64,000 bases of DNA from Luteitalea pratensis (GTDB taxonomy: Bacteria > Acidobacteriota > Vicinamibacteria > Vicinamibacterales > Vicinamibacteraceae): the NCBI RefSeq assembly GCF_001618865.1, contig NZ_CP015136.1, positions 965,001 to 1,029,000 of the forward strand, written 5' to 3'. Under the pieces are notes generated by a model, which was not told the origin of the DNA, did not search any database, and was given only the letters and a program-made list of their open reading frames with translations. The position numbers and the translations under genes were made by a program. The number at the start of each line of letters is the position of its first letter. Within the stretch, counting starts at the first letter, position 1. Shown here in pieces: positions 1 to 64,000 of this stretch.

Positions 1-207
1 ACCCTGACGTACCAATCGATTACCACCGCCGAGGTTCGCGTGCGCGTCTATGGAAATACCGCGGTGGAAACCGGTCGCTCGACGATGGTCGGACAGGATA
101 GGGGCAAGGCCGTTCCCCGCGAAAATCGTTTCACGCGCGTCTGGACCATGGCGGACGGGAGGTGGCAGCTGGTGGCTAACCACTATTCGCCGATGACCCC
201 CCAATAG
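1..207 (+). CDS. SnoaL/DUF4440-like protein, C-terminal fragment
   Basis: The window opens inside a reading frame that runs 68 codons to a TAG at 205-207. The end has the look of the NTF2/SnoaL fold: a strand rich in V, R and Y, a T-R-V-W-T strand, then D-G-R-W-Q-L-V-A-N-H-Y-S, the usual last beta hairpin of DUF4440-type proteins, where an exchangeable side chain lines the pocket. Such proteins are often small secreted or cytosolic proteins of unclear substrate. The start and any signal peptide lie outside the window. Family call is moderate; no function is claimed. Confidence 0.6.
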   Translation, partial: TLTYQSITTAEVRVRVYGNTAVETGRSTMVGQDRGKAVPRENRFTRVWTMADGRWQLVANHYSPMTPQ

Positions 208-635
208 GAATCATGCGGTTCTGGCGTCTGAGATGACGCCTCAATGCGAGGCTGCGCTACGCGCGCGAATTTCTTCGTCGTCTACCGAGTGGACAGCCAT
301 CTGAGCCACCGGAAAGCAGGGCGGCTGCCTCCAACGGCGTCAACGCCCGCAGAGGTATATCGGCATTCTGGCCTGTCCGTCCGCCATGCCACCGAACGGG
401 AACGTGGGGGTTACCACCCCGATCGACAACAGGAACGCAGCCAGGAAGATCTTTCGGAATCGAAGGAGCGCTGATGAATGTTGGCAATTCCGCTGGAAAG
501 TCGCGAAACGAACCTTACCGGAATCGCCAGACTGTAAAGCATGCTGACCAGTGAGCGCGGGACTGGCGCTGACGGCAAGAGTTCATCGTTCGGTACTCAC
601 TCTCAAACCATGCGCGGGGCCTGTGGCCGCAAGGT
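208..635. other. Intergenic stretch, no supported gene
   Basis: Between the DUF4440-like stop and the left end of the insertion sequence. On the minus strand at about 350-475 there is a short signal-peptide-like string (K-I-F-L-A-A-F-L-L-S-I-G) that runs into a stop after some 40 codons and has no clear start, so it may be the stump of an exported protein. Nothing else is supported. Confidence 0.4.
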
Positions 636-656
636 CTAGCAGCCCGTGGCGCAAGT
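636..656 (+). repeat. Left terminal inverted repeat of the IS1182-like element
   Basis: Inverted match to 2083-2103 with 2 mismatches in 21; lies 7 bp beyond the transposase stop. Confidence 0.82.
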
Positions 657-663
657 CACTGAC

Positions 664-2022
664 TCACGCCGGTAGCGCACCGCCGAGGTCGTCGGTGGTG
701 TAGGTCGACACGGGCACCGACAAGGGTGTGGTGCCCGGCAGGTCGGCCCAGCGCGGGGCGAGCAGGCCGAGATAGCGCGTGATGAGGCGCGTGAGCGCAC
801 CGAGGCGGCTCCGGAGGCCTCGCGGCGTGCCCCAGCCGGTCAGTTGTCGCAGGATCAGGCCAAGATTGAAGGCGCCCGCATGCACCAGGAGCCGCTTGAG
901 GATGTTCTGATGCCCGCGCAGATGCGTGCGGCGCATCGCGCCGGTCTCGTAGAGGTGCGCGAACGAGCGTTCGACGTACTCGGCGCGCTGCCGGCGGAGT
1001 CGTCCGCCACGCGCGCCATGCAGGCGTCGGCGATTCGCGTAGACGAGCGCTTTCGCTTCGGGAAGGTCCCGCCATTGCCGGCGCCCGCGGTCCGGTTCGG
1101 CGATGTACGGACGGACGTCGAGCGCGTGCAGGTCGATGAGGGTCCGATTGCTGTGGTAGCCCTTGTCGGCGATCAGCTCCTCCAGCCGGTGCGGCGCGCC
1201 GGCCCGTTCCAATTGCTCCGTCGCGTCGACGACGGTCTCGATCACCGTGGTGGTGTCGCCGACGTCGGCGCCGTCCACGCGCACGGAGACGACCGCCCCG
1301 CTGTCGACATCGACGGCGTGCTCGGCCTTGTGCGCGAGGTGCGTCCGCCCGTTCTTCATCTTGGTGATCTTCGCGTCGGGATCGACCGGGTGCGTCCACT
1401 CCTGGTTGGAGCTCTTCTTCTTGCGACGCCGGTCGAAGCGCGCCAGGGCCTCCCGCGTGGGCGTCGTGATGCCGGAGGCCTCGGCGAGTTGCGTCAGGTA
1501 GGCCTGGTAGGTCTCGCCCGTGTCGCGCCGCACGATGCTGCGCATGGCGGCATTGGCCTCGAGTGTCGTCGCATCGACCGCCACGGTCTGGCCGCGCAGC
1601 AGCCCGTGCGCCACCAACTGCGTCTGCACCCACGTGAAGACGGCTCGATGGGTCTCGATGTCGATCAGCCGCCGCGTGCGGGAGATCGTCGAATGATCCG
1701 GCGTGCCGTCCTCGAGCCCCAGATGCAGGAAGCGACGGATGGCCAGCGAATCGGCGGCACGCCAGGCAATGCCGCGCTCGGAGCCGAGGCCCTCGAAGTA
1801 CCCGAGCAGGAGCAGCCGGAAGTACCGACCCGGCGCCAGCCCAGGGCGTCCCATCACCGCCGCGTAGAACCGACGGCATTCCGCCTCGACGAACGCGTCG
1901 AAGCCGGCCGCGTCGAGCACTGTATTCAACCGCGCGTAGAACGGATGCCCAGGTGCCGTTGGCAGGTCCGACGTCGCGATCCACAGCAGCGGTTGTTCAT
2001 CCTGGCGGGTGCCCATGGCCAT
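664..2022 (-). CDS. IS1182-like DDE transposase
   Basis: A 452-aa DDE transposase, about the usual length for the IS1182/IS5 group, catalysing cut-and-paste movement of its element. The N-terminal 110 residues resemble the DUF772 domain (R-Y-F-R-L-L-L-L-G-Y-F-E-G, then D-H-S-T-I-S-R). The catalytic triad is visible as A-V-D-A-T-T-L-E-A-N, I-A-D-K-G-Y and V-E-R-S-F-A-H. A basic stretch R-R-R-K-K-K-S-S lies between the first and second acidic residues. The frame is intact, with a start 60 bp inside the right inverted repeat. Long open frames on the opposite strand are GC shadows. Confidence 0.88.
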   Translation of the reverse strand: MAMGTRQDEQPLLWIATSDLPTAPGHPFYARLNTVLDAAGFDAFVEAECRRFYAAVMGRPGLAPGRYFRLLLLGYFEGLGSERGIAWRAADSLAIRRFLHLGLEDGTPDHSTISRTRRLIDIETHRAVFTWVQTQLVAHGLLRGQTVAVDATTLEANAAMRSIVRRDTGETYQAYLTQLAEASGITTPTREALARFDRRRKKKSSNQEWTHPVDPDAKITKMKNGRTHLAHKAEHAVDVDSGAVVSVRVDGADVGDTTTVIETVVDATEQLERAGAPHRLEELIADKGYHSNRTLIDLHALDVRPYIAEPDRGRRQWRDLPEAKALVYANRRRLHGARGGRLRRQRAEYVERSFAHLYETGAMRRTHLRGHQNILKRLLVHAGAFNLGLILRQLTGWGTPRGLRSRLGALTRLITRYLGLLAPRWADLPGTTPLSVPVSTYTTDDLGGALPA

Positions 2023-2082
2023 GCGCAGCCAGTCTATCGAGCGCGATCGATCGTGTCGATCCCTCGGAACGACTCAGGAGAT

Positions 2083-2103
2083 ACTTTCACCACGGGCTGC
2101 TAG
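2083..2103 (-). repeat. Right terminal inverted repeat of the IS1182-like element
   Basis: Inverted match to 636-656; ends in CTAG. Lies about 60 bp upstream of the transposase start, where the transposase promoter is expected. Confidence 0.82.
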
Positions 2104-2163
2104 GGAATATTTCCCAGACTGTCGGCATACCGCTACGAACAAGAATAGGCGGCCGTGGGCCAC

Positions 2164-2670
2164 TCAAGGGCTTATGAAGGGCGTCCCGCAGTAGCCGGTG
2201 ACATGCACGTTGAATATCGAAGCGTCTTCGGCGTCACCGCCGAGGAATTGGAGCACGATCTGGTCGTCGTCCAAGATTGGCTGCCCGCCGGGGATCGAAG
2301 CGGACGCATGCTGCGAGCCCTTGCCGAAGACTGTCAGCTGAGCACTGAATGAGCCGTTACCCGTCTTTTGGAATGCCTGGACGGAGACGCGCCAACTTTG
2401 CAGGCTGCTGACGTCTCCACCGAACGGACTCGCCAGTAGATCGGTGACCAAGAAGCTCGTTCCCTTGGCACACGCGGGCAGGGCCACACTTCCGAATGCG
2501 AGGGCCTGGCCAGGCGATACCTGGACGAGGGTAGATGTCGTGATCGCGCGCGCCGCCGATGCGACCGTTGTGGACCGCGGATCTTGCGCGGTCGCTGGTG
2601 CCGCCGCGAGTGCCGCGGCCGTGGTCAGCAAAAGTACGGGTATGACGCCTTTGTTTAGGGTGGTCATCAT
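2164..2670 (-). CDS. Hypothetical exported protein
   Basis: A 168-aa protein with a clear Sec signal peptide: N-terminal M-M-T-T-L-N-K, hydrophobic core V-I-P-V-L-L-L-T-T-A-A-A-L-A-A-A, and cleavage near A-T-A-Q around residue 29. The mature part is small and beta-rich with two cysteines (A-C-A-K and G-Y-C-G) that could form a disulfide. I recognise no family. It stands alone on the minus strand with its stop 60 bp from the IS right end. Codon usage is like the neighbours. Confidence 0.62.
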   Translation of the reverse strand: MMTTLNKGVIPVLLLTTAAALAAAPATAQDPRSTTVASAARAITTSTLVQVSPGQALAFGSVALPACAKGTSFLVTDLLASPFGGDVSSLQSWRVSVQAFQKTGNGSFSAQLTVFGKGSQHASASIPGGQPILDDDQIVLQFLGGDAEDASIFNVHVTGYCGTPFISP

Positions 2671-3002
2671 GAGGTTCTTTCTTTGTTAACTCATCGGAAC
2701 TCGCTCTGGGCCGCGACGCGCATCCACCTATTGGCCACTACCACAGCGGCTTCACACGGCCGCATGTCGTTTGCCCCATGAAAGCTTTGCTGGTCGGCAT
2801 GCGGCTACGGGGCCTCATCGCGCTCTTCTCACACCTAACCGGTTGACGTGCGGCGCTGGAGTCGACTTCGAAGTTGGGAACTGCCGAGCGCAGCGGCTGA
2901 GCTACACCCCCCAGATGTACGCGGAGATGATCGCCAACGTCGCGATGGTCGCAAGCTGTCGGTAACAGTCCTCCGATGTGCCAGGACGCAAGTGTCACGA
3001 CG
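2671..3002. other. Intergenic stretch with a tRNA-like fragment
   Basis: No gene supported. On the minus strand at about 2880-2925 a D-arm-like string (gtgtagctcag) is followed by a T-loop-like ttcgaagt, but no acceptor stem, D-stem or anticodon stem closes, so it is not called a tRNA. Confidence 0.4.
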
Positions 3003-4022
3003 CTACTGCTTGACCAGCTCGACGCGACGGTTCTTGGCGCGTCCCTCGTCGTGGTCATTCGATGCGACGGGAGCGACGAACCCGACGCCGACGGATCGCA
3101 GTCGCGCCGCGCCGACGCCGTAATGGGTCCGAAGATGCGCGACGACGGCGTTGGCTCGACGGCTCGACAGGTCCATGTTGCTGTCGAACCCACCCACGTT
3201 GTCGGTGTGACCGACGACATAGAGCGTGAGCGTGTGGTCCTGGGTCAGGAGCTTGCCGATCTCCGCCAGCGCCGGTTCCGATTCCGGCTTGATCACGTCC
3301 TTGCCGGTGTCGAAGTAGATCCCGTAGAGGGCGGCGTGGCCGGTGCTGGCGATGTCCTTGGCCATCGTGCCAGCATCGACCTTCACCATGTTTGTCGCCA
3401 TCGGCTTCGTCTCGACGATCTCGAGAAGGGCGAGCGAATGGTTGAAGGTGTCCTTGAAGTGATCGAAGGTCTCGAGTCCCACCATCAACGATGCGTACGT
3501 GTCCTTGCCCGAAGCCGAGAGTCTCGCTGCCAGATAGCGCACGTCCTTGGCACCCTGGAATGCCAAGGCGCTTGATTGCGTGCCATTCTCGAAGTGCCTT
3601 GCCTTGTTGTAGATCTGACCGCTGAACCGTCCCGCGTTCCCGTCGAAAGAGCATTCTCCGGCGGTACAGGAGAACAACGGCTGAAAGCCGGCAGTCTTCA
3701 GTGCCGCCTCGTAATTCCTGAAGACCTCGAGGGGCGACCGTCCCGCAGGTACGACGTAGAGCAGCCGCGTCAACTTGCCCTCGACTCGCTGGCTCTTGGA
3801 GAGCTTGTAGGCGAACCCTGCCGCCGACTCGTCCGCAACAGCTCGGCCCAACGCCAGGGGCAGCTCGTCGAACTCGCGCGTGTCGTAGCCGATGATGGAA
3901 GATCCGGCGTAACGTGGCACCAACGGATGGTCCCGGCTGCCCTTGATGTCCGTCTGCTGCGCCGGCGCGCTCCGGGCGACGCAGATGACCGCGGCTAGTA
4001 GAAGTCCTGTTGTGCCACGCAT
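3003..4022 (-). CDS. OmpA-family exported protein with DUF4892-like N-terminal domain
   Basis: A 339-aa exported protein. A signal peptide (T-G-L-L-L-A-A-V-I-C-V-A-R-S-A-P-A) ends near residue 21. Residues about 30-215 resemble the DUF4892 domain found before OmpA modules. Residues about 230-339 form an OmpA/MotB peptidoglycan-binding domain: G-I-Y-F-D-T-G-K-D-V-I-K-P-E-S, L-Y-V-V-G-H-T-D-N-V-G-G, L-S-S-R-R-A-N-A-V, and C-terminal N-R-R-V-E-L-V. The usual diaminopimelate-contacting Asp and Arg appear present. It likely tethers envelope components to the cell wall in the periplasm. An AGGGG-like ribosome site precedes the start. It is monocistronic and divergent from the histidine kinase. Confidence 0.85.
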   Translation of the reverse strand: MRGTTGLLLAAVICVARSAPAQQTDIKGSRDHPLVPRYAGSSIIGYDTREFDELPLALGRAVADESAAGFAYKLSKSQRVEGKLTRLLYVVPAGRSPLEVFRNYEAALKTAGFQPLFSCTAGECSFDGNAGRFSGQIYNKARHFENGTQSSALAFQGAKDVRYLAARLSASGKDTYASLMVGLETFDHFKDTFNHSLALLEIVETKPMATNMVKVDAGTMAKDIASTGHAALYGIYFDTGKDVIKPESEPALAEIGKLLTQDHTLTLYVVGHTDNVGGFDSNMDLSSRRANAVVAHLRTHYGVGAARLRSVGVGFVAPVASNDHDEGRAKNRRVELVKQ

Positions 4023-4279
4023 GAGGTACCCCTGGTGGAATCAGGAAGGGTCTTGGCAACACGCAGGCGAAGCATGGGACCGGAACGCGGCGGCGGCAAT
4101 CACCTGATCTGGTAGGAAGGTGCGGCCGCGGCTGCGCCCGAGGGCTGCCGGTTCTTTGGTTGCTCGAGGGCGGAAAGCAGCCGAGCCAGCCTCGCGCAGC
4201 CCTCAGACCGCACGTTCACCAACACGCCGAGCGTGACTCGGCGCGCCGACGGGCGTGATATACAACCGCGGAGCTCGAG

Positions 4280-7200
4280 TTGCAGCGTGGCACACGTGCA
4301 CGAATTGTCGGAGTCGCCATCGCGATCGCCGCGTCCGCCGCGGTGGCCCTGCGGGCCGAGCGCGTTCCCTTCCTCGTCTACAACGTCTCCCAGGGACTCG
4401 CCCACGATCGCATCCGCTGTGTGCTGGCTGATTCGGTGGGCTTCCTGTGGTTGTGCACTGCCGATGGATTGAGTCGGTTCGATGGCCGCCGGTTCATCAA
4501 CTACGGGTCGGCGCACGGGCTCCCTCATCCGGAAGTGAGCGCGATCGTGGAGGCCGGTGCTGGCGTGTACTGGGTCGGAACCGTGGGCGGGCTGGCGCGG
4601 TTGGGCCCCGATTCCTCTGGTTCCAGCGCCGTCGCACCTGGTGGACGTCACATGGGCACCGCCGGTGGCCACGCCCCCCGGGCGGTTCCGTTTACTGCGG
4701 TGTCGCTCGGTTCGGCCACCGACAATCATGTGTCCGCTTTGCAAGTGGATCGTGGCGGCCGGATGTGGGTCGGCACGGCAGGCGGCTTGTTCGTCCTCGA
4801 ACGTCCTCTGGCCGATCCGCGCGTCCGCCGCGTTGAGCCCGATGGCCCGACGGTGAGTTTCGGGCAAGTGCGGGCGCTCGCCGAGGGGCCGGACGGCACC
4901 TTGTGGATCGGCACCCTTGCAGGACTCTTCCGGCGGCTGCCCGACGGTCGGATCGTTCGCGACCCGATAGTTGCGCCGACCGATGAGGTGCGGCGCTTGC
5001 TCATCGATCGATCGGGCCGGATGTGGGCCAGCAGTCTCCATGGCCTCATTCTCGCGGTACCGGCTCCACTTGGAGCCTCGTCCAGCCCATTGCCTCCCAT
5101 GTCGCTGCTGCCGCGTTGTCGCGCCGCATCATCGGCGTCCAGTCTTCCCAGCCTGCCGGGAGAAGCCTGCCAATTCGACGCCCTTGTTCGCTCGCCCGCC
5201 ACCGTACGGAGCCTGTGGGAGGGGTATGACGGCCACGTGTGGATCGGCACGACACGCGGCCTCATCGAGTTCGACGGCGACATCCGTACTTACTCCACAC
5301 GACATGGTCTCAGCGATGACACCGTCACCGCCGTTGCCGAGGACCGCGCGGGCCAGCTCTGGGTCGGCACCGACGCCGGCGGCGTCGCCAGGCTCATGCG
5401 AAACGGGTTCGTGAGCTTCAGCGAAGCCGACGGGCTCCGGCACGGATACGTGACGTCGATCTCGCAGAGTCGGACCGGTCGACTGCGTGCCAGCGGTGGC
5501 TGGCCGGTGCTCAACGAGTTCGACGGCAAGCGATTCTGGTCTGGCGAGTTCAGCATTCCTGGCCAGGTCAACGCGGGAGGCCTCTACGACGTGTTCGAGG
5601 ACCACACCGGCGACGTGTGGGTCGGCACGCCGAACGGATTGCTGCGGTTTCCCGCCCGCGCCAGCGTGGCGCAATTCGCGAGCGCCAAGCCGACGGGGAG
5701 GTATTCGGCCGCCAACGGACTACCTGCGGCACGTGTCGCGCCAGTGTTCGAGGACTCACGTGGTGACCTGTGGATGACAGCGCACCTTGGGGCCGATGGG
5801 CGCGCGGTACGCTGGGAGCGGTCGACCGGGCACTTCTATCAGTACCCGGAGACGCACGCTCGGCTGGGGGCGGTGCGAGACCAGGTGTTCGCCGAGGACG
5901 GCGCGCGGACCGTGTGGCTGGGATCGAGCCGTGGCCTGGCGCGCTTTCACAACGGCCGCTTCAATGACGTCGCGCTCGGTGTCGTGAACAGCACGATAGC
6001 GGTGACCGCACTACACCGAGACCAGCGCGGCCGGCTGTGGGTGGCGACGCGAGGGCACGGTCTGTACCGCTCAGACGATCCGGCGGCCGGCCGTCCATCC
6101 TTCACGGCGTACACGGTTGCGGACGGGTTGAGCAGCGGCACCATCTGGTGCCTGACCGACGATCGTGCTGGCGATCTGTACGCGGGCACGGCGCGGGGCG
6201 TCGATCGGCTTCACACCGAGAGTGGCCACATCACACGCTATTCCGTCGCTGACGGTCTTGCGGGAAGCGAGGTGATCACGGCATTCCGCGCGAGCGACGG
6301 CACGTTGTGGTTCGGTACCTTCGAGGGGATCTCACGGCTGACCGTCCGACCGCCTGTGGCCCGCGAACCGCCGACCGCCTGGATCGGCGACCTGCGCATT
6401 CGCGGCGTGGCGCAGCCGCTGGGGCTCCTCGGCCAGTCGCAGGTCGTCATGCGCACATTTGCGCCGGAGCAGAATCACGTTCAGATCGACTACTTTGGTC
6501 TTTCTTCCGCCCCAGGAGCGCAGCTCACCTATCAGTACCGGCTCGAAGGCAGGGGCACGGGCTGGACCGCGCCTAGCCCGGAACGCAGCGTCACGTTTGC
6601 CGAACTGGCGCCCGGCTCCTATCGCTTTCTCGTGCGTGCGATCGGCGAGGCTGGAGATGCCAGCACGCGGCCGGCGTCGGTGACCTTCACGATCCTGGCC
6701 CCCATCTGGCAGCGGGGATGGTTCCTCGCGACGCTGGCACTCATTGCAATGGCGTCCGCGTACGCCATCCACAGGTCTCGCATCACGCGCCTGCTCGAGA
6801 TGGAGCGACTGCGCACCCGAATCGCCAGTGACCTGCACGACGACGTCGGATCCAGCCTGACGCAGATCTCGATTCTGAGCGAGATCGTCCGCACCCGCCT
6901 GATCCATCCCGGCGACCTGATCGCCGACGCGCTCTTGCGCATCGGTACGCTGTCGCGGGAGTCCGTCGATTCCATGAGCGACATCGTCTGGGCCATCGAT
7001 CCTGCTCGGGACACCCCGGCGCACCTGCTTCAGCGCATGCGACGGGTCGCCTACGAGCTTCTGGGGAGTGCCGGCATTCAGCTGGAGTTCACGTCATTCG
7101 GCGACGCCAGCCCACGTCTAGCCGCCGACGTACGCCGCCACGTGTTCCTGATGTTCAAGGAGATCCTGAACAACACCGTTCGCCATGGCGGCGCCACCGT

Positions 7201-7408
7201 TGTCCATGTCGAGGTCACGGTGGCGGTGCGACAGGTGCGCGTCGTGGTCACCGACGACGGCCGCGGATTCAACGCGGCGGCCGCCGCAGAAGGTCAGGGA
7301 TTGCGCAGCCTCGAGCGCCGAGCCACGAGCCTTGGCGGGTTGCTGCAGGTGACCTCCTCGCCAGGGCGCGGAACCCGCGTGATCTTCACTGTCCCAGTGG
7401 TGCACTGA
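4280..7408 (+). CDS. Two-component-propeller sensor histidine kinase
   Basis: A hybrid-less sensor kinase of 1042 aa, typical of large one-piece sensors in Acidobacteriota and Bacteroidota. Order: short hydrophobic N-terminal segment acting as signal anchor, about 14 propeller repeats (L-W-V-G-T, G-L-xx-F pattern) to residue 680, a Y_Y_Y domain (about 700-790), one membrane helix (about 808-828), a HisKA_3 dimerisation helix with phospho-acceptor His853 in D-L-H-D-D-V-G-S-S-L, and an HATPase_c domain with E-I-L-N-N N box and D-D-G-R-G-F G box. The first codon is TTG and is the best in-frame choice, though not certain. The response regulator follows 105 bp downstream. The ligand is unknown; such periplasmic propellers often sense glycans. 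Confidence 0.88.
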   Translation: MQRGTRARIVGVAIAIAASAAVALRAERVPFLVYNVSQGLAHDRIRCVLADSVGFLWLCTADGLSRFDGRRFINYGSAHGLPHPEVSAIVEAGAGVYWVGTVGGLARLGPDSSGSSAVAPGGRHMGTAGGHAPRAVPFTAVSLGSATDNHVSALQVDRGGRMWVGTAGGLFVLERPLADPRVRRVEPDGPTVSFGQVRALAEGPDGTLWIGTLAGLFRRLPDGRIVRDPIVAPTDEVRRLLIDRSGRMWASSLHGLILAVPAPLGASSSPLPPMSLLPRCRAASSASSLPSLPGEACQFDALVRSPATVRSLWEGYDGHVWIGTTRGLIEFDGDIRTYSTRHGLSDDTVTAVAEDRAGQLWVGTDAGGVARLMRNGFVSFSEADGLRHGYVTSISQSRTGRLRASGGWPVLNEFDGKRFWSGEFSIPGQVNAGGLYDVFEDHTGDVWVGTPNGLLRFPARASVAQFASAKPTGRYSAANGLPAARVAPVFEDSRGDLWMTAHLGADGRAVRWERSTGHFYQYPETHARLGAVRDQVFAEDGARTVWLGSSRGLARFHNGRFNDVALGVVNSTIAVTALHRDQRGRLWVATRGHGLYRSDDPAAGRPSFTAYTVADGLSSGTIWCLTDDRAGDLYAGTARGVDRLHTESGHITRYSVADGLAGSEVITAFRASDGTLWFGTFEGISRLTVRPPVAREPPTAWIGDLRIRGVAQPLGLLGQSQVVMRTFAPEQNHVQIDYFGLSSAPGAQLTYQYRLEGRGTGWTAPSPERSVTFAELAPGSYRFLVRAIGEAGDASTRPASVTFTILAPIWQRGWFLATLALIAMASAYAIHRSRITRLLEMERLRTRIASDLHDDVGSSLTQISILSEIVRTRLIHPGDLIADALLRIGTLSRESVDSMSDIVWAIDPARDTPAHLLQRMRRVAYELLGSAGIQLEFTSFGDASPRLAADVRRHVFLMFKEILNNTVRHGGATVVHVEVTVAVRQVRVVVTDDGRGFNAAAAAEGQGLRSLERRATSLGGLLQVTSSPGRGTRVIFTVPVVH

Positions 7409-7513
7409 GGGAGGCGACTCGAACCTGTCATCCTGCGGCCGCATGCCTACCTGAATAGGTGGCTGACCCGCTGCGACGAAGGGGTACACTCGCAGCGCGA
7501 CGCCAGGACAGTT

Positions 7514-8158
7514 GTGAACGATATCGTCCGTGTGGTCACCATCGAAGATCAGCGGGAGATCCGCGAGGGCCTGCGGTACTTCATCGACAATGCGCCTGGA
7601 TTCCGCTGCACGGGATGTTTCGGGTCCGTGGAGGAGGCGTTACCGGCGCTGCCGCCCGGCAGCGCCGACGTCGTGCTCATGGACCTGGCGCTCCCTGGCA
7701 TGTCGGGCATCGAAGGCATCCGCATCATTCATGCTCGTGACGCGACGATCAAGCTGGTCGCCCTGACCATCTACGAAGACGACGACCGGATTTTCGCGGC
7801 ATTGTGCGCTGGCGCATCGGGATACCTCCTGAAGAAAACGCCGCCGCCTCGCTTGTTCGAGAGCCTGCAGGAGGTGGTGGCTGGTGGGGCGCCGATGTCA
7901 CCGGAAGTGGCTGGCCACGTACTCGCACTCTTCCGCGACTTCCATCCTGCCCCGCCGGGCGTTCATCGCCTCACGCCACATGAATTGCGGCTTCTTGGCT
8001 TGCTCACCGACGGACACAGCTACAAGAGTGCTGGCGCCGCGCTCGGCAGCAGCGTGAACACCGTCGCCTTCCACATGAAGAGCATCTACGCAAAGCTGCA
8101 CGTCCACTCCAAGTCCGAAGCGGTGGCCAAGGCGCTGCGCGAGCGTCTCGTCCGCTAG
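7514..8158 (+). CDS. NarL/FixJ-type response regulator
   Basis: A 214-aa regulator starting at GTG. The receiver domain occupies residues 5-125: acidic pair E11-D12, phospho-acceptor Asp57 in V-V-L-M-D-L-A-L-P-G-M, and a Lys in G-Y-L-L-K-K-T. A LuxR-type helix-turn-helix follows at about 148-210 (L-T-P-H-E-L-R-L-L-G-L-L, then V-A-F-H-M-K-S-I-Y-A-K-L). It is the evident partner of the upstream HisKA_3 kinase, since that class pairs with NarL regulators. It binds DNA as a dimer after phosphorylation. The first HTH box departs slightly from the usual G-x-S-N-K-E-I-A pattern (H-S-Y-K-S-A-G). Confidence 0.9.
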   Translation: MNDIVRVVTIEDQREIREGLRYFIDNAPGFRCTGCFGSVEEALPALPPGSADVVLMDLALPGMSGIEGIRIIHARDATIKLVALTIYEDDDRIFAALCAGASGYLLKKTPPPRLFESLQEVVAGGAPMSPEVAGHVLALFRDFHPAPPGVHRLTPHELRLLGLLTDGHSYKSAGAALGSSVNTVAFHMKSIYAKLHVHSKSEAVAKALRERLVR

Positions 8159-8289
8159 GCGCGGGCGTCACGTACCTACTCGATCAGGAGATTGTCGCGG
8201 CATCACGACGGCCGCATGCTCCCACGATTCAAATACCAGTACCGAGGGTCTCGACCCATTGTCAACGCTTTGAGTGCAGGTCGACACCT

Positions 8290-10341
8290 ATGTTCCTGTT
8301 CATGGCGATCGCGGCGTGCTACGGCGTATTTCAACTCGCCGTGTTGGGTTCAGCGACCCGATCCGTGCGGATGGCCAACCTGTTGCTGGCCGTCACCCTG
8401 GGGCTGTACGGCTGCGGCACGGTCGCGGTCGTTCTCGAGGTCCTGTACACCCGAAGCGTCGCCGCCCTCACCCACACGCCGGTTGGCGTGGTCGTGCGTA
8501 CGGCCAGCTACACGGTCGATCCCGTCATCGAAGAAGTCGTGAAGGTGCTGCCGCTGCTCATACTCGTGCTGTTCCGGCGGATCCGTGCCCAGTGGGGTCT
8601 GACCGACTATCTGTTGTTGGGCGCCGGCACCGGATCCGGCTTCGCGCTCGTCGAGGCGACCATGCGATGGAGCCACGCGGCCAGCCGGGCCGTCGGCGAC
8701 CTGTTCCACGGATGGACGATCAGGGTCGGCCTGTTCGGCGTCGGCGCGCACATTCCCGGTCCGTTCGAGATCGCCGCGGCGTGGCTGCCCGCACCGGCCG
8801 GCGACGCTGTCACTTTCCTGCACACCGGCTCACAGACCACGAACCTGCACCTGGCGTGGAGCGCGGTGGCCGGGTTCGGCGTCGGCCTGCTGGTACGCGG
8901 ACACGGGAGGCAACGCTGGCTCGGCTTGCTGCCGTGGCTGTATGCCGCCTTGGACCACATGGCCTACAACCACGACGTGATCGTCGGCGGCCGGAGCGGA
9001 CTCTGGATGTCGTCCGCACCGGTACGGGCGGTCGAGCCGCTGCTGTGGCTGTTCCCTGTGGTGCTGCTCGCGGTCAGCGGCCGGCGGGACTGGCGGGAGA
9101 TCCGGGCCGCCAAAGCGGCGTCGCCGGACGTGCTGCTCCCGGCAGAGCGTGCCGGGGAGTCGAGCAGTGTCGTGCTCGGACGGTTCGCGACCGTCGGCCT
9201 GCCGTGGACGCCCTTCATCGCGTGGCGATTCGCTCTCGTGCGCCGGTCGTTGATGTACGCCCGGCTCCGCGATGACGCCGTCGCGGATCAACTGCACCCG
9301 CAGGTACGCTCAGTGCGGGAGCAGATCGAGCGGGCGAGCAATCCGGCGGTCTGGCGAGCACTGTCCGTGCGGTTCGCACAGGCGGCGTCGCTGCCGCCGC
9401 TCGAGACCTTGCTTCGCCTGTACTGGCACGTAGCGGTATCACTCGTCTTGCTCCTGCCGTCCGTGCTGTTCCTCATCGTGGGCGGGTTCCCGTCCACCTC
9501 GGGCATCCAGCGCCTGTTCGCCACGTCGGCCGTGTTCGGCATCCTGACGGTGTTCGCGATCGCCACCGTGACCATGGTGGCGTGGTGTCTGGTCTGCACC
9601 GTGCGCGCAATACCCGGCGCGTTTCGCGACGCCTACACAGATGCCGCGGTGCGCGAGTCATTCCGGACCGGGGTTGGAGCCGGTGCATTGGGCATCGGCG
9701 CGCTGTCACTGTCCCGCGTGTTGGCCGGGGCGGGAGCCAACACGTCCCTCATGTCCAACTTGCACATTCTCGACGCAATCAGTCGGATGACCAGCATTCT
9801 GGGGTTCGGTCTCACGGCTCTGTCACTGTTGGCGTTGTTCGCCGCGTTGCTGGGAGGCCCCGGCGGCGGCGGGATCCTGGTGGCGGCCATCGCCCGAATC
9901 GGCCTGCAGGACCTGCTGCAGATGGTCGCCATCAGCGGCATCGGCGCGCTGGGGGCGCTCGGCGCGATCCTCGCCATGGCGTCCGGGGGCGGCTCTGGCG
10001 GCGGGGACAGCGGCGATGGCGACGGTGAAGGCGAGGGCGAGGGGAAGGGCGACCAGGGCGCTATCGATGAGGTACTGAAGGACGCCACTCCAGGACGAAC
10101 CAGCAAGCCGGGGATGGGCGCTGACAAGTACTCGAAACCAGGCGGGCTGGACCAGGCGACGGCGGATTTCGACCAAATCGCTGGTAATAATCCGGTCACA
10201 GACTACGGCGGTGGTATCCGGAGCACGGAGCTACCCAATGGAACAACCGTCAGCGTGAGACCCGGAAGCACCCAGGGATCGCCGACGATTCAAATCAACT
10301 CCCCCACGGGCAACCCGATTAAAATTCGATATGTACCGTAG
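8290..10341 (+). CDS. PrsW-family membrane protease fused to a toxin-like C-terminal domain
   Basis: A 683-aa protein. Residues 1-300 are a multi-helix PrsW-type intramembrane metalloprotease with the family motifs: Glu81-Glu82-x-x-Lys85 (P-V-I-E-E-V-V-K), Glu122 in G-S-G-F-A-L-V-E, His187 in H-L-A-W, and His223 with Asn227 in D-H-M-A-Y-N-H. Residues 380-555 hold further membrane helices. A Gly/Asp/Glu-rich linker (about 558-585) leads to a soluble tail of about 95 residues ending in D-F-D-Q-I-A-G-N-N-P, E-L-P-N-G-T-T-V-S-V-R-P and I-K-I-R-Y-V-P. That tail resembles C-terminal toxin modules swapped among polymorphic toxins. Base composition becomes AT-richer over the tail. A small gene overlaps its stop region. 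The protease could release the toxin from the membrane; this is inference. Confidence 0.8.
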   Translation: MFLFMAIAACYGVFQLAVLGSATRSVRMANLLLAVTLGLYGCGTVAVVLEVLYTRSVAALTHTPVGVVVRTASYTVDPVIEEVVKVLPLLILVLFRRIRAQWGLTDYLLLGAGTGSGFALVEATMRWSHAASRAVGDLFHGWTIRVGLFGVGAHIPGPFEIAAAWLPAPAGDAVTFLHTGSQTTNLHLAWSAVAGFGVGLLVRGHGRQRWLGLLPWLYAALDHMAYNHDVIVGGRSGLWMSSAPVRAVEPLLWLFPVVLLAVSGRRDWREIRAAKAASPDVLLPAERAGESSSVVLGRFATVGLPWTPFIAWRFALVRRSLMYARLRDDAVADQLHPQVRSVREQIERASNPAVWRALSVRFAQAASLPPLETLLRLYWHVAVSLVLLLPSVLFLIVGGFPSTSGIQRLFATSAVFGILTVFAIATVTMVAWCLVCTVRAIPGAFRDAYTDAAVRESFRTGVGAGALGIGALSLSRVLAGAGANTSLMSNLHILDAISRMTSILGFGLTALSLLALFAALLGGPGGGGILVAAIARIGLQDLLQMVAISGIGALGALGAILAMASGGGSGGGDSGDGDGEGEGEGKGDQGAIDEVLKDATPGRTSKPGMGADKYSKPGGLDQATADFDQIAGNNPVTDYGGGIRSTELPNGTTVSVRPGSTQGSPTIQINSPTGNPIKIRYVP

Positions 10342-10348
10342 GAGCAGC

Positions 10349-10921
10349 ATGGTCGAGACTGGGATCATTGCAGTAACAGAACAGAAGGCGAGTGACGAAC
10401 TCGTCTCGAGACTGAAGACTTGTGTGAGTCGCGCCGAAACCGGCTCGCTAACGCTATTCAAACAGGCAGGCTGGATCGCAGTCCCATTGGAGAGTTCTTA
10501 TCACTTGAGCGATCCACAGAAGACATTGTTGACGGCTGCGATAGGAAGGTTTTGCACGCCTGAGATATGGGCAGTGACTCTAGAGGAACTCACTGGAGTG
10601 CCCAGGGCGTTCAAGGTGAGGCCGGACAGACATGGGCTGAATGCCTTCGACAAGGCGTGTGCGCACTTCAACGTGGCGTTGTTTGCCGGCGCGCCCGATT
10701 GGGTCGTTGTCTGTACGACCGATGACTACCTTGTTGTTGGTGGCCAGGTCGAGTTCGTCGACGCCGCTGTTGGAGGTATTGCCGAGGCTTTTGAGCGGTT
10801 TCGCAACTTCGCCACTGACCCGAGGCTGTCTCAGGGAGAGCGCGACAGTCTCCGGCGCGTCTTAGAGACGCTCGAGCATCGATTCCTCGGCGCTGCTGCC
10901 GGTGAGGCGATCCTCGTATAG
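10349..10921 (+). CDS. Probable immunity protein for the PrsW-toxin fusion
   Basis: A 190-aa soluble protein with no signal peptide or membrane helix, beginning 7 bp after the toxin stop. A GGAG at 10341-10344 overlaps that stop and favours ATG 10349 over an in-frame ATG at 10331. I do not recognise the family. Position (directly 3' of a toxin-like tail, same strand), small size, mixed alpha/beta look and lower GC than surrounding genes are what is expected of a cognate immunity gene. Direct evidence of neutralisation is absent, so the role is inferred from context. Confidence 0.6.
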   Translation: MVETGIIAVTEQKASDELVSRLKTCVSRAETGSLTLFKQAGWIAVPLESSYHLSDPQKTLLTAAIGRFCTPEIWAVTLEELTGVPRAFKVRPDRHGLNAFDKACAHFNVALFAGAPDWVVVCTTDDYLVVGGQVEFVDAAVGGIAEAFERFRNFATDPRLSQGERDSLRRVLETLEHRFLGAAAGEAILV

Positions 10922-11120
10922 GAAGTTTCTGCTCACTTTCGTGGTTTTCCGGCACGTTGTACGGCGGCCATGACGTGGTGACTGACACGTGCGGCTATAA
11001 GCGGTCGCTTGCGTCGATTCAGCGACGATCTACGGACGGTAAACCGATGGGACAACAACGCAACCGTGACGTCCTCTTAGGTGTAAGGTTCGGCTGCGTG
11101 GGAGCGTTCGAGAGGGAAGG

Positions 11121-11259
11121 ATGGGCGGGTTGCGCTGTCCCTGTTTTGTACCTGATACTCAGATTTCTATAGGATCTAGCGGTTTCTGGCGGTTCTGATC
11201 CGGCCTAAACCCTTGAGGGACGCGGGTTCGTCGGGAACGAATCCCACCCTCTCCGCCAA
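11121..11259 (+). repeat. Att-like repeat, left arm type A with tRNA-Ser-like core (copy 1)
   Basis: About 139 bp closely matching 42367-42504 (runs such as gtttctggcggtt and gatccggcctaaaccc are identical). It ends in the 3' half of a tRNA-Ser-like T arm plus acceptor and CCA at 11238-11258 (cgaatcccaccctctccgcc then a). It lies about 200 bp downstream of the toxin/immunity pair on the same strand. Confidence 0.8.
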
Positions 11260-11332
11260 TCCACACCTCCACCGTCCCGACGGTCTCGCCTACTTGGATG
11301 AACGCAATCTGAGGGCGAAACCTTACAGGCCT
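11260..11332 (+). repeat. Right arm type D next to att-like copy 1
   Basis: Starts just after the tRNA-like core. It shares strings such as cacctccaccgtcccg and gatgaacgcaatctgaggg with 38104-38165, and the string gcgaaaccttac with 34332-34406, so the same sequence follows different left arms. Confidence 0.7.
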
Positions 11333-11524
11333 CGCTTCGCAGTCAAGCAAGGCAACTCGCCTCAGCGACGACACTCGACCTGGGGGGCGTACACCATGGG
11401 GCATTCCCGAGGTCGATTCCCTTCAACACGTTTCGTCACCTGCTCTAACCATGATCGTCGTGCCTGCGATCCGCGGTGTCGATCCCTTACCCGGCTTTTC
11501 AACAGGCTCTCTTAGCCAGCGCCG

Positions 11525-12250
11525 TTACCGCCGGATGGGAATGCACCATAGCGCAAACGACTTCGACTTCGGTTCGGCAATTGTCACTGAGCCAACCTCA
11601 AGCACCGCTGTCCTGCACACCTCCATACTTTCCTGAGGCACCAAGAATGTGCTGGACAGCAAAAAGAAGTCGCCGCCTTTCGCGACAGTCAACGGCGATG
11701 TGGTGATTATGGTGCCAGCTTGGTCACTGATTTCCAGGCTCAGGCGGCCAGTCTCGGCAGACACCACCGAGTAGTAGCCCTGCAACCACATCGTCACGGT
11801 GCTTCCTGGCCTGAAGTCGCCCTGCTGTGCCTGACCAGCGTCGATGCGCAACGCATCCTCGGCTGTCACGACCAGCGTCGCTGCCGCTTCGCGACCACGA
11901 TACGACGCTGATACGGTCGCCTGTCCCGCCGACCGCCCGTTGGCAACGCCGAGCGCATCTACTGCGACTACTTCAGGACGGGTCGACGACCACGTCGCAT
12001 CGAACGACACGACAGGCGTCTGGCCTGAGCGCAGACGGGCGACAGCAACACACGGGCCCTTCTGCCCAATCAGCAGCGAGACTGGACAGGACACCTCGAT
12101 CGCCTGGACGTCTGAGCCGCCAGTCGTCACCGCACCACTCGGCGACGTCGGCACTGCTCCTCCGCACGATGTCACGCCGAACGTGGCAATCACAGCGAGG
12201 CACCATAGATGTCGACGCTGACATCGCGTCACCCGAGCTTGCTTGTTCAT
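11525..12250 (-). CDS. Lipoprotein with bacterial Ig-like (BIG2) domain
   Basis: A 241-aa putative lipoprotein: a basic start (K-Q-A-R-V-T-R-C-Q-R-R-H), a hydrophobic core, and a lipobox-like G-V-T-S-C at about residues 25-29. Residues 55-130 form a BIG2 type Ig-like fold (F-D-A-T-W-S-S-T-R-P-E-V-V-A-V-D, then G-x-A-T-V-S-A-S-Y). The C-terminal 100 residues are beta-rich with two cysteines. It is likely exposed on the outer membrane or in the periplasm; partner unknown. No neighbour on the same strand within 100 bp. Confidence 0.7.
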   Translation of the reverse strand: MNKQARVTRCQRRHLWCLAVIATFGVTSCGGAVPTSPSGAVTTGGSDVQAIEVSCPVSLLIGQKGPCVAVARLRSGQTPVVSFDATWSSTRPEVVAVDALGVANGRSAGQATVSASYRGREAAATLVVTAEDALRIDAGQAQQGDFRPGSTVTMWLQGYYSVVSAETGRLSLEISDQAGTIITTSPLTVAKGGDFFLLSSTFLVPQESMEVCRTAVLEVGSVTIAEPKSKSFALWCIPIRR

Positions 12251-12352
12251 TGCATCGGAGTCTTGAACCGTTGTCTGTCTAACGTGCCGCTTCGGCCGCG
12301 GCGGCTCCGGATCGCATCGACCGCCGACGGCTGCACGCGGATGTTCGACCGC

Positions 12353-12919
12353 TCACCATTTGGGCCCTCGACGTTTTACGATGGGTTGCCATTTCTCGCG
12401 CCAGGCGCCGTACGTGGCGGATACGTGCATCAAGTCAGCGTCCTTTGCCGAGGTCGTCAGCATGATGGTCCGAGCGGGCGGCGTTGGATCGAGTTGGGTA
12501 GCGTGAATCAACCCGCCGATCACTCGCGCTGGCCCCAGGGTGCCATCGAACTTGAGCAGATCGCGCGACGGCTCCGGAGTCGTCGAAGTGGGCCCGGCAA
12601 CGATGCCTATCGTTAACTTCGCGGAGAATCTCAAAGCTCCGGTGTTCGGATTGTGGGTCACGTCCTGCAGTTCACCGATCGGCGTATCGCCAGCGAGACC
12701 TTGGGCCGACTCAAACAAGCCCAAGATGCAGTGTCCCGAGCGCCAGACCAACACGGCCTCCCCGTAGGCGTGTTCTACCGTGTAGCGCATGTTCGAAAAT
12801 GCGCCGATCTCGGAAATCGGCGCGGTCGTTGCAATCGATGCGCAGGCGTTGGACTGCGATGCCCCTTGCAAGGAGACGGCGACCAAGAGCGCAACTGTGG
12901 CGAGCGTGCTCCTTGTCAT
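12353..12919 (-). CDS. Hypothetical exported protein
   Basis: A 188-aa protein. The start at 12919 is chosen because GGAGG lies 6-7 bp upstream and a typical signal peptide follows (T-R-S-T-L-A-T-V-A-L-L-V-A-V-S-L-Q-G-A); the open frame extends 54 codons further upstream without a ribosome site. The mature part has two or three cysteines (N-A-C-A-S, H-C-I-L) and no domain I recognise. Its stop lies about 100 bp from the start of the BIG2 lipoprotein, so the two could be cotranscribed. Confidence 0.6.
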   Translation of the reverse strand: MTRSTLATVALLVAVSLQGASQSNACASIATTAPISEIGAFSNMRYTVEHAYGEAVLVWRSGHCILGLFESAQGLAGDTPIGELQDVTHNPNTGALRFSAKLTIGIVAGPTSTTPEPSRDLLKFDGTLGPARVIGGLIHATQLDPTPPARTIMLTTSAKDADLMHVSATYGAWREKWQPIVKRRGPKW

Positions 12920-13079
12920 CACAGCCCTCCGCCGCTTCAGTCGGTCTGACGTCGTGGCGCTCAGCTCCGCGAGCGGCGAATCAGCAACTCGGTCCGGAAC
13001 CGAGTTCGATGTTGGCACAACATCGGCGCCGCTCGTTGGCTGCAGCAGCTGTTGGGCTGCTGCCGGTACGGTCTTGGGC

Positions 13080-13140
13080 ATCTGCTGGCGGCCGTCGGCG
13101 TCTACAGCGTCATGTCGTACACGGTCCGAGCGCCTCTCGG
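13080..13140 (+). pseudogene. Fragment of an FtsX/MacB-type ABC permease
   Basis: A short plus-strand frame reads L-L-A-A-V-G-V-Y-S-V-M-S-Y-T-V, closely like the penultimate membrane helix of MacB-type permeases (usually L-L-A-A-x-G-L-Y-G-V-x-S-Y-x-V). Nothing before or after in any frame continues the family, so this is at most a relic. Confidence 0.35.
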
Positions 13141-13494
13141 ACCCTCGCCGAAACGCTGCGTCCTTGCTGCGCTGGAGGATGGTTGGGACGCGTACCTGCG
13201 TCGCCGCGAGACATCGACATCATTGATTCATAATTAACCGCACGACAGCCGCACTTGAAGAGAGGAACTGGAAGAGGCGCTGGGGGCTCAAGCACCTGAC
13301 CGCGTTGCGCCACGGTGCCCCAAGGACCCTGGCCAGAACTCGCCTTCTGAGGGTGGGACCGGTGCGAGGTCACGTGCGCCAACGCTCGATCTGCTCGAAC
13401 TTATTCAACACAGCGAAATCACGGATGTAGGCGAGCAGAGCTGCGTCGGCATCCGATGCGCCTGTCGCTCAAGGTGCCCGTAAGGTTCGGGTGA
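13141..13494. other. Intergenic stretch with a possible gene relic
   Basis: No intact gene. On the minus strand at about 13375-13440 the frame reads L-L-A-Y-I-R-D-F-A-V-L-N-K-F-E-Q-I-E-R-W then stops; it looks like the C-terminus of a lost gene, family unknown. Confidence 0.3.
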
Positions 13495-13690
13495 CGGTTT
13501 CTGGCGGTTCCGATCCGGCCTAAACCGTTGAGGGACGCGGGTTCGTCGGGAACGAATCCCACCCTCTCCGCCAAATTATCTCGTTTAGGATCAATAACTT
13601 AGCATTGAAGGCCGGCCTTCCGGGTGCAACGATTCTGATTTTCGCGACAATCTTCGCCTCGGAGATCAGCGAAATCATTCGACTTTGAGC
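13495..13690 (+). repeat. Att-like repeat, left arm A, core and right arm C (copy 2)
   Basis: The left arm (from 13495) repeats the last 60 bp of type A, including ggcggttccgatccggcc. The tRNA-Ser-like core is intact at 13553-13573. The right arm, unlike copy 1, contains gatcaataacttagc and gggtgcaacg, shared with 18303-18450 and 32079-32225. The string TCAATAACTTA near a tRNA 3' end recalls attachment sites of P4-like integrases, from memory. Confidence 0.75.
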
Positions 13691-13831
13691 GACGCGGGTT
13701 CTCGACATAGCCACCGGGTTCCAGTGGAACCCCTGGCGCCAATCGTGGACGTCCGCACGCGCCCGGCGCTGCCCCCGGGCAGTGCGACTCGGCGAGCGGG
13801 TCTCGCTCTGACGGGCCCGTCTCAACGGCCA

Positions 13832-16711
13832 TCAATGGCCGGTTCGCGCCCGCCCGTCAACGACGACGGTCACCGTCGAAGGCGGAACGCCGACCGAAGC
13901 GGCTCGCAGCAAGAAACGGCTGCCGCTGGCGCTCACGGCGTAACTCGCTACGAATGGCGCCAGCACTTCCGGCGAGCGGGTGGCGAAGAGCGGAGTCTGT
14001 GCGCCGTGCTCGAACCGCGAGCCGCTATTCACCGCGACGGCCATCATCGTGCCGTCCGCAGCGACATAGAAGAGCTCACGGCCATCCTGCCGCCACGTGG
14101 GCTGGGAGCCGCCGCGCGATGACACCAGCACCTTACCGGTCCCGTCCTGAAACGATTGCACGTAGACCTCGTACCGGCCCGATTCGTCCGAGGCGTACGC
14201 GACCCAGCGGCCGTTGGACGAGAGCCGCGCCTGTATCTGATTCTGAGGCGCCACGACCACGGGACGCCAGCGCGAGTCCGCCAGACGCACGGCGAACACG
14301 TCCCAGGCCATGCCGCCCGGAGCCGTGTAGAGCACCCACTCGCTATCGGGCGACCAGCTGGTCGGGAACATGTTCGTCTGGGACATCGACGGGACAATCG
14401 CGATGTCGCCGCCATTGCCGGCCACGGTCGTGCGATAGAGACGCGCCGCGCCATCTTCAATCGAGCTGAAGACCACCTGACGGCCGTCCGGCGCCCACAC
14501 GCCGAAATGGGCGGCGCCCGGAGCGAGCGTCACGCGGGACCGGTCGCCACTCCGCAGATCGATCATCGACAAGGCATCCTGCTGTGGCGAAGTCCGCTCA
14601 GTGACCAGGGCGCGTGCTCCATCGGGGGAGAGATCCAATGCGGTGTACTGACCTGACGGCAGGACGTGTTGGAGCACACGGCCAGCACGATCGACCAGAT
14701 CGAGATCGAAGGTCGGTCGGCCGTCGCCCGTCCAATAGGCGATCGTATCGGCGGCGGCCGACACCGGCAGCCACGCCGGTCCCCGGAGCGCGACAACGCG
14801 GTCGGGCAGCGCGATGGGCTGCCCGGAGAGCGTGGCGGAGGTCGGATCGAAGGGTTGGGCGGTCAGATTCCCGTCGCGTTCGAATAGCAGCCGGCCGGCT
14901 GCGTAAATCGGCCGCGCGGCCGAGGCGACTACGAACCGATGCCCCGGCGCGTCGAGCGAACCGACATAGGCGCCGTTGCGCGCCCGGTCGCGGCATCGCA
15001 TGTAGAACAGAAAATGGCGGCCGTCAGGGAGGAATTGCGGCCAGCGCTGTGCAAGCTCGCCCGCCGAGTCGTCAACTGCGGTCGCCGCGCTGGCTGGCCC
15101 ACCGTTCTCGGAGATGCGAAGCAGCGTCCGCCCGGGCCCGCTGAACAGCATCGTTCCGTGCGGGCTCCAGTCGCCGCCAGGGACGTCCTGGGCGGCATCG
15201 GCGAGCTCCTGTACCAAGCCGCTTTGAAGCGACACCCTTTTCAGTTTGCGATCGGCGAAGAACCCGATCGCCGATCCGTCCGGCGACCAGAACGGCCCAG
15301 TGGCGTGATCGGTTCCGGCGAGCGTGCGGCCACTGGTCGAGTCGAGCGGCCTGATCCAGAGACGCGACACCCGCGCCGCGTCGGCGACCACCAGCACCAT
15401 CTGGCGCGCGTCCGGCGACAACGCGAATTGCGGCGCGCCGGACACGTCGAACGGCGCCAGCGTCATGCCCTCGGGCGCGATGATCGACAGCCGCACGGGC
15501 GTCACGGTGGAGGCGGGCGCACGACTATTGCGGGTCGTGGTGAACACCGCGACCGCCAACGCAGTGGCAGCGATCACCCACGGGACGGACCTCAACACCC
15601 GCGAACGAGACGATGTCAGGTCGTGAGTGTCGGTTTGAAGTTCGGGCTCTGCCAGATCGACGATCGCATCACCGATATCACGCAGCCGCTTCGCCGGATC
15701 CTTCTGGAGGCAGTGCCGCATCACCCGAACCATCGAGCGCGGCGTGGTGACCGGCAGGAGCCCCCAGTCCGGCTCGCGCTCCAGGACCGCGGCCACCGTC
15801 TCAGCGAAACTGCCGCGTGTGAAGACGGCGCGTCCCGTCAACATCTCGAACAAGAGGCAGCCAAACGCCCAGATATCCGCTCTGGTGTCCACTGGCTCTC
15901 CGCGGGCCTGCTCGGGGCTCATGTAGCCGCCCGTCCCCACCACTGCGCCCTGACGGGTGTCGTCAGCCGGGCGCGCCGAAGATGACGCTGCGCTCGCGCG
16001 CGGCTTGACCAGCTTGGCCAGGCCGAAGTCGAGGACCTTCGCGCCGCTGCCCGTCAGCATCACGTTCGCGGGCTTGAGATCGCGGTGCACCACGCCCTGG
16101 CTGTGCGCGGCGTCGAGCGCCTGGATGATCTCGGTGGCGTATCGGCGTGTGGCCTCGAGTGGCATCGGGCCGCGGCGCAGCCGATCGGCGAGCGTCCCTC
16201 CTTCCAGGTACTCCATCACCAGATAGTCGATGCGGCCGCCGTGCTCGACGTCGAACAGCGTACAGATGTGGGGATGGCTGAGTGACGCGATCGTCCGCGC
16301 TTCGCGCTGAAACCGCGACCGAGACGACGGGTCAGGGGCCAGATCCGGCGCGAGCACCTTGAGCGCGACGGTCCGGCTCAATCGTGAGTCTACGGCTTTG
16401 TAGACCTGCCCCATGCTGCCGCGGCCGATGAGCTCGACGAGGTCGTAGGCGCCCAGGCGGGAACCCGGCGCGAGGTCAGCGTCCGAGGCACTGAGCTCGT
16501 GGAGCGAGGCCGTGGTCAGTCCCGCCATGGCATCTGCTGCAACAAAGTCGCCGGCGGCGTCGTGAGCGCCGAGCAGTGACTCGACTTCCCTGCGCAACGC
16601 GGCGTCGTTGCCGCACGCGTCGGCCACGAACGTTCCTCGCACGGCGGGCGTCTGCTCCAGTGCGGCGTGGAACACAGCCTTTACACGCGACCAGTCGGGA
16701 GTGTCGCTCAC
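13832..16711 (-). CDS. Serine/threonine protein kinase with TolB-like propeller
   Basis: A 959-aa membrane-anchored kinase. The start is GTG 16711, overlapping the sigma-factor stop in GTGA; the longer frame upstream is antisense-like sequence over the sigma gene. Residues 1-80 are the short N-terminal region common in these kinases; 88-355 are a Hanks-type kinase with G-R-G-S-M-G loop, Lys118, H-R-D with Asp211, D-F-G with Asp228 and an S-P-E-Q-A activation segment. One membrane helix follows (V-P-W-V-I-A-A-T-A-L-A-V-A-V-F, about 382-400), then a periplasmic PD40/WD40 propeller (S-P-D-G, W-S-P-D-G and L-S-P-D repeats). It probably couples an envelope signal to phosphorylation and to the cotranscribed sigma factor. 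Confidence 0.93.
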   Translation of the reverse strand: MSDTPDWSRVKAVFHAALEQTPAVRGTFVADACGNDAALRREVESLLGAHDAAGDFVAADAMAGLTTASLHELSASDADLAPGSRLGAYDLVELIGRGSMGQVYKAVDSRLSRTVALKVLAPDLAPDPSSRSRFQREARTIASLSHPHICTLFDVEHGGRIDYLVMEYLEGGTLADRLRRGPMPLEATRRYATEIIQALDAAHSQGVVHRDLKPANVMLTGSGAKVLDFGLAKLVKPRASAASSSARPADDTRQGAVVGTGGYMSPEQARGEPVDTRADIWAFGCLLFEMLTGRAVFTRGSFAETVAAVLEREPDWGLLPVTTPRSMVRVMRHCLQKDPAKRLRDIGDAIVDLAEPELQTDTHDLTSSRSRVLRSVPWVIAATALAVAVFTTTRNSRAPASTVTPVRLSIIAPEGMTLAPFDVSGAPQFALSPDARQMVLVVADAARVSRLWIRPLDSTSGRTLAGTDHATGPFWSPDGSAIGFFADRKLKRVSLQSGLVQELADAAQDVPGGDWSPHGTMLFSGPGRTLLRISENGGPASAATAVDDSAGELAQRWPQFLPDGRHFLFYMRCRDRARNGAYVGSLDAPGHRFVVASAARPIYAAGRLLFERDGNLTAQPFDPTSATLSGQPIALPDRVVALRGPAWLPVSAAADTIAYWTGDGRPTFDLDLVDRAGRVLQHVLPSGQYTALDLSPDGARALVTERTSPQQDALSMIDLRSGDRSRVTLAPGAAHFGVWAPDGRQVVFSSIEDGAARLYRTTVAGNGGDIAIVPSMSQTNMFPTSWSPDSEWVLYTAPGGMAWDVFAVRLADSRWRPVVVAPQNQIQARLSSNGRWVAYASDESGRYEVYVQSFQDGTGKVLVSSRGGSQPTWRQDGRELFYVAADGTMMAVAVNSGSRFEHGAQTPLFATRSPEVLAPFVASYAVSASGSRFLLRAASVGVPPSTVTVVVDGRARTGH

Positions 16712-17289
16712 CGGACGTCTCCCCCCGTCGTCAGCCGGCGGTACAGCCAAGCGCGTGCCATCTGCCATTCGCGCGTGATCGACGACCGCGACACTGCGAG
16801 CGCAGTGGCGATCTCGTCCTCTGACATTCCTGCAAAATATCGTAGCTCCACGATGTGCGCCTGCCGCTCGTCGAGCCGCTCGAGCTCCTCGAGCGCGGCG
16901 TGGAGCGCCAGCACATCGCAGGGCACCGGCGCCACGCGCCCGACTTCGTCGTCCAGGGCGACACGAAGGCCATGGTCCGGACGCTTGATCGCCAGCCGCC
17001 GGCGGGCGTGATCGACCAGCACGCGACGCATCATGCGGGCGGCGATCGCCAGGAAGTGAGCGCGGCTCTGCCAATCGACCCGCTGCTGATCGACCAGCCG
17101 CAGGTAGGTTTCGTGAATCAGGGCGGTCGGCTGCAGCGTGTGGTCACGCCGTTCGCGCCGCAGGCAGGCCGCCGCCCGGGCCCTGAGATCCCGATGCACG
17201 AGCGCGAACAGGTCGTCCCTCGCCTGAATGTCGCCGCGTCCCCAGGCCTGCAGCAGGAGGGTCCCGGCGCCGGGGTTGGGACCCGTCAC
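16708..17289 (-). CDS. ECF-like sigma factor of the Ser/Thr-kinase-linked type
   Basis: A 193-aa sigma-70-family factor starting at GTG. Region 2 includes H-T-L-Q-P-T-A-L-I-H-E-T-Y-L-R-L and F-L-A-I-A-A-R-M-M-R-R-V-L-V-D-H-A-R, a pattern diagnostic of the ECF class that sits beside kinases in Acidobacteriota and Planctomycetes. Region 4 is at about 130-185 (L-R-Y-F-A-G-M-S-E-D-E-I-A and V-S-R-S-S-I-T-R-E-W). There is no zf-HC2 anti-sigma gene; the overlapping kinase gene suggests control by phosphorylation instead. The two genes form an operon reading away from 17.4 kb. Confidence 0.92.
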   Translation of the reverse strand: MTGPNPGAGTLLLQAWGRGDIQARDDLFALVHRDLRARAAACLRRERRDHTLQPTALIHETYLRLVDQQRVDWQSRAHFLAIAARMMRRVLVDHARRRLAIKRPDHGLRVALDDEVGRVAPVPCDVLALHAALEELERLDERQAHIVELRYFAGMSEDEIATALAVSRSSITREWQMARAWLYRRLTTGGDVR

Positions 17290-17407
17290 GTGGTCATCTC
17301 GGCAGGACTATGTCGTCGGGAGGCAGGCCAAGTCAAACCGGTGGAGGCGCGGCACTCCTGACGCAGTTTTCTCGCGCCCTGCGCGTCATCAGGCGGAGGT
17401 AGACACG

Positions 17408-17881
17408 ATGAAGCCAGGAACTCTGTTGGGTGTGGCGCTGCTGACGGTAGGACTTGCGGCCTTGACGGCGTCGACGTTGGCACAAGGCGTACCGGACGAT
17501 CCAAACGGTGACCGCGGGCGCGTGTGCGACGCCGGCATGTTGAAGGGGACGTACGGCACGCAGGTCGTTGGGCAGCGGCCGGGCGCAGACGGGAAACCGG
17601 AGCAGTTCGTCGCCCTCGCGCTGGGCACGTTCGATGGACAGGGCACCTTCACGCAGGTGGACCATTCGCATGGGCTCAGCGGCACTGGCGTGGATCGGCA
17701 TGGATCGGGCACGTACACGGTCAATCCTGACTGCACGGGAACGCTGGAGCTGTGGACCGAAGGGCTGCCCTTCCCCATCCAGTCCCGACTGGTGGTGTTC
17801 GACAAGGGTGCCGAGACGCGCGGCCTGGTGATGTCGCCGGCGGTCATCGTCGCCGCGACCACGGGCCGCAGGGTGTTCTGA
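17408..17881 (+). CDS. Hypothetical exported protein
   Basis: A 157-aa secreted protein divergent from the sigma factor. GGAGG lies about 9 bp before ATG 17408. A signal peptide (L-L-G-V-A-L-L-T-V-G-L-A-A-L-T-A-S-T-L-A-Q) ends near residue 27. The mature domain (M-L-K-G-T-Y-G, G-x-F-T-Q-V-D, G-S-G-T-Y-T-V-N-P-D-C-T-G-T) matches a type of small beta-barrel exported protein common in Acidobacteriota with tandem G-T-Y motifs; function unknown. Two cysteines could pair. Confidence 0.75.
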   Translation: MKPGTLLGVALLTVGLAALTASTLAQGVPDDPNGDRGRVCDAGMLKGTYGTQVVGQRPGADGKPEQFVALALGTFDGQGTFTQVDHSHGLSGTGVDRHGSGTYTVNPDCTGTLELWTEGLPFPIQSRLVVFDKGAETRGLVMSPAVIVAATTGRRVF

Positions 17882-18184
17882 TTCAGACGCAGGACGCGTG
17901 AGTCCTCGTATCTCCTTGGCAATCGATCGCCAGGCTCACTCCATGGCCGGCGGCGCACTGCCGCTGGCCGCGGAGGCGGCCCGCAAACCGCGGGACGAGC
18001 CGAGGGGAGCGACCCCGATGGGAGTTGTCTCCTCCGCGTCAGGCGTAGGCCTCTCGGCAGCAGAGCACTGGCGCGCCGCCATAGTCCAAGGCCGCGGCAA
18101 GGTCCAGCAAGTCTCTTGCGTTCATCTGCATATGCAGGATGATCGTCGCAGTACGGAGGGGCCCGCGATGGAAGCCCCTAGGTG
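17882..18184. other. Intergenic stretch, nothing supported
   Basis: No reading frame here shows a ribosome site, signal peptide or recognisable motif. Confidence 0.5.
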
Positions 18185-18450
18185 CAATCAGGTGCAAGGC
18201 GCCGCGGCAGCGATGGCATTCCTGGCAATGCCGGCAACGTGCTTTCTATAAGTTACAGAATCTACAGGAGGTGATCGGGTCCGAATCCCACCCTCTCCGC
18301 CAGATTCCTCGCTTTTTTTTCAATAAGTTAAACGGATCAGCTGACGTTCGGGTGCAACGCGTGCGCGTTTCGCCGTGATGTTCGCCTCAGAAAATACGCC
18401 GAAACAGGCGTGTTTGGGGCCGACGCATTCCGCGAATGGCCGCGTGGGTG
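18185..18450 (+). repeat. Att-like repeat, left arm B, core and right arm C (copy 3)
   Basis: Left arm B starts with aatcaggtgcaaggcgcc, shared with 37.9 and 47.4 kb. It then has four GGCA units at 18206, 18215, 18224 and 18233, exactly 9 bp apart, and a degraded version of the palindrome at 18241-18265. The tRNA-Ser-like core is at 18282-18302. Right arm C (cgggtgcaacg, gtgatgttcgcctc, gaaacaggcg) closely matches 32079-32225. Confidence 0.78.
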
Positions 18451-18901
18451 CAATTGGAACCCTTACCGCCTGGCGTATCCGACCTCTAGGTTGGGTGTTA
18501 CGGCGCTGGAGGGTGGGGAACGATCACGTGGGGAGGCGGCGGGGAGTCGAACGTCAAATTTGTAAGCCGGTGAGCAACAATAAGTTACGAGTTGTTCCTG
18601 CTGAGATTCATACCCCCAGATTTACCCCCACACTAAGCGCGATACTTATTCTCCTCGCTCACTTGCCGGTAGTGGCGTGAGGCGCAACGACTTCACATCA
18701 ATCGCTGGGCACCTTGGCCGGGCTGAGGGGCAGAAGTCGCGCTCCCTATGTCGACTCCTGACTCGGACCGCGGCTGAGTCCGCGCGACCCCTTTAGCAGA
18801 ACCAAGTCGGGACGCTGGCATGCTCGCGGTAGTCGTCGCACCCGTCCTCGCTGCTGAGAACTCGCGCGCGAGAGTTCGGAATGTCCGCGGCGACGGCCGC
18901 G
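18451..18901. other. Intergenic stretch with paired TACCCCCA repeats
   Basis: AT-richer than the neighbours. It has two direct copies of TACCCCCA at 18611-18618 and 18623-18630, 12 bp apart, and caataagttac at about 18579. Such repeats are familiar near P4-type integrase attachment sites, from memory. No integrase gene is present. No coding region is seen before the CHAT gene stop at 18902. Confidence 0.45.
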
Positions 18902-21900
18902 CTACTGCCAGTCGCCGGACCCCACGAACGCGCCCCAATAGAAAGGATGCCCTCCAAGGCCGTGCGCCCGTCGCGCCCGCAGGACGGTCAGGGCCGCACC
19001 CCTTACGGCAGCGGAGGTATTCAGCTGCTTCAGCAGCCGGCCCGTGTAGAGCGCGGCCATCCACTGCCGGGTCGCGTAGTCCTCGACCGACCACAGGCTC
19101 ATGATCACAGTCCGGGCACCGGCCACCTGGAAGGCTCGTCGCAACCCGAAGACACCTTCGCCAACCCTGAGTTCACCCAGGCCGGTATCGCAGCCGGACA
19201 AAACGGCCCACTCGACACCATCCAGGTCCAGTGTGGCGACCTCTTCGGCGGTGAGCACGCCGTCCTCCTGGTCGGTTGCCGCGAGGCTCCGACGATTGGC
19301 GCCCGCCAAGGCGAGGCCGGATGTGAGGAGCGGATTTTCCCTGACAATCCGGGACGAGGTCACTGAGGCGGACGCCTGCGCCCCGTCCATCACCGATCGG
19401 CAGCGTTCGCCGAGGAAGAAGCCGTGCGTTGCCAGGTGCAGTACGCGACGGCCGGCCGCTTGGGTCTTGAAAGCCGACTCGCTCGCTCCAGCCCGCGTGA
19501 GCCGGGCGACGGCAGGAAGAGAGGCGTCGGGCGCGACGGCGTGACTCTGGGCCCAGACGGTTGTCACCTCGTCCACCTCCATCAAGGACGCGGGCAGGGA
19601 GTCGAATCGCATGGACTCGAAATCAGGGCACGGCGACCGAGGGCCACGATACGAGGCGATGGCTCCGACTGATGAGGGCGTGGACTCGTCGAATGCCGGA
19701 TCGCCCATCACGAGCAAGCCGCGCCCCCCGACCTTGCGCGAATCCGTCGACACGAGATCCCGCTCCGTGGAGAGGTAGTGGATCACTGGGCCCGATTCGA
19801 CCAGGTATTTGGACGTGCCGGTCGGCAGGGCGGCGAAGCTCACGAGGTGAAGCGCGCCATCCGGGACGATGAACACGCGCGTGGACGTCGCAAGATGGGG
19901 TGTCAGGGGATCCCAGATCTGGCGCCGGAGATCTGCGGCGACCCGGCGATAGGCAGCCTCACTGCGCGCCGCTCCCCTCCCGCCAGCCATGGCCTCTTGG
20001 GCGATCTGCTTGCGCCACTGCAAGACGAGTCCATCGATGTGAACAGCCGTGCCGAGCGGAACCACGGCGGGCCGCCGGTCGGCACCGCTGACGACGAAAG
20101 CCAGATACGCCGGCTCGGTTTCGCTCGCGGGTGTGCTGCCAGCGCCAGCGGCCGGCGGCGGCGCGTGATACCTGAGGAAACCCACCAGCGCGCTGTCGGA
20201 TGGCAAGGCCGCCGACACCGCGTCGAGGGAAATACCGGCTCTCGATTGGTCGTCTCGAAACCTGGCGCTGTGCTCCGCGAGCGCACGCTCCGCGCTTTCT
20301 TTCGCGGCTGTGGCCTCTTCGAGGAGGCGACGGTATCGCTCTGGAGGGTCATTGCGAACGCCGCGCACTGCGAGCGCGGCGAGGCGCTGCCGCGCCGCCC
20401 CCAGGGCAGCCGCACGTTCTACACCGTCCGATGCGTCGCCCACGGTGGCGGAACGATGGCGGGCCCCCACCTCGTCGAGCACGATCCCGCGGGCGCGTAT
20501 GACGGCGTCCCAGGCGCCTGTCAGCAACGCGCTGCCGCTCGGCTCGGTTGAGGCCAGGTGGAGCATCAGGTCCAGTTCTTCGCCGAACGATGCGGCATAC
20601 GCCAGCGCCTGGCGTTCAGGGAGCGTGCGAACCGTCAGTCGCAGGTGCTCCCGCGCGATGCTGGCGGCACGAGCCGCGAGGGCAAACGCCTCGACCCTGT
20701 CGTCGGCGCGGGCCATGAGTTCTGCCCGACTGCGGAGTGTGAGGACGAGGTCCGGGTGTTCCGGGCCCAGCGCCTCCTGCTGAATCGCCAGCGCCCGGGC
20801 CAGCAATGGCGCGGCGTTCTCGTCGCTGCCGGTCCTCGAGTGAAAGCGAGCCAGGTTCACCAGGCCCGTTGCCACCTTCGGGTGTTTCACTCCCAGCGAC
20901 TGCTCCCAGATGTTCAGCGCCCGCTCGTAGTGCCGCCTCGCCAGGTCGTTGTCCCCGCTGCGCGACAGCACGTCGGCGAGGTTCGCGGCGGCGGCTCCCA
21001 CCTCTGGATGATTGGGGCCGAGGAACCTCTCCTGGGCCGCAAGGGCTCGCTCGAACAAGGGCCGCGCTCGTCGGTGGTCCTCCGGGCTCGTAAGCACCGC
21101 TGCCAGATTGCGGAGACTTGCTGCCGTGCCCGGATCAGCGAGACCGCTGCTTCTCGCGCGCGAGGCAAGCGCTCTCTGAAAGAGGTCGATGTCATCCGAA
21201 TCGTAGCCGGACACGGGAAACAGGTCGGGTATGAACCAACTGGCGCGAGCCCGGTCCGGATCCGAGGGCTGCAGCGCCTCCTCGTTGATCCGGGTGGCAC
21301 GCTCGAACAATGCCATTCCCTCGGCATAGCGGCCCAGTCCTGCGACGATCGTCGCCAGGGTGTGCAGACTCATCGCCACTTCGGGGTGTTTCGGCCCGAG
21401 CGCCAGCTCCGCAATCGCCAGCGCTCGCCGCGCCGCGCGCTCTGCCGCCGCGTAGTCGCCGAGATCGCGGAGATCCGTGGCCAGATGCTCCAACGGTGTC
21501 GTGAGGCGCATATCAGTGGCGCCGTACGCCTGGTCGCTCAACTCCACCAGCCGTTCATTCAATCGTGCAGACCCCTCGAAATCACCTCCCAGATCACTCA
21601 GCACGACTGCCACACCGGTCAGAACATGGAGGGTCAGGATGTTGGGCGGGCCGGCGAACCTTGCGGCCAGTACGCCGGCACGCTCGAATCGCTGTCGCGC
21701 GGCAGCATAGTCGCCAGTCCGTTGATAGAAAATCCCGAGATTGACGAGCGTCCGGACCGTCTCCGGATTGCCCTCGCCGAGCGTCGCCTCGCGGATTCGC
21801 TGCGACCGCTCGAGCAGAAGCTTGGCGGCGTCGTCGTCCCGGACTGCTATCAACAGGCCGCCTAGGGCCTGAAGTCCCGCAGCAACGGAGAGGTGATTCG

Positions 21901-22405
21901 GACCGAATGCCGACTCTCGAATCGCGATCGCCCGCTCGATCAAGGGTCGTGCGGGACCTATGTCGCCAACCAGAGCCCGCTCAACGCCGAGGTTGATCAG
22001 GCTGGTCGCCACCTCGGGGTGCAGAGGACCGAGCGCTCTCTCCCTGATCGCGAGGGCCCGTTCGGCCATCGCGATCTTCTCCTCTGCCGGCACCCTGGGC
22101 GACCGGCGCACCGCTCGGCCGAGCAGATCGAGGACCTGGGCCACTTCCAGGGCGTCGCGCCCCCTGGTGCTCTCCACTCTGGGCAACAGCACCCGTGCGA
22201 CGTTCTCGGCCTCGATTCCCCTTCCCCGCTCGAGGAGCTTCGTGATCATCTCCAAGGCGTCGGCCAGGCCGGGCATCTGCGTGCTTGTCTGACCCGACGA
22301 TGATTGCGCCTTGACGTCCGGCGGCGAGAGACCAACAACCGCGGAGAGGGACAGAAACAGGCTCGTCAAGATGCCGACCACCGTGCTGCGCAGTTGTGGG
22401 GTCAC
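18902..22405 (-). CDS. CHAT-domain protein with tetratricopeptide repeats
   Basis: A 1167-aa exported or membrane-anchored protein. The start is GTG 22405, overlapping the upstream receptor stop (GTGA). Residues about 10-33 are a hydrophobic leader. Residues about 40-590 are tandem TPRs of the 42-residue long type (A-L-A-I-x-E-x-x-L-G-P-x-H-P-E-V). The C-terminal 300 residues are a CHAT peptidase of clan CD with His994 in H-L-A-T-H-G-F-F and Cys1072 in L-S-G-C-D-T-G-L-G, followed by G-x-x-x-L-x-R-A-F and S-L-W-S-V. The catalytic pair is intact, so it is probably an active caspase-like protease. As last gene of the sigma/anti-sigma/TonB operon it may act in envelope regulation; the substrate is unknown. 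Confidence 0.92.
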   Translation of the reverse strand: MTPQLRSTVVGILTSLFLSLSAVVGLSPPDVKAQSSSGQTSTQMPGLADALEMITKLLERGRGIEAENVARVLLPRVESTRGRDALEVAQVLDLLGRAVRRSPRVPAEEKIAMAERALAIRERALGPLHPEVATSLINLGVERALVGDIGPARPLIERAIAIRESAFGPNHLSVAAGLQALGGLLIAVRDDDAAKLLLERSQRIREATLGEGNPETVRTLVNLGIFYQRTGDYAAARQRFERAGVLAARFAGPPNILTLHVLTGVAVVLSDLGGDFEGSARLNERLVELSDQAYGATDMRLTTPLEHLATDLRDLGDYAAAERAARRALAIAELALGPKHPEVAMSLHTLATIVAGLGRYAEGMALFERATRINEEALQPSDPDRARASWFIPDLFPVSGYDSDDIDLFQRALASRARSSGLADPGTAASLRNLAAVLTSPEDHRRARPLFERALAAQERFLGPNHPEVGAAAANLADVLSRSGDNDLARRHYERALNIWEQSLGVKHPKVATGLVNLARFHSRTGSDENAAPLLARALAIQQEALGPEHPDLVLTLRSRAELMARADDRVEAFALAARAASIAREHLRLTVRTLPERQALAYAASFGEELDLMLHLASTEPSGSALLTGAWDAVIRARGIVLDEVGARHRSATVGDASDGVERAAALGAARQRLAALAVRGVRNDPPERYRRLLEEATAAKESAERALAEHSARFRDDQSRAGISLDAVSAALPSDSALVGFLRYHAPPPAAGAGSTPASETEPAYLAFVVSGADRRPAVVPLGTAVHIDGLVLQWRKQIAQEAMAGGRGAARSEAAYRRVAADLRRQIWDPLTPHLATSTRVFIVPDGALHLVSFAALPTGTSKYLVESGPVIHYLSTERDLVSTDSRKVGGRGLLVMGDPAFDESTPSSVGAIASYRGPRSPCPDFESMRFDSLPASLMEVDEVTTVWAQSHAVAPDASLPAVARLTRAGASESAFKTQAAGRRVLHLATHGFFLGERCRSVMDGAQASASVTSSRIVRENPLLTSGLALAGANRRSLAATDQEDGVLTAEEVATLDLDGVEWAVLSGCDTGLGELRVGEGVFGLRRAFQVAGARTVIMSLWSVEDYATRQWMAALYTGRLLKQLNTSAAVRGAALTVLRARRAHGLGGHPFYWGAFVGSGDWQ

Positions 22406-25400
22406 CAATACAACCTGACGCCGACTTGAATCTCACGCGCCGGCCGCGCGCTCACGACCTGGCCGAATCTGGATCCCGGCCGGGCGCATGTGGTCGTGCC
22501 TCCACAGCTCGACGCGACATCGAGAAACTGCGTCTGGTTGAACGCGTTGATCAGGTCGGTTCGAAGCTGCAAACGTGTCGTGCCGCCCAGACTCACGCTC
22601 TTCGACACGGCGAAGTCCCACTGATGGCGGCCGGGCAGACGGAACGGCGCGATAGGGGCGTCGCCATACTCGCCGCCGGGCGATGGCACGAACGCCGACG
22701 GGTCGAACCAGAGCAGGCCGTTCTGCTCGCCAGCCGCCGGATCGCCCACCTGATTGGGCCGCAGCGCGCCTGGAAAGCACGACCCGTTGTAGTTGCAGTT
22801 GGCGATCTGAAGTCGAGCAGCGGGGCCTGATTCGATCCGGGTAATCCCCGCGATCTGCCACCCTCCGAACAGGTGCGTCCTCCAGCCCCCTGAATCGCCG
22901 CGCCCGAATGGGAGTTCGTAGACGTAAGACGCGGTGAAGATGTGCGTGCGGTCCGTACGCGCCGCGCCAAACTCGCTGGTCCTGTCGAGCGGGTTCTGGG
23001 GATCGTCCATTTCCGAGTTGTCGTAGGTGGCGTCGGCTGCACTCCGACTGAGGGTGTAGCTCACCAGTGCCGAACCGGCGCGACCGGCCTCATGACGAAA
23101 GCTCGTCGCGAGCGCGTGATACCGGCTCATAGCGGTCGTTTCGCGCATGACGATCGCGTGGTAGCCCTGAAAGGGCCGCACCAAGTGCGCTTGCCCGTCC
23201 CGTGCCAGAACGTCGTCCGGCTGGGGTTGGTTGATGTCCACAGACCTCAGCAGATGATCGCCGCGAGAGCCGAGGTAGCCGACATCGATCATCCCGCGGG
23301 AGTAGAGCCGTCGCTGCATCCCGACGTTCCATTGTTGCCATCGAGGCGCCACGAACCGGTCGGTGGTGGACAGGGCCACGGGAGTCAACACCGCAAACGG
23401 AGTGATCACCATGCCGGCGGCAGGATCTGACAGCGGCGGATTGCCGACGACGAGGTCGGTGCGAAATGGGTCGTAAAAGGACTCCTGCACGTTCTGGGCG
23501 ACCATGCCCGCCTGCGTGTGATCGAAGTACATCCCGTACCCGGCGCGGACAATCAGACGCCCGGCGCCGCGCGGATCCCATGCCGCCCCGATGCGTGGCT
23601 GCAAGTTGTTCGTGTCCGCGGCATAGAGGGCACGCCCATGCGGTGAGTCCTTGCCGGCGATGCGAATGCCGTTGAAGAGGTTGCCCGTCCCGGATAGCAC
23701 GAAGAAACCATCCGGGTCGGCAAACGTGGGCGCCTGAGTGGGGTCGTATGCGTCCGGCGAAAAGGCAAAGAGCTTGTCGTCGGCATCGGTCAGGGGCGGG
23801 TAGAACGCGTAGCGGAGTCCCAGATCGAGCGTGACGTTGCGAAGGATTCGCCACGTATCCTGGGCAAAGAGCTCGTACCGGCCAGAGCGGAACCTGTTGA
23901 CGACGTCGATGTCTGTTTCGGCATAGGTGCAGGATTCTCCGCATGTACCGGCCGCGTTGCCCTGAAGAAAGTTCTGAAATGCGGTCGAGCCGTCGCTCCC
24001 CTGAAAGTTGAAGGACCCTTGTGTCCTATCTGCAAAGAGATTCGAGTTCACGTGCTCGAACGCCGCGAGTCCACCAGCCTTCAGCACGTGCGTACCGCGC
24101 TCGAGCGTGAGAGCGGAACTGAAGGTGTGATTGAGATATTCGCGCGGAAACGGCTGCAGCCCGTCGAGCGGGGTTAGACCACCCACAAAGACGGATGGAA
24201 TGAGGCCTGCCACGTTTTCGGGAAAGATCTCTGGAATCAGCACGCCGGCCTCATCTCGCGTGAGCATACGGTCGTCGCGGCCTTGCCGATGCACCGACAG
24301 CTGGTAGGACAACTCGTGCAACAGTCGCCCGCCCGCTCTGCGCGTCTCTACCACTGCGAGCTGGCCGAGTGAGGAGCGATGTCCCGGCGATAGATCCGGC
24401 ACCACAAGATACTCGCCGTACGAGTCCACCTGGTCACGCAGATAGCGGCCGGTCAACGACCACGTCGCCGTCATGTTGTAGTCGGCGCGCACGAACTCCT
24501 GCCGGGTGAGGAGCTGATTCGTGATCGTCGTCCGATACTGATTCGTGCCGGGGACATTCGGCGCAGGCCAGAGCGCCAGAAGCCTCACCGCATTGGCGTC
24601 CCGCAACTCGGGCGCCACGTAGTTGACGCTGCTCGGATCGGTGAGCCACGTTGGGTCGGGAACCGGAAAAGGCCCACTGGATTCTTTGTCCCGATGGCTC
24701 CGCCGCCACTCCTCCGAGAAGAAGAAGAACAGCTTCTTGCGATCCGGGAGTACCGGACCCCCAATCGTGTACCCGAAGTTGTTGTAGCGGAGTCGCGGCG
24801 GGGAACTGTTGATCTGTTCTTGCGGACTCATGTTGCGGAAGAACGAATTGGCGTTCAGCGCGTCGTTGCGCAGGAACTCGTACGCACTGCCGGAGAACCG
24901 GTTGCTGCCGGACTTGGTCACCGCATTGACCACGCCGCCACCATTGCGTGCCCATTCAGCCCCGTAGCTGCTGGTGATGACGTTCACCTCCTGGATCGCT
25001 TCGAGTGAGGGCGTTGTCACCAGGGTGTAATTGTTCCACCCGTTGACGTTCGAGGCGCCATCGAGCAGCCAGTTGACGGCGCTGCGGCGAGCCCCGTTGA
25101 TCGAGATGTCCAGGTTCCCCTGGTCGCAGAAGCAGGCGTCCTCCCGGAGGTCGCTCGAGACGCCCGGCACGAGCGTGACGAGCTGGACGAGCGTGCGGGT
25201 CAGCAGCGGCAACTCCTGGATGGCGGCCAGAGGGACCAGATGTCGGACCGTGGCGGTCGGTTGCACGAGGCGCTCCGCGGTCACCGTCAGAGCGTCCACC
25301 GCGCCGACGACCAGCTTGCCATTCACCTGCAGGCGATCGTTGACGTGGAGGGAGATCCCGCGTGCCGTGAACGGTTGAAAGTTCGGCAGCAGAAAGCTGA

Positions 25401-25644
25401 TCTCGTAGTTGCCGACCGGAACGCTGGCGCTGTACTGGCCAACGTGGTTGGTGGCGACTTCGCGGATGCGGCCGGTGTCGACACTCGTGATGACGACCTT
25501 GACCTGAGGTAGCACCGCTCCGGTCTGGTCCACGAGCTCACCCAGGATCGTGCCGCTCGTCTCCTGCGCGGATGTCGGCACGGACAACGGCACCAGCAGC
25601 AGCGCACAAACGATCGCGAATCGAGCAACCAGGGGAAACGTCAT
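22402..25644 (-). CDS. TonB-dependent receptor, Oar-like, with carboxypeptidase-regulatory domain
   Basis: An outer-membrane receptor of 1080 aa. ATG 25644 is preferred over an ATG 39 bp upstream because a GGAGGAGA site and a classical signal peptide follow (F-A-I-V-C-A-L-L-L-V-P-L-S-V-P-T-S-A-Q). Residues about 30-115 are a CarboxypepD_reg/CNA-B-like domain (G-E-L-V-D-Q-T-G-A-V-L-P); about 115-240 a plug domain (D-I-S-I-N-G-A-R-R-S, S-Y-G-A-E-W-A-R-N-G-G-G-V-V-N), then a long beta barrel ending in an aromatic (R-L-Y-W). The substrate is unknown; Oar-type receptors may import or export peptides or glycans. It overlaps the CHAT gene by 4 bp. Confidence 0.93.
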   Translation of the reverse strand: MTFPLVARFAIVCALLLVPLSVPTSAQETSGTILGELVDQTGAVLPQVKVVITSVDTGRIREVATNHVGQYSASVPVGNYEISFLLPNFQPFTARGISLHVNDRLQVNGKLVVGAVDALTVTAERLVQPTATVRHLVPLAAIQELPLLTRTLVQLVTLVPGVSSDLREDACFCDQGNLDISINGARRSAVNWLLDGASNVNGWNNYTLVTTPSLEAIQEVNVITSSYGAEWARNGGGVVNAVTKSGSNRFSGSAYEFLRNDALNANSFFRNMSPQEQINSSPPRLRYNNFGYTIGGPVLPDRKKLFFFFSEEWRRSHRDKESSGPFPVPDPTWLTDPSSVNYVAPELRDANAVRLLALWPAPNVPGTNQYRTTITNQLLTRQEFVRADYNMTATWSLTGRYLRDQVDSYGEYLVVPDLSPGHRSSLGQLAVVETRRAGGRLLHELSYQLSVHRQGRDDRMLTRDEAGVLIPEIFPENVAGLIPSVFVGGLTPLDGLQPFPREYLNHTFSSALTLERGTHVLKAGGLAAFEHVNSNLFADRTQGSFNFQGSDGSTAFQNFLQGNAAGTCGESCTYAETDIDVVNRFRSGRYELFAQDTWRILRNVTLDLGLRYAFYPPLTDADDKLFAFSPDAYDPTQAPTFADPDGFFVLSGTGNLFNGIRIAGKDSPHGRALYAADTNNLQPRIGAAWDPRGAGRLIVRAGYGMYFDHTQAGMVAQNVQESFYDPFRTDLVVGNPPLSDPAAGMVITPFAVLTPVALSTTDRFVAPRWQQWNVGMQRRLYSRGMIDVGYLGSRGDHLLRSVDINQPQPDDVLARDGQAHLVRPFQGYHAIVMRETTAMSRYHALATSFRHEAGRAGSALVSYTLSRSAADATYDNSEMDDPQNPLDRTSEFGAARTDRTHIFTASYVYELPFGRGDSGGWRTHLFGGWQIAGITRIESGPAARLQIANCNYNGSCFPGALRPNQVGDPAAGEQNGLLWFDPSAFVPSPGGEYGDAPIAPFRLPGRHQWDFAVSKSVSLGGTTRLQLRTDLINAFNQTQFLDVASSCGGTTTCARPGSRFGQVVSARPAREIQVGVRLYW

Positions 25645-25679
25645 GCACTCTCCTCCGTGCGGCCTGCGCCTGAACGATG

Positions 25680-26504
25680 TCACCGCTCGTCGAGCCGCTT
25701 GATGGCAGCGAGCAGTGTTCGGGCCTCACTCGTCCCTGTCCCCTGAAGCTGGATCAGCGTGCGCAACTCCGCTTCGGCGGCAGCAGGACGTTTCTGCCGC
25801 AGCAGCGCCTTGGCGAGGTACCAGTGCGCTTCTTCCAGGTAGGGGGAATCGCCGAGCGCTGTCGTGGCACGCAGCTCGGCGATCGCAGCGATGTCCTGGC
25901 CAGCCATGAGATGAGCGATGCCCAGAAAGAACCGGATGTGGGTCGCGTCGGGCGCCAGCGCCGCAGCGCCACGAAGCTCGGCGACGGCCGCGGGGTAGTC
26001 AGCCTGTTGGTACCGTGCCATCCCGGCCTGGAAGCGCGACGTCGCTTCGTCTGGCGCGCCGCGCAGCGTCAATGGCTGGTACGGCGGTGCTTCGACAAGG
26101 GCGAGCTGCTCCAGCGAAGGTCCGGCCGTCAGCGGCGGTGGCGGTGTCGGGGACTGTGACGCCTCTGGTCGTTCTGCTTGCGACGCCGGCCGCGTCTCGG
26201 CCGTGCCTGATAAGCCCGGAGGTGTCGGTGATCGCATCCACACCGCCGATCCGACCATCAGGACGATTGTGGCGGCCAGTCCGGCGAAGGAGAGCCATCG
26301 GAGCGATGACGATGCCTTCGCAAGGGCAGGGTCAGCATCCACTCGAGGCAACTCCCGCTGGATCGTTTGCAGCATCTGCAAATCTTTCAAGCAGCGCTCA
26401 CACTCGAAGAAGTGTTGCTCGAACGAGTCACGGTCCTCGTCGCTCAACCGGCCCAGGAGGTAGCCCTCGAGGAGTTCCTCGCGTGCCACCCTCTCGCAGT
26501 TCAT
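25680..26504 (-). CDS. zf-HC2 anti-sigma-like protein with TPR tail
   Basis: A 274-aa single-pass membrane protein. The N-terminal zinc-binding anti-sigma motif is visible as H-F-F-E-C-E-R-C (His-x3-Cys-x2-Cys) near residues 31-38, the signature of zf-HC2 anti-sigma factors. A membrane helix lies at about 70-90 (L-S-F-A-G-L-A-A-T-I-V-L-M-V-G-S-A-V-W). A Pro-rich linker leads to periplasmic TPR-like repeats (about 150-270: R-F-Q-A-G-M-A-R-Y-Q-Q-A-D-Y-P-A-A-V, then A-H-W-Y-L-A-K-A-L-L). It lies 50 bp downstream of the sigma gene and 35 bp upstream of the receptor. It likely holds the sigma factor at the membrane and reads the envelope through its TPRs. Confidence 0.88.
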   Translation of the reverse strand: MNCERVAREELLEGYLLGRLSDEDRDSFEQHFFECERCLKDLQMLQTIQRELPRVDADPALAKASSSLRWLSFAGLAATIVLMVGSAVWMRSPTPPGLSGTAETRPASQAERPEASQSPTPPPPLTAGPSLEQLALVEAPPYQPLTLRGAPDEATSRFQAGMARYQQADYPAAVAELRGAAALAPDATHIRFFLGIAHLMAGQDIAAIAELRATTALGDSPYLEEAHWYLAKALLRQKRPAAAEAELRTLIQLQGTGTSEARTLLAAIKRLDER

Positions 26505-26555
26505 CGTCGGCCTCGCCGGATCATGTGGGCCTCGCAGGAACTAGTGGTCGGAGAT

Positions 26556-27152
26556 TCAGGTTCGTGACAGGTTCTTGACACGTTCTGTCGTTCTCTTCAG
26601 CGCGCGCGATTTCCGCGTGCGCACGACTTCGGGCGTAAGGCCGAGCCGCCGGGCGATCTCGCCAGGCTTCAGCCCCTCCACGAGGGTCAGCAGCAGGATG
26701 GTCCGGTCGGTCAGGTCGAGGGCGCGGAGCGCGCGTCGCACCAGCCCCAGGCGCTCCTCGGCGTCCGCGGTGTCGGGTTGCAGCGCCAGAGGGAGCGCGG
26801 CATCGAGAGGGTCTTCCTTGAGTCGGGTCCGGGTGCGCAGATAGTTGTTGATCAGGTTGCGTGCGATGCCATACACGAACGCCGCCAGGCGTTCGGACTC
26901 GTGCAGTTGGCCGGCCCGAACCGCACGAAAAACGGCCAGCATCACATCTTGCGCCACGTCTCGTGCCGCCTCGCGATCGCGCGTGCGAGCGAGCGCCATG
27001 AACATCACCCTGTCGGCAAAGAGGCGCACGAGCTCCTGCTCTGCGGCCGGTACGTGGCTGCGGATTCCCTCAGCCAGACTGCTCTGCTGCTGAGGCGTGA
27101 GTAGCGCGATCGGGGCGCCAGCCGCTGTTCCGCCGAAGTCGAACATTGGCAT
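26556..27152 (-). CDS. ECF-type RNA polymerase sigma factor
   Basis: A 198-aa sigma-70-family factor. Region 2 spans about 40-110 (V-A-Q-D-V-M-L-A-V-F-R-A-V, then F-V-Y-G-I-A-R-N-L-I-N-N-Y-L-R), region 4 about 140-195 (L-T-D-R-T-I-L-L-L-T-L-V-E-G-L-K-P-G-E-I-A-R-R-L-G-L). The final box R-T-R-K-S-R-A-L-K-R fits DNA recognition. It heads a four-gene operon running to 18902 and probably drives it and other envelope genes. The intergenic 27153-27413 is shared with the divergent cupredoxin gene and should hold both promoters. Confidence 0.9.
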   Translation of the reverse strand: MPMFDFGGTAAGAPIALLTPQQQSSLAEGIRSHVPAAEQELVRLFADRVMFMALARTRDREAARDVAQDVMLAVFRAVRAGQLHESERLAAFVYGIARNLINNYLRTRTRLKEDPLDAALPLALQPDTADAEERLGLVRRALRALDLTDRTILLLTLVEGLKPGEIARRLGLTPEVVRTRKSRALKRTTERVKNLSRT

Positions 27153-27413
27153 GCGATTGCCAGGGGCTTTGCTGGGTGGCGCTCATTGTATGCCCTGCCA
27201 ACCGAACGCGTGCTGTCGGGATGGAGGGCTGAAAAGGCGCGGCGCGCCGACACGATCGGCGTTGGCCGACCACTTATATGGCGCATCGCAGCACGTCGCG
27301 CCCGCAGCCCCTTGGCCAGTGACTTCGAAACAGTCGCCAGCCATTGTCGCGACGACGCGGCCCGGGGCATCGTGCCGACACCGAAACTGACGAGACAGGT
27401 GCAGGAGGATCGA

Positions 27414-28016
27414 ATGAACAAGCGATTGCTAGGGGTAACGCTCACCTTGTGGGTCGTTGCTCTCACCGGACCGATGGAGTCGTCCCAGATTCAGGACCTG
27501 ACGGACAAGGTTGCCGTCCAGGACGCGGTGGTCGACTTCGGCGCCCCTCACCCGCAGCCTGCGAGCCCGGGGCACCACATCCTCTCTCCAGAAGAAGTCA
27601 CCATCGTCAAAGGCGGAACGGTCACGTTTGTCATGAACGGCACCGGGCACGGCCTCGCGATTCATCCCGTCAGCAAGAACACCACCCGCCAACACATCGC
27701 GGAGGACCTCTGCCAGGGCGGCCCAGCTCTGTGCAACACGACGGCGCAAACCGCGCGACGGCAGTACCTGATCACCGATGGTGAGGGCAGCCTGATCATC
27801 GATACGGGGGTATTCCCCGCGCAGCCGGTCGTCGATCACACTCCCGGACAACTCATCTCGGCGGGTGCAGGCGTGTTGCTCACCGGCTCGACGCCGACGA
27901 CGGCCGGTACACAGGTGAGGCATCGATTTGCTGAGGACGGGCGCTACCTGGTCATCTGCATCAATCGCGTCCACTCGATCAACGACTGGATGTTCGGCTT
28001 CGTCAACGTCGTCTAG
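27414..28016 (+). CDS. Exported cupredoxin-like protein
   Basis: A 200-aa secreted protein with AGGAGG 6-7 bp upstream of ATG and a signal peptide to about residue 24. A plastocyanin/azurin-like fold is suggested by V-K-G-G-T-V-T-F-V-M-N-G-T-G-H-G-L-A-I-H at 66-84 and by the C-terminal loop C-I-N-R-V-H-S-I-N-D-W-M at 182-193. Candidate type-1 copper ligands are His79 or His84, Cys182, His187 and Met193. The Cys-to-His and His-to-Met spacings (5 and 6) are slightly longer than usual. A role in periplasmic electron transfer is possible. It is followed 18 bp later by a TolB-like gene, probably in one transcript. Confidence 0.75.
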   Translation: MNKRLLGVTLTLWVVALTGPMESSQIQDLTDKVAVQDAVVDFGAPHPQPASPGHHILSPEEVTIVKGGTVTFVMNGTGHGLAIHPVSKNTTRQHIAEDLCQGGPALCNTTAQTARRQYLITDGEGSLIIDTGVFPAQPVVDHTPGQLISAGAGVLLTGSTPTTAGTQVRHRFAEDGRYLVICINRVHSINDWMFGFVNVV

Positions 28017-28034
28017 CGGCCTGCAGGAGTACCG

Positions 28035-29093
28035 ATGAAAACCTTAAAGAACAGACACACCCGAGTGTTGCTGTCAACGGTGGTCCTGCTGACCGTTGGG
28101 TGGCTTGCCGTCCCGCACGCGGGCCAGGAAGACGCCAACGACGGCTTCATCCTGCTTACCACCGACCGCGACAATCCAAGCAACGATGGGATTTGCAACC
28201 CTCCACAATGCGAAGACATCTACGTGATGGCGCCCGACGGCAGCAACCCGACCCGCCTCACGCATGGTGGCGCCCCGATCGGTTCCGCGGGGTACAACAG
28301 TGGCGGGGCCGACTGGTCCCACAGCAAGAAGCTGATCGCGTTCCAGAGCAATCGGGTCGGTGGTATTCCGCAGATCTTCACGATGAACCTGGACGGCACC
28401 GAACAACAGCTCATGGTGAGCGTTCCCGGCGGCGCCGCCTTCCCTAGCTTCTCGCAAACCGGCAACGAGCTCTGCTTCCACAGCCAGGCGAGCCCGCGGG
28501 ACATCTACGTTGTGAACGTCCATGGCACCGGTCTGACCAACCTCACTGAGTCCTACCGAAAGCCCGGGCCGCTCGGAGAACCGCCCCCGTTGACCGGCGA
28601 CAGCACCCGCTGCGACTGGTCACCAAAGGGGAATGCGATCGCATTCATGAATGGTGCTATTGGCAACCAGGAGATCTTCGCGATCGACGCGGATGGAACC
28701 GGCCTCCGCAGATTGACGACCGCCAGCGGCAGCGACGCCAACCCGGCATTCTCGCCCAAGGGTGACCTGATCGCGTTCGAGAGCAATCGCGATGGCACGC
28801 CGGAGATCTACGTGATGAAGGCGGATGGCTCCGACGTCCCGGAGCGGCTGACGAACTTCACCGCGGAACCGACGCCGAACAACGTCAACGTCACGAAGCC
28901 GACATGGTCACCTACCGGGGACCTCCTCGCGTTCCATCGCCGTGTCGGCGCACAGGGTGCGCGCGGTCACCTGCAGGTCTACACAATGAACGCTGACGGC
29001 ACCAACGTAACGCAGATCACGTTCACACCCTCGCCCGGCTTCAGCGGCTTCCCGAGCTGGGGCAAGTGGTCGGCGGACGGCGTCCCGCGGTAG
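28035..29093 (+). CDS. Exported TolB-like (PD40) beta-propeller protein
   Basis: A 352-aa secreted protein with a ribosome site and signal peptide (T-R-V-L-L-S-T-V-V-L-L-T-V-G-W-L-A-V-P-H-A-G). It has six PD40 blades with the pattern D-I-Y-V-M-A-P-D-G-S-N-P-T-R-L-T, W-S-H-S-K-K-L-I-A-F-Q-S-N-R, and P-E-I-Y-V-M-K-A-D-G. Such propellers bind proteins or metals in the periplasm and resemble TolB without its N-terminal domain. Probably cotranscribed with the cupredoxin. A short damaged copy of its last blade recurs at 30477-30575. Confidence 0.88.
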   Translation: MKTLKNRHTRVLLSTVVLLTVGWLAVPHAGQEDANDGFILLTTDRDNPSNDGICNPPQCEDIYVMAPDGSNPTRLTHGGAPIGSAGYNSGGADWSHSKKLIAFQSNRVGGIPQIFTMNLDGTEQQLMVSVPGGAAFPSFSQTGNELCFHSQASPRDIYVVNVHGTGLTNLTESYRKPGPLGEPPPLTGDSTRCDWSPKGNAIAFMNGAIGNQEIFAIDADGTGLRRLTTASGSDANPAFSPKGDLIAFESNRDGTPEIYVMKADGSDVPERLTNFTAEPTPNNVNVTKPTWSPTGDLLAFHRRVGAQGARGHLQVYTMNADGTNVTQITFTPSPGFSGFPSWGKWSADGVPR

Positions 29094-29196
29094 CTCGCAC
29101 CCGAACGTTCCTGGAGGAGTCACGAAGAAACCGGGTCTCATCTGCTCGCCACGGGCGAGCTCCCAGAACGTTGTCGCCTGACACAGGAGAACACAC

Positions 29197-30255
29197 ATGA
29201 CTCGTCCTCTTCTCTCGGCCGCAGCGTTGGCGATGGCGCTGCTGCTGTCGTATCACTCCATGAGCGCTGCGAAGCCTGGCAGCAATGTCGTGGATCTCGG
29301 GACACTCGGCGGTGGCATCAGCGACGCCTTCGGCATCAACAACGATCCCGACTCCATTCAGGTGGTCGGTTATAGCAGGCGCGCGGACGATTTCGTCCAC
29401 GCGTTCTTCTGGAAATCGCCTGGTCCGATGGTCGATCTCGGCACCCTTGGCGGCGGCGACAGCCACGCGTGGGATATCAACGAGCACGGCCAGATAGCGG
29501 GTACCAGCGACGACGCATCCAGGCAACGGTGGGCCGTAGTATGGAGCTTCTCTGGCAGTACATGGACCGTCGAGAACCTCGGCACCGCGACTGGCGCGTG
29601 CTGCGCCGCTGCGCGGGGTATCAACAACGGAATCGGCGGTGATGCCGCTGCTGTTGTCGTCGTCGGGGTTAGCACTGTGAGCTCCGGCGAAAGCCACGCC
29701 GCGGCGTGGACGAGGTCGGGAAGCGGATGGGCTGTGCAGAGTCTCGGGAAGCTCCCGGGGGACTTGTTCAGCGACGCACATGACGTCAACGACGGCGGAT
29801 TGATCGTCGGAGTGAGTGTCCGCGCTGGCGGCGCCAGCGGGTTCCTGTGGACCCTCGAAGCCGGAATGTCACGGTTACCGAGTCTCGGCGGTGAGACGAC
29901 CTACGCCCTTGCGGTCAACAACAGCGGCGACGTGGCAGGACTGAGCACCGATTCAACTGGCACTCGTCACGCGGTCCGCTGGCGCTCGAGCGCCGGGTGG
30001 GCGGTCGAAGATCTCGGGACACTCGGCGGATGCTGCAGCGAAGCCTACGGCATCAATACATCTGGCGATGTGGTTGGCGTCAGCAATCTCGGCAAGCGTT
30101 CCGGTACGCAACAAGGATTCCTGGCGCGGCCGGATGCGCTGATGACGGGTCTCGCCGCGCAACGTCAAAGCGGGGCGCGCGACCTGAACGATTTCGGCGT
30201 GGTGGTGGGTCACGGCGGCAGTCAGGGGCATGCGGTCCTCTGGAGAGTGCCCTGA
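29197..30255 (+). CDS. HAF-repeat extracellular protein
   Basis: A 352-aa exported protein with signal peptide (L-L-S-A-A-A-L-A-M-A-L-L-L-S-Y). It has five or six HAF-type repeats of the pattern D-L-G-T-L-G-G ... A-x-G-I-N-x-x-G-x-V-V-G and A-F-x-W. Proteins of this type are exported and of unknown function; the repeat folds as a propeller-like blade. An AGGAG-like site precedes ATG 29197. It continues the plus-strand run of exported proteins from 27.4 kb. Frame and codon use are regular. Confidence 0.88.
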   Translation: MTRPLLSAAALAMALLLSYHSMSAAKPGSNVVDLGTLGGGISDAFGINNDPDSIQVVGYSRRADDFVHAFFWKSPGPMVDLGTLGGGDSHAWDINEHGQIAGTSDDASRQRWAVVWSFSGSTWTVENLGTATGACCAAARGINNGIGGDAAAVVVVGVSTVSSGESHAAAWTRSGSGWAVQSLGKLPGDLFSDAHDVNDGGLIVGVSVRAGGASGFLWTLEAGMSRLPSLGGETTYALAVNNSGDVAGLSTDSTGTRHAVRWRSSAGWAVEDLGTLGGCCSEAYGINTSGDVVGVSNLGKRSGTQQGFLARPDALMTGLAAQRQSGARDLNDFGVVVGHGGSQGHAVLWRVP

Positions 30256-30476
30256 GCCGAACCCTTGCGCACCTGCCCGAACCGAAGAACATATCGCCGC
30301 AAGCGGTTTCGGCGCAGCGCGTGAGCGGCCCGAGCTCAGAACACGCGGCCTGAGATCACCGACTGGTACAGCGGACGCTGCGCCGCGGCACGCTGAACGA
30401 AGTCGAACTAGAGGTTGACCATGAAGACGATGTTCGCCGCGCTGCTCGGACTTGCGCCCTCCAACTGGTCAATAGG
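30256..30476. other. Degraded sequence after the HAF gene
   Basis: No intact frame. A start with a signal-like M-K-T-M-F-A-A-L-L-G-L-A at 30421 breaks after about 20 codons, just before a TolB-like relic. Confidence 0.4.
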
Positions 30477-30575
30477 GAAATCTTCGTGATCAACGCCGAT
30501 GGCTCCGGTACGGCGTCTCTGATCACCGATACGAACGGCACGAGTGTCGAAGGTATGCCGAAGTGGGGCTGGTAG
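30477..30575 (+). pseudogene. Relic of a TolB-like propeller gene
   Basis: Thirty-two codons read E-I-F-V-I-N-A-D-G-S-G-T then G-M-P-K-W-G-W and stop. This is one PD40 blade and the normal C-terminus of this family (compare F-P-S-W-G-K-W in the intact gene ending at 29093). No start, other blades lost. Confidence 0.65.
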
Positions 30576-30626
30576 CCAGCAACATGCGGGCGCCAGGCCA
30601 GAACACATATGACTCGTCCACGCGCC

Positions 30627-30689
30627 TCGGCGATCACCCGCGTCCATTCGATCACTGACTGGATGTTCGGCGACGTGAACGTGGCATAG
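30627..30689 (+). pseudogene. Relic of a cupredoxin C-terminus
   Basis: Twenty codons read S-A-I-T-R-V-H-S-I-T-D-W-M-F-G-D-V-N-V-A then stop, nearly the same as the last residues of the intact cupredoxin at 27414-28016 (R-V-H-S-I-N-D-W-M-F-G-F-V-N-V). The copper-ligand cysteine is lost. It shows that the cupredoxin/TolB pair was once duplicated. Confidence 0.75.
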
Positions 30690-30768
30690 ACGTCACGATG
30701 CGTATCGCGATCACGAGACCGCGGGCGCCAACGGCAACTTGTCAAATTCATCACAAGGAGATCACGCC

Positions 30769-31353
30769 ATGTCTGCCTTCGTCATCACCTCGAGGTTCGC
30801 CCTTGCCGTTGTTGCTGCGACAGCGGTCTCGGGCTGCTCCGGCGAGTCGCCAGTCGCGCCGACGTCCCACGTCGTTGGGGCGGCGGTGGAGCAGAGCGCG
30901 AGGCCCGGTCAGGGTGTCCCTGGTACGTATGAGCTCACGTTCACCACCTACCGCATCAACGCCTTGACCGAGGTGTCGAGTCTAGTTGTGAGCAGCGAGG
31001 AACTGACCCTCAAGGCGTACGTCACGGACAGCGCCGGCCAGCCCGCGACCGCGGGCAACGTGACCTTCGAGTACTGCTCATACAAGAAGGGGCCCGCCAA
31101 CGACATCAGCCGACCGGACGAAGCACCGCTCGAAGCCTGCGCGGAAGGCACCGGAAGTTGGGCGCGGCTGGCCTCGGTGTCAGTGACCGAGCAGCGCTGT
31201 CCGCGTCTTGGCATCGGCTACGCCTGCTACAACTTCGGCATCGTACAGATCCCCAGAGAGGTCGGCTTCCGCATGCGCTACGACCCGAAAAACAGCGGGA
31301 TCGCGAGCGGTGGAACTTTGCCGAAGAACTTCCTCTGGGTTGCGGGCTCCTGA
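30769..31353 (+). CDS. Hypothetical lipoprotein
   Basis: A 194-aa putative lipoprotein. AAGGAG lies 8 bp before ATG 30769. The signal region A-L-A-V-V-A-A-T-A-V-S-G-C-S carries a lipobox with Cys at about residue 22. The mature part contains a Big/invasin-like beta domain (E-L-T-L-K-A-Y-V-T-D-S-A-G-Q-P-A-T-A-G-N-V-T-F) as in proteins with V-T-D-S-x-G-x-P filaments, and four further cysteines. Likely surface-anchored; partner unknown. It lies 40 bp upstream of the truncated amidohydrolase. Confidence 0.7.
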   Translation: MSAFVITSRFALAVVAATAVSGCSGESPVAPTSHVVGAAVEQSARPGQGVPGTYELTFTTYRINALTEVSSLVVSSEELTLKAYVTDSAGQPATAGNVTFEYCSYKKGPANDISRPDEAPLEACAEGTGSWARLASVSVTEQRCPRLGIGYACYNFGIVQIPREVGFRMRYDPKNSGIASGGTLPKNFLWVAGS

Positions 31354-31393
31354 GCTGTCGCGCGATCAGGAGCGCAATGACCTGGAGACTCCC

Positions 31394-31738
31394 ATGAAGA
31401 TGAAGCAGAGGCGTGCGGCGTTCTCTTTCGCAGCGGTCCTGGCGGTGATGGCGACGACTGGCGAGCAACCGGTCGTCGTCGCATCATCGTCGGGCGCGAT
31501 CCTCTTGGAAGGAACCGTCGTCACGATGAATGCGGCACGCGAGGTCATTCCTAGCGGCCGCGTGCTGGTGCGCGATGGCCGCATCGTCGCGGTATGGCGA
31601 GGATCAGCGCCGCCACAGGGGGTCGATGTGACCGACGCCGAACGCGCGCCGCCTGGCCAGCACGCGTACATCTATCCCGGGTTGATCAATCTGCACGACC
31701 ATCCGTTCTATGGAGTTCTGCCGCCGGGCAATAAGTAG
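31394..31738 (+). pseudogene. Amidohydrolase, truncated after the first metal motif
   Basis: The frame encodes 114 aa: a signal peptide, then the N-terminal small beta domain of an exported amidohydrolase (I-L-L-E-G-T-V-V-T-M-N, G-R-V-L-V-R-D-G-R-I-V-A-V-W) and the start of the metal-binding barrel (Y-P-G-L-I-N-L-H-D-H-P). The H-D-H pair corresponds to the usual H-x-H metal ligands. It stops 9 residues later, whereas family members run 400-600 aa. The rest of the barrel is absent, so the product cannot be active. AT-richer foreign sequence and an att-like repeat follow, suggesting replacement of the 3' part. Confidence 0.8.
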
Positions 31739-32018
31739 CGGCGCTAAGAGCGTTTAGAGGCGCTTGAGGTCCTCCCAAGTGGACGCGAAAGAACGTGAGA
31801 TTTTGTAATAACGCTAATTCAGTCACACGGAACCCAGCGCGAAGACACTAGCCCAGCTCTCTAACATGCGTCAATTGCGTTGTGCGTGATGGAGCGCTGA
31901 TTGGAACGGGCATGCGGCAAAGTTCGCCACCTTGCGTTCAATGGCGGCGATTCGCTCTATGTGCTGAAGCTCGCCGACTGGTTGATAGCGATGTGCGTGT
32001 TCGATGCGTCGGGATCGT
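31739..32018. other. AT-richer junction sequence
   Basis: Lower GC than both sides. A short frame (about 31915-32030, G-G-D-S-L-Y-V-L-K-L-A-D-W-L) has a coding look but no start; it may be a gene end brought in with the repeat. Confidence 0.35.
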
Positions 32019-32225
32019 GGGTTCTAAACCCTTGAGCCGCGTGGGCTCGTCGGGAACGAACCCCACCCTCTGGTCCAAATGATCTCCTTTAGAATCAACA
32101 ATTTAGCGATTGGACGCCTCGCTCGGGTGCAACGCCGCCGATTTTCGCTGTGATGTTCGCCTCGAGTATCCTCACCAAACAGGCGCGGTTTAGCCCACAA
32201 CGGCTTTCGACATGGCACGTGGGTG
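32019..32225 (+). repeat. Att-like repeat, shortened left arm A, degenerate core, right arm C (copy 4)
   Basis: The left arm keeps ctaaacccttgag of type A. The core at 32057-32077 has diverged (cgaaccccaccctctggtcc). Right arm C contains atctcctttagaatcaaca, cgggtgcaacg and gtgatgttcgcctcgag and matches 18303-18450. It precedes the MntA/HepT pair. Confidence 0.7.
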
Positions 32226-32290
32226 CTTGACTCCACCCGTGGCGCACCTCGAAGATTCCTGCGGCGCTACAATGCCTCCAAGCGCCAGCC

Positions 32291-32569
32291 ATGACGATTG
32301 ATCGGAACCGCGAAGAAATCCTCCGCATCGCCGCACTGCACGGCGCGCGGAACGTGCGCGTGTTCGGTTCGGTTGCACGCGGCGATGACCGGGCCGACAG
32401 CGACGTCGATCTATTGGTCGATATGGAAGACAACCGATCGCTCCTCGATCTCGTCGGGCTCGAGCAGGACCTCGAAGATCTCCTCAGGCGCGACGTGGAC
32501 GTCCTGACCGATGCCAGCATCCATCCAGACCTTCGCCTGCGGATCTCTGCTGAAGCCCGAGCTCTGTGA
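32291..32569 (+). CDS. mntA: MntA-like nucleotidyltransferase antitoxin
   Basis: A 92-aa minimal nucleotidyltransferase. The active-site signature G-S-V-A-R-G-D then S-D-V-D-L-L-V (G-S-x10-D-x-D) is intact at about residues 26-43. In MntA/HepT modules this enzyme adds AMP to the HepT toxin and neutralises it. The length and strand order fit the family. The stop overlaps the HepT GTG start (GTGA). The toxin next door is broken, so this copy is probably a free-standing leftover or could act on another HepT. Confidence 0.88.
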   Translation: MTIDRNREEILRIAALHGARNVRVFGSVARGDDRADSDVDLLVDMEDNRSLLDLVGLEQDLEDLLRRDVDVLTDASIHPDLRLRISAEARAL

Positions 32570-32908
32570 AGGACGAACGCATCTACCTGGGGCACATCCG
32601 GGCGCCATCAGCGACATCAGAGCCTACGCATCGGTTGGCGAAGAAGTCTTCCTCGCAGACCGCATGCGACAGGACGCCATCATCCGGAAACTCGAAATCA
32701 TCGGTGAGGCGGTCAAGCAACTCTCCGAGGCAACCAGAGCGCAGCGGCCCGAAATCCCCTGGAAGCGGATCGCGTGCGCGGCATGAGGGATCGGCTGAGC
32801 CACGCCTACTTCGGCGTCGACCTCGGCCTCGTGTGGCGCGTCGTAGAACGTGACGTTCAGCCGCTTGAGACCGCAGTAGCGGTCCTTCTAAAGACGCCTG
32901 GCGTTTGA
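32566..32908 (+). pseudogene. HepT-like toxin with two frameshifts
   Basis: Three frames joined in order give a normal HepT protein of about 110 aa: K-D-E-R-I-Y-L-G-H-I-R, then (after a one-base loss near 32602) I-S-D-I-R-A-Y-A-S-V-G and R-K-L-E-I-I-G-E-A-V-K-Q-L-S, then (after about five extra bases near 32775) M-R-D-R-L-S-H-A-Y-F-G-V-D. The last holds the R-x4-6-H-x-Y RNase motif. The toxin is therefore dead while the antitoxin frame upstream is intact. A sequencing error cannot explain both shifts easily. Confidence 0.82.
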
Positions 32909-33253
32909 CGATGCACAGTAGACGTCCGCCGCTTTCTGATCGGTCGCGAGGGTCGGCGTCCTCTCGGCCCATCTCAATGCGGGCGGCCGTCGCCAAAGCA
33001 CACACGCGCGGCCGATGTTCGCCGCTGCAGCGTTGATCGGGACCGAAGGAACCACCCACAAGGGCGACAGGTCGCTCTCCGGATCGACTGGTCGAGGGGC
33101 GCTCCTGAAGTCCGGGAACGGGCGGTTGTCGGACCACGGGATGGGTCCGTGATCCATACCGGTGATCTGTCGCATTGGCACTGTCCGTTGCCAATAACCA
33201 ACTCCAGGCGTCTCGTGAAGCCGACCGCGACGGCGCGATGGGTGCTGCAGGTG
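32909..33253. other. Intergenic stretch, nothing supported
   Basis: Between the HepT relic and the convergent VOC gene. Minus-strand frames here show no family motif or ribosome site. Confidence 0.45.
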
Positions 33254-33664
33254 TTATCCCACGAGTGGTGTGGACACCCCGAGCTTGAACCCGTCCAGAT
33301 CGTTGAACTGGAACATGCGCGCGCCCCACGGCCGGTCCGCCGGCTCACTCAGCAGCGTTCCACCAGTGGCCTTGATCCGCGCAGCAGCCGCGTCCACATC
33401 GGCAGCGCCCGCCACGTTGATCTGCAGGTAGAAACCCTGTCCCTTGATCCGGTCCCAACCGAGCTTGCCATCGTCCTGGTTGAGGACAATGTGGCAATCA
33501 CCCGCGGCGACCACCGCCGCAACGACCTTCCCTTCGTTCTCGAACGTCTGAGCCACCGCAAACCCGATGGCATCGCGGTAGAAGCGAATAGACGCCTCTA
33601 GGTCCTTGCACGTGATCGAGCAGCCCAGATTAGTCGCGTTGATTGCGGCCGCGGTATCGGTCAT
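33254..33664 (-). CDS. VOC (glyoxalase/bleomycin-resistance-like) family protein
   Basis: A 136-aa cytosolic protein. ATG 33664 is chosen because GGAGGG lies about 9 bp upstream; the open frame upstream has no site. Two beta-alpha-beta-beta-beta halves are visible: L-G-C-S-I-T-C-K-D-L-E-A-S-I-R-F-Y-R-D-A-I-G-F and A-D-V-D-A-A-A-A-R-I-K-A-T-G-G, ending W-G-A-R-M-F-Q-F-N-D-L-D-G. The usual metal ligand near the N-terminus (His or Gln) is not obvious, so activity could be binding only. Reads opposite to the toxin-antitoxin relic. Confidence 0.85.
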   Translation of the reverse strand: MTDTAAAINATNLGCSITCKDLEASIRFYRDAIGFAVAQTFENEGKVVAAVVAAGDCHIVLNQDDGKLGWDRIKGQGFYLQINVAGAADVDAAAARIKATGGTLLSEPADRPWGARMFQFNDLDGFKLGVSTPLVG

Positions 33665-33889
33665 TGACTGATCCCTCCGTTGGTCGTGATGAAGGTCGAG
33701 GATGGTGCGTTCAACCGAGGAAGGGCGAGTGTACGGTGAGACTCGGACGGGCGCAATCCAGGGGTTGGGGCCGAGGTCGCCGGTTCGGCACGCCGCCGCA
33801 ACGGACCGCTCGCCGCGGTGGCCAATGGCCGGCTTGGTGGTCGGCCTCGCGCCAGCGCTTCCGCACAACGGTGTGCTTAGTCTCGCTGA

Positions 33890-34150
33890 GGCGTTGGTGC
33901 ACGGCTGCTGCAGCCGCCGTCGATAGGCCCGCTGTGGAACCGGGTGACATGTAGGCCCCCACGCAGCATGATCGTGGGGTGAAGTCGCGGGTGCACCCCA
34001 CGTACAAGACAGAGTATCGGGTGGGGAATTGGCGGGTGTACGAGCGCGGCCTCATCAGTCGGGGCGACGTGACGCTGTGGCTCTCCCCAGAGACCAGGGC
34101 GGCGTGGGGCGTTCGGCCGTCCGGTCGACCGGGCGTCGAAACGAACGCCC
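33890..34150 (+). pseudogene. IS5-like transposase, N-terminal fragment (copy 1)
   Basis: The left end at 33890 repeats gcgttggtgcacggctg, the terminal repeat seen at 46023 and 62037. The frame from 33979 begins K-S-R-V-H-P-T-Y-K-T-E-Y-R-V-G-N-W, shared with copy 2 at 46112, and continues W-R-V-Y-E-R-G-L to S-G-R-P-G. After about 55 codons similarity ends abruptly, close to att-like copy 5, so the remaining 80 percent is deleted. Confidence 0.75.
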
Positions 34151-34204
34151 CGCGGCCCGCGTGCAAGATTCCAGAGGCGCTCCGCGGACGTGTACGAGAG
34201 GCAT

Positions 34205-34406
34205 ACCAGCGGGCAATGGCGGGCAATGCGCGACGGCAACCACGGCATTCATGGCAATCGCGGCAATGTAGTTTCTGAAAGTTACAGATTCTAAAGGACC
34301 TGGCAGAGTTCGAATCCCACCCTCTCCGCCATCCACACCTCCTGTGTCTCGGCGTCCCGCGCCTCCCTATAGAACGCAGCCGCAGGCGAAACCTTACCGG
34401 CCTCGA
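34205..34406 (+). repeat. Att-like repeat, left arm B, core and right arm D (copy 5)
   Basis: GGCA units at 34235, 34244, 34253 and 34262 are exactly 9 bp apart, with two looser units at 34212 and 34222. A palindrome relic spans 34269-34293. The tRNA-Ser-like core 34311-34331 is intact. Right arm D (ccacacctcc, gcgaaaccttac) resembles that at 11260. The combination B with D differs from copy 3 (B with C). Confidence 0.78.
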
Positions 34407-34699
34407 CCCGTCCCCAACTCGAGTGGACCAATGCAGGCGGCAGCTCGTTGCCTGTGCGTGTCAGGCTCGCCGCGCTCAATCGACCCGCGACGCCGGGTGA
34501 ACCTGACCGCTCCGCCGGGTGAACTCCTGACAAGCCAGCCGAGCGGTACTCAGAGCGTCGCGACCTCCTGCGCGCCGGGCGGCTGGCGTTCGACGAGACG
34601 CCGGGCAGGCCCGCCTTCGGCGAGCGTGGGGTTGCGCCAGGAGTCGGCTGAGCGTTGACCGTCGGGGGCGGGCTAGTACACTGGGCGTACGGAGTTGCA

Positions 34700-35240
34700 C
34701 CTTTCACCGGACCTGGAAGGGAAGCTGGCCGACCACAACCCTGGTCGCTGATGCAGCCTTCGGTGGACGGACTGGGCGGCGAGCGACCTGGAGCCGATCG
34801 CCGGAAACGCGTCCTCATCCACATCTGGAGTTCCCAGGACCTGGTGGAGACTTAGCGGCGCTGCTTGTGCGTCGCTTCGAACTCCTCTGGGCTGAGGCCA
34901 AACAGATGGCTGTGGCGCCGCACGGGATTCTGCGACGGCCTTATCCCAGCAGTTGCCTTTGCGGTGCGCGGGTAGGTGATACCCGTCACCCAGGCGGTGT
35001 TTGCGCCGTGTCACCGTGAACTGGCGCTGGACGAGATTGGGGATGAGGACCGACGGCTTCCCAGCGGCCGACCGCCGCCTGCGATAGCCGTGCGCCGCAC
35101 CGAGATTGGCCTGGCGCATCAATCGCGTCACCCGGTGCTTGCTGCACGCAGAGCACGACCAATTACGGTTTGCAGATGCGTCGAGAAGGACCTCGCGGAT
35201 TGTCCGGCCCGGAAGCCGGGAGGAAGGCGATGCGCGATTA
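34700..35240 (-). pseudogene. IS3-family transposase relic
   Basis: Minus-strand pieces of an IS3 OrfB: R-V-T-R-L-M-R-Q-A-N-L and G-Y-R-R-R-R near 35110, V-L-I-P-N-L-V-Q-R-Q-F near 35030, and G-N-C-W-D-K-A-V-A-E-S near 34940, the last being the D-x-x-x-x-E end of the integrase core. The middle of the catalytic domain, including the first two Asp residues, is deleted and the C-terminus is out of frame. No inverted repeats were found. Confidence 0.7.
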
Positions 35241-35261
35241 CCCCGACGATGAGATCGCGTT

Positions 35262-36629
35262 ATGACGTCCAATTCGCCATCCTCGTCGGTGACTTCGGTC
35301 GACGCAACACAACGCAAACTGATCGTCGGCATCGTCATAGCGACCTTAATGGCGTTCGCCATCGTGATCGCCGACTTGGCGACTGGCGGGCGTCCTGATC
35401 CGCCGACGCTGCGCGCCGCAGCGACCCTACTCGATGGTCCGTGGCGGTTCCATACCGGCGACGACCCACGCTGGGCGGCCGCGAATGCCGACGATACCGG
35501 GTGGGAGACGATCGACCTGACACCCGTGCCGGGCAGCCACGACGGCGACGTCGGTCTGCCCGATTAGGTCGGCGGGTGGATGGCGCATGGTCATCGCGGC
35601 TATCACGGCTACGCCTGGTACCGACGCGCGGTGACGGTGCCAGCGGTACGCGCGTCGTGGGACATCCTCGGGCCGACTCTCGTCGAGGACGGCTACGAAC
35701 TCTATTGGAACGGCCAACGACTCGGTGGGTCTGGCAGGCTCGGCGCGGCCCCGCGCGTCGTCGGCACGCGGCCGATGCGGTTCGTCCTTCCAGGTGATGC
35801 GGCGGGTCGCCGCGGCGTGCTGGCCGTCCGCGCATACATGCGTCCCAGTTCAGGGGCCGGCGCCGATGGCGGGGGCATGCACAGCCCGCCCATACTGGCT
35901 CCTCGACCGATAAGCGACGAGCTCCATCGCGTGCAATGGGAGCGAACCATCGCCGGTTACATCGTTGATGTGATCGAGCCGATCGCCATGGTGGCACTCA
36001 TTGGCTTGGCGTTCGGGTGCCGGTCTGGCAACAGCCACGGGGGGTTCTTGATATTGGCCAGCATCGCGCTGGCACTTACGGCAGTCAGGCGGCTGAACAA
36101 CGCGATCACGGCATGGACCGATCTGATGGATCGGGCGACCTATGCGTGGCTGGCGTCAGTGATGTGGGTGCCAGCGGTGGCCGCCTGGACGCTGGCCTGG
36201 AACCGTTGGTCCGGGCGTCCGTGGCGAAGCATCGATGTCGCGACAGTGGTGCTGGCGGTCGCCGGGGTCATCGGCGCCGAGGTCCATTCGCCGAGCGTGA
36301 CGAGCGGCAGCCGGCTCGGGTCGATCGCATTGTTGGTCGCGATCGTCGCGCGCATCGTCCGTGTCGGGCCCGCGCGGATTCTGGCACTCGTCACCCTGGC
36401 GTCGATAATGGCCGGGCTGTTCGGCGGCGAGTTGCTCGATCCGATCGGCGTGGCTGGCATATGGTTTCCCTTCGGCATCGGCGTGTCGCGGACGCAGTAC
36501 GTTTACGCGATCGCGATCCCGCTCCTGGCCTTCTTGATCGTGCGGACCTTGCGTTTCAAAGTTAACGATGACGACCTTCATGCTCGCTCAACCAGAACGG
36601 CCATGACGTCGAGAAACGCGGGATCGTAG
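35262..36629 (+). pseudogene. Membrane sensor with galactose-binding-like domain, interrupted by a stop
   Basis: One frame of 456 codons is cut by a TAG at 35565-35567, where D-[stop]-V-G-G-W most likely was D-Y-V-G-G-W. Before it: a membrane helix (L-I-V-G-I-V-I-A-T-L-M-A-F-A-I-V-I) and the start of a jelly-roll domain (L-D-G-P-W-R-F-H-T-G-D-D-P-R-W). After it the jelly roll continues (R-G-Y-H-G-Y-A-W-Y-R-R, Y-E-L-Y-W-N-G-Q-R-L-G-G), then six or seven membrane helices. The protein ends soon after the last helix, without the kinase, cyclase or phosphatase output domain this layout normally carries. Both defects suggest a dead signal receptor. Confidence 0.72.
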
Positions 36630-36670
36630 TTCTCGTCCACATGGTTCTCGTTCCAGAGTCCTGCTCCCGC

Positions 36671-36706
36671 TTGACAATCTTTCGATTGTTAGCTAAATAT
36701 GGATCA
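36671..36706 (+). promoter_or_regulatory. Promoter and operator of the sdpR/sdpI pair
   Basis: A perfect TTGACA at 36671-36676 and a weak TAAATA at 36694-36699 are 17 bp apart. Expected transcription start is about 36706, right at GTG 36707, so the message may be leaderless. An inverted repeat ACAATC-TTTC-GATTGT (36674-36689) overlaps the -35 box and TTAGCTAA (36689-36696) overlaps the -10, fitting autorepression by the ArsR-type product. Confidence 0.6.
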
Positions 36707-37036
36707 GTGAACAAGGTATTCAAAGCGCTGTCGGATCCAACACGCCGTCGCGTCCTGCAATTGCTCAGGCAGCGGCCGATGTCGGCGGGAGAGCTGTCGG
36801 ATCACTTCGCCGTGTCGAAGCCGACCATGTCAGCCCATTTCGCCGTGCTGCAGGTGGCAGGGCTCATCGAAGCGGAGAAATCCGGACGGACGATCATCTA
36901 CCGGCTGGTGATGTCGGTGTTGGAGGAGGCGCTGCTCGGGTTTGCCCACACCCTCGGGTGGGGCCTGGAATCGAAGCGGTCGACTCGCGTCAATCACAAC
37001 AAGGTGGCCAAGCGGCCCGTCAAAGGAGAAGCCTGA
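36707..37036 (+). CDS. SdpR-like ArsR-family repressor
   Basis: A winged-helix repressor of 109 aa from GTG 36707; the open frame also begins at ATG 36641, but that would read through the promoter and operator. Core sequence: F-K-A-L-S-D-P-T-R-R-R-V-L-Q-L-L, M-S-A-G-E-L-S-D-H-F, then V-S-K-P-T-M-S-A-H-F-A-V-L (recognition helix) and G-R-T-I-I-Y-R-L (wing). No cysteine pair for metal sensing is present. This is the sequence type of Bacillus SdpR and its relatives, which repress their own sdpRI-like operon until a membrane partner takes them up. The sdpI-like gene follows after 1 bp. Confidence 0.85.
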   Translation: MNKVFKALSDPTRRRVLQLLRQRPMSAGELSDHFAVSKPTMSAHFAVLQVAGLIEAEKSGRTIIYRLVMSVLEEALLGFAHTLGWGLESKRSTRVNHNKVAKRPVKGEA

Positions 37037-37037
37037 C

Positions 37038-37652
37038 ATGGCACTGAACTGGATCTCTTCGCGGGCCGCGTCGGCATTGCCACTCATTGGTATCGTGCTG
37101 GCCCTCGCCAACTGGAACGCACGACCGGATGCGGCATGGGCGTGGGCGGCAACCATCGTGATGTTCGTGGTCATGGTCGCCGTGGAGCGCCGCTCGCAGC
37201 TCGCCTCGAGCCGATCGTCGGGAGATGCCGCGTCGGCTCGGAGCGTCGCCTCGGTTACCGGCGCCGTCGCGTTCGGCGCGTTGATGATGATCATTCCGCT
37301 GGCGCTGACACTCGCGCACGCGTATGGCGTCGTGGACGATCCAGACGGCGGGCGACGCACGACCATGATCATCCTCGGTGCGTACTTGGCCGTGACCGGC
37401 AACGCCATCCCGAGGAAGCTCCCGCCGACGTCATCGATGCAGTGCGACGGCGCGAGAGTACAGGCGTTTCAGCGGCTTGCTGGTTGGACATGGGCGCTCT
37501 GCGGCCTTGGATTCGCGACGGCGTGGCTGGCGCTGCCGATCGACGCGGCGGAGCCTGTGTCGATGGCGCTGGTTGTTGCGGCCATGTTCGTGACGATCGT
37601 GCAACTCCTACGGCTTCGCAAGCCGCGCCACCACGCACCGGGCCTGAACTAA
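37038..37652 (+). CDS. SdpI-like membrane protein
   Basis: A 204-aa protein with six membrane helices. AAGGAG sits 9-10 bp before ATG 37038. The hallmark is I-L-G-A-Y-L-A-V-T-G-N-A-I-P-R-K, matching the G-N-x-x-P-K/R motif of the SdpI/YfhL family. In Bacillus, SdpI gives immunity to the SdpC toxin and sequesters SdpR at the membrane; no sdpC-like gene is seen here, so a stress-sensing or orphan immunity role is inferred. The pair sits directly after a broken receptor gene. Confidence 0.85.
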   Translation: MALNWISSRAASALPLIGIVLALANWNARPDAAWAWAATIVMFVVMVAVERRSQLASSRSSGDAASARSVASVTGAVAFGALMMIIPLALTLAHAYGVVDDPDGGRRTTMIILGAYLAVTGNAIPRKLPPTSSMQCDGARVQAFQRLAGWTWALCGLGFATAWLALPIDAAEPVSMALVVAAMFVTIVQLLRLRKPRHHAPGLN

Positions 37653-37776
37653 CCACACAGCCGCTGTGACCGAACGGACGACGGCGAGTCTGTCGTTGCC
37701 GCCGCCCACAGGAAACCTCTGGGCTGACGAAGGAGTTGGACCGTGCGCCGCCGCTGCTGCGACGACGCGGGCCAGG

Positions 37777-37899
37777 GTATCTCATGTATTTCACCGACGG
37801 GGCCGCGCGGTGATCATCCTGCTGGCGGGCGGCAGCAGACACACACAGCCCGCCGACATCAGAGTCGTGCTGCGGTTGGGGCGCGGCTTGTCGGAGTAG
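37777..37899 (+). pseudogene. HigB-like toxin, C-terminal remnant
   Basis: Reads R-G-R-A-V-I-I-L-L-A-G-G-S-R-H-T-Q, then A-D-I-R-V-V-L-R-L-G-R-G-L-S-E and stops. It is nearly the same as the C-terminus of the HigB-like frame at 62930-63046. The first two thirds are missing. The next gene keeps only a start (atgaa) before the type B repeat, so the antitoxin is gone too. Confidence 0.78.
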
Positions 37900-37903
37900 C
37901 CGA

Positions 37904-37995
37904 TGAATCAGGTGCAAGGCGCCACGGCAGCCGTGGCACCGACGGCAGCGTTGGCAATGTAGAATCTGTAACTTGCAGATTCTAAAGGACCTGAC
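37904..37995 (+). repeat. Att-like repeat, left arm B only (copy 6, no core)
   Basis: Contains aatcaggtgcaaggcgcc, four GGCA units at 37926, 37935, 37944 and 37953 (9 bp apart) and a 25-nt palindrome with one mismatch at 37960-37984. Similarity to the other B arms ends at ggacctgac (37995), before the tRNA-like core, which is absent. Confidence 0.8.
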
Positions 37996-38040
37996 TAACA
38001 AGACCCCGCACCAAGCGACACTGAGTTCGGCGAGCTACGG

Positions 38041-38101
38041 CTGGCTTCGCCCTGTGCTGCGGCGAAGGATGGCGTCCGCCGTAGCCTTGGCGAAGGCGGA
38101 C
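38041..38101 (+). repeat. REP-like double hairpin
   Basis: Two neighbouring stems: cttcgcc (38045-38051) with ggcgaag (38061-38067), and gtccgcc (38074-38080) with ggcggac (38095-38101), both perfect 7-bp stems. The whole 61 bp has the layout of a REP/BIME unit. From memory, near-identical strings are common in acidobacterial genomes; a genome count would show the copy number. Confidence 0.65.
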
Positions 38102-38103
38102 CA

Positions 38104-38165
38104 CCCCTCCACCGTCCCGGCGTTCTCGCCTGCTTAGATGAACGCAATCTGAGGGCGATTCCTTG
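38104..38165 (+). repeat. Right arm type D, displaced from its core
   Basis: Shares ctccaccgtcccg and gatgaacgcaatctgagggc with 11260-11332. Here it follows the REP-like hairpins instead of a tRNA-like core, so the core and the first bases have been replaced. Confidence 0.65.
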
Positions 38166-38399
38166 CAAGCGGCGCTGACGGTCATGTCCCGATTCCTGCG
38201 TTGCTCCGAGCCGCGCGCCGTCACCGCGAGTACGAGACATGCCGTAGAACGCGGACCGCATGACCGGGATCGCTCCAGCCCGCGCCAGGGTGAACGCCCG
38301 ACCAGGATTCTCTGAGGCCTCGGTCCCGACATCTGGGTTCTGCGAGGGCGAATCCAGACTACGTGCAGGAGCTGAGGCGACTTGTGGAACCATTGGTCC

Positions 38400-41246
38400 A
38401 TGACCGTGTGCACCCGCACTCCGTTGATCGTGATGCTTTCGGCACTCACCGTTGGCACCGGCCTGGCCGCCGCGGGCCAGCGCGCCGTCGTGTCCGGGGC
38501 GCACGACGCGCCCCTAACGGCCACCGTTCCCGTCGACCCACGGATCACGGTGGGCACGCTCTCGAACGGGATGCGCTACTACATCCGCGCCAACAAGCAG
38601 CCGCAGAACCGGGCCGAGATCCGGCTCGTGGTGAACGCCGGATCGGTCCTCGAAGACGACGACCAGCGGGGGCTGGCGCACTTTGTCGAGCACATGGCCT
38701 TCAACGGGACGCGTCACTTTCCCAAGCACGACGTGATCGCGTTCCTGCAGTCGACCGGTATGCGCTTTGGCGCCCACATCAACGCCAACACCAGCTTCGA
38801 TCAAACGGTCTTCGAGCTGCGGATTCCGACCGATAGCCCTGCCGTCATCGACAGATCCCTGCTGATCCTCGAGGACTGGGCGAACGCCGTGTCGTTCGAA
38901 CCGCCCGAGATCGACAAGGAGCGTGGCGTCATCCTCGAGGAGTGGCGCACGGGTCTCGGTGCCAACGCCCGGATCCTCGACGCGCAGTTGCCGGTGCTGC
39001 TGAAGGATTCCCGCTACGCCGAGCGCCTGCCCATCGGCAAGCCGGAGACCATTCGCACGTTCCCCTACGATCGCCTGAAGAGGTTCTATACCGACTGGTA
39101 CCGACCCGACCTGATGGCTGTGATCGTCGTCGGCGACTTCGATCCGGCCGCCATGGAGACGCTCATCAAGGCGCATTTCGGATCGATTCCGGCTGCCGCC
39201 GCCCCCAAGCCGCGACCGGTGTACGACGTACCCGATCAGCCGGGCACGCGTTACACAATCGCGGCCGACCCCGAGGCCACGCGGACGACCGTCGGCGTCT
39301 CCAGCACCATGTCGGCGCGCGACCAGTCGACGCTTGGCGCCTATCGTCGAATGACGATCGAGCGGACGTTCGCGGCGCTCCTTTCCGCACGGCTCTCGGA
39401 GATGGCGCAGAAGCCCGGCGCGCCGTTTCTGGCCGCGCAGACCAATCGAGGACTCTTCGTGCAGTCGGCCGAAACCACGACGCTCAGCGCCCTCGTGCCG
39501 GATGGTGGCGCTGAAAAGGGACTGGCGGCGCTCCTTGCCGAAGCCGATCGTGTCGCCCGGTTCGGCTTCACGCAGACGGAGCTCGATCGCTACCGGCTGA
39601 CCATCCTGAGAGTGTTCGAGCAGCTCGCATCGTCCACCGACGAGCACACCTCAGAATCGCTCGCCGACGAGTTCGTCCGCAGCTTTACGCAGGGCGAACC
39701 GATCCCGGGCATCGCCTACGAGTACGCGCTCGCGCGCAGGTTCCTGCCGGAGATCACCCTTGCCGACGTCAATGGCCTGGCCCGCGACTGGGTCCCCGAG
39801 CGGAACCGTGTCGTGTCGGTGACCACTCCACGCAAGGACGGAGTGGCCATCCCGACCGAGGCGTCGCTGGGGGCCGTCATCAAGGACGCGGGCGCGGCGG
39901 CGCTGACGGCCTATGTCGACACCGTGAGTGCGACGCCACTGCTCGAGCCGTTGCCCAAGCCGGGCTCGGTGGCGAAGGCGGAATCGAGGCCGTCCGGCCT
40001 CACCGAGTGGACGCTGTCAAACGGCGTGCGCGTGGTGCTCCAGCCGACCACCTTCAAGCAGGACGAGGTGCTGTTTCGCGCCTTCAGTCCCGGCGGCACC
40101 TCTCTTGCGGCCGATGGTGACTTCATCGCCGCCGAGACGGCCGATCGGATCGTCGCGCAGGGTGGGCTCGGCACGTTGAGCGCCATCGACGTGAGCAAGA
40201 AGCTCGCCGGCAAGGCGGCGCTCGTGCGTCCGGACATCGACGAGATGTTCGAGGGACTGAACGGCCAGGCGTTGAACCGCGACCTGGAGACGATGTTCCA
40301 GTTGATCTATCTGACGTTCACCCAGCCACGTCCGGACGCTGAAGCATTCCGCACCGCGATTGAGCAGTTGAACGCGGCGCTGGCCAACCGCCAGGCGCTT
40401 CCGGAAGCGGCGTTCGAGGACGCGCTCACGGCCGCGGTCAGCCAGAATCACGTGCGCGCCCTGTCGTTGACGCGCGAGGCGATTGCGCAAATGAGCCTCG
40501 ACAAGTCGATGGCGTTCTATCGAGACCGCTTTGCCGACGCCAGCGACTTCACGTTCGTCTTCGTCGGCAGCTTCGACCTGGCGACGATCAAGCCGCTCAT
40601 CGAGCGCTACCTGGGCAGCCTGCCGTCGCTCCATCGCAAGGAAGCCGGTCGAGACGTCGGCATCCGTCCGCCGGGCGACGTCGTCGAGAAACTGGTGAAC
40701 AAGGGCACGACGCCCAAGAGCCAGGTCGGAGTCGTCTTTACCGGGCCGTTCGAGAACAATCCGAAGAACCGCCTGATTGTCCGGAGCATGGCCGATACGC
40801 TGGCGGGGAATCTGCAGCGCGTGCTGCGCGAGGATCTCGGCGGCACGTATGGCGTCAGCGTCGTGCCAGCCTTCACGAAGCAGCCGGTCGAAGAGTACAG
40901 CGTCTCGATCATGTTCGCCTGCGACCCGGCACGCGCGTCGGATCTCGTCAAGGCGCTGTTTGCCGTCGTCGACGATTTCAAGACACGCGGGCCGAGCGCC
41001 GGCCAGGTGGCGGACGAGCAAGCGGCGCTGCGGCGCGATCTGGAGATCGACAGCCGCCAGAACAGCTCGATTCTGAACAAGCTGGCGTTTGCCTATCAGT
41101 ACGACGAACCGGTGCCGGATGTCACGACGTTGCGTGGGTTGTACGATCAACTGAGCGTGCCCCTGCTGCGCGACGCCGCGAACACCTATCTGAATGTGAA
41201 GCGCTACGTCAAGGTCGTGCTGATGCCGGAAGGGAACACGCCGTGA
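38400..41246 (+). CDS. M16-family zinc metalloprotease, full length
   Basis: A 948-aa exported peptidase with both halves of the pitrilysin fold in one chain. Signal peptide: T-P-L-I-V-M-L-S-A-L-T-V-G-T-G-L-A-A-A-G. The inverted zinc motif is H94-F-V-E97-H98, with the third ligand Glu180 or Glu181 in G-V-I-L-E-E-W. The inactive C-terminal half begins about residue 535 and ends with the substrate-binding region V-L-R-E-D-L-G-G-T-Y-G-V-S-V. The likely role is degradation of peptides in the periplasm (PqqL-like). ATG 38400 was chosen over a TTG at 38382 because the signal peptide starts there. Monocistronic. Confidence 0.92.
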   Translation: MTVCTRTPLIVMLSALTVGTGLAAAGQRAVVSGAHDAPLTATVPVDPRITVGTLSNGMRYYIRANKQPQNRAEIRLVVNAGSVLEDDDQRGLAHFVEHMAFNGTRHFPKHDVIAFLQSTGMRFGAHINANTSFDQTVFELRIPTDSPAVIDRSLLILEDWANAVSFEPPEIDKERGVILEEWRTGLGANARILDAQLPVLLKDSRYAERLPIGKPETIRTFPYDRLKRFYTDWYRPDLMAVIVVGDFDPAAMETLIKAHFGSIPAAAAPKPRPVYDVPDQPGTRYTIAADPEATRTTVGVSSTMSARDQSTLGAYRRMTIERTFAALLSARLSEMAQKPGAPFLAAQTNRGLFVQSAETTTLSALVPDGGAEKGLAALLAEADRVARFGFTQTELDRYRLTILRVFEQLASSTDEHTSESLADEFVRSFTQGEPIPGIAYEYALARRFLPEITLADVNGLARDWVPERNRVVSVTTPRKDGVAIPTEASLGAVIKDAGAAALTAYVDTVSATPLLEPLPKPGSVAKAESRPSGLTEWTLSNGVRVVLQPTTFKQDEVLFRAFSPGGTSLAADGDFIAAETADRIVAQGGLGTLSAIDVSKKLAGKAALVRPDIDEMFEGLNGQALNRDLETMFQLIYLTFTQPRPDAEAFRTAIEQLNAALANRQALPEAAFEDALTAAVSQNHVRALSLTREAIAQMSLDKSMAFYRDRFADASDFTFVFVGSFDLATIKPLIERYLGSLPSLHRKEAGRDVGIRPPGDVVEKLVNKGTTPKSQVGVVFTGPFENNPKNRLIVRSMADTLAGNLQRVLREDLGGTYGVSVVPAFTKQPVEEYSVSIMFACDPARASDLVKALFAVVDDFKTRGPSAGQVADEQAALRRDLEIDSRQNSSILNKLAFAYQYDEPVPDVTTLRGLYDQLSVPLLRDAANTYLNVKRYVKVVLMPEGNTP

Positions 41247-41539
41247 ACCCTTTTGGCCGCACGGTGGCGCCCTTCCAGAACGCGACACGACCGGCGATTT
41301 CGGCGGCGTACGCGGTCGAGTGGGCCTCGACCCGGCGAACTTCGATCTCAAGGTGGCGATCCGCGTCGACCGGACGCTTGTCCCAGTTTGACTACGGCTG
41401 AGCGCCCACGCATACTTGCGCGGTCCGGTGCTCGATTCCTCGGCTCGCAGCCTTTACTCACCCGCATCGGCACGTAGCAAGTGAAAAGGTTTCAGTCTGT
41501 CCTGACGACACGGTATACATTCCGGAAGGAGTTAGGTTC

Positions 41540-42115
41540 ATGAGCAAGTTGGTGTTTTTCCCGTGGCCGGCGATTACTGCCTCGGAGACCGCAAAGATGC
41601 AGAGCTGGACTGCAACGGGCGACTTCGAAGTCGATCACTACACCGGCAATCCCGTAAACGCCGTTCGAAGCAGAGTCTTCGGAGAGATCTATATCTTCGG
41701 GCACTGCAGCGCTGGATCCAACACCCTCAGCAACGACGACAACGTCCACCTTACCTATCAGGAAGTTGCGGATACCCTCGAAACCAGCGGCCTGAAAAAG
41801 ATCTTTTCAGGAGCAATCAAGATCTTCGCGTGTGAGAGCGGCGCGCCGGTTGGCGTCACGATGTCGTTTGCCAAGAAGTTTGCCAAGCACATGTTCTCTG
41901 ACAAGAAATACATGCTCGCGCGCGTCTACGGCTACACCAAGCCGCTGAACTCCCAGATGGACAGCACGCAGCAAGTAAAAGCTTGGGGAGAGGTGCACGT
42001 GCAATCGGTTCACAAGAAGCCCCATAAGTGGGCGTCGAGCGAGTATTGGGCCGGCCACAACTGGGTGGAAGCGACGAAGGCCAAGGATGCGCGAGAGTAC
42101 TTCAGCCCGTTCTAG
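41540..42115 (+). CDS. Small clan-CD (caspase/CHAT)-like protein, orphan
   Basis: A 191-aa protein with AAGGAG about 9 bp before its ATG and GC lower than its neighbours. Two strand-ending motifs recall clan CD proteases: I-Y-I-F-G-H55-C-S-A-G and I-K-I-F-A-C98-E-S-G, separated by 43 residues, as His and Cys are in CHAT and caspase folds (compare H-G and A-C-E-T-G in CHAT domains). No signal peptide. Residues 110-150 (F-A-K-K-F-A-K-H-M, V-Y-G-Y-T-K-P-L) may complete the fold. It is about the size of a bare catalytic domain, without TPRs. No partner gene is next to it. Function unknown; protease or effector activity is inference. Confidence 0.6.
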   Translation: MSKLVFFPWPAITASETAKMQSWTATGDFEVDHYTGNPVNAVRSRVFGEIYIFGHCSAGSNTLSNDDNVHLTYQEVADTLETSGLKKIFSGAIKIFACESGAPVGVTMSFAKKFAKHMFSDKKYMLARVYGYTKPLNSQMDSTQQVKAWGEVHVQSVHKKPHKWASSEYWAGHNWVEATKAKDAREYFSPF

Positions 42116-42366
42116 CTGGCGCAACACCAGTCCGTGAAATCGAGATCGCGGGCGCCCGGGCCACCGCCTTGCTCCCATCGAGCACCAGTGCGCTGCCGGA
42201 CGTGATCCGAGCCGGTGGACGGGTGACTACGGCGTCAGCGGAGAGCTGGCGTTCGAATGCGCCTCAGCCCACTGAACACGTGGACATCTGTTCGTCTGTG
42301 TCCTTCCGTGGCCGGTGCGGCAGGACCTGCAAGGTGGTTCCGTCCACTCGCGTTCAAGGTAGAGGA

Positions 42367-42504
42367 ATGGGCGATTGCACTGTACCTGCTTCGTACCTGA
42401 TACTCAGGTTTCTAGAGGATCTGGTGGTTTCTGGCGGTTCCGATCCGGCCTAAACCCTTGAGCTGTGCGGGTTCGTCGAGAACGAATCCCACCCTCTCCG
42501 CCAA
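42367..42504 (+). repeat. Att-like repeat, left arm A with core (copy 7)
   Basis: Close match over about 138 bp to copy 1 at 11121-11259, including gtacctgatactcag and gatccggcctaaaccc. Core at 42483-42503 intact. The sequence after the core is neither C nor D type. It lies about 250 bp downstream of the clan-CD-like gene, on the same strand. Confidence 0.8.
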
Positions 42505-42727
42505 ACCAAAGTTGGCCGGGCACTCCTTTGAGCTACGCCAGGAACACAACCGCGGGTTCGTGCAAGAGTCGTTCTTGCCAGTCAAGGTCGTGTCGTGGAT
42601 GATCGCGACGCGCGAGACCGATTTCACTGGAACCCCTTGCCTTTTCGACGCCAGGCCACGAGCGCCCTCAAACGTGCCGAATGAGGCTCCTGCATCAACG
42701 ACCGCGCTTGTCCAATACCTGTCACCG

Positions 42728-43816
42728 ATGATCCGGCTCGTCACGGCGTTCGTCGCGTACTCGGTTGCTGTTGCGCTCCCAGCAGCCCAAGCGCCCGCGC
42801 CCGACTACCGCGTCTACGTGGCTTCGGAAGCGGCAGACAAGATTTCTCTCCTCCGCTTCGATGGAGCGGCCTTTCATCTCGAGCGGCAGTTCGATACCGG
42901 GGTGATGCCAGTCGACATCGACGGACCACACGGCCTGGCGCTCAATGCTGCCGGCACGGCGTTGTTCGTGTCGATTGCGCACGGGCAGCCGAACGGCGTG
43001 CTCTGGAAGTACTCGACGACGACCCACCAAGTGGTGGGGCGCACCACGCTCGGCATGTTCCCTGCCACTCTGCAGGTCAGCCCATCGGGAGAGTTCGTGT
43101 ACGTGGTGAATTTCAACCTCCATGGCGACCCCGTCCCGTCGAGTGTCTCCATCGTGCACGCGGAATCGATGACCGAGCTCGCGCGCGTCACGACGTGCCG
43201 CATGCCGCACGGATCCCGCTTCAACCCGCAGGGTACGCGCCACTACTCGGCGTGCATGATGGACCATCGCGTGGTCGAGATCGACACCGCCACGCTGCGC
43301 GTGGCGCGGGAATTTCGACTCAGTCCGATGGCGGATGCCGGTAGTCACGCGGCTGCTCATGGTGCCGATGTGTCGACCCCGGCAGGTGCGGCGTGTTCGC
43401 CGACCTGGGTGCAGCCTTCGTCCGATGGGTCGGCGCTATTCGTGGCGTGCAATGGATCGAATGAGATTGTCGAGATTGGTGTCGAGGCGGGATCGATTCG
43501 GCGGCGCATCGGCGCCCGCAATGGTGTCTATAACCTCGCCACGACGCGTGACGGACGGCTGCTGATCGCGACGAATCGCCGCGACCAGTCGGCGTCCGTT
43601 CTCGATCTGGCGACTGGCCGCGAACGCGCACGTCTTGCCACGCCCCGCCGCGCCGTGCACGGCGTGGCGATCAGTGCGGACGATCGCTTTGCCTTCGTCT
43701 CGAGTGAAGGCATCGGTGCCGAATCCGGTTCCGTGATCGCGATCGATCTCGCCGGCCTGACGATCGCCGCCACCGCGCAGGTGCCGCCGCAGGCCGGCGG
43801 TATCGACGTTCGCTGA
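42728..43816 (+). CDS. Exported YncE-like seven-bladed propeller
   Basis: A 362-aa protein. ATG 42728 begins a signal peptide (L-V-T-A-F-V-A-Y-S-V-A-V-A-L-P-A-A-Q-A); the frame upstream to 42458 crosses the att-like core and is not believed. Blades of the YncE/lactonase type are visible: V-Y-V-A-S-E-A-A-D-K-I-S-L-L, H-G-L-A-L-N-A-A-G-T-A-L-F-V, S-P-S-G-E-F-V-Y-V-V-N, G-S-A-L-F-V-A-C-N-G-S-N-E. Several cysteines suggest disulfides in the periplasm. It ends 2 bp from the convergent LVIVD gene, leaving no room for separate terminators. Confidence 0.85.
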   Translation: MIRLVTAFVAYSVAVALPAAQAPAPDYRVYVASEAADKISLLRFDGAAFHLERQFDTGVMPVDIDGPHGLALNAAGTALFVSIAHGQPNGVLWKYSTTTHQVVGRTTLGMFPATLQVSPSGEFVYVVNFNLHGDPVPSSVSIVHAESMTELARVTTCRMPHGSRFNPQGTRHYSACMMDHRVVEIDTATLRVAREFRLSPMADAGSHAAAHGADVSTPAGAACSPTWVQPSSDGSALFVACNGSNEIVEIGVEAGSIRRRIGARNGVYNLATTRDGRLLIATNRRDQSASVLDLATGRERARLATPRRAVHGVAISADDRFAFVSSEGIGAESGSVIAIDLAGLTIAATAQVPPQAGGIDVR

Positions 43817-43818
43817 CG

Positions 43819-45807
43819 CTACTGCGACGTGTTCGTCGGCGTGAGCTTCTTCAGCTGCGGCAGTTTCGTGATCCAGATCCCGCTGTTGATGTCGTTGAAA
43901 TAGATCAGGCCCTTGTGCGGCTGCGCGCCCCAGCAGAACGGCAGATTAGGACGCCATCCCTTCGGATCGCCCGTCCACAGGCGGGCGATCTCGCGGCCTT
44001 GACGATAGAGGTTGCCCCGCAGTTCACCCGACACGTCGACGACGCGGGCGCCGGCGTTGTAGTAACCCATGTACATCACGTCGTCTTCCACCCAGATGTT
44101 GTGCGCGCCGGCTTCCGGAATGTCATACGTCGCGACTCGTCGCGGCCGCTCGATGTCGGTGACATCGACGACGTGAACGATGCCTTGCACGGGAATGCGA
44201 TCGCGACTCGACAGATCGAACTGAGCGGGGAACACCTCGTCGCCTACGAATACATAATTGTTGTACCGGAACACCGCATGCGCACCGGCCAGCCAGCCGG
44301 GCCCATACAACTCGTGATAGTTGAAACGAAGCTGGCTGACCAGCACGGGCTTCTGCGGGCTGCCGCCCTTGATGCCGTTGCCGACGTCGAGCACGATGAG
44401 ACCGTCGCGCCACCATCCCGCATACAGCAGACCGTCCCTCACCTGCACGTCGTGCAACATGAGGCCACCGACGAACTCGTCACCCTCGGGACTGCGGAAC
44501 GTCTGGGTCTGGCGATCCGGAGCCCAGCGGCCCACCTCGCGCGGCGATGTGACATCGTGGAAATCGATGACCCGCAGCGAACCCGTGGCGTCGTCGGTGA
44601 TATAGGCGAAGCGTCCGTCGATGAACGCGCTGTGCACGCCGCCGCTCACGGTAGCGGTGTACTCGGAAGCCACCCTCGGATGCGCCGGATCAGAGGTGTC
44701 GAGAAAGGCGATGCCGTTCTTACGATTGGACGCGCCTTCGCGTGTGATGACGGCGACCTTGCCATCTGCCGTGGTGCTGACATCATTCAGGATGCGCGCA
44801 TCGAACGCCACCGAGTCGACTTTCAGTGGCGCTGCGGGATTGCTGATGTCATAGACCCAGAGGCGGCCGGCCATCGCCGACGTGACATACGCGTAGTTGC
44901 CGACTATCCACTGCTCGAGCGTCTGGAACTCCTCTGCGGGGGCGCGGCCGACGACCTCGAGCGCGCGCTGCACGTTGCGTGGTTTGACGACCACCGTTGC
45001 GACGGCGGCGCGATCGGCGCTGATTGCGGTGATCAGGTAGCTGCCCGGCTGTTCAGCCACGAAGACGCCGTCGGCATCGATTGATGCGCCTTCGCCGCTG
45101 ATCGACCACCGCACGCCTGCCTCCTGGGCGCCGGTCACGGCTGCGGAGAACCGGACGACATCGCCGGTCCGCACTGAGGTCGCGGGCGGCTGAACCGACA
45201 GGCGCTGGACGCGACCCGATCCAATACGAACCGTCGCGGTCGCGCTCGCGCCTTCCGTGCTCGCGCGAATCGTGGCCGTGCCCGGCGCGACCCCGGTCAC
45301 GAGGCCGGCGGCATCGACCGAGGCGATGCCGGGCGATTCGGAACGCCACACGTACTCGACGTCCGATACCGGCTCGCCGCTTGGCGCGATGGCGATGGCT
45401 CGCAATGCCACTCCAGGGCCAATGCTCATCGTCGTCTTTGGCGCGTCGATCTCGATCCGCACAACTGGCTGGCGCCTGACCGTCACCTTGGCGAAACCGA
45501 CCTTGCCGTTGATGAGGGCGCCCACGGTAACCACGCCTGGTTTGTAGAAGGTGACGGTGCCTTGCTGATCGGCGACGGCGCTGTCGAACGGTGCGGCAAA
45601 CCATGCCGAGGGTTTCGCGTCGATGCGTGTGCCGGCCTGATCGATGCCGGCGGCAGTGAACGACAGCGCGCTGCCGGCGATCGCTTCGGCGGTCATGGGT
45701 GTCACGTCAACCCGCTGAGGCGCCGGTCCGGAAGGTGGCTTTTCCTGCGCCCCAAGTGCGACAACGACGCTGGCGAGCAACGCAATCGAGACAAGTCGCG
45801 CGCGCAT
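43819..45807 (-). CDS. Exported LVIVD-repeat protein with Ig-like domains
   Basis: A 662-aa protein with signal peptide (L-V-S-I-A-L-L-A-S-V-V-V-A-L-G-A-Q). Residues about 30-270 hold three Ig-like domains, one clearly BIG2 (W-R-S-E-S-P-G-I-A-S-V-D-A-A-G-L-V-T-G). Residues about 290-640 hold LVIVD propeller repeats (L-W-V-Y-D-I-S-N-P-A-A-P, L-D-T-S-D-P-A-H-P-R-V-A, V-I-D-F-H-D-V-T-S-P). A late H-N-I-W-V-E-D-D-V-M-Y-M-G-Y-Y-N-A-G motif is typical of these acidobacterial proteins. Likely binds surface ligands; no catalytic residues visible. Confidence 0.88.
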   Translation of the reverse strand: MRARLVSIALLASVVVALGAQEKPPSGPAPQRVDVTPMTAEAIAGSALSFTAAGIDQAGTRIDAKPSAWFAAPFDSAVADQQGTVTFYKPGVVTVGALINGKVGFAKVTVRRQPVVRIEIDAPKTTMSIGPGVALRAIAIAPSGEPVSDVEYVWRSESPGIASVDAAGLVTGVAPGTATIRASTEGASATATVRIGSGRVQRLSVQPPATSVRTGDVVRFSAAVTGAQEAGVRWSISGEGASIDADGVFVAEQPGSYLITAISADRAAVATVVVKPRNVQRALEVVGRAPAEEFQTLEQWIVGNYAYVTSAMAGRLWVYDISNPAAPLKVDSVAFDARILNDVSTTADGKVAVITREGASNRKNGIAFLDTSDPAHPRVASEYTATVSGGVHSAFIDGRFAYITDDATGSLRVIDFHDVTSPREVGRWAPDRQTQTFRSPEGDEFVGGLMLHDVQVRDGLLYAGWWRDGLIVLDVGNGIKGGSPQKPVLVSQLRFNYHELYGPGWLAGAHAVFRYNNYVFVGDEVFPAQFDLSSRDRIPVQGIVHVVDVTDIERPRRVATYDIPEAGAHNIWVEDDVMYMGYYNAGARVVDVSGELRGNLYRQGREIARLWTGDPKGWRPNLPFCWGAQPHKGLIYFNDINSGIWITKLPQLKKLTPTNTSQ

Positions 45808-46022
45808 GGATTCTCCTTCGTTCGAGCAGGACGGGTTGAGCGTGGGCCACTCTACTCCGTCCGCGGGGAGAGCTCAACGGGCGTCTCAGCGCGTGCGCGG
45901 CCACCTACTGCCAGTTTGAATCTCCTACGGGATCCCCGCATGGCAAACCGACTCTTGCTCATGGCTGCGATCCTGGGATGCATGCTGGTGCCGCTGTGGC
46001 GGAGGATGTCAGCGCTTGTCGC

Positions 46023-46712
46023 GGCGTTGGTGCACGGCTGATGGCCCTCCGTGCGATCGGCGGCCTCGGGTGCGCTGGCGGACCTGACGCCCTCCGCGGC
46101 ATGATCGTGGGATGAAGTCGAGAGTGCACCCGACCTACGAGACGCACAATCGCGTGGGGAATTGGCGGGCGTACAAGCGTGCACTCGTCCGGCGAGGCGA
46201 CGTGACGCTGTGGCTCACCCCAGACGCGAGGGCTGCCTGGGGAGCTGCGCCGTCCGGTCGACCAGGCGGGCAGCAACGCTTCTCGGATCTGGCGATCGGG
46301 ACGCTCTCGCGACGGAGTCAGCGGCTGGATGTCGGCGTGCACGTCGCCCCGGCCAAAGGACCGATGCATCTCATTAACGAGGACGGCAAGGTTGTCGCGA
46401 CGTGGACCGCGCTCGAGCGCGCGCGATCGCGCGATCACCGACGTGGAAACGCTCGGGCGGCGCCAATGGCAGAAGGCCTCGGGCTATCATCGGCAGGCCC
46501 GCGTAGAGAACGCCTTCTTTCGCTACAAGTCCATCATTGGCGACGGCCTTCACGCCCAGAGTCGGCGTGGCCGGAGCGTCGAGGCGAGCCTTGTCTGTCG
46601 TGTCCTGAATCGGATGACCGCGCTTGGCATGCCCCAGTCGTCTGCGATCAGCCGGTGACAAGGCTGTGGGTTGGGGAGTGCGAGTCCAGCGTCGAGCCAT
46701 GCACCAACGCCT
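46023..46712 (+). mobile_element. IS5-like element, internally deleted (copy 2)
   Basis: Terminal inverted repeats: ggcgttggtgcacggctg at 46023-46040 and its inverse with one to two changes at 46694-46711 (agccatgcaccaacgcc). The left repeat also occurs at 33890 and 62037. Total length about 690 bp, too short for an intact element of this kind (over 1 kb). No target duplication is evident. Confidence 0.72.
46112..46658 (+). pseudogene. IS5-like transposase, deleted and frameshifted (copy 2)
   Basis: The first frame starts K-S-R-V-H-P-T-Y-E-T-H-N-R-V-G-N-W and runs to S-D-L-A-I. It then jumps to L-S-R-R-S-Q-R-L-D-V and G-P-M-H-L-I, loses the first two catalytic Asp regions, and continues in another frame: L-G-R-R-Q-W-Q-K-A-S-G-Y-H-R-Q-A-R-V-E-N then F-F-R-Y-K-S-I-I-G-D, with the final Glu, to a stop at 46658. 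The N- and C-termini bracket two deletions and at least one shift. It cannot make transposase. Confidence 0.8.
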
Positions 46713-46768
46713 ACCGCTGGGCTCGGCGGAGGTAGGCACGTCAGCGACCGAGACAGCACCAAACGATC

Positions 46769-47344
46769 ATGGCCGAACCCAGGCGCAAGAAGTGGAGCGA
46801 GGTGAAGGCACGGCTCGAGGCGCTTGACCGGAAGGGCCTCGTGTCGCTGCTTGGCGACCTGTACGACGCGAACGAGGCCAATCGCCGCTTCCTTCACGCG
46901 CGCCTCGCTCCCGACAGTCGCGCCATCGAGGAGTACCGGCGCCTGGTCGCCGACGCGCTCTATCCCGACCCGTTCAGCAAGCGTCGGGTCAGGGTCTGCG
47001 ACGCAGCCGCGGCAATCGCCGAGTACCGGCGCGCAACGGCGGATGCCTCAGGAACCGTCGATCTCATGCTGACGTTCGTCGAGGCGGGAACGGAGCAAGC
47101 CGCGGATCTTGGCTACGGCGACGAGGCGTACTTCGATGCGCTGCAGATCCGTCTGGACGCCGTGGCGAAGGAGTTCGACACGTTGCCCGCGGAAGTGCGA
47201 GCGAACGTGAGAGCTCGCTTGGGCCGTATTCAGGTGCGCGCACACAGTGTCGGCTGGGGATTCGGTGATGCCGTTGACGAACTGCTGCACGCGCTCGACG
47301 CTCGTACAGACGGAGTCAGGCTCGGCAAGGTGGATCGACGGTGA
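46769..47344 (+). CDS. DUF6155-like cytosolic protein
   Basis: A 191-aa soluble, helical, charged protein: W-S-E-V-K-A-R-L-E-A-L-D-R-K-G-L-V-S-L-L, G-D-L-Y-D-A-N-E-A-N-R-R-F-L-H-A-R-L. That N-terminal pattern recalls the DUF6155 family, members of which start with a K-x-L-x-x-L-S-x-x-E-L helix and L-Y-x-x-N; this is from memory. No function is known. It begins 58 bp inside the right flank of the IS5-like element and is followed 37 bp later by a type B repeat arm, so it may be carried on an islet. Confidence 0.65.
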   Translation: MAEPRRKKWSEVKARLEALDRKGLVSLLGDLYDANEANRRFLHARLAPDSRAIEEYRRLVADALYPDPFSKRRVRVCDAAAAIAEYRRATADASGTVDLMLTFVEAGTEQAADLGYGDEAYFDALQIRLDAVAKEFDTLPAEVRANVRARLGRIQVRAHSVGWGFGDAVDELLHALDARTDGVRLGKVDRR

Positions 47345-47380
47345 TTGGGATGGAGGGGCGGTACGGCGTCGGTCGCCGCT

Positions 47381-47463
47381 GGTGCAATCAGGTGCAAGGC
47401 GCCACGGCAGCGTTGGCAATATAGAATCAGTAACTTACAGATTCTAATGGGTCTGACAGAGTC
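47381..47463 (+). repeat. Att-like repeat, left arm B only (copy 8, no core)
   Basis: Carries gtgcaatcaggtgcaaggcg, two GGCA units at 47406 and 47415 (9 bp apart) and a palindrome with one mismatch at 47422-47446. Similarity to full copies ends at ctgacagagt, inside the join to the tRNA-like core, which is lost. Confidence 0.8.
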
Positions 47464-47534
47464 GATGATGACAGTAGTGGAGAGGCAGCTGACGCTGTCA
47501 GGCCTGCGCTGACAGGCCGCTCCATGCGCCGAAA

Positions 47535-47990
47535 TCACTTGAGGTCCGCCTCTATCATTGCAAGTTCTCGGGCGACCGACGCCTGGGCGACGGAGATCGC
47601 TCCCAACGACGCTCAGTATTCCGGCCGCAGCGACAATGCCGACTGCGGCGCTCATGAGGTGGACCCAACACGCAGGAATCAGCGCTTGGCGTTTCAGAGA
47701 GCGGGCGTGGCGCCAATCGCGAACCGCAGCGCACCTTCGCGCGATGGCCACTTGATGTCCGATGTCGCGGACGAACGAAGCGCCACCGCCAGCACCACCA
47801 CGGTCAGGACGGCCACGCACGTGAGGATGCCTGCGCCCGACTGAGTGCCAGCAGGCGCGCCACCACCTGTTCGAGCGCCAATTGTTGGCCAGCAGGCCCG
47901 TTCTCACTCCACGCACGGCCGATCACCCCTTGGATCGCCGATGGCCGTGTGGAGTCTTGGAGCCTGGCCAGCAGCATGCCGGACGCTTCG
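47535..47990 (-). pseudogene. Remnant of an FtsX/MacB-type ABC permease
   Basis: Minus-strand pieces in two or three frames: L-T-C-V-A-V-L-T-V-V-V-L-A-V-A-L, then R-E-G-A-L-R-F-A-I-G-A-T-P-A-L and Q-A-L-I-P-A-C-W-V-H-L-M-S-A-A-V-G-I-V-A-A-A. The second is close to R-E-I-A-V-R-L-A-L-G-A-T, a typical cytosolic loop of MacB-like permeases. The frame is broken by a TGA after A-L and by shifts. Similarity is partial, so this is a tentative call. Confidence 0.4.
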
Positions 47991-48170
47991 TCAACTGGTT
48001 ACGGGTACACGGTGGGGCCACTCGGCCGTGGCATCCGTACGCGGATGTCCGGTGCCCGTCATCACCGTGATAGTCGCGAATGGCTCTCCCAGTCGGGAAA
48101 CAGTGTTGTACATTGAGGGGCGCCCGGCGAGGGCTCGCGAGGCCGAGCACGTTCCGGGCTGCGGCTCAGG

Positions 48171-51100
48171 ATGCCCACTGCTTTCCTGATCACACCGTTT
48201 TCGCCAGCCCGAGCCGGGGGCGAGCAGGCGCACGTGTACGACGCGGTGCAGCGAGCTGTCGCCGACGCCGTCACGTCCGCTGGACTGGAGCTCGTCAATC
48301 CAAAGGAAATGGCGGCCGCGGGCCCGATCGCGGACATGGTCCTGCAGGCGATTGACGAGGCAGACGTCGTCATCGCCATTCTGACCGGCAACAATCCCAA
48401 CGTCTTCTTCGAACTGGGACGGGCTCGCCAGGCAGCGGCGATTCTCATTTCTGAAAGCGTAGACAACATTCCATTCGACGTCAGACACCTGCGGGTGTTG
48501 ACCTACGACTCAGAGGCCGCCCTTTCGACGCTTTCCGGCCGGCTCGAGGCCGCCATTCGCGCGACGAGGGCGACACGGCCGATACCAAGGCTGCCGGCGT
48601 TGAACCGGCCTGACTATCGCAGCGAGATCGACCACATCATCTCCTATCGCACCACGATTTTCATCGGTCGCGACGAGGATCTTGCGATGGTGGCGCGCGT
48701 TGCGGAGGAGCGCGAACCCAAGTACCTGCTTGTGAGTGGCGGCGCCGGCACGGGCAAGTCGGCCCTCGTCGCCGAGCTCGTTCGCCGTCACGAGGAGCGT
48801 CGTTGGCCCACGGCGATTAGGCCACGGCTGCTTTTTGTGTTCGTGCGTCAAGAAGGCGGCGCCAACCGCTCGATCGACTTCATGCGCGCTCTGAATGCGC
48901 AGATGCTCGCCTTATCCGATGCCGACGAACCGATCGCATTCGAGTCGCCGGCCATAGAGACGCAGTTCGCCAGGCTCTGGACATCGTCGATGCAGCTCGC
49001 GCGCGCGGAGGATCCATTGCTGCTGCTGGTCGACGGTCTGGACGAGGCCGCCGTCGAAGGGAGCGCCGATGTCATCAGACACCTGCCATCGACGTTGACG
49101 AACTACGTTCACGTAATGGTGACGTCGCGACCGTCGCCGGACCCGAGGTTGCGCGTCGACCTGGGCCATCCACTCAGAGGGGCGCAGGCGCATGAACTGC
49201 GTGCCTTCACAGTCGGCGAGGTTGAAGAACTGCTGCGCTCGATGGGCGCAACCCCACCAGAACTGTCGGCGCTTGCCCGCCGGGTGTGGAAAGCGACGAA
49301 GGGACTTCCACTGCTGGCGAGATTTGTAAGCAAGGACGCGGTGTCCGATGTCAGTCGCCTCGATGCACTCGAGAACAATCCCCCGACAGACATCCGCGAC
49401 TATTTCGTCAAGCAGTTCGAGCAGTTGGATGCGATCGCCGAAACGAAGGACTCAGCATGGGCTGTCTTTCGCACGTTCGTCGTCGGTCTCGGGCCGATGA
49501 CGACCGAGGACCTCACCGAGATCCTCGGCTGGAGCAAGAACCAGGTCGTGAAGGCCATCGCCGCTGGAGAGCGCTTCCTCGTATCCGGTCAGGATGGCTG
49601 GGAATTGATGCACGTCGAACTGCGACGTGTGCTCCAGGAACGACAGTTCTCCTCGCGCGAGCTGGGCGATGCGAAACAGGGTGTGGTGGCCTGGTGCAGG
49701 ACCTATCAGGCGAAGGGCTGGCCGAGCACAACGCCTGTATATGTCCTGCGATATTTCCTGCGGCACCTCAGTGAACGAGAAGAGGATCGCAGCGTCGTCG
49801 ATGCCTGCGCCGCGGGGTATCTCGAGGCCAAACTGGAGCGGCTCCTGTCGCCGAGAGACTTCGAAGATGACTACTCGGTCCTGCTGACATCGTGCGTCCG
49901 GCTCGCCGATCGCGAGGCCTTGTATGCCTTTACTCAGCGGCGCGCCCGCCTCGCAGATGAAGTCGCTGTTCTCGCCCGACTTGAGCAGTGGCTCGATGTG
50001 TTCGGACAGGTCGTCCAGTCTCGTGAGAGCGTCGCCTGGCGGCGATGGGTGGTCATCTGCGTCCTTGGCCAGCGGCCGATTGGACTGCTGAATCTCTGTG
50101 CGGGGTTGACACCGGATGGCACTCACCCGACGGAGATTTTCGACTCGGCCGAGGCGCTCATAGTGACGCTGGCATTGGGCGACACGCGCGATCAGGCGAC
50201 CCACCGTCTGGTGCGGGAGCTTACCCGCTGGGGTGCGGTGCCTCTCGCGCGGGCGCGTCGCCTGTGCGAATCGATTGGCGCACCGCACGTCCGCGCCAGC
50301 GCGAACCGGTTGATCGCGTCCGGGTATGCGGAGGCCGGCCAGCCACCGAACGCCTTGGCCGCCTTGACTCGAAGTCTGAGCGAGGTCGAGCAAGTGCTCC
50401 GGTCCGGGAAGGACGAAAGTTCGATTCTTGCCACGTTCATCGAGATCGCTCAAACGTTCCCGACAGTCGGTGCCAAAGACGACGCGAAGGCGGGACTCGA
50501 CCACGTCGTGTCGCTCTCGAGCCTCATAGCCAACCCCGAGTCGGCGTCGAAGGTCGTCACGGCCGCTTCACATGGTTTCGCCGTGCTGGGCGATACCACT
50601 CGAGCGACGAGTCTTCTGATCCAGACGCTCATTGAAGGCCGCCCATCGCGGTTTGCCGGCATCACCCCAGCCCAGGCGACCAGCGCGATCGTCGAACACT
50701 CGAACATCGCTGGCGCTTCCCTGGAAATTCGCGGAATCCTCGAGCGGATTTCTGAAGCCGTCGGCCATGTCGCTGACCGAGCCGTACAGGCGCAGGTTCT
50801 TGCCGCCGTGGCTCATGGCTACGCGACGTGTGGGGATATGGACGTCAGCAGCCAAGTACTCGCTCGCGCAATCACGGCCGGGGCTCCGTCGGGAGAATCG
50901 GGTGACGACGTCTCGGCGTGCGTCGATACGTACGGCGGCCTGGCCACGGATGATGCGCAGGCGTGTCTCGATCGCGTGCGGGCCACGCTCGAGTCCATCT
51001 CGAACGGCCAGGAGCACACGGAACTCGCATCGCTGCTCGCTCGCGGATATTCGATGGCGGGGCGCGACGACATCGCTTGTGACCTGCTGGATCGGGAGTT

Positions 51101-54100
51101 CCAGCAATTGGTCCGGAAAGACCTCGACCTGTCGTGGGCGCTGTCACATCTGTCCCAGGGATACACGAGCCTACGCGATGTGTCGATCGCGCGACGCCGC
51201 CTGGACGGGCTGCTTGAACGCGGTGCGAGTCTCAGGGATGCGATATCCGTGTCTCATGTTCTGTCTGAACTGTCCGGCAGTTTCGAGCGGCTCGGTGTGG
51301 CTGACGTGGCGCGACGGATCGACCGCCTTCACGACCTCGTGGCAGAGGGCCTGTCGTCGGCAGTTGATCGATCGGCGGCGTACTCTCGCGCTGCCGCCGT
51401 CTACGCAAGGGTGGGAGACGTCGACAACGCCAGCCGCAGCCTCTACCAGGCGGCGCGAGCTGCGGCGGACTCGAATAGCTTCGGCTACTTCGGCATTCAC
51501 TTGAAGTACGTCTTTGCCAGCTTTCGCGACCGATCGGCGGCGGCTCATGTCCTCGAGCGCCTGCCGGCGATCCTTGTCGATTCCGGGAACACGGCCGTCG
51601 TCGTGCGCATGCTCCTTGCTCTTGCACGATGCGCAGGGGCGGCAAGAGATGACGCCCAGACGCGTGCCTTGCTCGAGCGGGCGCATCAGTCGGCGCTGAG
51701 AAACTCGGCAGAAGCCGCGCGATGCGGCGTTCTTTGCGACATCGCCCTGGTCGCAGATCGCCTGCAGTGCACCGAGCTCGTCGAAGCCACGCTCGACGAC
51801 GCAGAGCGAGCGGCGCGACAGTTCAAAGCCGGTTTCGGCTGGTTTGTCGGAGTCGCGCCGATGATCGAGAGCATGGCCGACGTGGTCGGAGGCTTGACAG
51901 ACGATCAGAGGGCCACGCGGTGGTTGATTCGGCTGGGGAGGATCGTCGTCGACAAACGACCGTCGGAGGATGTGGGCTACGCGCGATCGCTGAGCGCTGT
52001 CGCACGCGCGTGCACGAACCGGCCGCGAAGCGCCGAACTTCGACAGATTGTCGAGGAGATGTGGGATCTCGCCCCCGACATCGCCGACGTCTACGAGCGA
52101 ACACGAATGCTCGTCGCCCTAACCGACGCAGTCAGCCGTCACTCCGGCTCCGACGCGGCCCGTGAGCGTCTGGAACAGTTGCAAGGAACGCTCGCGGCGA
52201 TGGCCAATCAGGCGAATCGCGCCGAGGTGATGGCGCTGATAGCGGGCTCTTTCGTGGGTATGGGCGAGTCATCGGTGGCCGTTGGTCTCCTGCAGGACGC
52301 CTACGAGCTCGTGTTTCCGGAGAGTGGAAGCTGGCAGTGGGGCTCCGCCAGCATCGCCGCCATCTGCGCCATCGTCGGGACCTACGGACGCCTCGCTGAC
52401 GACACTCAGGCGATCGGCGGTCTCCGCCGCGCTTGCGCGACCGTCGCCCGGCTCCCGTGGGATGCGAGGATGGTCGTCGCCGAGATCGCTAAGAGTCACG
52501 CCGCGATTCTCTCGCGCGGCAGCTATGTCCGTATGCTCGATGCGTGGCATTCCGCGGCCGCGCCGGGCATCTTCCCGAATGCGCTGATCGCCCCCGTGTA
52601 CTGGCGGACCGGCAAGCGCGCGAAAGCGATCGACGTCCTGTCACAAGGCGTCGAGAATTTGACCTACATCACAGATCTCGAGCGCAGGAAGACGGCGCTC
52701 TCGATGGTGGCCCATGGTGCCGCGGAGATACAGGGCGATCTCCGCGGCGCGGACGGGTTTCTGACGCTCCTGCGACCACTGACACGGATGGCCGAAGAAT
52801 GCGGCTGCCCCGAGGTGCTCGCCCTCGTCGGACGTTCGTTCATCAACGCGGGCGAGATCGACGCTGCAGTCGCGTTGTTGACGAGAATGACGGACGCCGA
52901 CACGTTTGCCGATCTCTGCGCGAATCTCCTGAGGGCCGCGACGTCCCCTCGTCAGCCTGACGAACTGTTCGACCGGATTCTGATCGCCAGCGCACCCAAG
53001 GGAAGTGGAATGCTCGTGCGGGCGATCGAGGAGAGAGTGGTGCGCTCTCCAAAGACGCTCTCGCAGGCACACCTGGAGCAACTCGACCGCGCCCTCACTG
53101 CATTCACGGACACCGTTCTGGCTGCGGCTGCCGATGGTGGAGAGACGCTCGAATCTGGAGCCGTGGGTGCAGCCCGAGCCGCAATCCTCGTGAACGCCGG
53201 ACGGTACGAGGACGCGGCACGGCAGTATGCCAAAGCCGCTGAGACCTACGAACTGCAACACGCTGAGTCATGGAGAAGCTGGGGATTGAGCTTGTCGGAA
53301 CAGGACCTCCATGAGGCGGCCGTCGAGAAGTACGAGAGAGCCTTGACCGTCAACCCCTTGGATGGGCTAACGCAGGCTTTATACGGCTTGAGCGAGAGTA
53401 GGCTTGGCCATCCGACCAAGGCCGCCGACCGGTACCGCACCGCTATCCCGCTGTTGCCCGGGCATGCTCGTCCGTCCGTGGCCGAGGATCTCTTCAACGC
53501 TGGTTCCAAGATGTTCGATGCGGGCGACTTCGAGAACGCGGCGCGAGCCTTCGCCGACGCCGGGAATTACCATGCCGATCGCGTGAAGTGCGCGTATTGG
53601 CGAGGAGCCTGTCGCTTCAACGTCGGGGAACTGAAGGCCGCCGAGGAGGATTTCTCCTTTGCGCTCGAACAGGACGCAACGCATGCGAGCGCCCGCCGCC
53701 TTCGCGTACGGACCCGCTTCGCGATGCGTCGCTACGCGGACGCCGAAGCCGATCTCACCGAGTTGATCGACCGAGGTCCCGTGACTGGCGATGCATTCTA
53801 CTGGCGGGGCCGAGCGCTGGCGTCTCAAGGAAAGGCCGCGGAGGCGTTACGGGACTTCTCGCGCGCGATCGAACTCGATCAAGATGCCCGGTCCTATTAC
53901 TGGCGCGGCCAGGTCCGTCAGGCTCTGCAAACCTACGCCGATGCAGAAGACGATGCCACGATGGCGATCGAGAGAGACTACGGGGCGCTCGCGTATGAGC
54001 TGAGAGGTGAAGTTCGGGAAAGGCTCGGGAACCTTCAGGAAGCCGAGCAGGACTTCAGCCGGGCTGTCGAGGCGGCGCCCGGCGAAGCGCGTCTGCGTCT

Positions 54101-54935
54101 CGCGCGTGGTCGCGTCCGACTGTCGCTCAGCGAATTCTCCGGGGCCGACGAGGACTTCTCCGCTGCACTCGAGTCTGGTTACCAGCGCAATGAAGTGTCG
54201 TTTCAGAGGGGCCTCGCCCGGTTGTCTCTCGGGCGCTTCCCGGCCGCCGAAGAGGACTTCTGTCGGGCCGGGGCCGACGGCGCGGCGAGTCCTGAGATCG
54301 CTTACTGGATCGGAGTGTCTCGCCTGAATCAGGGCAAGCTGGTCGAAGCGCGATCCGATCTGACGACTGCCATCAGTGGCGGCCTGAAGGAATCGCGTGT
54401 GTCATTCGCGCTTGGCCTGGTCAAAGCTGGCTTGAACGATTATGCCGGCGCCGAGACCGATCTGACCGCCGCAGTCACCGCGGGAATGGACAGCGCGGAC
54501 GTCTTCCGCTACCGATCGCATGTCCGCTTACGCCTCGGGGCGTTGGCTGGCGCAATCGAAGACTGCACGCTGGTCGAAGCCAAGGCTACCGGCAGCCCTG
54601 ATGCCCTTCGAGTTCGCGCCTATCTCGACCTGGCGACCGGTGCCTTCGAGAACGCCGTAACCGCCTATCGGCTGGCCCTTGCCGCGCAGACTGACGCGGA
54701 AACACAGTTTGAGCTTGGTCTCGCGCTACTCTTCGCCAACGAGTTCGAGACCGCCCAAGCGACATACGCTGATGCGGCATCCGAGGCTGCGAGGGGCGAG
54801 GTCACCGCGGCCATCGGCGAACTGGAGTACTGGACCGGAAAGTACTCAGATCGGCTCGGCGCTCCTGACGCATCGAGCGCCGTGGCCGCGGTGCGTTCTA
54901 CTCTCCTGGGCGCCGCGAAGGCACATGAGAGCTGA
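48171..54935 (+). CDS. NDT/TIR-like - STAND NTPase - TPR protein, candidate defence sensor
   Basis: A 2254-aa cytosolic protein, intact. Residues 1-120 are a nucleoside-deoxyribosyltransferase/TIR-like domain: F-L-I-T-P-F-S, A-D-V-V-I-A-I-L-T-G, and N-P-N-V-F-F-E81-L-G-R-A, whose Glu matches the catalytic position of N-glycosidases of this fold. Residues 160-470 are a STAND-type NTPase: F-I-G-R-D-E-D, Walker A S-G-G-A-G-T-G-K196-S, Walker B L-L-L-L-V-D288-G-L-D-E-A, sensor V-M-V-T-S-R-P-S, winged helix after. Residues 480-1660 are helical repeats; 1660-2230 clear TPRs (A-V-E-K-Y-E-R-A-L-T-V-N-P, A-E-E-D-F-S-x-A). The layout is that of bacterial NLR-like proteins: repeats sense, NTPase oligomerises, N-terminal enzyme may cut NAD or nucleotides. 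No partner gene adjoins. Start ATG 48171 lacks a strong ribosome site. Confidence 0.85.
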   Translation: MPTAFLITPFSPARAGGEQAHVYDAVQRAVADAVTSAGLELVNPKEMAAAGPIADMVLQAIDEADVVIAILTGNNPNVFFELGRARQAAAILISESVDNIPFDVRHLRVLTYDSEAALSTLSGRLEAAIRATRATRPIPRLPALNRPDYRSEIDHIISYRTTIFIGRDEDLAMVARVAEEREPKYLLVSGGAGTGKSALVAELVRRHEERRWPTAIRPRLLFVFVRQEGGANRSIDFMRALNAQMLALSDADEPIAFESPAIETQFARLWTSSMQLARAEDPLLLLVDGLDEAAVEGSADVIRHLPSTLTNYVHVMVTSRPSPDPRLRVDLGHPLRGAQAHELRAFTVGEVEELLRSMGATPPELSALARRVWKATKGLPLLARFVSKDAVSDVSRLDALENNPPTDIRDYFVKQFEQLDAIAETKDSAWAVFRTFVVGLGPMTTEDLTEILGWSKNQVVKAIAAGERFLVSGQDGWELMHVELRRVLQERQFSSRELGDAKQGVVAWCRTYQAKGWPSTTPVYVLRYFLRHLSEREEDRSVVDACAAGYLEAKLERLLSPRDFEDDYSVLLTSCVRLADREALYAFTQRRARLADEVAVLARLEQWLDVFGQVVQSRESVAWRRWVVICVLGQRPIGLLNLCAGLTPDGTHPTEIFDSAEALIVTLALGDTRDQATHRLVRELTRWGAVPLARARRLCESIGAPHVRASANRLIASGYAEAGQPPNALAALTRSLSEVEQVLRSGKDESSILATFIEIAQTFPTVGAKDDAKAGLDHVVSLSSLIANPESASKVVTAASHGFAVLGDTTRATSLLIQTLIEGRPSRFAGITPAQATSAIVEHSNIAGASLEIRGILERISEAVGHVADRAVQAQVLAAVAHGYATCGDMDVSSQVLARAITAGAPSGESGDDVSACVDTYGGLATDDAQACLDRVRATLESISNGQEHTELASLLARGYSMAGRDDIACDLLDREFQQLVRKDLDLSWALSHLSQGYTSLRDVSIARRRLDGLLERGASLRDAISVSHVLSELSGSFERLGVADVARRIDRLHDLVAEGLSSAVDRSAAYSRAAAVYARVGDVDNASRSLYQAARAAADSNSFGYFGIHLKYVFASFRDRSAAAHVLERLPAILVDSGNTAVVVRMLLALARCAGAARDDAQTRALLERAHQSALRNSAEAARCGVLCDIALVADRLQCTELVEATLDDAERAARQFKAGFGWFVGVAPMIESMADVVGGLTDDQRATRWLIRLGRIVVDKRPSEDVGYARSLSAVARACTNRPRSAELRQIVEEMWDLAPDIADVYERTRMLVALTDAVSRHSGSDAARERLEQLQGTLAAMANQANRAEVMALIAGSFVGMGESSVAVGLLQDAYELVFPESGSWQWGSASIAAICAIVGTYGRLADDTQAIGGLRRACATVARLPWDARMVVAEIAKSHAAILSRGSYVRMLDAWHSAAAPGIFPNALIAPVYWRTGKRAKAIDVLSQGVENLTYITDLERRKTALSMVAHGAAEIQGDLRGADGFLTLLRPLTRMAEECGCPEVLALVGRSFINAGEIDAAVALLTRMTDADTFADLCANLLRAATSPRQPDELFDRILIASAPKGSGMLVRAIEERVVRSPKTLSQAHLEQLDRALTAFTDTVLAAAADGGETLESGAVGAARAAILVNAGRYEDAARQYAKAAETYELQHAESWRSWGLSLSEQDLHEAAVEKYERALTVNPLDGLTQALYGLSESRLGHPTKAADRYRTAIPLLPGHARPSVAEDLFNAGSKMFDAGDFENAARAFADAGNYHADRVKCAYWRGACRFNVGELKAAEEDFSFALEQDATHASARRLRVRTRFAMRRYADAEADLTELIDRGPVTGDAFYWRGRALASQGKAAEALRDFSRAIELDQDARSYYWRGQVRQALQTYADAEDDATMAIERDYGALAYELRGEVRERLGNLQEAEQDFSRAVEAAPGEARLRLARGRVRLSLSEFSGADEDFSAALESGYQRNEVSFQRGLARLSLGRFPAAEEDFCRAGADGAASPEIAYWIGVSRLNQGKLVEARSDLTTAISGGLKESRVSFALGLVKAGLNDYAGAETDLTAAVTAGMDSADVFRYRSHVRLRLGALAGAIEDCTLVEAKATGSPDALRVRAYLDLATGAFENAVTAYRLALAAQTDAETQFELGLALLFANEFETAQATYADAASEAARGEVTAAIGELEYWTGKYSDRLGAPDASSAVAAVRSTLLGAAKAHES

Positions 54936-55373
54936 GGCAGCGCCATCCGAACATCACCAGTGTCTGATGACTGCCGTCCCGCCAGACCTTCGGTCCCCCG
55001 AGCCGGTCCTCAGAACCACGGGGACGTCAGAGGAAGTCGAAGTACATCCTGAGGGCGGCGAGGTGCAAATCAAGACGGCGTCTGGAAGGGGAGTCAGCCC
55101 TGTTTCACAAGTTTGGCGTCCGCTCTCGTCTCAATATCTGATGACGCCCAGACGCCGCGCACATTGCCAGCGCCGACGCCTACGCGAGTGCAATCCCCTT
55201 GGACGTCCCGTTCTTCAAGCCTGACGCCAAGCTCGAGCGGGCGAGCAATCGCCTCCGCAGCCGCCCGTTCTGGATGGAGCTGCAAGTACTTGGACAGGCA
55301 GCAGCGCCACGGACTCCTGGCACGACCTGAGCAATTTGAGTATGTTTGACGTTCCATCAGCCGGGGGCTTCTC
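54936..55373. other. Intergenic stretch with a possible gene relic
   Basis: On the plus strand at about 55165-55330 one frame reads A-I-P-L-D-V-P-F-F-K-P-D-A-K-L-E-R-A then R-S-R-P-F-W-M-E-L-Q-V-L and has a coding look, but no start codon or family is recognised. No promoter is obvious before the M16 gene. Confidence 0.35.
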
Positions 55374-56759
55374 ATGCTCAGATCAGTCAAGCGATTGGTT
55401 GCCACGGGTCCGCTCCTGCTCGTGACGGCACTGTCTGTCGCCGTCGTCTTTGGCATGGCCAAGGCGGCCGCGCAGACCGCGATCAAGGAAATCAAGTTCT
55501 CCGACACGAAGCTCAAGAACGGGCTGCGCGTGATCATCTCGGAGGACCACGCCGCGCCCGTCTTCGCCATCGCCGTCAACTACAACGTCGGATCGCGCGA
55601 CGAGCGGAAGGGGCGGACCGGCTTCGCCCATCTGTTCGAGCACATGATGTTCAAGGGATCCGAGAACGTCGGCCCTGGCGAGCACCCGTACCTGATCTTC
55701 TCGAACGGCGGCTCGATGAACGGGACGACCAACAAGGATCGCACGCTCTATTTCGAGATCCTGCCCGCCAACCAGCTCGATCTCGGGCTTTACCTCGAGG
55801 CCGACCGGATGCGGTCGCTCGAAATCACCGGGCCGAACCTGGACAACCAGCGCCAGGCGGTGCAGGAGGAGCGTCGGCTCGGCGTCGACAACCAGCCATA
55901 CGGCAAGACATTCGAGGTCCGCGACGAGCTCGCCTACGAGAACTTCGCCTACGAGCATTCGGTGATCGGCTCGATGGCGGATCTGAGTGCGGCGACGGTC
56001 GACGACGTGGCGTCGTTCTTCAAGACGTACTACGCCCCCAACAACGCGGTGCTCAGCATCGTCGGCGACGTCGACACGAAGGCGACGCTTGAGAAGGTGC
56101 GCCGCTACTTCGAGTCGATTCCCTCGCAGCCGGCGCCCGCGGTCGTGGACATGACCGAGCCGGTCCAGACCGAGGAGCGGCGCACGACGCTCGAGGACAG
56201 CCTCGCGCGGCTGACGCGCCTCGACATGGTCTACAAGATCCCGCCCAGCTCGAGCCCGGACGCCGACGCGCTGCAGGTGCTGGGCACCGTGCTGTCGAAT
56301 GGCCGGTCGTCGCGCTTCTACGAGGCCATCGTGCGTCAGAAGGAATTGTCGCCGAGCGTCAACGCCTTTTCGGGTGAGAGCCGCGGCCCGGGGCTCTTCA
56401 CTGTCGTCGGCATCGTGACGCCGGGCAAGGCCGTCGCCGACCTCGAAGCCGCGATCGACGCCGAGATCGAGCGGGTGAAGACCGGGCCGATCGAGCCGTG
56501 GGAAATGGAGAAGGCCCGCAACAACGCTCGCAGCCAGTTGGTGAACAACCTGGGCAGCGCGCTCGGACGCGCCATCACGCTCGGCCAGGATGCGCTGTTC
56601 TACGACCAGCCCGGCCGGCTGAACACGACGGCGGCGCGCATCGCCAAGGTCACGCCCGAGGACGTGCAGCGCGTCGCCCGGCAGTATCTCGTCAAGACCG
56701 GACGCACCGTCGTGATCACTGTGCCAAAGGCCGCGCCGCCGGCGAAGGGAGGACTGTGA
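55374..56759 (+). CDS. M16-family zinc protease, catalytic subunit
   Basis: A 461-aa exported M16B-type peptidase. Signal anchor: L-L-L-V-T-A-L-S-V-A-V-V-F-G-M-A-K-A-A-A-Q. Inverted zinc motif H86-L-F-E89-H90-M-M-F-K-G-S, with the downstream Glu ligand at E165/E166 in V-Q-E-E-R-R-L. C-terminal half includes N-N-A-R-S-Q-L-V-N. In two-gene systems the catalytic subunit pairs with an inactive partner, here the next gene, which overlaps by 1 bp. Probable role: peptide degradation in the periplasm. Confidence 0.92.
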   Translation: MLRSVKRLVATGPLLLVTALSVAVVFGMAKAAAQTAIKEIKFSDTKLKNGLRVIISEDHAAPVFAIAVNYNVGSRDERKGRTGFAHLFEHMMFKGSENVGPGEHPYLIFSNGGSMNGTTNKDRTLYFEILPANQLDLGLYLEADRMRSLEITGPNLDNQRQAVQEERRLGVDNQPYGKTFEVRDELAYENFAYEHSVIGSMADLSAATVDDVASFFKTYYAPNNAVLSIVGDVDTKATLEKVRRYFESIPSQPAPAVVDMTEPVQTEERRTTLEDSLARLTRLDMVYKIPPSSSPDADALQVLGTVLSNGRSSRFYEAIVRQKELSPSVNAFSGESRGPGLFTVVGIVTPGKAVADLEAAIDAEIERVKTGPIEPWEMEKARNNARSQLVNNLGSALGRAITLGQDALFYDQPGRLNTTAARIAKVTPEDVQRVARQYLVKTGRTVVITVPKAAPPAKGGL

Positions 56760-58219
56760 TGCGCAGGACCACTGTCGCCGTTCTCGCCGTCTCACTGGCG
56801 ACGCTGCTGCCGCCAGATCCGGCTCTGGGTCAGGCCGGCCCTCAGCAACCGCCGTCGACCGTCGGCATGGTGGTCAAGGGGAAGGCGCCTGTCTCCAACG
56901 CCGTGCTGGCGGTCACGCTGCCGCACCCACAGGAGGCTACGCTCGCCAACGGGTTGCGCGTGATGGTGCTCGAGGATCACCGGCTGCCGCGGATCTCGTT
57001 CCAGTTGATCATTCCGGGCGCCGGCGGCTACTACGACCCGGCCGCGAAAATTGGTTTGAGCGGCCTCACCGCGCAGATGATGCGTGAGGGCACGGCCACG
57101 AAGTCGTCGCAGCAGATCTCGCAGGCGCTCGAGACGATGTCGGCGAATCTCAACGTGGGCAGCGGCGCCTCCGGCACCCAGGCGACGATGTCGGGCAGCG
57201 CGCTGACCGAGAACTTCGGCAGGCTGTTCGAGCTCGCCGCCGACGTCCTGCTCGACCCGTCGTTCCCGGCGGACGAATGGGATCGCCTGAAGACGCGGAC
57301 GCGCGCCGGCCTGACCCAGCAGCGGACCCAGCCCCAGTTCCTGGCGCAGGAGCGCTTCTCGAAGGTGGTCTTCGGCGACCATCCTGCCAGCCGCGTCGCG
57401 GCGACGCCGGAAACGCTTGACGCGATCACGCGCGACGCGATGGTCGAGTGGCATAGGACGCGGTGCGTCCCCGATCACGCGCTGATCGCGTTCGCCGGCG
57501 ACATCACGCTCGCCGCCGCCCGCACGCTCGTCGAGTCGAAGATCGGCGCCTGGAAGAAGGCCGGTGCGCCGAAGCCGCCGGTGGCCGAACCGGTGCCGGC
57601 GGGTCCGCCGAAGGCGTACCTCATCGCCCGCCCCGGCTCGGTTCAGACGAGCTTCGTCGTGGGTGCTCAGTCCATGACGCGCACCGATCCCGACTACGTA
57701 CCCTTGACCGTCGCCAACCGCGTGCTCGGCGGCGCGATGGGACGGCTGTTCCGGCACCTGCGCGAGGAGAAGGGCTACACCTACGGCGTCGGCAGCTTCT
57801 TCAGCGCGTCCGAGCATCGTGGCCAGTGGTCGGCGAGCACCAGCGTGCGCACCGACGTCACCGAGCCCGCGCTGAACGACCTGCTGGCCGACATCGATGC
57901 CATGCGGACGGCGCCCGTGCCCGAGAAGGAGCTGAACGACCACAAGCGCGCGATCGTGGCCGGCTTCGCGCTGTCGCTCGAGTCGCCGGAGCAGCTGCTC
58001 GGCTACTACGTGCAGAGCTGGATGTACAGTCTGCCGGCGGACTACTGGGACAAGTACCCGGCGCTCATCAGCGGCGTGACGGCCGAGCAGGCGCAGGCGG
58101 CCGCGTCCAAATACTGGAACGCGTCGAGGCTTCAGATCGTGGCCGTTGGCGACGCGAAGATCACCGAGACCATGAAGAAGCGTGGGCCGATCGAGATGTA
58201 CGACGCGGACGGGAAGTAG
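56759..58219 (+). CDS. M16-family protease partner, non-catalytic
   Basis: A 486-aa exported M16 protein whose ATG overlaps the preceding stop (TGATG). Signal peptide ends near A-L-G-Q. In place of H-x-x-E-H it reads G-L-S-G-L-T-A-Q-M-M-R-E-G-T, so it has no zinc site. It keeps the R-x-Y-type substrate-binding region of the C-terminal half (L-F-R-H-L-R-E-E-K-G-Y-T-Y-G-V-G-S-F-F). This is the regular partner role in M16B heterodimers: forming the closed chamber and binding substrate. The two genes are an operon. Confidence 0.92.
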   Translation: MRRTTVAVLAVSLATLLPPDPALGQAGPQQPPSTVGMVVKGKAPVSNAVLAVTLPHPQEATLANGLRVMVLEDHRLPRISFQLIIPGAGGYYDPAAKIGLSGLTAQMMREGTATKSSQQISQALETMSANLNVGSGASGTQATMSGSALTENFGRLFELAADVLLDPSFPADEWDRLKTRTRAGLTQQRTQPQFLAQERFSKVVFGDHPASRVAATPETLDAITRDAMVEWHRTRCVPDHALIAFAGDITLAAARTLVESKIGAWKKAGAPKPPVAEPVPAGPPKAYLIARPGSVQTSFVVGAQSMTRTDPDYVPLTVANRVLGGAMGRLFRHLREEKGYTYGVGSFFSASEHRGQWSASTSVRTDVTEPALNDLLADIDAMRTAPVPEKELNDHKRAIVAGFALSLESPEQLLGYYVQSWMYSLPADYWDKYPALISGVTAEQAQAAASKYWNASRLQIVAVGDAKITETMKKRGPIEMYDADGK

Positions 58220-58230
58220 ATGCAGTAGCG

Positions 58231-58262
58231 GCCCCGGACGCGGCCCAGGTCATGTCCGGGGC
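58231..58262 (+). terminator. Hairpin after the M16 operon
   Basis: gccccggac (58231-58239) pairs with gtccggggc (58254-58262): a perfect 9-bp GC stem with a 14-nt loop, 11 bp after the M16 stop. No run of T follows, so intrinsic termination is possible but not certain. Confidence 0.55.
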
Positions 58263-58428
58263 ACGCGCGCGTTGTACTCGCCATGATCGCTCCCGAGTGG
58301 AGCGCGAAGGGTAGTGAGCAGGCGCACGCTGCAGATTGATCTATGCGGACGCCCCGACGGGCAAGGAATGTCTTGTCATGGCGCTCGACTTCACGCCAGC
58401 GGATCGGCCCGTGTAATTCAGTGCCCGC

Positions 58429-60414
58429 TCAGCGGGGCTTCGTGTGTGCGCCGGCTCTTGCGAAGGACTGCGGCAGCCCAGCGCACGCCAGCAACTCGGT
58501 GAAGCGCGGGTCTTGACGGATAGGGTCGACTCCCAGGTGGAAGCCTATCGACGCGAAGCGGACTTCCTTGTTGTCGCAGCTTCGCTGAAGCCAGTCGAAC
58601 GCCGGGTCGATGTCGCCGAGCGCGATGCGCATCAGGCCCAGATCGAACGCTGAGACGTAAGTGGAGCGGGCCAGCCGTTCGGCTTGCGCCACGCGTCTCC
58701 GCGCTTCGCGGACGTCGCCGGTGGCGGCCAGCCCGTCCACGGCGGAGGCTATCGCCATGAAGTTGTCCGGCGCCGCACGCTCAGCCTCGAGGAACTCCCG
58801 TAGCGCCTCGTGGTGACGGCCAAGCTCCATGAGCGCTTGGCCTTTGATCACGCGTGCAAACCAGATGCGCGGCTCGCGCTCGAGCGTCCGATCGATGGCC
58901 TCGAGCGCTCGATCGGGCTGGCGCATGGCCGAATACAGATTCGCAAGCGAGACGTTCGGCATCGGCGTCAGCGGATCGATCTCGAGCGCACGGCGTCGCT
59001 CGACCATCGCCTCGTCGTATCGTCCGACGGTCTGGAGATGGAACGAATACCAGTGGTGACCGGTGGCGTAGTTGGGATCGAGCGCGAGCGCACGGTGATA
59101 CGCCGCCTCGGCGTCTGCCCAACGCCGCTCCTGAAAGCCCAAGGCCAACGCGAGACTGAGATGCGCCTCGGCCAGACCGGGGTCGAGCAGGAGAGCTTTT
59201 TCGGCGGCCGCGCGCAGGGCCGGGCCGGTCTCCCACGGCGGGGCGTAGGCAAAGTACCCCATCGGCGACCAGGTGTTCGCGACCCACGCGTAGGCCAGCG
59301 CGTAGTTCGGGTCGCTGGCCGTCGCCCGCTCGAACGCCGCGAGCGCCTCACGCAGGTCGCGCCTCGTCCGCCGTTCGAAGTGCAGCCGTCCCCGCAGGAA
59401 CCATTGATACGCGTCGAGACTCTCCGTCATGTGACGGGCGAGCGCCGCGCGCTCCTTCCCGCTCATTGGCACGTCGAGCCCCGCCGCGACGCGCTGGGCG
59501 ATCTGTGATTCCAGCCACATCAGATCGCTGACGGGCACCTCGACGGCACCTTCCCAGAGCACGCGCTCGCCGTTGGTGGACACGATACGCAGCGCGATCG
59601 CGAGCTGCTGGCCAGTTCGCGTGGCGGCCCCGCTCAGCCGGGCGTCCACGCCGAGCTCGCGACTCAGTGCGCGCGGATCGGCGGTAGCGCCTGCCGGCCA
59701 CGGCTTGACGGTGAGTGCGTGCAGTCGACCGAGCCGCCTGCCGATCGCAACCGCCAGCTCGCTTCCCAGGTTCGGGTGCATCTCCCCCGCGCGCAGCTCG
59801 AAGGGCTGCACAGTCAGCGACCGCACGAGCGGCGCGGCCGATTGTCTCGCGGGTCCGGATGACAGCAGCCATGCGGAAAGCAGCGTGCCGGCCACTACTA
59901 CGCCCGGCAGGGCGGTCCTGCGTGCCCGGCCCACATCCAGCGGCATCTGTCGAGCTTCAGTACCCGGCGAAGCGGCCAGAGGCGCAGCGACGGCAGCCGG
60001 CAAGGCGACGGGGCTGGACGCCGATGCTCCAGGCTCGGTCGGCAGCCCCTGCACGTCCGCGAGAAAGCGGTAGCCGCGTCTCGGGACGGTCTCGATGAAG
60101 CGGGGAGCGCTGGCGGAATCGCCGAGGGCGCGCCGGACCTTGGTGATCGCGGCGTTCAGGCTCGCGTCGAATTCGACGAAGGTTTCGTTCGTCCAGACGA
60201 GCTGCCTCAGTTCCTCGCGCGTGACCAACTCGCCCGGCCTGCTCACCAGACGGCTGAGAATCCGGGCCGGCTGCTCCTGAAGGGGCACGCGGCGCCCGTG
60301 TCGACGCAGGACCCCCGCGTCGAGATCGAGCTCGAACGTCCCGAAACTCACGAGACGACCGTCATCGACGATGGCCATCGGACGAGCAGGCGGCAAAGCG
60401 GATCTCAGCATCAC
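58429..60414 (-). CDS. Winged-helix (CadC/ToxR-like) membrane regulator with TPRs
   Basis: A 661-aa one-component regulator. Residues about 20-115 are an OmpR-type winged helix (F-G-T-F-E-L-D-L-D-A-G-V-L-R-R-H-G, Q-E-Q-P-A-R-I-L-S-R-L, then V-E-T-V-P-R-R-G-Y-R-F). A membrane helix follows at about 168-188 (A-L-P-G-V-V-V-A-G-T-L-L-S-A-W-L-L). Then a TolB-N-like domain (about 195-320), then TPRs to about 640 (Y-H-R-A-L-A-L-D-P-N-Y-A-T-G-H-H-W-Y). Such proteins sense envelope state and bind DNA while still in the membrane. It is divergent from the haloperoxidase-like gene and may regulate it. An in-frame ATG at residue 13 is an alternative start. Confidence 0.88.
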   Translation of the reverse strand: MMLRSALPPARPMAIVDDGRLVSFGTFELDLDAGVLRRHGRRVPLQEQPARILSRLVSRPGELVTREELRQLVWTNETFVEFDASLNAAITKVRRALGDSASAPRFIETVPRRGYRFLADVQGLPTEPGASASSPVALPAAVAAPLAASPGTEARQMPLDVGRARRTALPGVVVAGTLLSAWLLSSGPARQSAAPLVRSLTVQPFELRAGEMHPNLGSELAVAIGRRLGRLHALTVKPWPAGATADPRALSRELGVDARLSGAATRTGQQLAIALRIVSTNGERVLWEGAVEVPVSDLMWLESQIAQRVAAGLDVPMSGKERAALARHMTESLDAYQWFLRGRLHFERRTRRDLREALAAFERATASDPNYALAYAWVANTWSPMGYFAYAPPWETGPALRAAAEKALLLDPGLAEAHLSLALALGFQERRWADAEAAYHRALALDPNYATGHHWYSFHLQTVGRYDEAMVERRRALEIDPLTPMPNVSLANLYSAMRQPDRALEAIDRTLEREPRIWFARVIKGQALMELGRHHEALREFLEAERAAPDNFMAIASAVDGLAATGDVREARRRVAQAERLARSTYVSAFDLGLMRIALGDIDPAFDWLQRSCDNKEVRFASIGFHLGVDPIRQDPRFTELLACAGLPQSFARAGAHTKPR

Positions 60415-60563
60415 GCGCGCGAGTCAGAGCCGTCGGTAAACCTTGTTTCATCCGGACTTACGGGTTCATGCTCGTTTCACTTCCATACCCGCGCAAACCG
60501 TAGTTTCTGCGCCTGACATGGGTGCCTGGGAGTGAATCCCAGCTCTTCCAAGGAGCAACGCAG

Positions 60564-61847
60564 ATGCGCACGACAATCCTCGGTGCGACGCTGGCAGCCG
60601 CCCTGGCGGCTACGGCGGGACACGGCATTCAAGCGACGCATTCGTCCGCAGCCGTGGTCCTGAAATGGAACCAGCTTCTTCAGACCACGCTGCCTCAGCC
60701 GGGCAATCCGCTGAGTCCCCGTTTCTACGCGATGGCGCACATCGCGATGTTCGATTCGATCAACGGAATCGAGCGAGACTTCGAACCGTATCGGGTCCGT
60801 CTGCGGCCAGGGTTGTGGGGATCGGCCGAGGCGGCCGCCTCGCAGGCCGCGCATGACGTCCTCGTGGCCCTCAATCCCTCGGCGACCGCGGCCTACGACG
60901 AAGCCCTTGCGGCCGATCTCGGCGAGCATCCATCCGGCTTCGTCCACCGCGGCGCCGAGATTGGCGCCCACGTCGCCAGGGAGATCCTGGCGTGGCGGCA
61001 GCAAGACGGCTGGGTTGTCCCGGCGTTTCCGCCTTACGCCGAGCCGCTCCTTCCCGGGCGCTGGCAGCCGACACCGCCGGCCGGCACCGCCGCCACGTTC
61101 ACCCATCTCCAGCATGCGCTGCCGATGGCGCTGCTCTCGGCGACACAAGTCCTGCCGCCGCCCCCGCCGTCGCTCACGAGCGGCCGATACGCTGCGGATC
61201 TCAATGAGGTGAAGCTCCTCGGCAAGTCCGACAGCACCGCGCGGACCGAGGAGCAGACCAACATCGCGCGCCTCTGGTCAGGCGTCGGCACGACCACCGG
61301 TTTCTTCCCGGTGTGGAACAACGTGGCTCGCGATGTCGTCCTCGAGCGGAATCTGTCGCTGGTCGAAACGGCCCGCGTGTTCGTGCTCGTCAACGTCTCG
61401 ATCCACGATGCTCTCCAGACGACACAAGCGAGCAAGTTCGTGTACGGCATGTGGCGCCCCGTGACGGCGATCCGCGCGGCCGACACCGATCTGAATTCCG
61501 AGACCGAGCCAGATTCGACCTGGCTGCCCTTGATCACCACGCCTCCGTACCCGTCGTATGCCGGCAATCTGGCGACGATCGGCGCCAGTGCGGCGCGCGC
61601 CCTCGAGCACGTCAGCGGCACGAACGATGTGCCAGTGGCCATCACGTGGACTGGGCTCGGCGGGCTACCTCCCGTCACTCGGCACTTCGACGGTTTCCAG
61701 CAGGCAGCCGATGAAGAATTCATGGCCCGCATCTACGGCGGCGTCCACTACCGGTTCGACCAGCAGGCCGGTCAGCAGGCCGGCGTGTCGGTGGCCGACT
61801 ATGTGTTTGCCAACTTCATGCGGCCGCGCGGTCGATGGCTCGACTGA
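60564..61847 (+). CDS. Vanadium haloperoxidase/PAP2-like exported protein, altered active site
   Basis: A 427-aa exported protein; AAGGAG precedes ATG 60564 and a signal peptide follows (L-G-A-T-L-A-A-A-L-A-A-T-A-G-H-G). The vanadate/phosphate pocket is partly present: K291-F-V-Y-G-M-W-R298 and R389-I-Y-G-G-V-H395 with the usual spacing. But the central S-G-H motif, which supplies the acid-base His, reads Y-A-G-N335-L in P-P-Y-P-S-Y-A-G-N. The conserved His that binds vanadate (H395) remains. Activity may therefore be altered, for example phosphatase-like or lost. Family call is firm; function is not. Confidence 0.85.
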   Translation: MRTTILGATLAAALAATAGHGIQATHSSAAVVLKWNQLLQTTLPQPGNPLSPRFYAMAHIAMFDSINGIERDFEPYRVRLRPGLWGSAEAAASQAAHDVLVALNPSATAAYDEALAADLGEHPSGFVHRGAEIGAHVAREILAWRQQDGWVVPAFPPYAEPLLPGRWQPTPPAGTAATFTHLQHALPMALLSATQVLPPPPPSLTSGRYAADLNEVKLLGKSDSTARTEEQTNIARLWSGVGTTTGFFPVWNNVARDVVLERNLSLVETARVFVLVNVSIHDALQTTQASKFVYGMWRPVTAIRAADTDLNSETEPDSTWLPLITTPPYPSYAGNLATIGASAARALEHVSGTNDVPVAITWTGLGGLPPVTRHFDGFQQAADEEFMARIYGGVHYRFDQQAGQQAGVSVADYVFANFMRPRGRWLD

Positions 61848-61879
61848 GAGACTCCGCGTCCTGACCCACCGATGACAGT

Positions 61880-61908
61880 CGCGAGGCTCGATCCACTCGA
61901 GCCTCGCG
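61880..61908 (+). terminator. Strong hairpin after the haloperoxidase-like gene
   Basis: cgcgaggctcga (61880-61891) pairs perfectly with tcgagcctcgcg (61897-61908) around a 5-nt loop, 32 bp after the stop. No T run follows, so it could be a terminator or only a transcript-end stabiliser. Confidence 0.65.
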
Positions 61909-62036
61909 AGGCGGCATCGTCCCCCACGACACGCGGGAGCCGCGAACTCTCGAAACGCAGCGTTGTCCCGGATGTTGGTTGCGCCACTCCAGGTGCCGGC
62001 CCTATGGGCAAGGCGATGACGCTCAGCTGCGAGGGC

Positions 62037-62700
62037 GGCGTTGGTGCACGGTTGCGGACGGCGCTATGGTAGCCGGCGGTGGAACCGTGGCGTGTCGACG
62101 GCGCACGCCGCATGATCGTGGGATGACGTCGCGGGTGTAACCGACGTACAAGATGCACTGTCGGGTTGGGCAATGGAGGTGTACGAGCGCCCTGGTCAGG
62201 CGGGGCGACCTGACGCTGTGGTTGTTCCCTGATGCCAGGGCTGCCTGAAGAGTTCCGCCGTCCGGTCGACCGGGCGGGCAGCCACGGTTCGCGGACCTCG
62301 CGATCGAGACCGCCTGACACTCCGGCTTGCGTTCCACTTGCCCTTGCTGTCAACGGAGGGTTCGTCCGGTCGATCCTGACTGCGATGCGCGCCGGTCTCG
62401 ACGCCTGGGCCATCGACGCTGCCGCGACGGAGTCAGTTACTCGACGTCGCGACGCGCGACATGCCGGCCACAGGCCGCTGCATCTAATCGTCGACAGCAC
62501 AGGCCTCTCAGGGGTTGGCGAAGGGGAGTGGGCCGCCGCGAAACACGGCGGACGTGGCACGCGAGGCTGGAAGAAGCTCCACCTGGGTGTCGCACACCCA
62601 CCATGCGATGAGGCTCGGAAGGCGAACGACGTGTCCCCCATGGACGCCGGTCCACTCGTCCGCCCAGTGGTTCCCGAGCGATTGGGACCGCCCGGCAGCG
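62037..62700 (+). pseudogene. IS5-like transposase, degenerate (copy 3)
   Basis: The left terminal repeat (ggcgttggtgcacggttg) is at 62037. The frame from 62122 reads T-S-R-V then a stop, P-T-Y-K-M-H-C-R-V-G, later D-L-T-L-W-L-F-P-D-A-R-A and P-S-G-R-P-G-G-Q-P-R-F. Further on, S-T-G-L-S-G-V-G-E-G-E-W-A-A-A-K-H-G-G-R (first catalytic Asp just before) and G-W-K-K-L-H-L-G-V. Several stops and shifts; the second half, with the second Asp and the Glu, is missing. Confidence 0.78.
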
Positions 62701-62750
62701 TCGATCGCCGCTCTTGACATCAAGTAGCCACACGGCTACAGTCCGGAGCG

Positions 62751-63046
62751 ATGGTCGAGGTGCGTCGGACCGAGCGCTTCGCGCGATGGCTGGATGCCTT
62801 GCGCGACGTGCGCGGCCGCGCACGGATCCAGGTGGCATCGAACGCCTGGCAGCGGGCAATCCAGGCGATGTCGCACCGGTTGGCGAGGGAGTGTCCGAGT
62901 TGCGGATCGACGTTGGGCCAGGGTATCGCGTGTATTTCACCCGACGGGGCCGCGCGGTGATCATCCTGCTGGCGGGCGGCAGCAAACACACACAGACCGC
63001 CGACATCAGAGTCGCGCTGCGGTTGGCGCGCGGCTTGTCGAAGTAG
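62751..63046 (+). pseudogene. HigB/RelE-type toxin, frameshifted
   Basis: The frame starts V-E-V-R-R-T-E-R-F-A-R-W-L-D-A-L-R-D-V-R-G-R-A-R-I-Q-V, then needs one extra base near 62834 to continue I-E-R-L-A-A-G-N-P-G-D-V and E-L-R-I-D-V-G-P-G-Y-R-V-Y-F-T-R-R-G-R-A, ending G-L-S-K at 63046. This is the whole of a HigB-like (TIGR02683-type) toxin of about 98 aa. A single-base loss is most likely the inactivating event, or possibly an assembly error. The antitoxin starts 3 bp later. Confidence 0.82.
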
Positions 63047-63049
63047 CCG

Positions 63050-63352
63050 ATGAAAAAGGGAACTGTGACCGTCCGGTACGATGTGGCAGAACATCTCAGG
63101 ACCCCTGAGGAGATGGCCGCTTACCTTGAGGCGTGTCTTGAAGAGGCTGACGGCGACGCGGCATTCGTCGCAAAGGCGCTTGGCGACATCGCACGAGCGA
63201 AGGGTATGAGCCAGGTGGCTCGAGATGCAGGGCTCTCGCGCGAAAGCCTTTACAAGGCCCTGTCGGGTGAGCGCAGCCCTGATTTCGACACCGTCCTCAG
63301 GGTGATGGCCGCCCTCGGATTGAGACTGCATGCCGAAGCCGCCCAAGGATGA
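63050..63352 (+). CDS. HigA-like antitoxin
   Basis: A 100-aa antitoxin of the addiction-module type that follows RelE/HigB toxins. An N-terminal region (Y-D-V-A-E-H-L-R-T-P-E-E-M-A-A-Y-L-E) precedes an XRE-type HTH at about 53-85 (M-S-Q-V-A-R-D-A-G-L-S-R-E-S-L-Y-K-A-L). It normally binds toxin with one part and the operon promoter with the HTH. Here the toxin is frameshifted and the antitoxin is intact, as expected when toxins decay first. Its last 23 bases overlap the next gene. Confidence 0.9.
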   Translation: MKKGTVTVRYDVAEHLRTPEEMAAYLEACLEEADGDAAFVAKALGDIARAKGMSQVARDAGLSRESLYKALSGERSPDFDTVLRVMAALGLRLHAEAAQG

Positions 63353-63533
63353 CCTGAACGGTCGCAGCGGTTCGTGGCCTCCGAGCCCGCATCGGCTCGA
63401 CGCAATGATCGAGGAGGCCACAGTGGAAGCCTACGGCGAGTCCGAACAGGCGACCGCCTTCCTGACCACGCTCGAAGAATATCTGCCGCTTCCATTTGGT
63501 GCGACCGTTCTTGGCGACGCGTTGGCAATGTAG
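63330..63533 (+). pseudogene. CcbP-like calcium-binding protein gene, cut by the repeat
   Basis: The frame encodes a 67-aa start: D-A-M-I-E-E-A-T-V-E-A-Y-G-E-S-E-Q-A-T-A-F, then T-T-L-E-E-Y-L-P-L-P-F-G-A-T-V-L-G and, after four more residues read from repeat DNA, a stop in the palindrome. The pattern E-A-Y-G-E-x-E-Q then L-E-x-x-L-x-x-P-F is that of the CcbP family (cyanobacterial calcium-binding protein), whose members continue 40-60 residues. The 3' end has been replaced by the type B repeat at about 63511. A broken gene, not a small intact one. Confidence 0.62.
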
Positions 63534-63594
63534 AATCTGTAACTTACAGATTCTAAAAGACCTGACAGAGTTCGAACCCCACCCTCTCCGCCAT
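63511..63594 (+). repeat. Att-like repeat, left arm B with core (copy 9)
   Basis: One GGCA unit at 63524, then the best palindrome of the family at 63531-63555 (25 nt; tagaatctgtaa and its exact inverse around one central base). The tRNA-Ser-like core is at 63573-63593 with one change (cgaaccccaccctctccgcc). The sequence after the core is not C or D. Confidence 0.85.
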
Positions 63595-63830
63595 CACCCA
63601 AACGATTGATTTCTGTACCACCTCGCCACGTAGGTGGCCTTTCCACCCGCTTCGTCAGTCCATTGACACGAGAAAGCCACACGAACGGAGAGGCTTGGCG
63701 ATTGATCGATTCGTTTCGTCGCACCTCTGCGAGCTCCTGGCGACATACCACGAGGGAACGGCGTCGTCGGTACGCGTCGCCGCGAAGAGCTGGGCGTCGC
63801 AGTCGAAATGTAGAGCGCGGTCGCGTCACC

Positions 63831-64000
63831 TCACGGCTGCGCCGAGTAGAGCGCATGGTGTGTGAGGATGAAGAGCGTCCGCCGATCCTTGCCGCCCAAT
63901 AGGAGCTGCAGCGGACGCGCCGGCACGTCGATGCGACCGACCTCCTTGCCGTCCGGCGCGTAGACGAACACCTGACCATTGGCGACGTACACCCGCCCGT
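63831..64000 (-). CDS. SMP-30/gluconolactonase-like protein, C-terminal part
   Basis: The minus-strand frame enters from the right edge and ends at TGA 63833-63831. Visible residues: R-V-Y-V-A-N-G-Q-V-F-V-Y-A-P-D-G-K-E-V-G-R-I-D-V-P, L-L-L-G-G-K-D-R-R-T-L-F-I-L-T-H-H-A-L-Y. This is the last blade and a half of the SMP-30/lactonase propeller (pattern D-G-K-x-x-G-x-I-x-V-P ... L-x-I-T-x-x-x-x-L-Y), which normally opens sugar lactones with a calcium ion. The catalytic residues lie in the part outside the window. Confidence 0.8.
   Translation of the reverse strand, partial: GRVYVANGQVFVYAPDGKEVGRIDVPARPLQLLLGGKDRRTLFILTHHALYSAQP

Follow-up and report, generated by a model that had tools for sequence, protein, structure and literature searches.

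In Myxococcus xanthus, the anti-sigma factor DdvA reportedly carries a periplasmic TPR-CHAT part, the His-Cys site of which has been called incomplete and for which autoproteolysis in trans is said to have been proposed. DdvA and its ECF sigma factor DdvS are reportedly also the pair that controls a CBASS-CRISPR-Cas island. In a report on this system, DdvS is described as active once DdvA has been inactivated (PMC4374960). A second system, the type III-E Craspase (Csx29-Csx30-CASP-sigma), has been described in which Csx29 cleaves a sigma inhibitor, Csx30 being the inhibitor of an ECF sigma factor (PMC10028731). For ECF54, CHAT and subtilase genes were reported in the gene context and proteolytic control was proposed, and according to the same source the sigma factors act with no anti-sigma factor (PMC8999054). 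The locus analysed here resembles DdvS-DdvA (PDB 8rot, 8rw5) in that an ECF sigma factor stands under a membrane anti-sigma factor and a TPR-CHAT part has the same fold.

The locus lies in a window, meaning the whole stretch of 64,000 nt that was analysed, covering positions 965,001 to 1,029,000 of the forward strand of NZ_CP015136.1 from Luteitalea pratensis, a host described as a soil-type bacterium; all coordinates are the window's own. Four open reading frames were found on the minus strand where the original prediction had placed them. The operon's first gene (26556..27152) encodes an ECF sigma factor of 198 aa (Pfam Sigma70_r2, 2e-9; Sigma70_r4_2, 6e-11). It is followed by an anti-sigma gene (25680..26504, 274 aa), whose product has a zf-HC2 domain, one transmembrane stretch, a Pro-rich linker and TPRs, as judged from the ORF, Pfam (zf-HC2 and TPR), hydropathy and alignment. 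The zinc-finger motif H31-x3-C35-x2-C38 (26391..26414) is invariant in the eight rows of alignment A2, and the TPRs come after a predicted transmembrane stretch at residues ~70-88 (26241..26297, hydropathy), in agreement with the combination of a zinc motif and periplasmic TPRs noticed before. Directly before the TPRs, the alignments revealed the conserved linker motif PPYQPLTLRG (26058..26087), and a single-sequence model gave block pLDDT values of about 87-97 across residues 151-270.

The third gene (22402..25644) encodes an Oar-like TonB-dependent outer-membrane barrel (ORF, Pfam and gene context of relatives), and the fourth (18902..22405) a TPR-CHAT protein with predicted export, of 1167 aa from the GTG at 22405 and with a signal-peptide-like N-terminus (22304..22405, judged from the N-terminal sequence). 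With this GTG start, the last two genes share GTGA, the overlap that had been noticed before; TTG at 22408 is an alternative start. As for the spacing, given previously as 4-50 bp, the sigma and anti-sigma genes are 51 bp apart, and the anti-sigma and barrel genes overlap by 4 bp only from a GTG at 25683, which the open frame of the barrel reaches, the ATG at 25644 behind GGAGGA being the better-looking start when judged by eye. The operon is located in a tRNA-Ser-anchored island array, its segment being bounded by att-like repeats of the tRNA-Ser 3' end on the plus strand at 18280..18302 and, on the far side, at 34309..34331.

In the fourth protein, Pfam detected TPR_12 and a CHAT domain (E 7e-63; 18911..19945), the latter also seen in the alignment and the fold model. 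The catalytic residues assigned from the CHAT alignment are His994 (codon 19424-19426) and Cys1072 (codon 19190-19192), exactly as numbered earlier when counted from the GTG at 22405; numbered along the open frame, with its nine additional codons, they are 1003/1081. A model of residues 571-1167 (pLDDT 82) matched Csx29 as the closest structure (Z 25.6), followed by human separase (Z 22.3) and DdvA (Z 19.5, 339 residues), and DdvA was the top match of a profile search of the PDB (E 2e-18). The window has, like DdvS-DdvA, a cognate ECF sigma gene adjacent and, as indicated by the model and the signal-peptide-like start, an exported TPR-CHAT of the separase/Craspase fold. DdvA, however, is one polypeptide, whereas the window has two ORFs, each with its own TPRs and with the barrel gene between them. 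A TPR-CHAT with a His-Cys dyad is also common to Craspase; Csx29, though, is RNA-activated through Cas7-11, while the window's protein has a signal-peptide-like start instead, and a Pfam scan of 27 proteins from the window revealed no Cas family. It is our reading, with a probability of about 0.52, that the locus is an ECF-sigma module in which a periplasmic CHAT protein inactivates the anti-sigma factor, a split, trans-acting version of DdvS-DdvA.

The linkage of these genes was surveyed in 60 genomes (the host's own and 59 relatives) by comparing neighbours within 3 kb of 56 CHAT genes and 68 random control points. Of the 56 CHAT genes, 32 had a sigma gene nearby, compared with 7 of the 68 control points (p 2e-8), and 25 had a zf-HC2 gene nearby, compared with 2 (p 1e-8); 23 had neither neighbour. 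In named genomes, a hand count gave a sigma or zf gene within 3 kb at 13/25 acidobacterial loci and at 1/55 others. Conversely, when 20 TPR-type anti-sigma genes were taken as the starting point, 12 had CHAT within 3 kb, in several gene orders and orientations; two anti-sigmas like the window's (G011:C5 and G023:C29) had no CHAT nearby. Among close homologues of the window's CHAT, one (L084) is paired with a different anti-sigma type and another (L095) has as its sole partner a sigma gene 2.1 kb away. Sigma and CHAT distances were correlated (r 0.62) across 42 modules, fused ones included; permutation within genomes gave 0.16 +/- 0.07, and none of 5000 permutations was as high. The conserved unit is a three-part module of sigma, anti-sigma and CHAT that recurs across the phylum, and this part of the predicted synteny is strongly conserved in these surveys. 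Given how abundant sigma and Oar-like genes are in the surveyed genomes, the operon might be viewed as four common acidobacterial gene families that came to lie together by chance. This is extremely improbable in view of the control windows, the converse survey, the co-divergence and the fusions described below; for sigma, anti-sigma and CHAT, the same four lines of evidence refute chance adjacency.

The predicted compartments also match, so that the CHAT protein is not placed away from its proposed partner. In a hand-curated set, CHAT carried a predicted export signal or anchor in 37/38 modules with a membrane anti-sigma and in 0/4 modules with a soluble one. The window shares a CHAT gene beside an ECF sigma gene with ECF54, and is set apart by its membrane zf-HC2 anti-sigma and exported CHAT. 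A set of loci with soluble zf proteins (L085, L100, L107, L111 and L115) resembles ECF54, L100 having in addition a subtilase-like ORF when inspected by eye.

Anti-sigma and TPR-CHAT are two ORFs in the window, but zf, transmembrane and CHAT parts occur in one frame at five other loci (L119, L121, L130, L132 and L141) with at least two ectodomain types. These fusions, together with the compartment match, point to a physical partnership, and they count against the alternative that CHAT is an output, i.e., that the sigma factor turns on an exported caspase-like effector for envelope remodelling, defence or cell death and for that reason adjoins its regulator. CHAT genes are often downstream of and co-directional with the sigma and anti-sigma genes, as an output would be; the island array also bears a NACHT/TPR STAND-like protein, and a title listed in PMC12288465 reports a transmembrane anti-sigma and an ECF sigma factor controlling a CBASS-CRISPR-Cas island. 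Adjacency nevertheless persists though gene order changes, and the CHAT gene and the sigma operon converge in four genomes of the genus (a paralogue in the host's own, G000, and G001, G002 and G004), where co-expression can therefore not be taken for granted. On balance, an output role is unlikely.

Whether catalysis is needed bears on a further alternative, in which CHAT works without proteolysis, as a sensor or co-inhibitor with a TPR-CHAT scaffold that binds a ligand or protein and pulls on, shields or stabilises the anti-sigma factor. Both His and Cys are lost in 3/5 fusions, so that proteolysis is not always needed; these three zf-TM-TPR-CHAT proteins belong to one genus and keep their architecture, and two of them (L132 and L141) adjoin a sigma gene. 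The dyad is, on the other hand, retained in 40/40 separate linked CHATs and in 2/5 fusions, an argument that catalysis in trans is under selection. It is, though, also present in 31 CHATs for which no sigma or zf neighbour was detected, so that retention is not specific to linkage. The linked ectodomains differ in type, as a non-proteolytic role would allow: in many CHAT-linked anti-sigmas the ectodomain resembles, by eye, a beta-sandwich rather than TPR, and no common recognition site is evident because of this variation. A scaffold for which catalysis is dispensable is accordingly rated as rather improbable. The earlier proposal that the CHAT-TPR protein acts on the TPR-bearing anti-sigma factor gains from the linkage, the compartment match and the fusions, but recognition through TPRs is not general. 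Arg148 of the linker motif is present in 29/30 TPR-type anti-sigmas and also in 9/10 anti-sigmas without a detected CHAT neighbour, four of those ten lying near contig ends; the motif is a candidate cleavage or docking site, suggested by sequence conservation and not CHAT-specific.

The barrel gene behaves differently from the other three. Its product is of the TonB-dependent type, but the label of TonB receptor is better replaced by Oar-like CarboxypepD_reg/beta-barrel protein, since Pfam detected CarboxypepD_reg and OMP_b-brl_4, a sub-threshold Plug and, at E up to 1e-3, no STN signalling domain. The receptor leg of the receptor-to-protease-to-sigma switch originally envisaged is not upheld: barrel genes are not enriched near CHAT (8/56 against 11/68 control points), and around the next-closest relatives of the barrel, which come from seven other genomes, the stretches seen contain neither CHAT nor zf-HC2 genes; for one of these relatives (L327), a contig end cuts the stretch on one side. 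In G029, one contig ends ~45 bp past the barrel gene and another begins inside the orthologous CHAT gene, by which the same order is implied. The barrel's place in the module is common to one relative at most; the gene is apparently a lineage-specific or local member of the operon, and its place, which rests on two genomes, may be due to chance. In FecA-FecR-FecI, a TonB-dependent outer-membrane protein likewise adjoins the sigma/anti-sigma pair, and the position of the barrel gene, flanked by the anti-sigma and CHAT genes in the window and by implication in G029, would suit a relay of an uptake signal to the anti-sigma factor with CHAT as a bystander. Such a relay is very unlikely, given the barrel's neighbourhoods and the fact that neither STN in the barrel nor FecR in the anti-sigma protein (Pfam, E up to 1e-3) was detected.

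For the split trans-acting module, we infer the following steps. The anti-sigma protein would bind the sigma factor via its cytoplasmic zf-HC2 domain and extend its TPR ectodomain into the periplasm, and the CHAT protein, exported to that compartment, would act on it in trans. Most probably a caspase/separase-type protease, CHAT would clip the ectodomain or linker after an envelope signal, upon which intramembrane proteolysis would release the sigma factor. RseA-DegS-RseP shares with the window a single-pass membrane anti-sigma (predicted there from hydropathy), for which a dedicated periplasmic protease would be the natural first step; CHAT is a candidate for this role by inference. The window's candidate is a caspase/separase-type cysteine protease acting on a zf-HC2/TPR anti-sigma, as against the trypsin-like protease of the RseA system. 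DegS also carries a PDZ domain, and a PDZ domain was found on one linked CHAT (E 2.5e-11). Three places in the genome match the site-2 protease family M50, which is weak evidence because all 14 control genomes match as well. The barrel gene would be a lineage-specific co-transcribed addition, for which a role as output or cargo is more likely than one as a general receiver of signals.

A broader proposal is put forward tentatively and may well not hold: in Acidobacteriota, secreted TPR-CHAT proteins might serve as the dedicated first protease for membrane anti-sigmas, equipped with interchangeable sensor parts (PDZ, TPR, beta-sandwich-like and, here, the barrel), the cis-fused DdvA-like anti-sigmas and the RNA-gated Craspase being derived or parallel forms, and fusion being able to free CHAT from catalysis. 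To our knowledge, bacterial CHAT/separase-fold proteases have been described mainly in CRISPR and defence contexts. If the split sigma/anti-sigma/CHAT module is phylum-wide, it would be a non-CRISPR setting for a TPR-CHAT acting on a sigma inhibitor, and it would offer a means of identifying substrates through the neighbouring gene. Its natural variants, which include intact split, dead fused, cytoplasmic and periplasmic forms, would separate binding from catalysis.

The operon (minus strand, 18902-27152) lies in a genome of 7.48 Mb assembled as a single contig, and open reading frames and Pfam matches bear out the four genes of the original prediction. The ECF sigma factor is accompanied by an anti-sigma protein with an H-x3-C-x2-C finger, a single hydrophobic stretch and TPRs, by an Oar-like barrel protein in which no STN domain was detected, and by a CHAT protein composed of a signal-peptide-like start, kinesin-light-chain-like TPRs and a C-terminal CHAT domain. 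His994 and Cys1072, the residues singled out earlier in the latter, are both present when numbering starts at the GTG at 22405. Inspection by eye made no shared ECF promoter evident 5' of the sigma and CHAT genes.

That CHAT, anti-sigma and sigma form a conserved unit is firmly supported by gene neighbourhoods. A Pfam search for CHAT was made in 60 genomes, that of L. pratensis (genome G000) included, and the CHAT regions, except about ten weak or fragmentary places, were fetched and scanned with purpose-built profiles. After exclusion of 20 of the 76 CHAT genes, which lacked full 3-kb flanks, and of 6 of the 40 control windows, which overlapped with CHAT loci, their fetched flanks or one another, a sigma gene was found within 3 kb of 32/56 CHAT genes vs 7/68 random pseudo-genes from the same genomes, a zf-HC2 gene within 3 kb of 25/56 vs 2/68 (full 3-kb flanks in both comparisons) and both within 3 kb of 24/56 vs 2/68; the profiles for sigma, zf, CHAT and barrel derive from proteins of the window, with case loci as part of their training set, which may favour these loci and Acidobacteriota over other phyla here and in the named-genome count. 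In every count, cases sharing one genome or genus are non-independent. The low background is supported by independent Pfam counts in the organism's own genome, which agree with it (40 sigma-region-2 and 7 zf-HC2 matches). Of the 80 best CHAT homologues from named genomes, 25 are acidobacterial; a sigma or zf gene lies within 3 kb in 13/25 of these loci vs 1/55 of the others, a contrast that may be inflated, since the profiles were trained on Acidobacteriota; the taxa were counted by hand from titles (Aminicenantes being placed in Acidobacteriota and two untitled 'bacterium' records among the others), many loci had short flanks in acidobacterial and other groups alike, and locus L203 and C13 of genome G056, equal in length, are apparently one contig.

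The converse survey started from TPR-type anti-sigmas drawn from across the phylum, and covered 20 places, the 22 top-ranking ones outside G000 and G011 less G062:C143 and G064:C298. A CHAT gene was found within 3 kb of 12/20, the survey being partly non-independent, as its profile (A2) was made from 8 anti-sigmas of which 7 are CHAT-linked (one, that of G029, by inference). The pairs occur in tandem, divergent and reordered layouts, and four genomes within the genus of the window carry a paralogous anti-sigma gene tail-to-tail with a CHAT gene; adjacency thus outlasts gene order. The linkage of CHAT with the sigma/anti-sigma pair, which the original prediction presupposed, is therefore conserved.

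The receptor leg of the predicted switch, in which the barrel would signal towards the sigma factor through the CHAT protease, is unsupported, and was rejected as a general mechanism: STN is missing from the domains detected, a barrel gene occurs within 3 kb of 8/56 CHAT genes vs 11/68 controls, which is no enrichment by a profile that detects only part of the Oar-like genes, and no CHAT or zf gene accompanies the barrel's next-closest relatives in the stretches seen. The barrel is common to the window and G029 (66% identity), where the four-gene order is likely, because one contig ends with sigma, anti-sigma and barrel and the orthologous CHAT (62%) begins another. Near the next seven barrel relatives (46-51% identity) no CHAT or zf gene was present in the stretches seen, and a sigma gene was found near only one (locus L327, about 4.5 kb off; a contig end cuts its opposite flank). 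Our reading is that the barrel gene is an addition particular to this lineage.

The setting of the operon is that of a probable tandem, tRNA-anchored island array. The 3' end of the tRNA-Ser(CGA) gene just beyond the window (G000:C1:962977-963067) is directly repeated on the plus strand at 11238, 13553, 18282, 34311, 42483 and 63573, and the operon lies between two of the copies. With at most one mismatch, the pattern has 9 matches genome-wide, seven of them within 66 kb (tRNA gene included) and only two elsewhere, and the reversed pattern has 0. A Pfam search for tyrosine integrases across 0.69-2.1 Mb, window included, gave no match. Four relatives from the same genus were searched for the CHAT gene and yielded no close counterpart (best E 3e-15). 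The segment that contains the operon also encodes a 92-aa MNT-like nucleotidyltransferase (32291-32566, plus strand; NTP_transf_2; PADLOC candidate PDC-S09, 7e-35), and a neighbouring segment of the array encodes a 2254-aa AAA_16/NACHT and TPR protein (48171-54935, plus strand; PADLOC STAND_TPR 5e-28, TIR-effector model 1.7e-7), which resembles a defence-like STAND NTPase. Beside the operon is a separate sigma-control unit (13832-17289, minus strand), a second ECF sigma (Sigma70_ECF) directly preceding a Ser/Thr kinase that carries PD40 propeller repeats. A repeat of about 115 bp (18532-18646) recurs, in full or in part, eleven times at 3.16-3.44 Mb of the same genome.

Fusions, compartment match, co-inheritance and fold provide evidence for a physical partnership. 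A zf-HC2-like finger, a TM segment and CHAT share one open frame at five loci (L119, L121, L130, L132 and L141); these come from three genomes in two families and represent two or more types of ectodomain. The CHAT protein carries a signal for export, or an anchor, in 37/38 modules with a membrane anti-sigma vs 0/4 with a soluble one, in hand-assigned classes that omit L072, L074, L079, L082, L087/L143, L088, L095, L102 and L113 (uncertain anti-sigma or truncated CHAT), accept the TM of L096 by eye (hydropathy 1.42, below the 1.6 cut-off), count as soluble L085, whose peak of 1.54 falls within its zinc finger, and draw all four soluble cases from one related group. A fifth soluble case, L100, stands outside the table and also lacks an export signal. 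The cytoplasmic-looking version (L085, L100, L107, L111 and L115) consists of a sigma, a CHAT without export signal and a soluble zf protein; in L100 a subtilase-like ORF comes next, reminiscent of ECF54 contexts. Sigma distances correlate with CHAT distances over 42 modules (0.62, vs 0.16 +/- 0.07 when partners are shuffled within genomes). As to fold, the closest structural matches to a model of the CHAT half of the window's protein are Csx29 and Craspase, ahead of separase and the DdvA anti-sigma; DdvA, for which autoproteolysis has been proposed, is the best PDB match of the profile of linked CHATs (those with a sigma or zf-HC2 neighbour).

His and Cys are kept in 40/40 separate linked CHATs and in 2/5 fusions; the three fusions that have lost both belong to one genus, and a rule that fused CHATs are always dead fell with the two further, intact ones. 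Both residues are also kept in 31 CHATs with no detected sigma or zf neighbour, so retention argues for catalysis and not for the anti-sigma as substrate. An Arg-containing linker motif is kept in 29/30 TPR-type anti-sigmas; as anti-sigmas for which no CHAT neighbour was detected share the Arg, it is unsupported as a CHAT-specific cut site and may be structural.

Several variants were seen besides. L125, L126, L127, L128, L131 and L135 hold CHATs without His/Cys and with no sigma or zf neighbour detected, apparently a separate pseudo-CHAT family within the order. PDZ-TPR-CHAT proteins are encoded at L065 (5723-9385), directly after a membrane zf-HC2 anti-sigma, and at L080 (5783-9409; PDZ match under the Pfam cut-off). 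The PDZ domain of one linked CHAT is reminiscent of DegS. In L086, L092, L097 and L098, all of one genus, a TATAGTCG-like element was noticed by eye a few bases 5' of the CHAT start codon, as in what would be a leaderless promoter. The cyanobacterial loci L234, L241 and L243 have CHAT-containing frames in tandem, four or five to an array.

The closest known system is DdvS-DdvA of Myxococcus xanthus, in which, according to PDB titles and passages of PMC4374960, the transmembrane anti-sigma of an ECF sigma is a TPR-CHAT protein in its own right; here, in contrast, anti-sigma and CHAT are split into two proteins. According to passages of PMC10028731, Csx29 cleaves the sigma inhibitor Csx30, which gives a precedent for a TPR-CHAT protein acting on an ECF sigma brake. 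CHAT genes also occur near ECF54 sigmas, without an anti-sigma in the account of section 3.3 of the review PMC8999054. Searches of open-access literature turned up no paper describing split zf-HC2 anti-sigma/CHAT modules from Acidobacteriota, and the main DdvA papers may treat relatives of this kind. Proteolytic control is the best mechanism for the module, though unproven, and some forms, to judge from their residues, must manage by binding alone.
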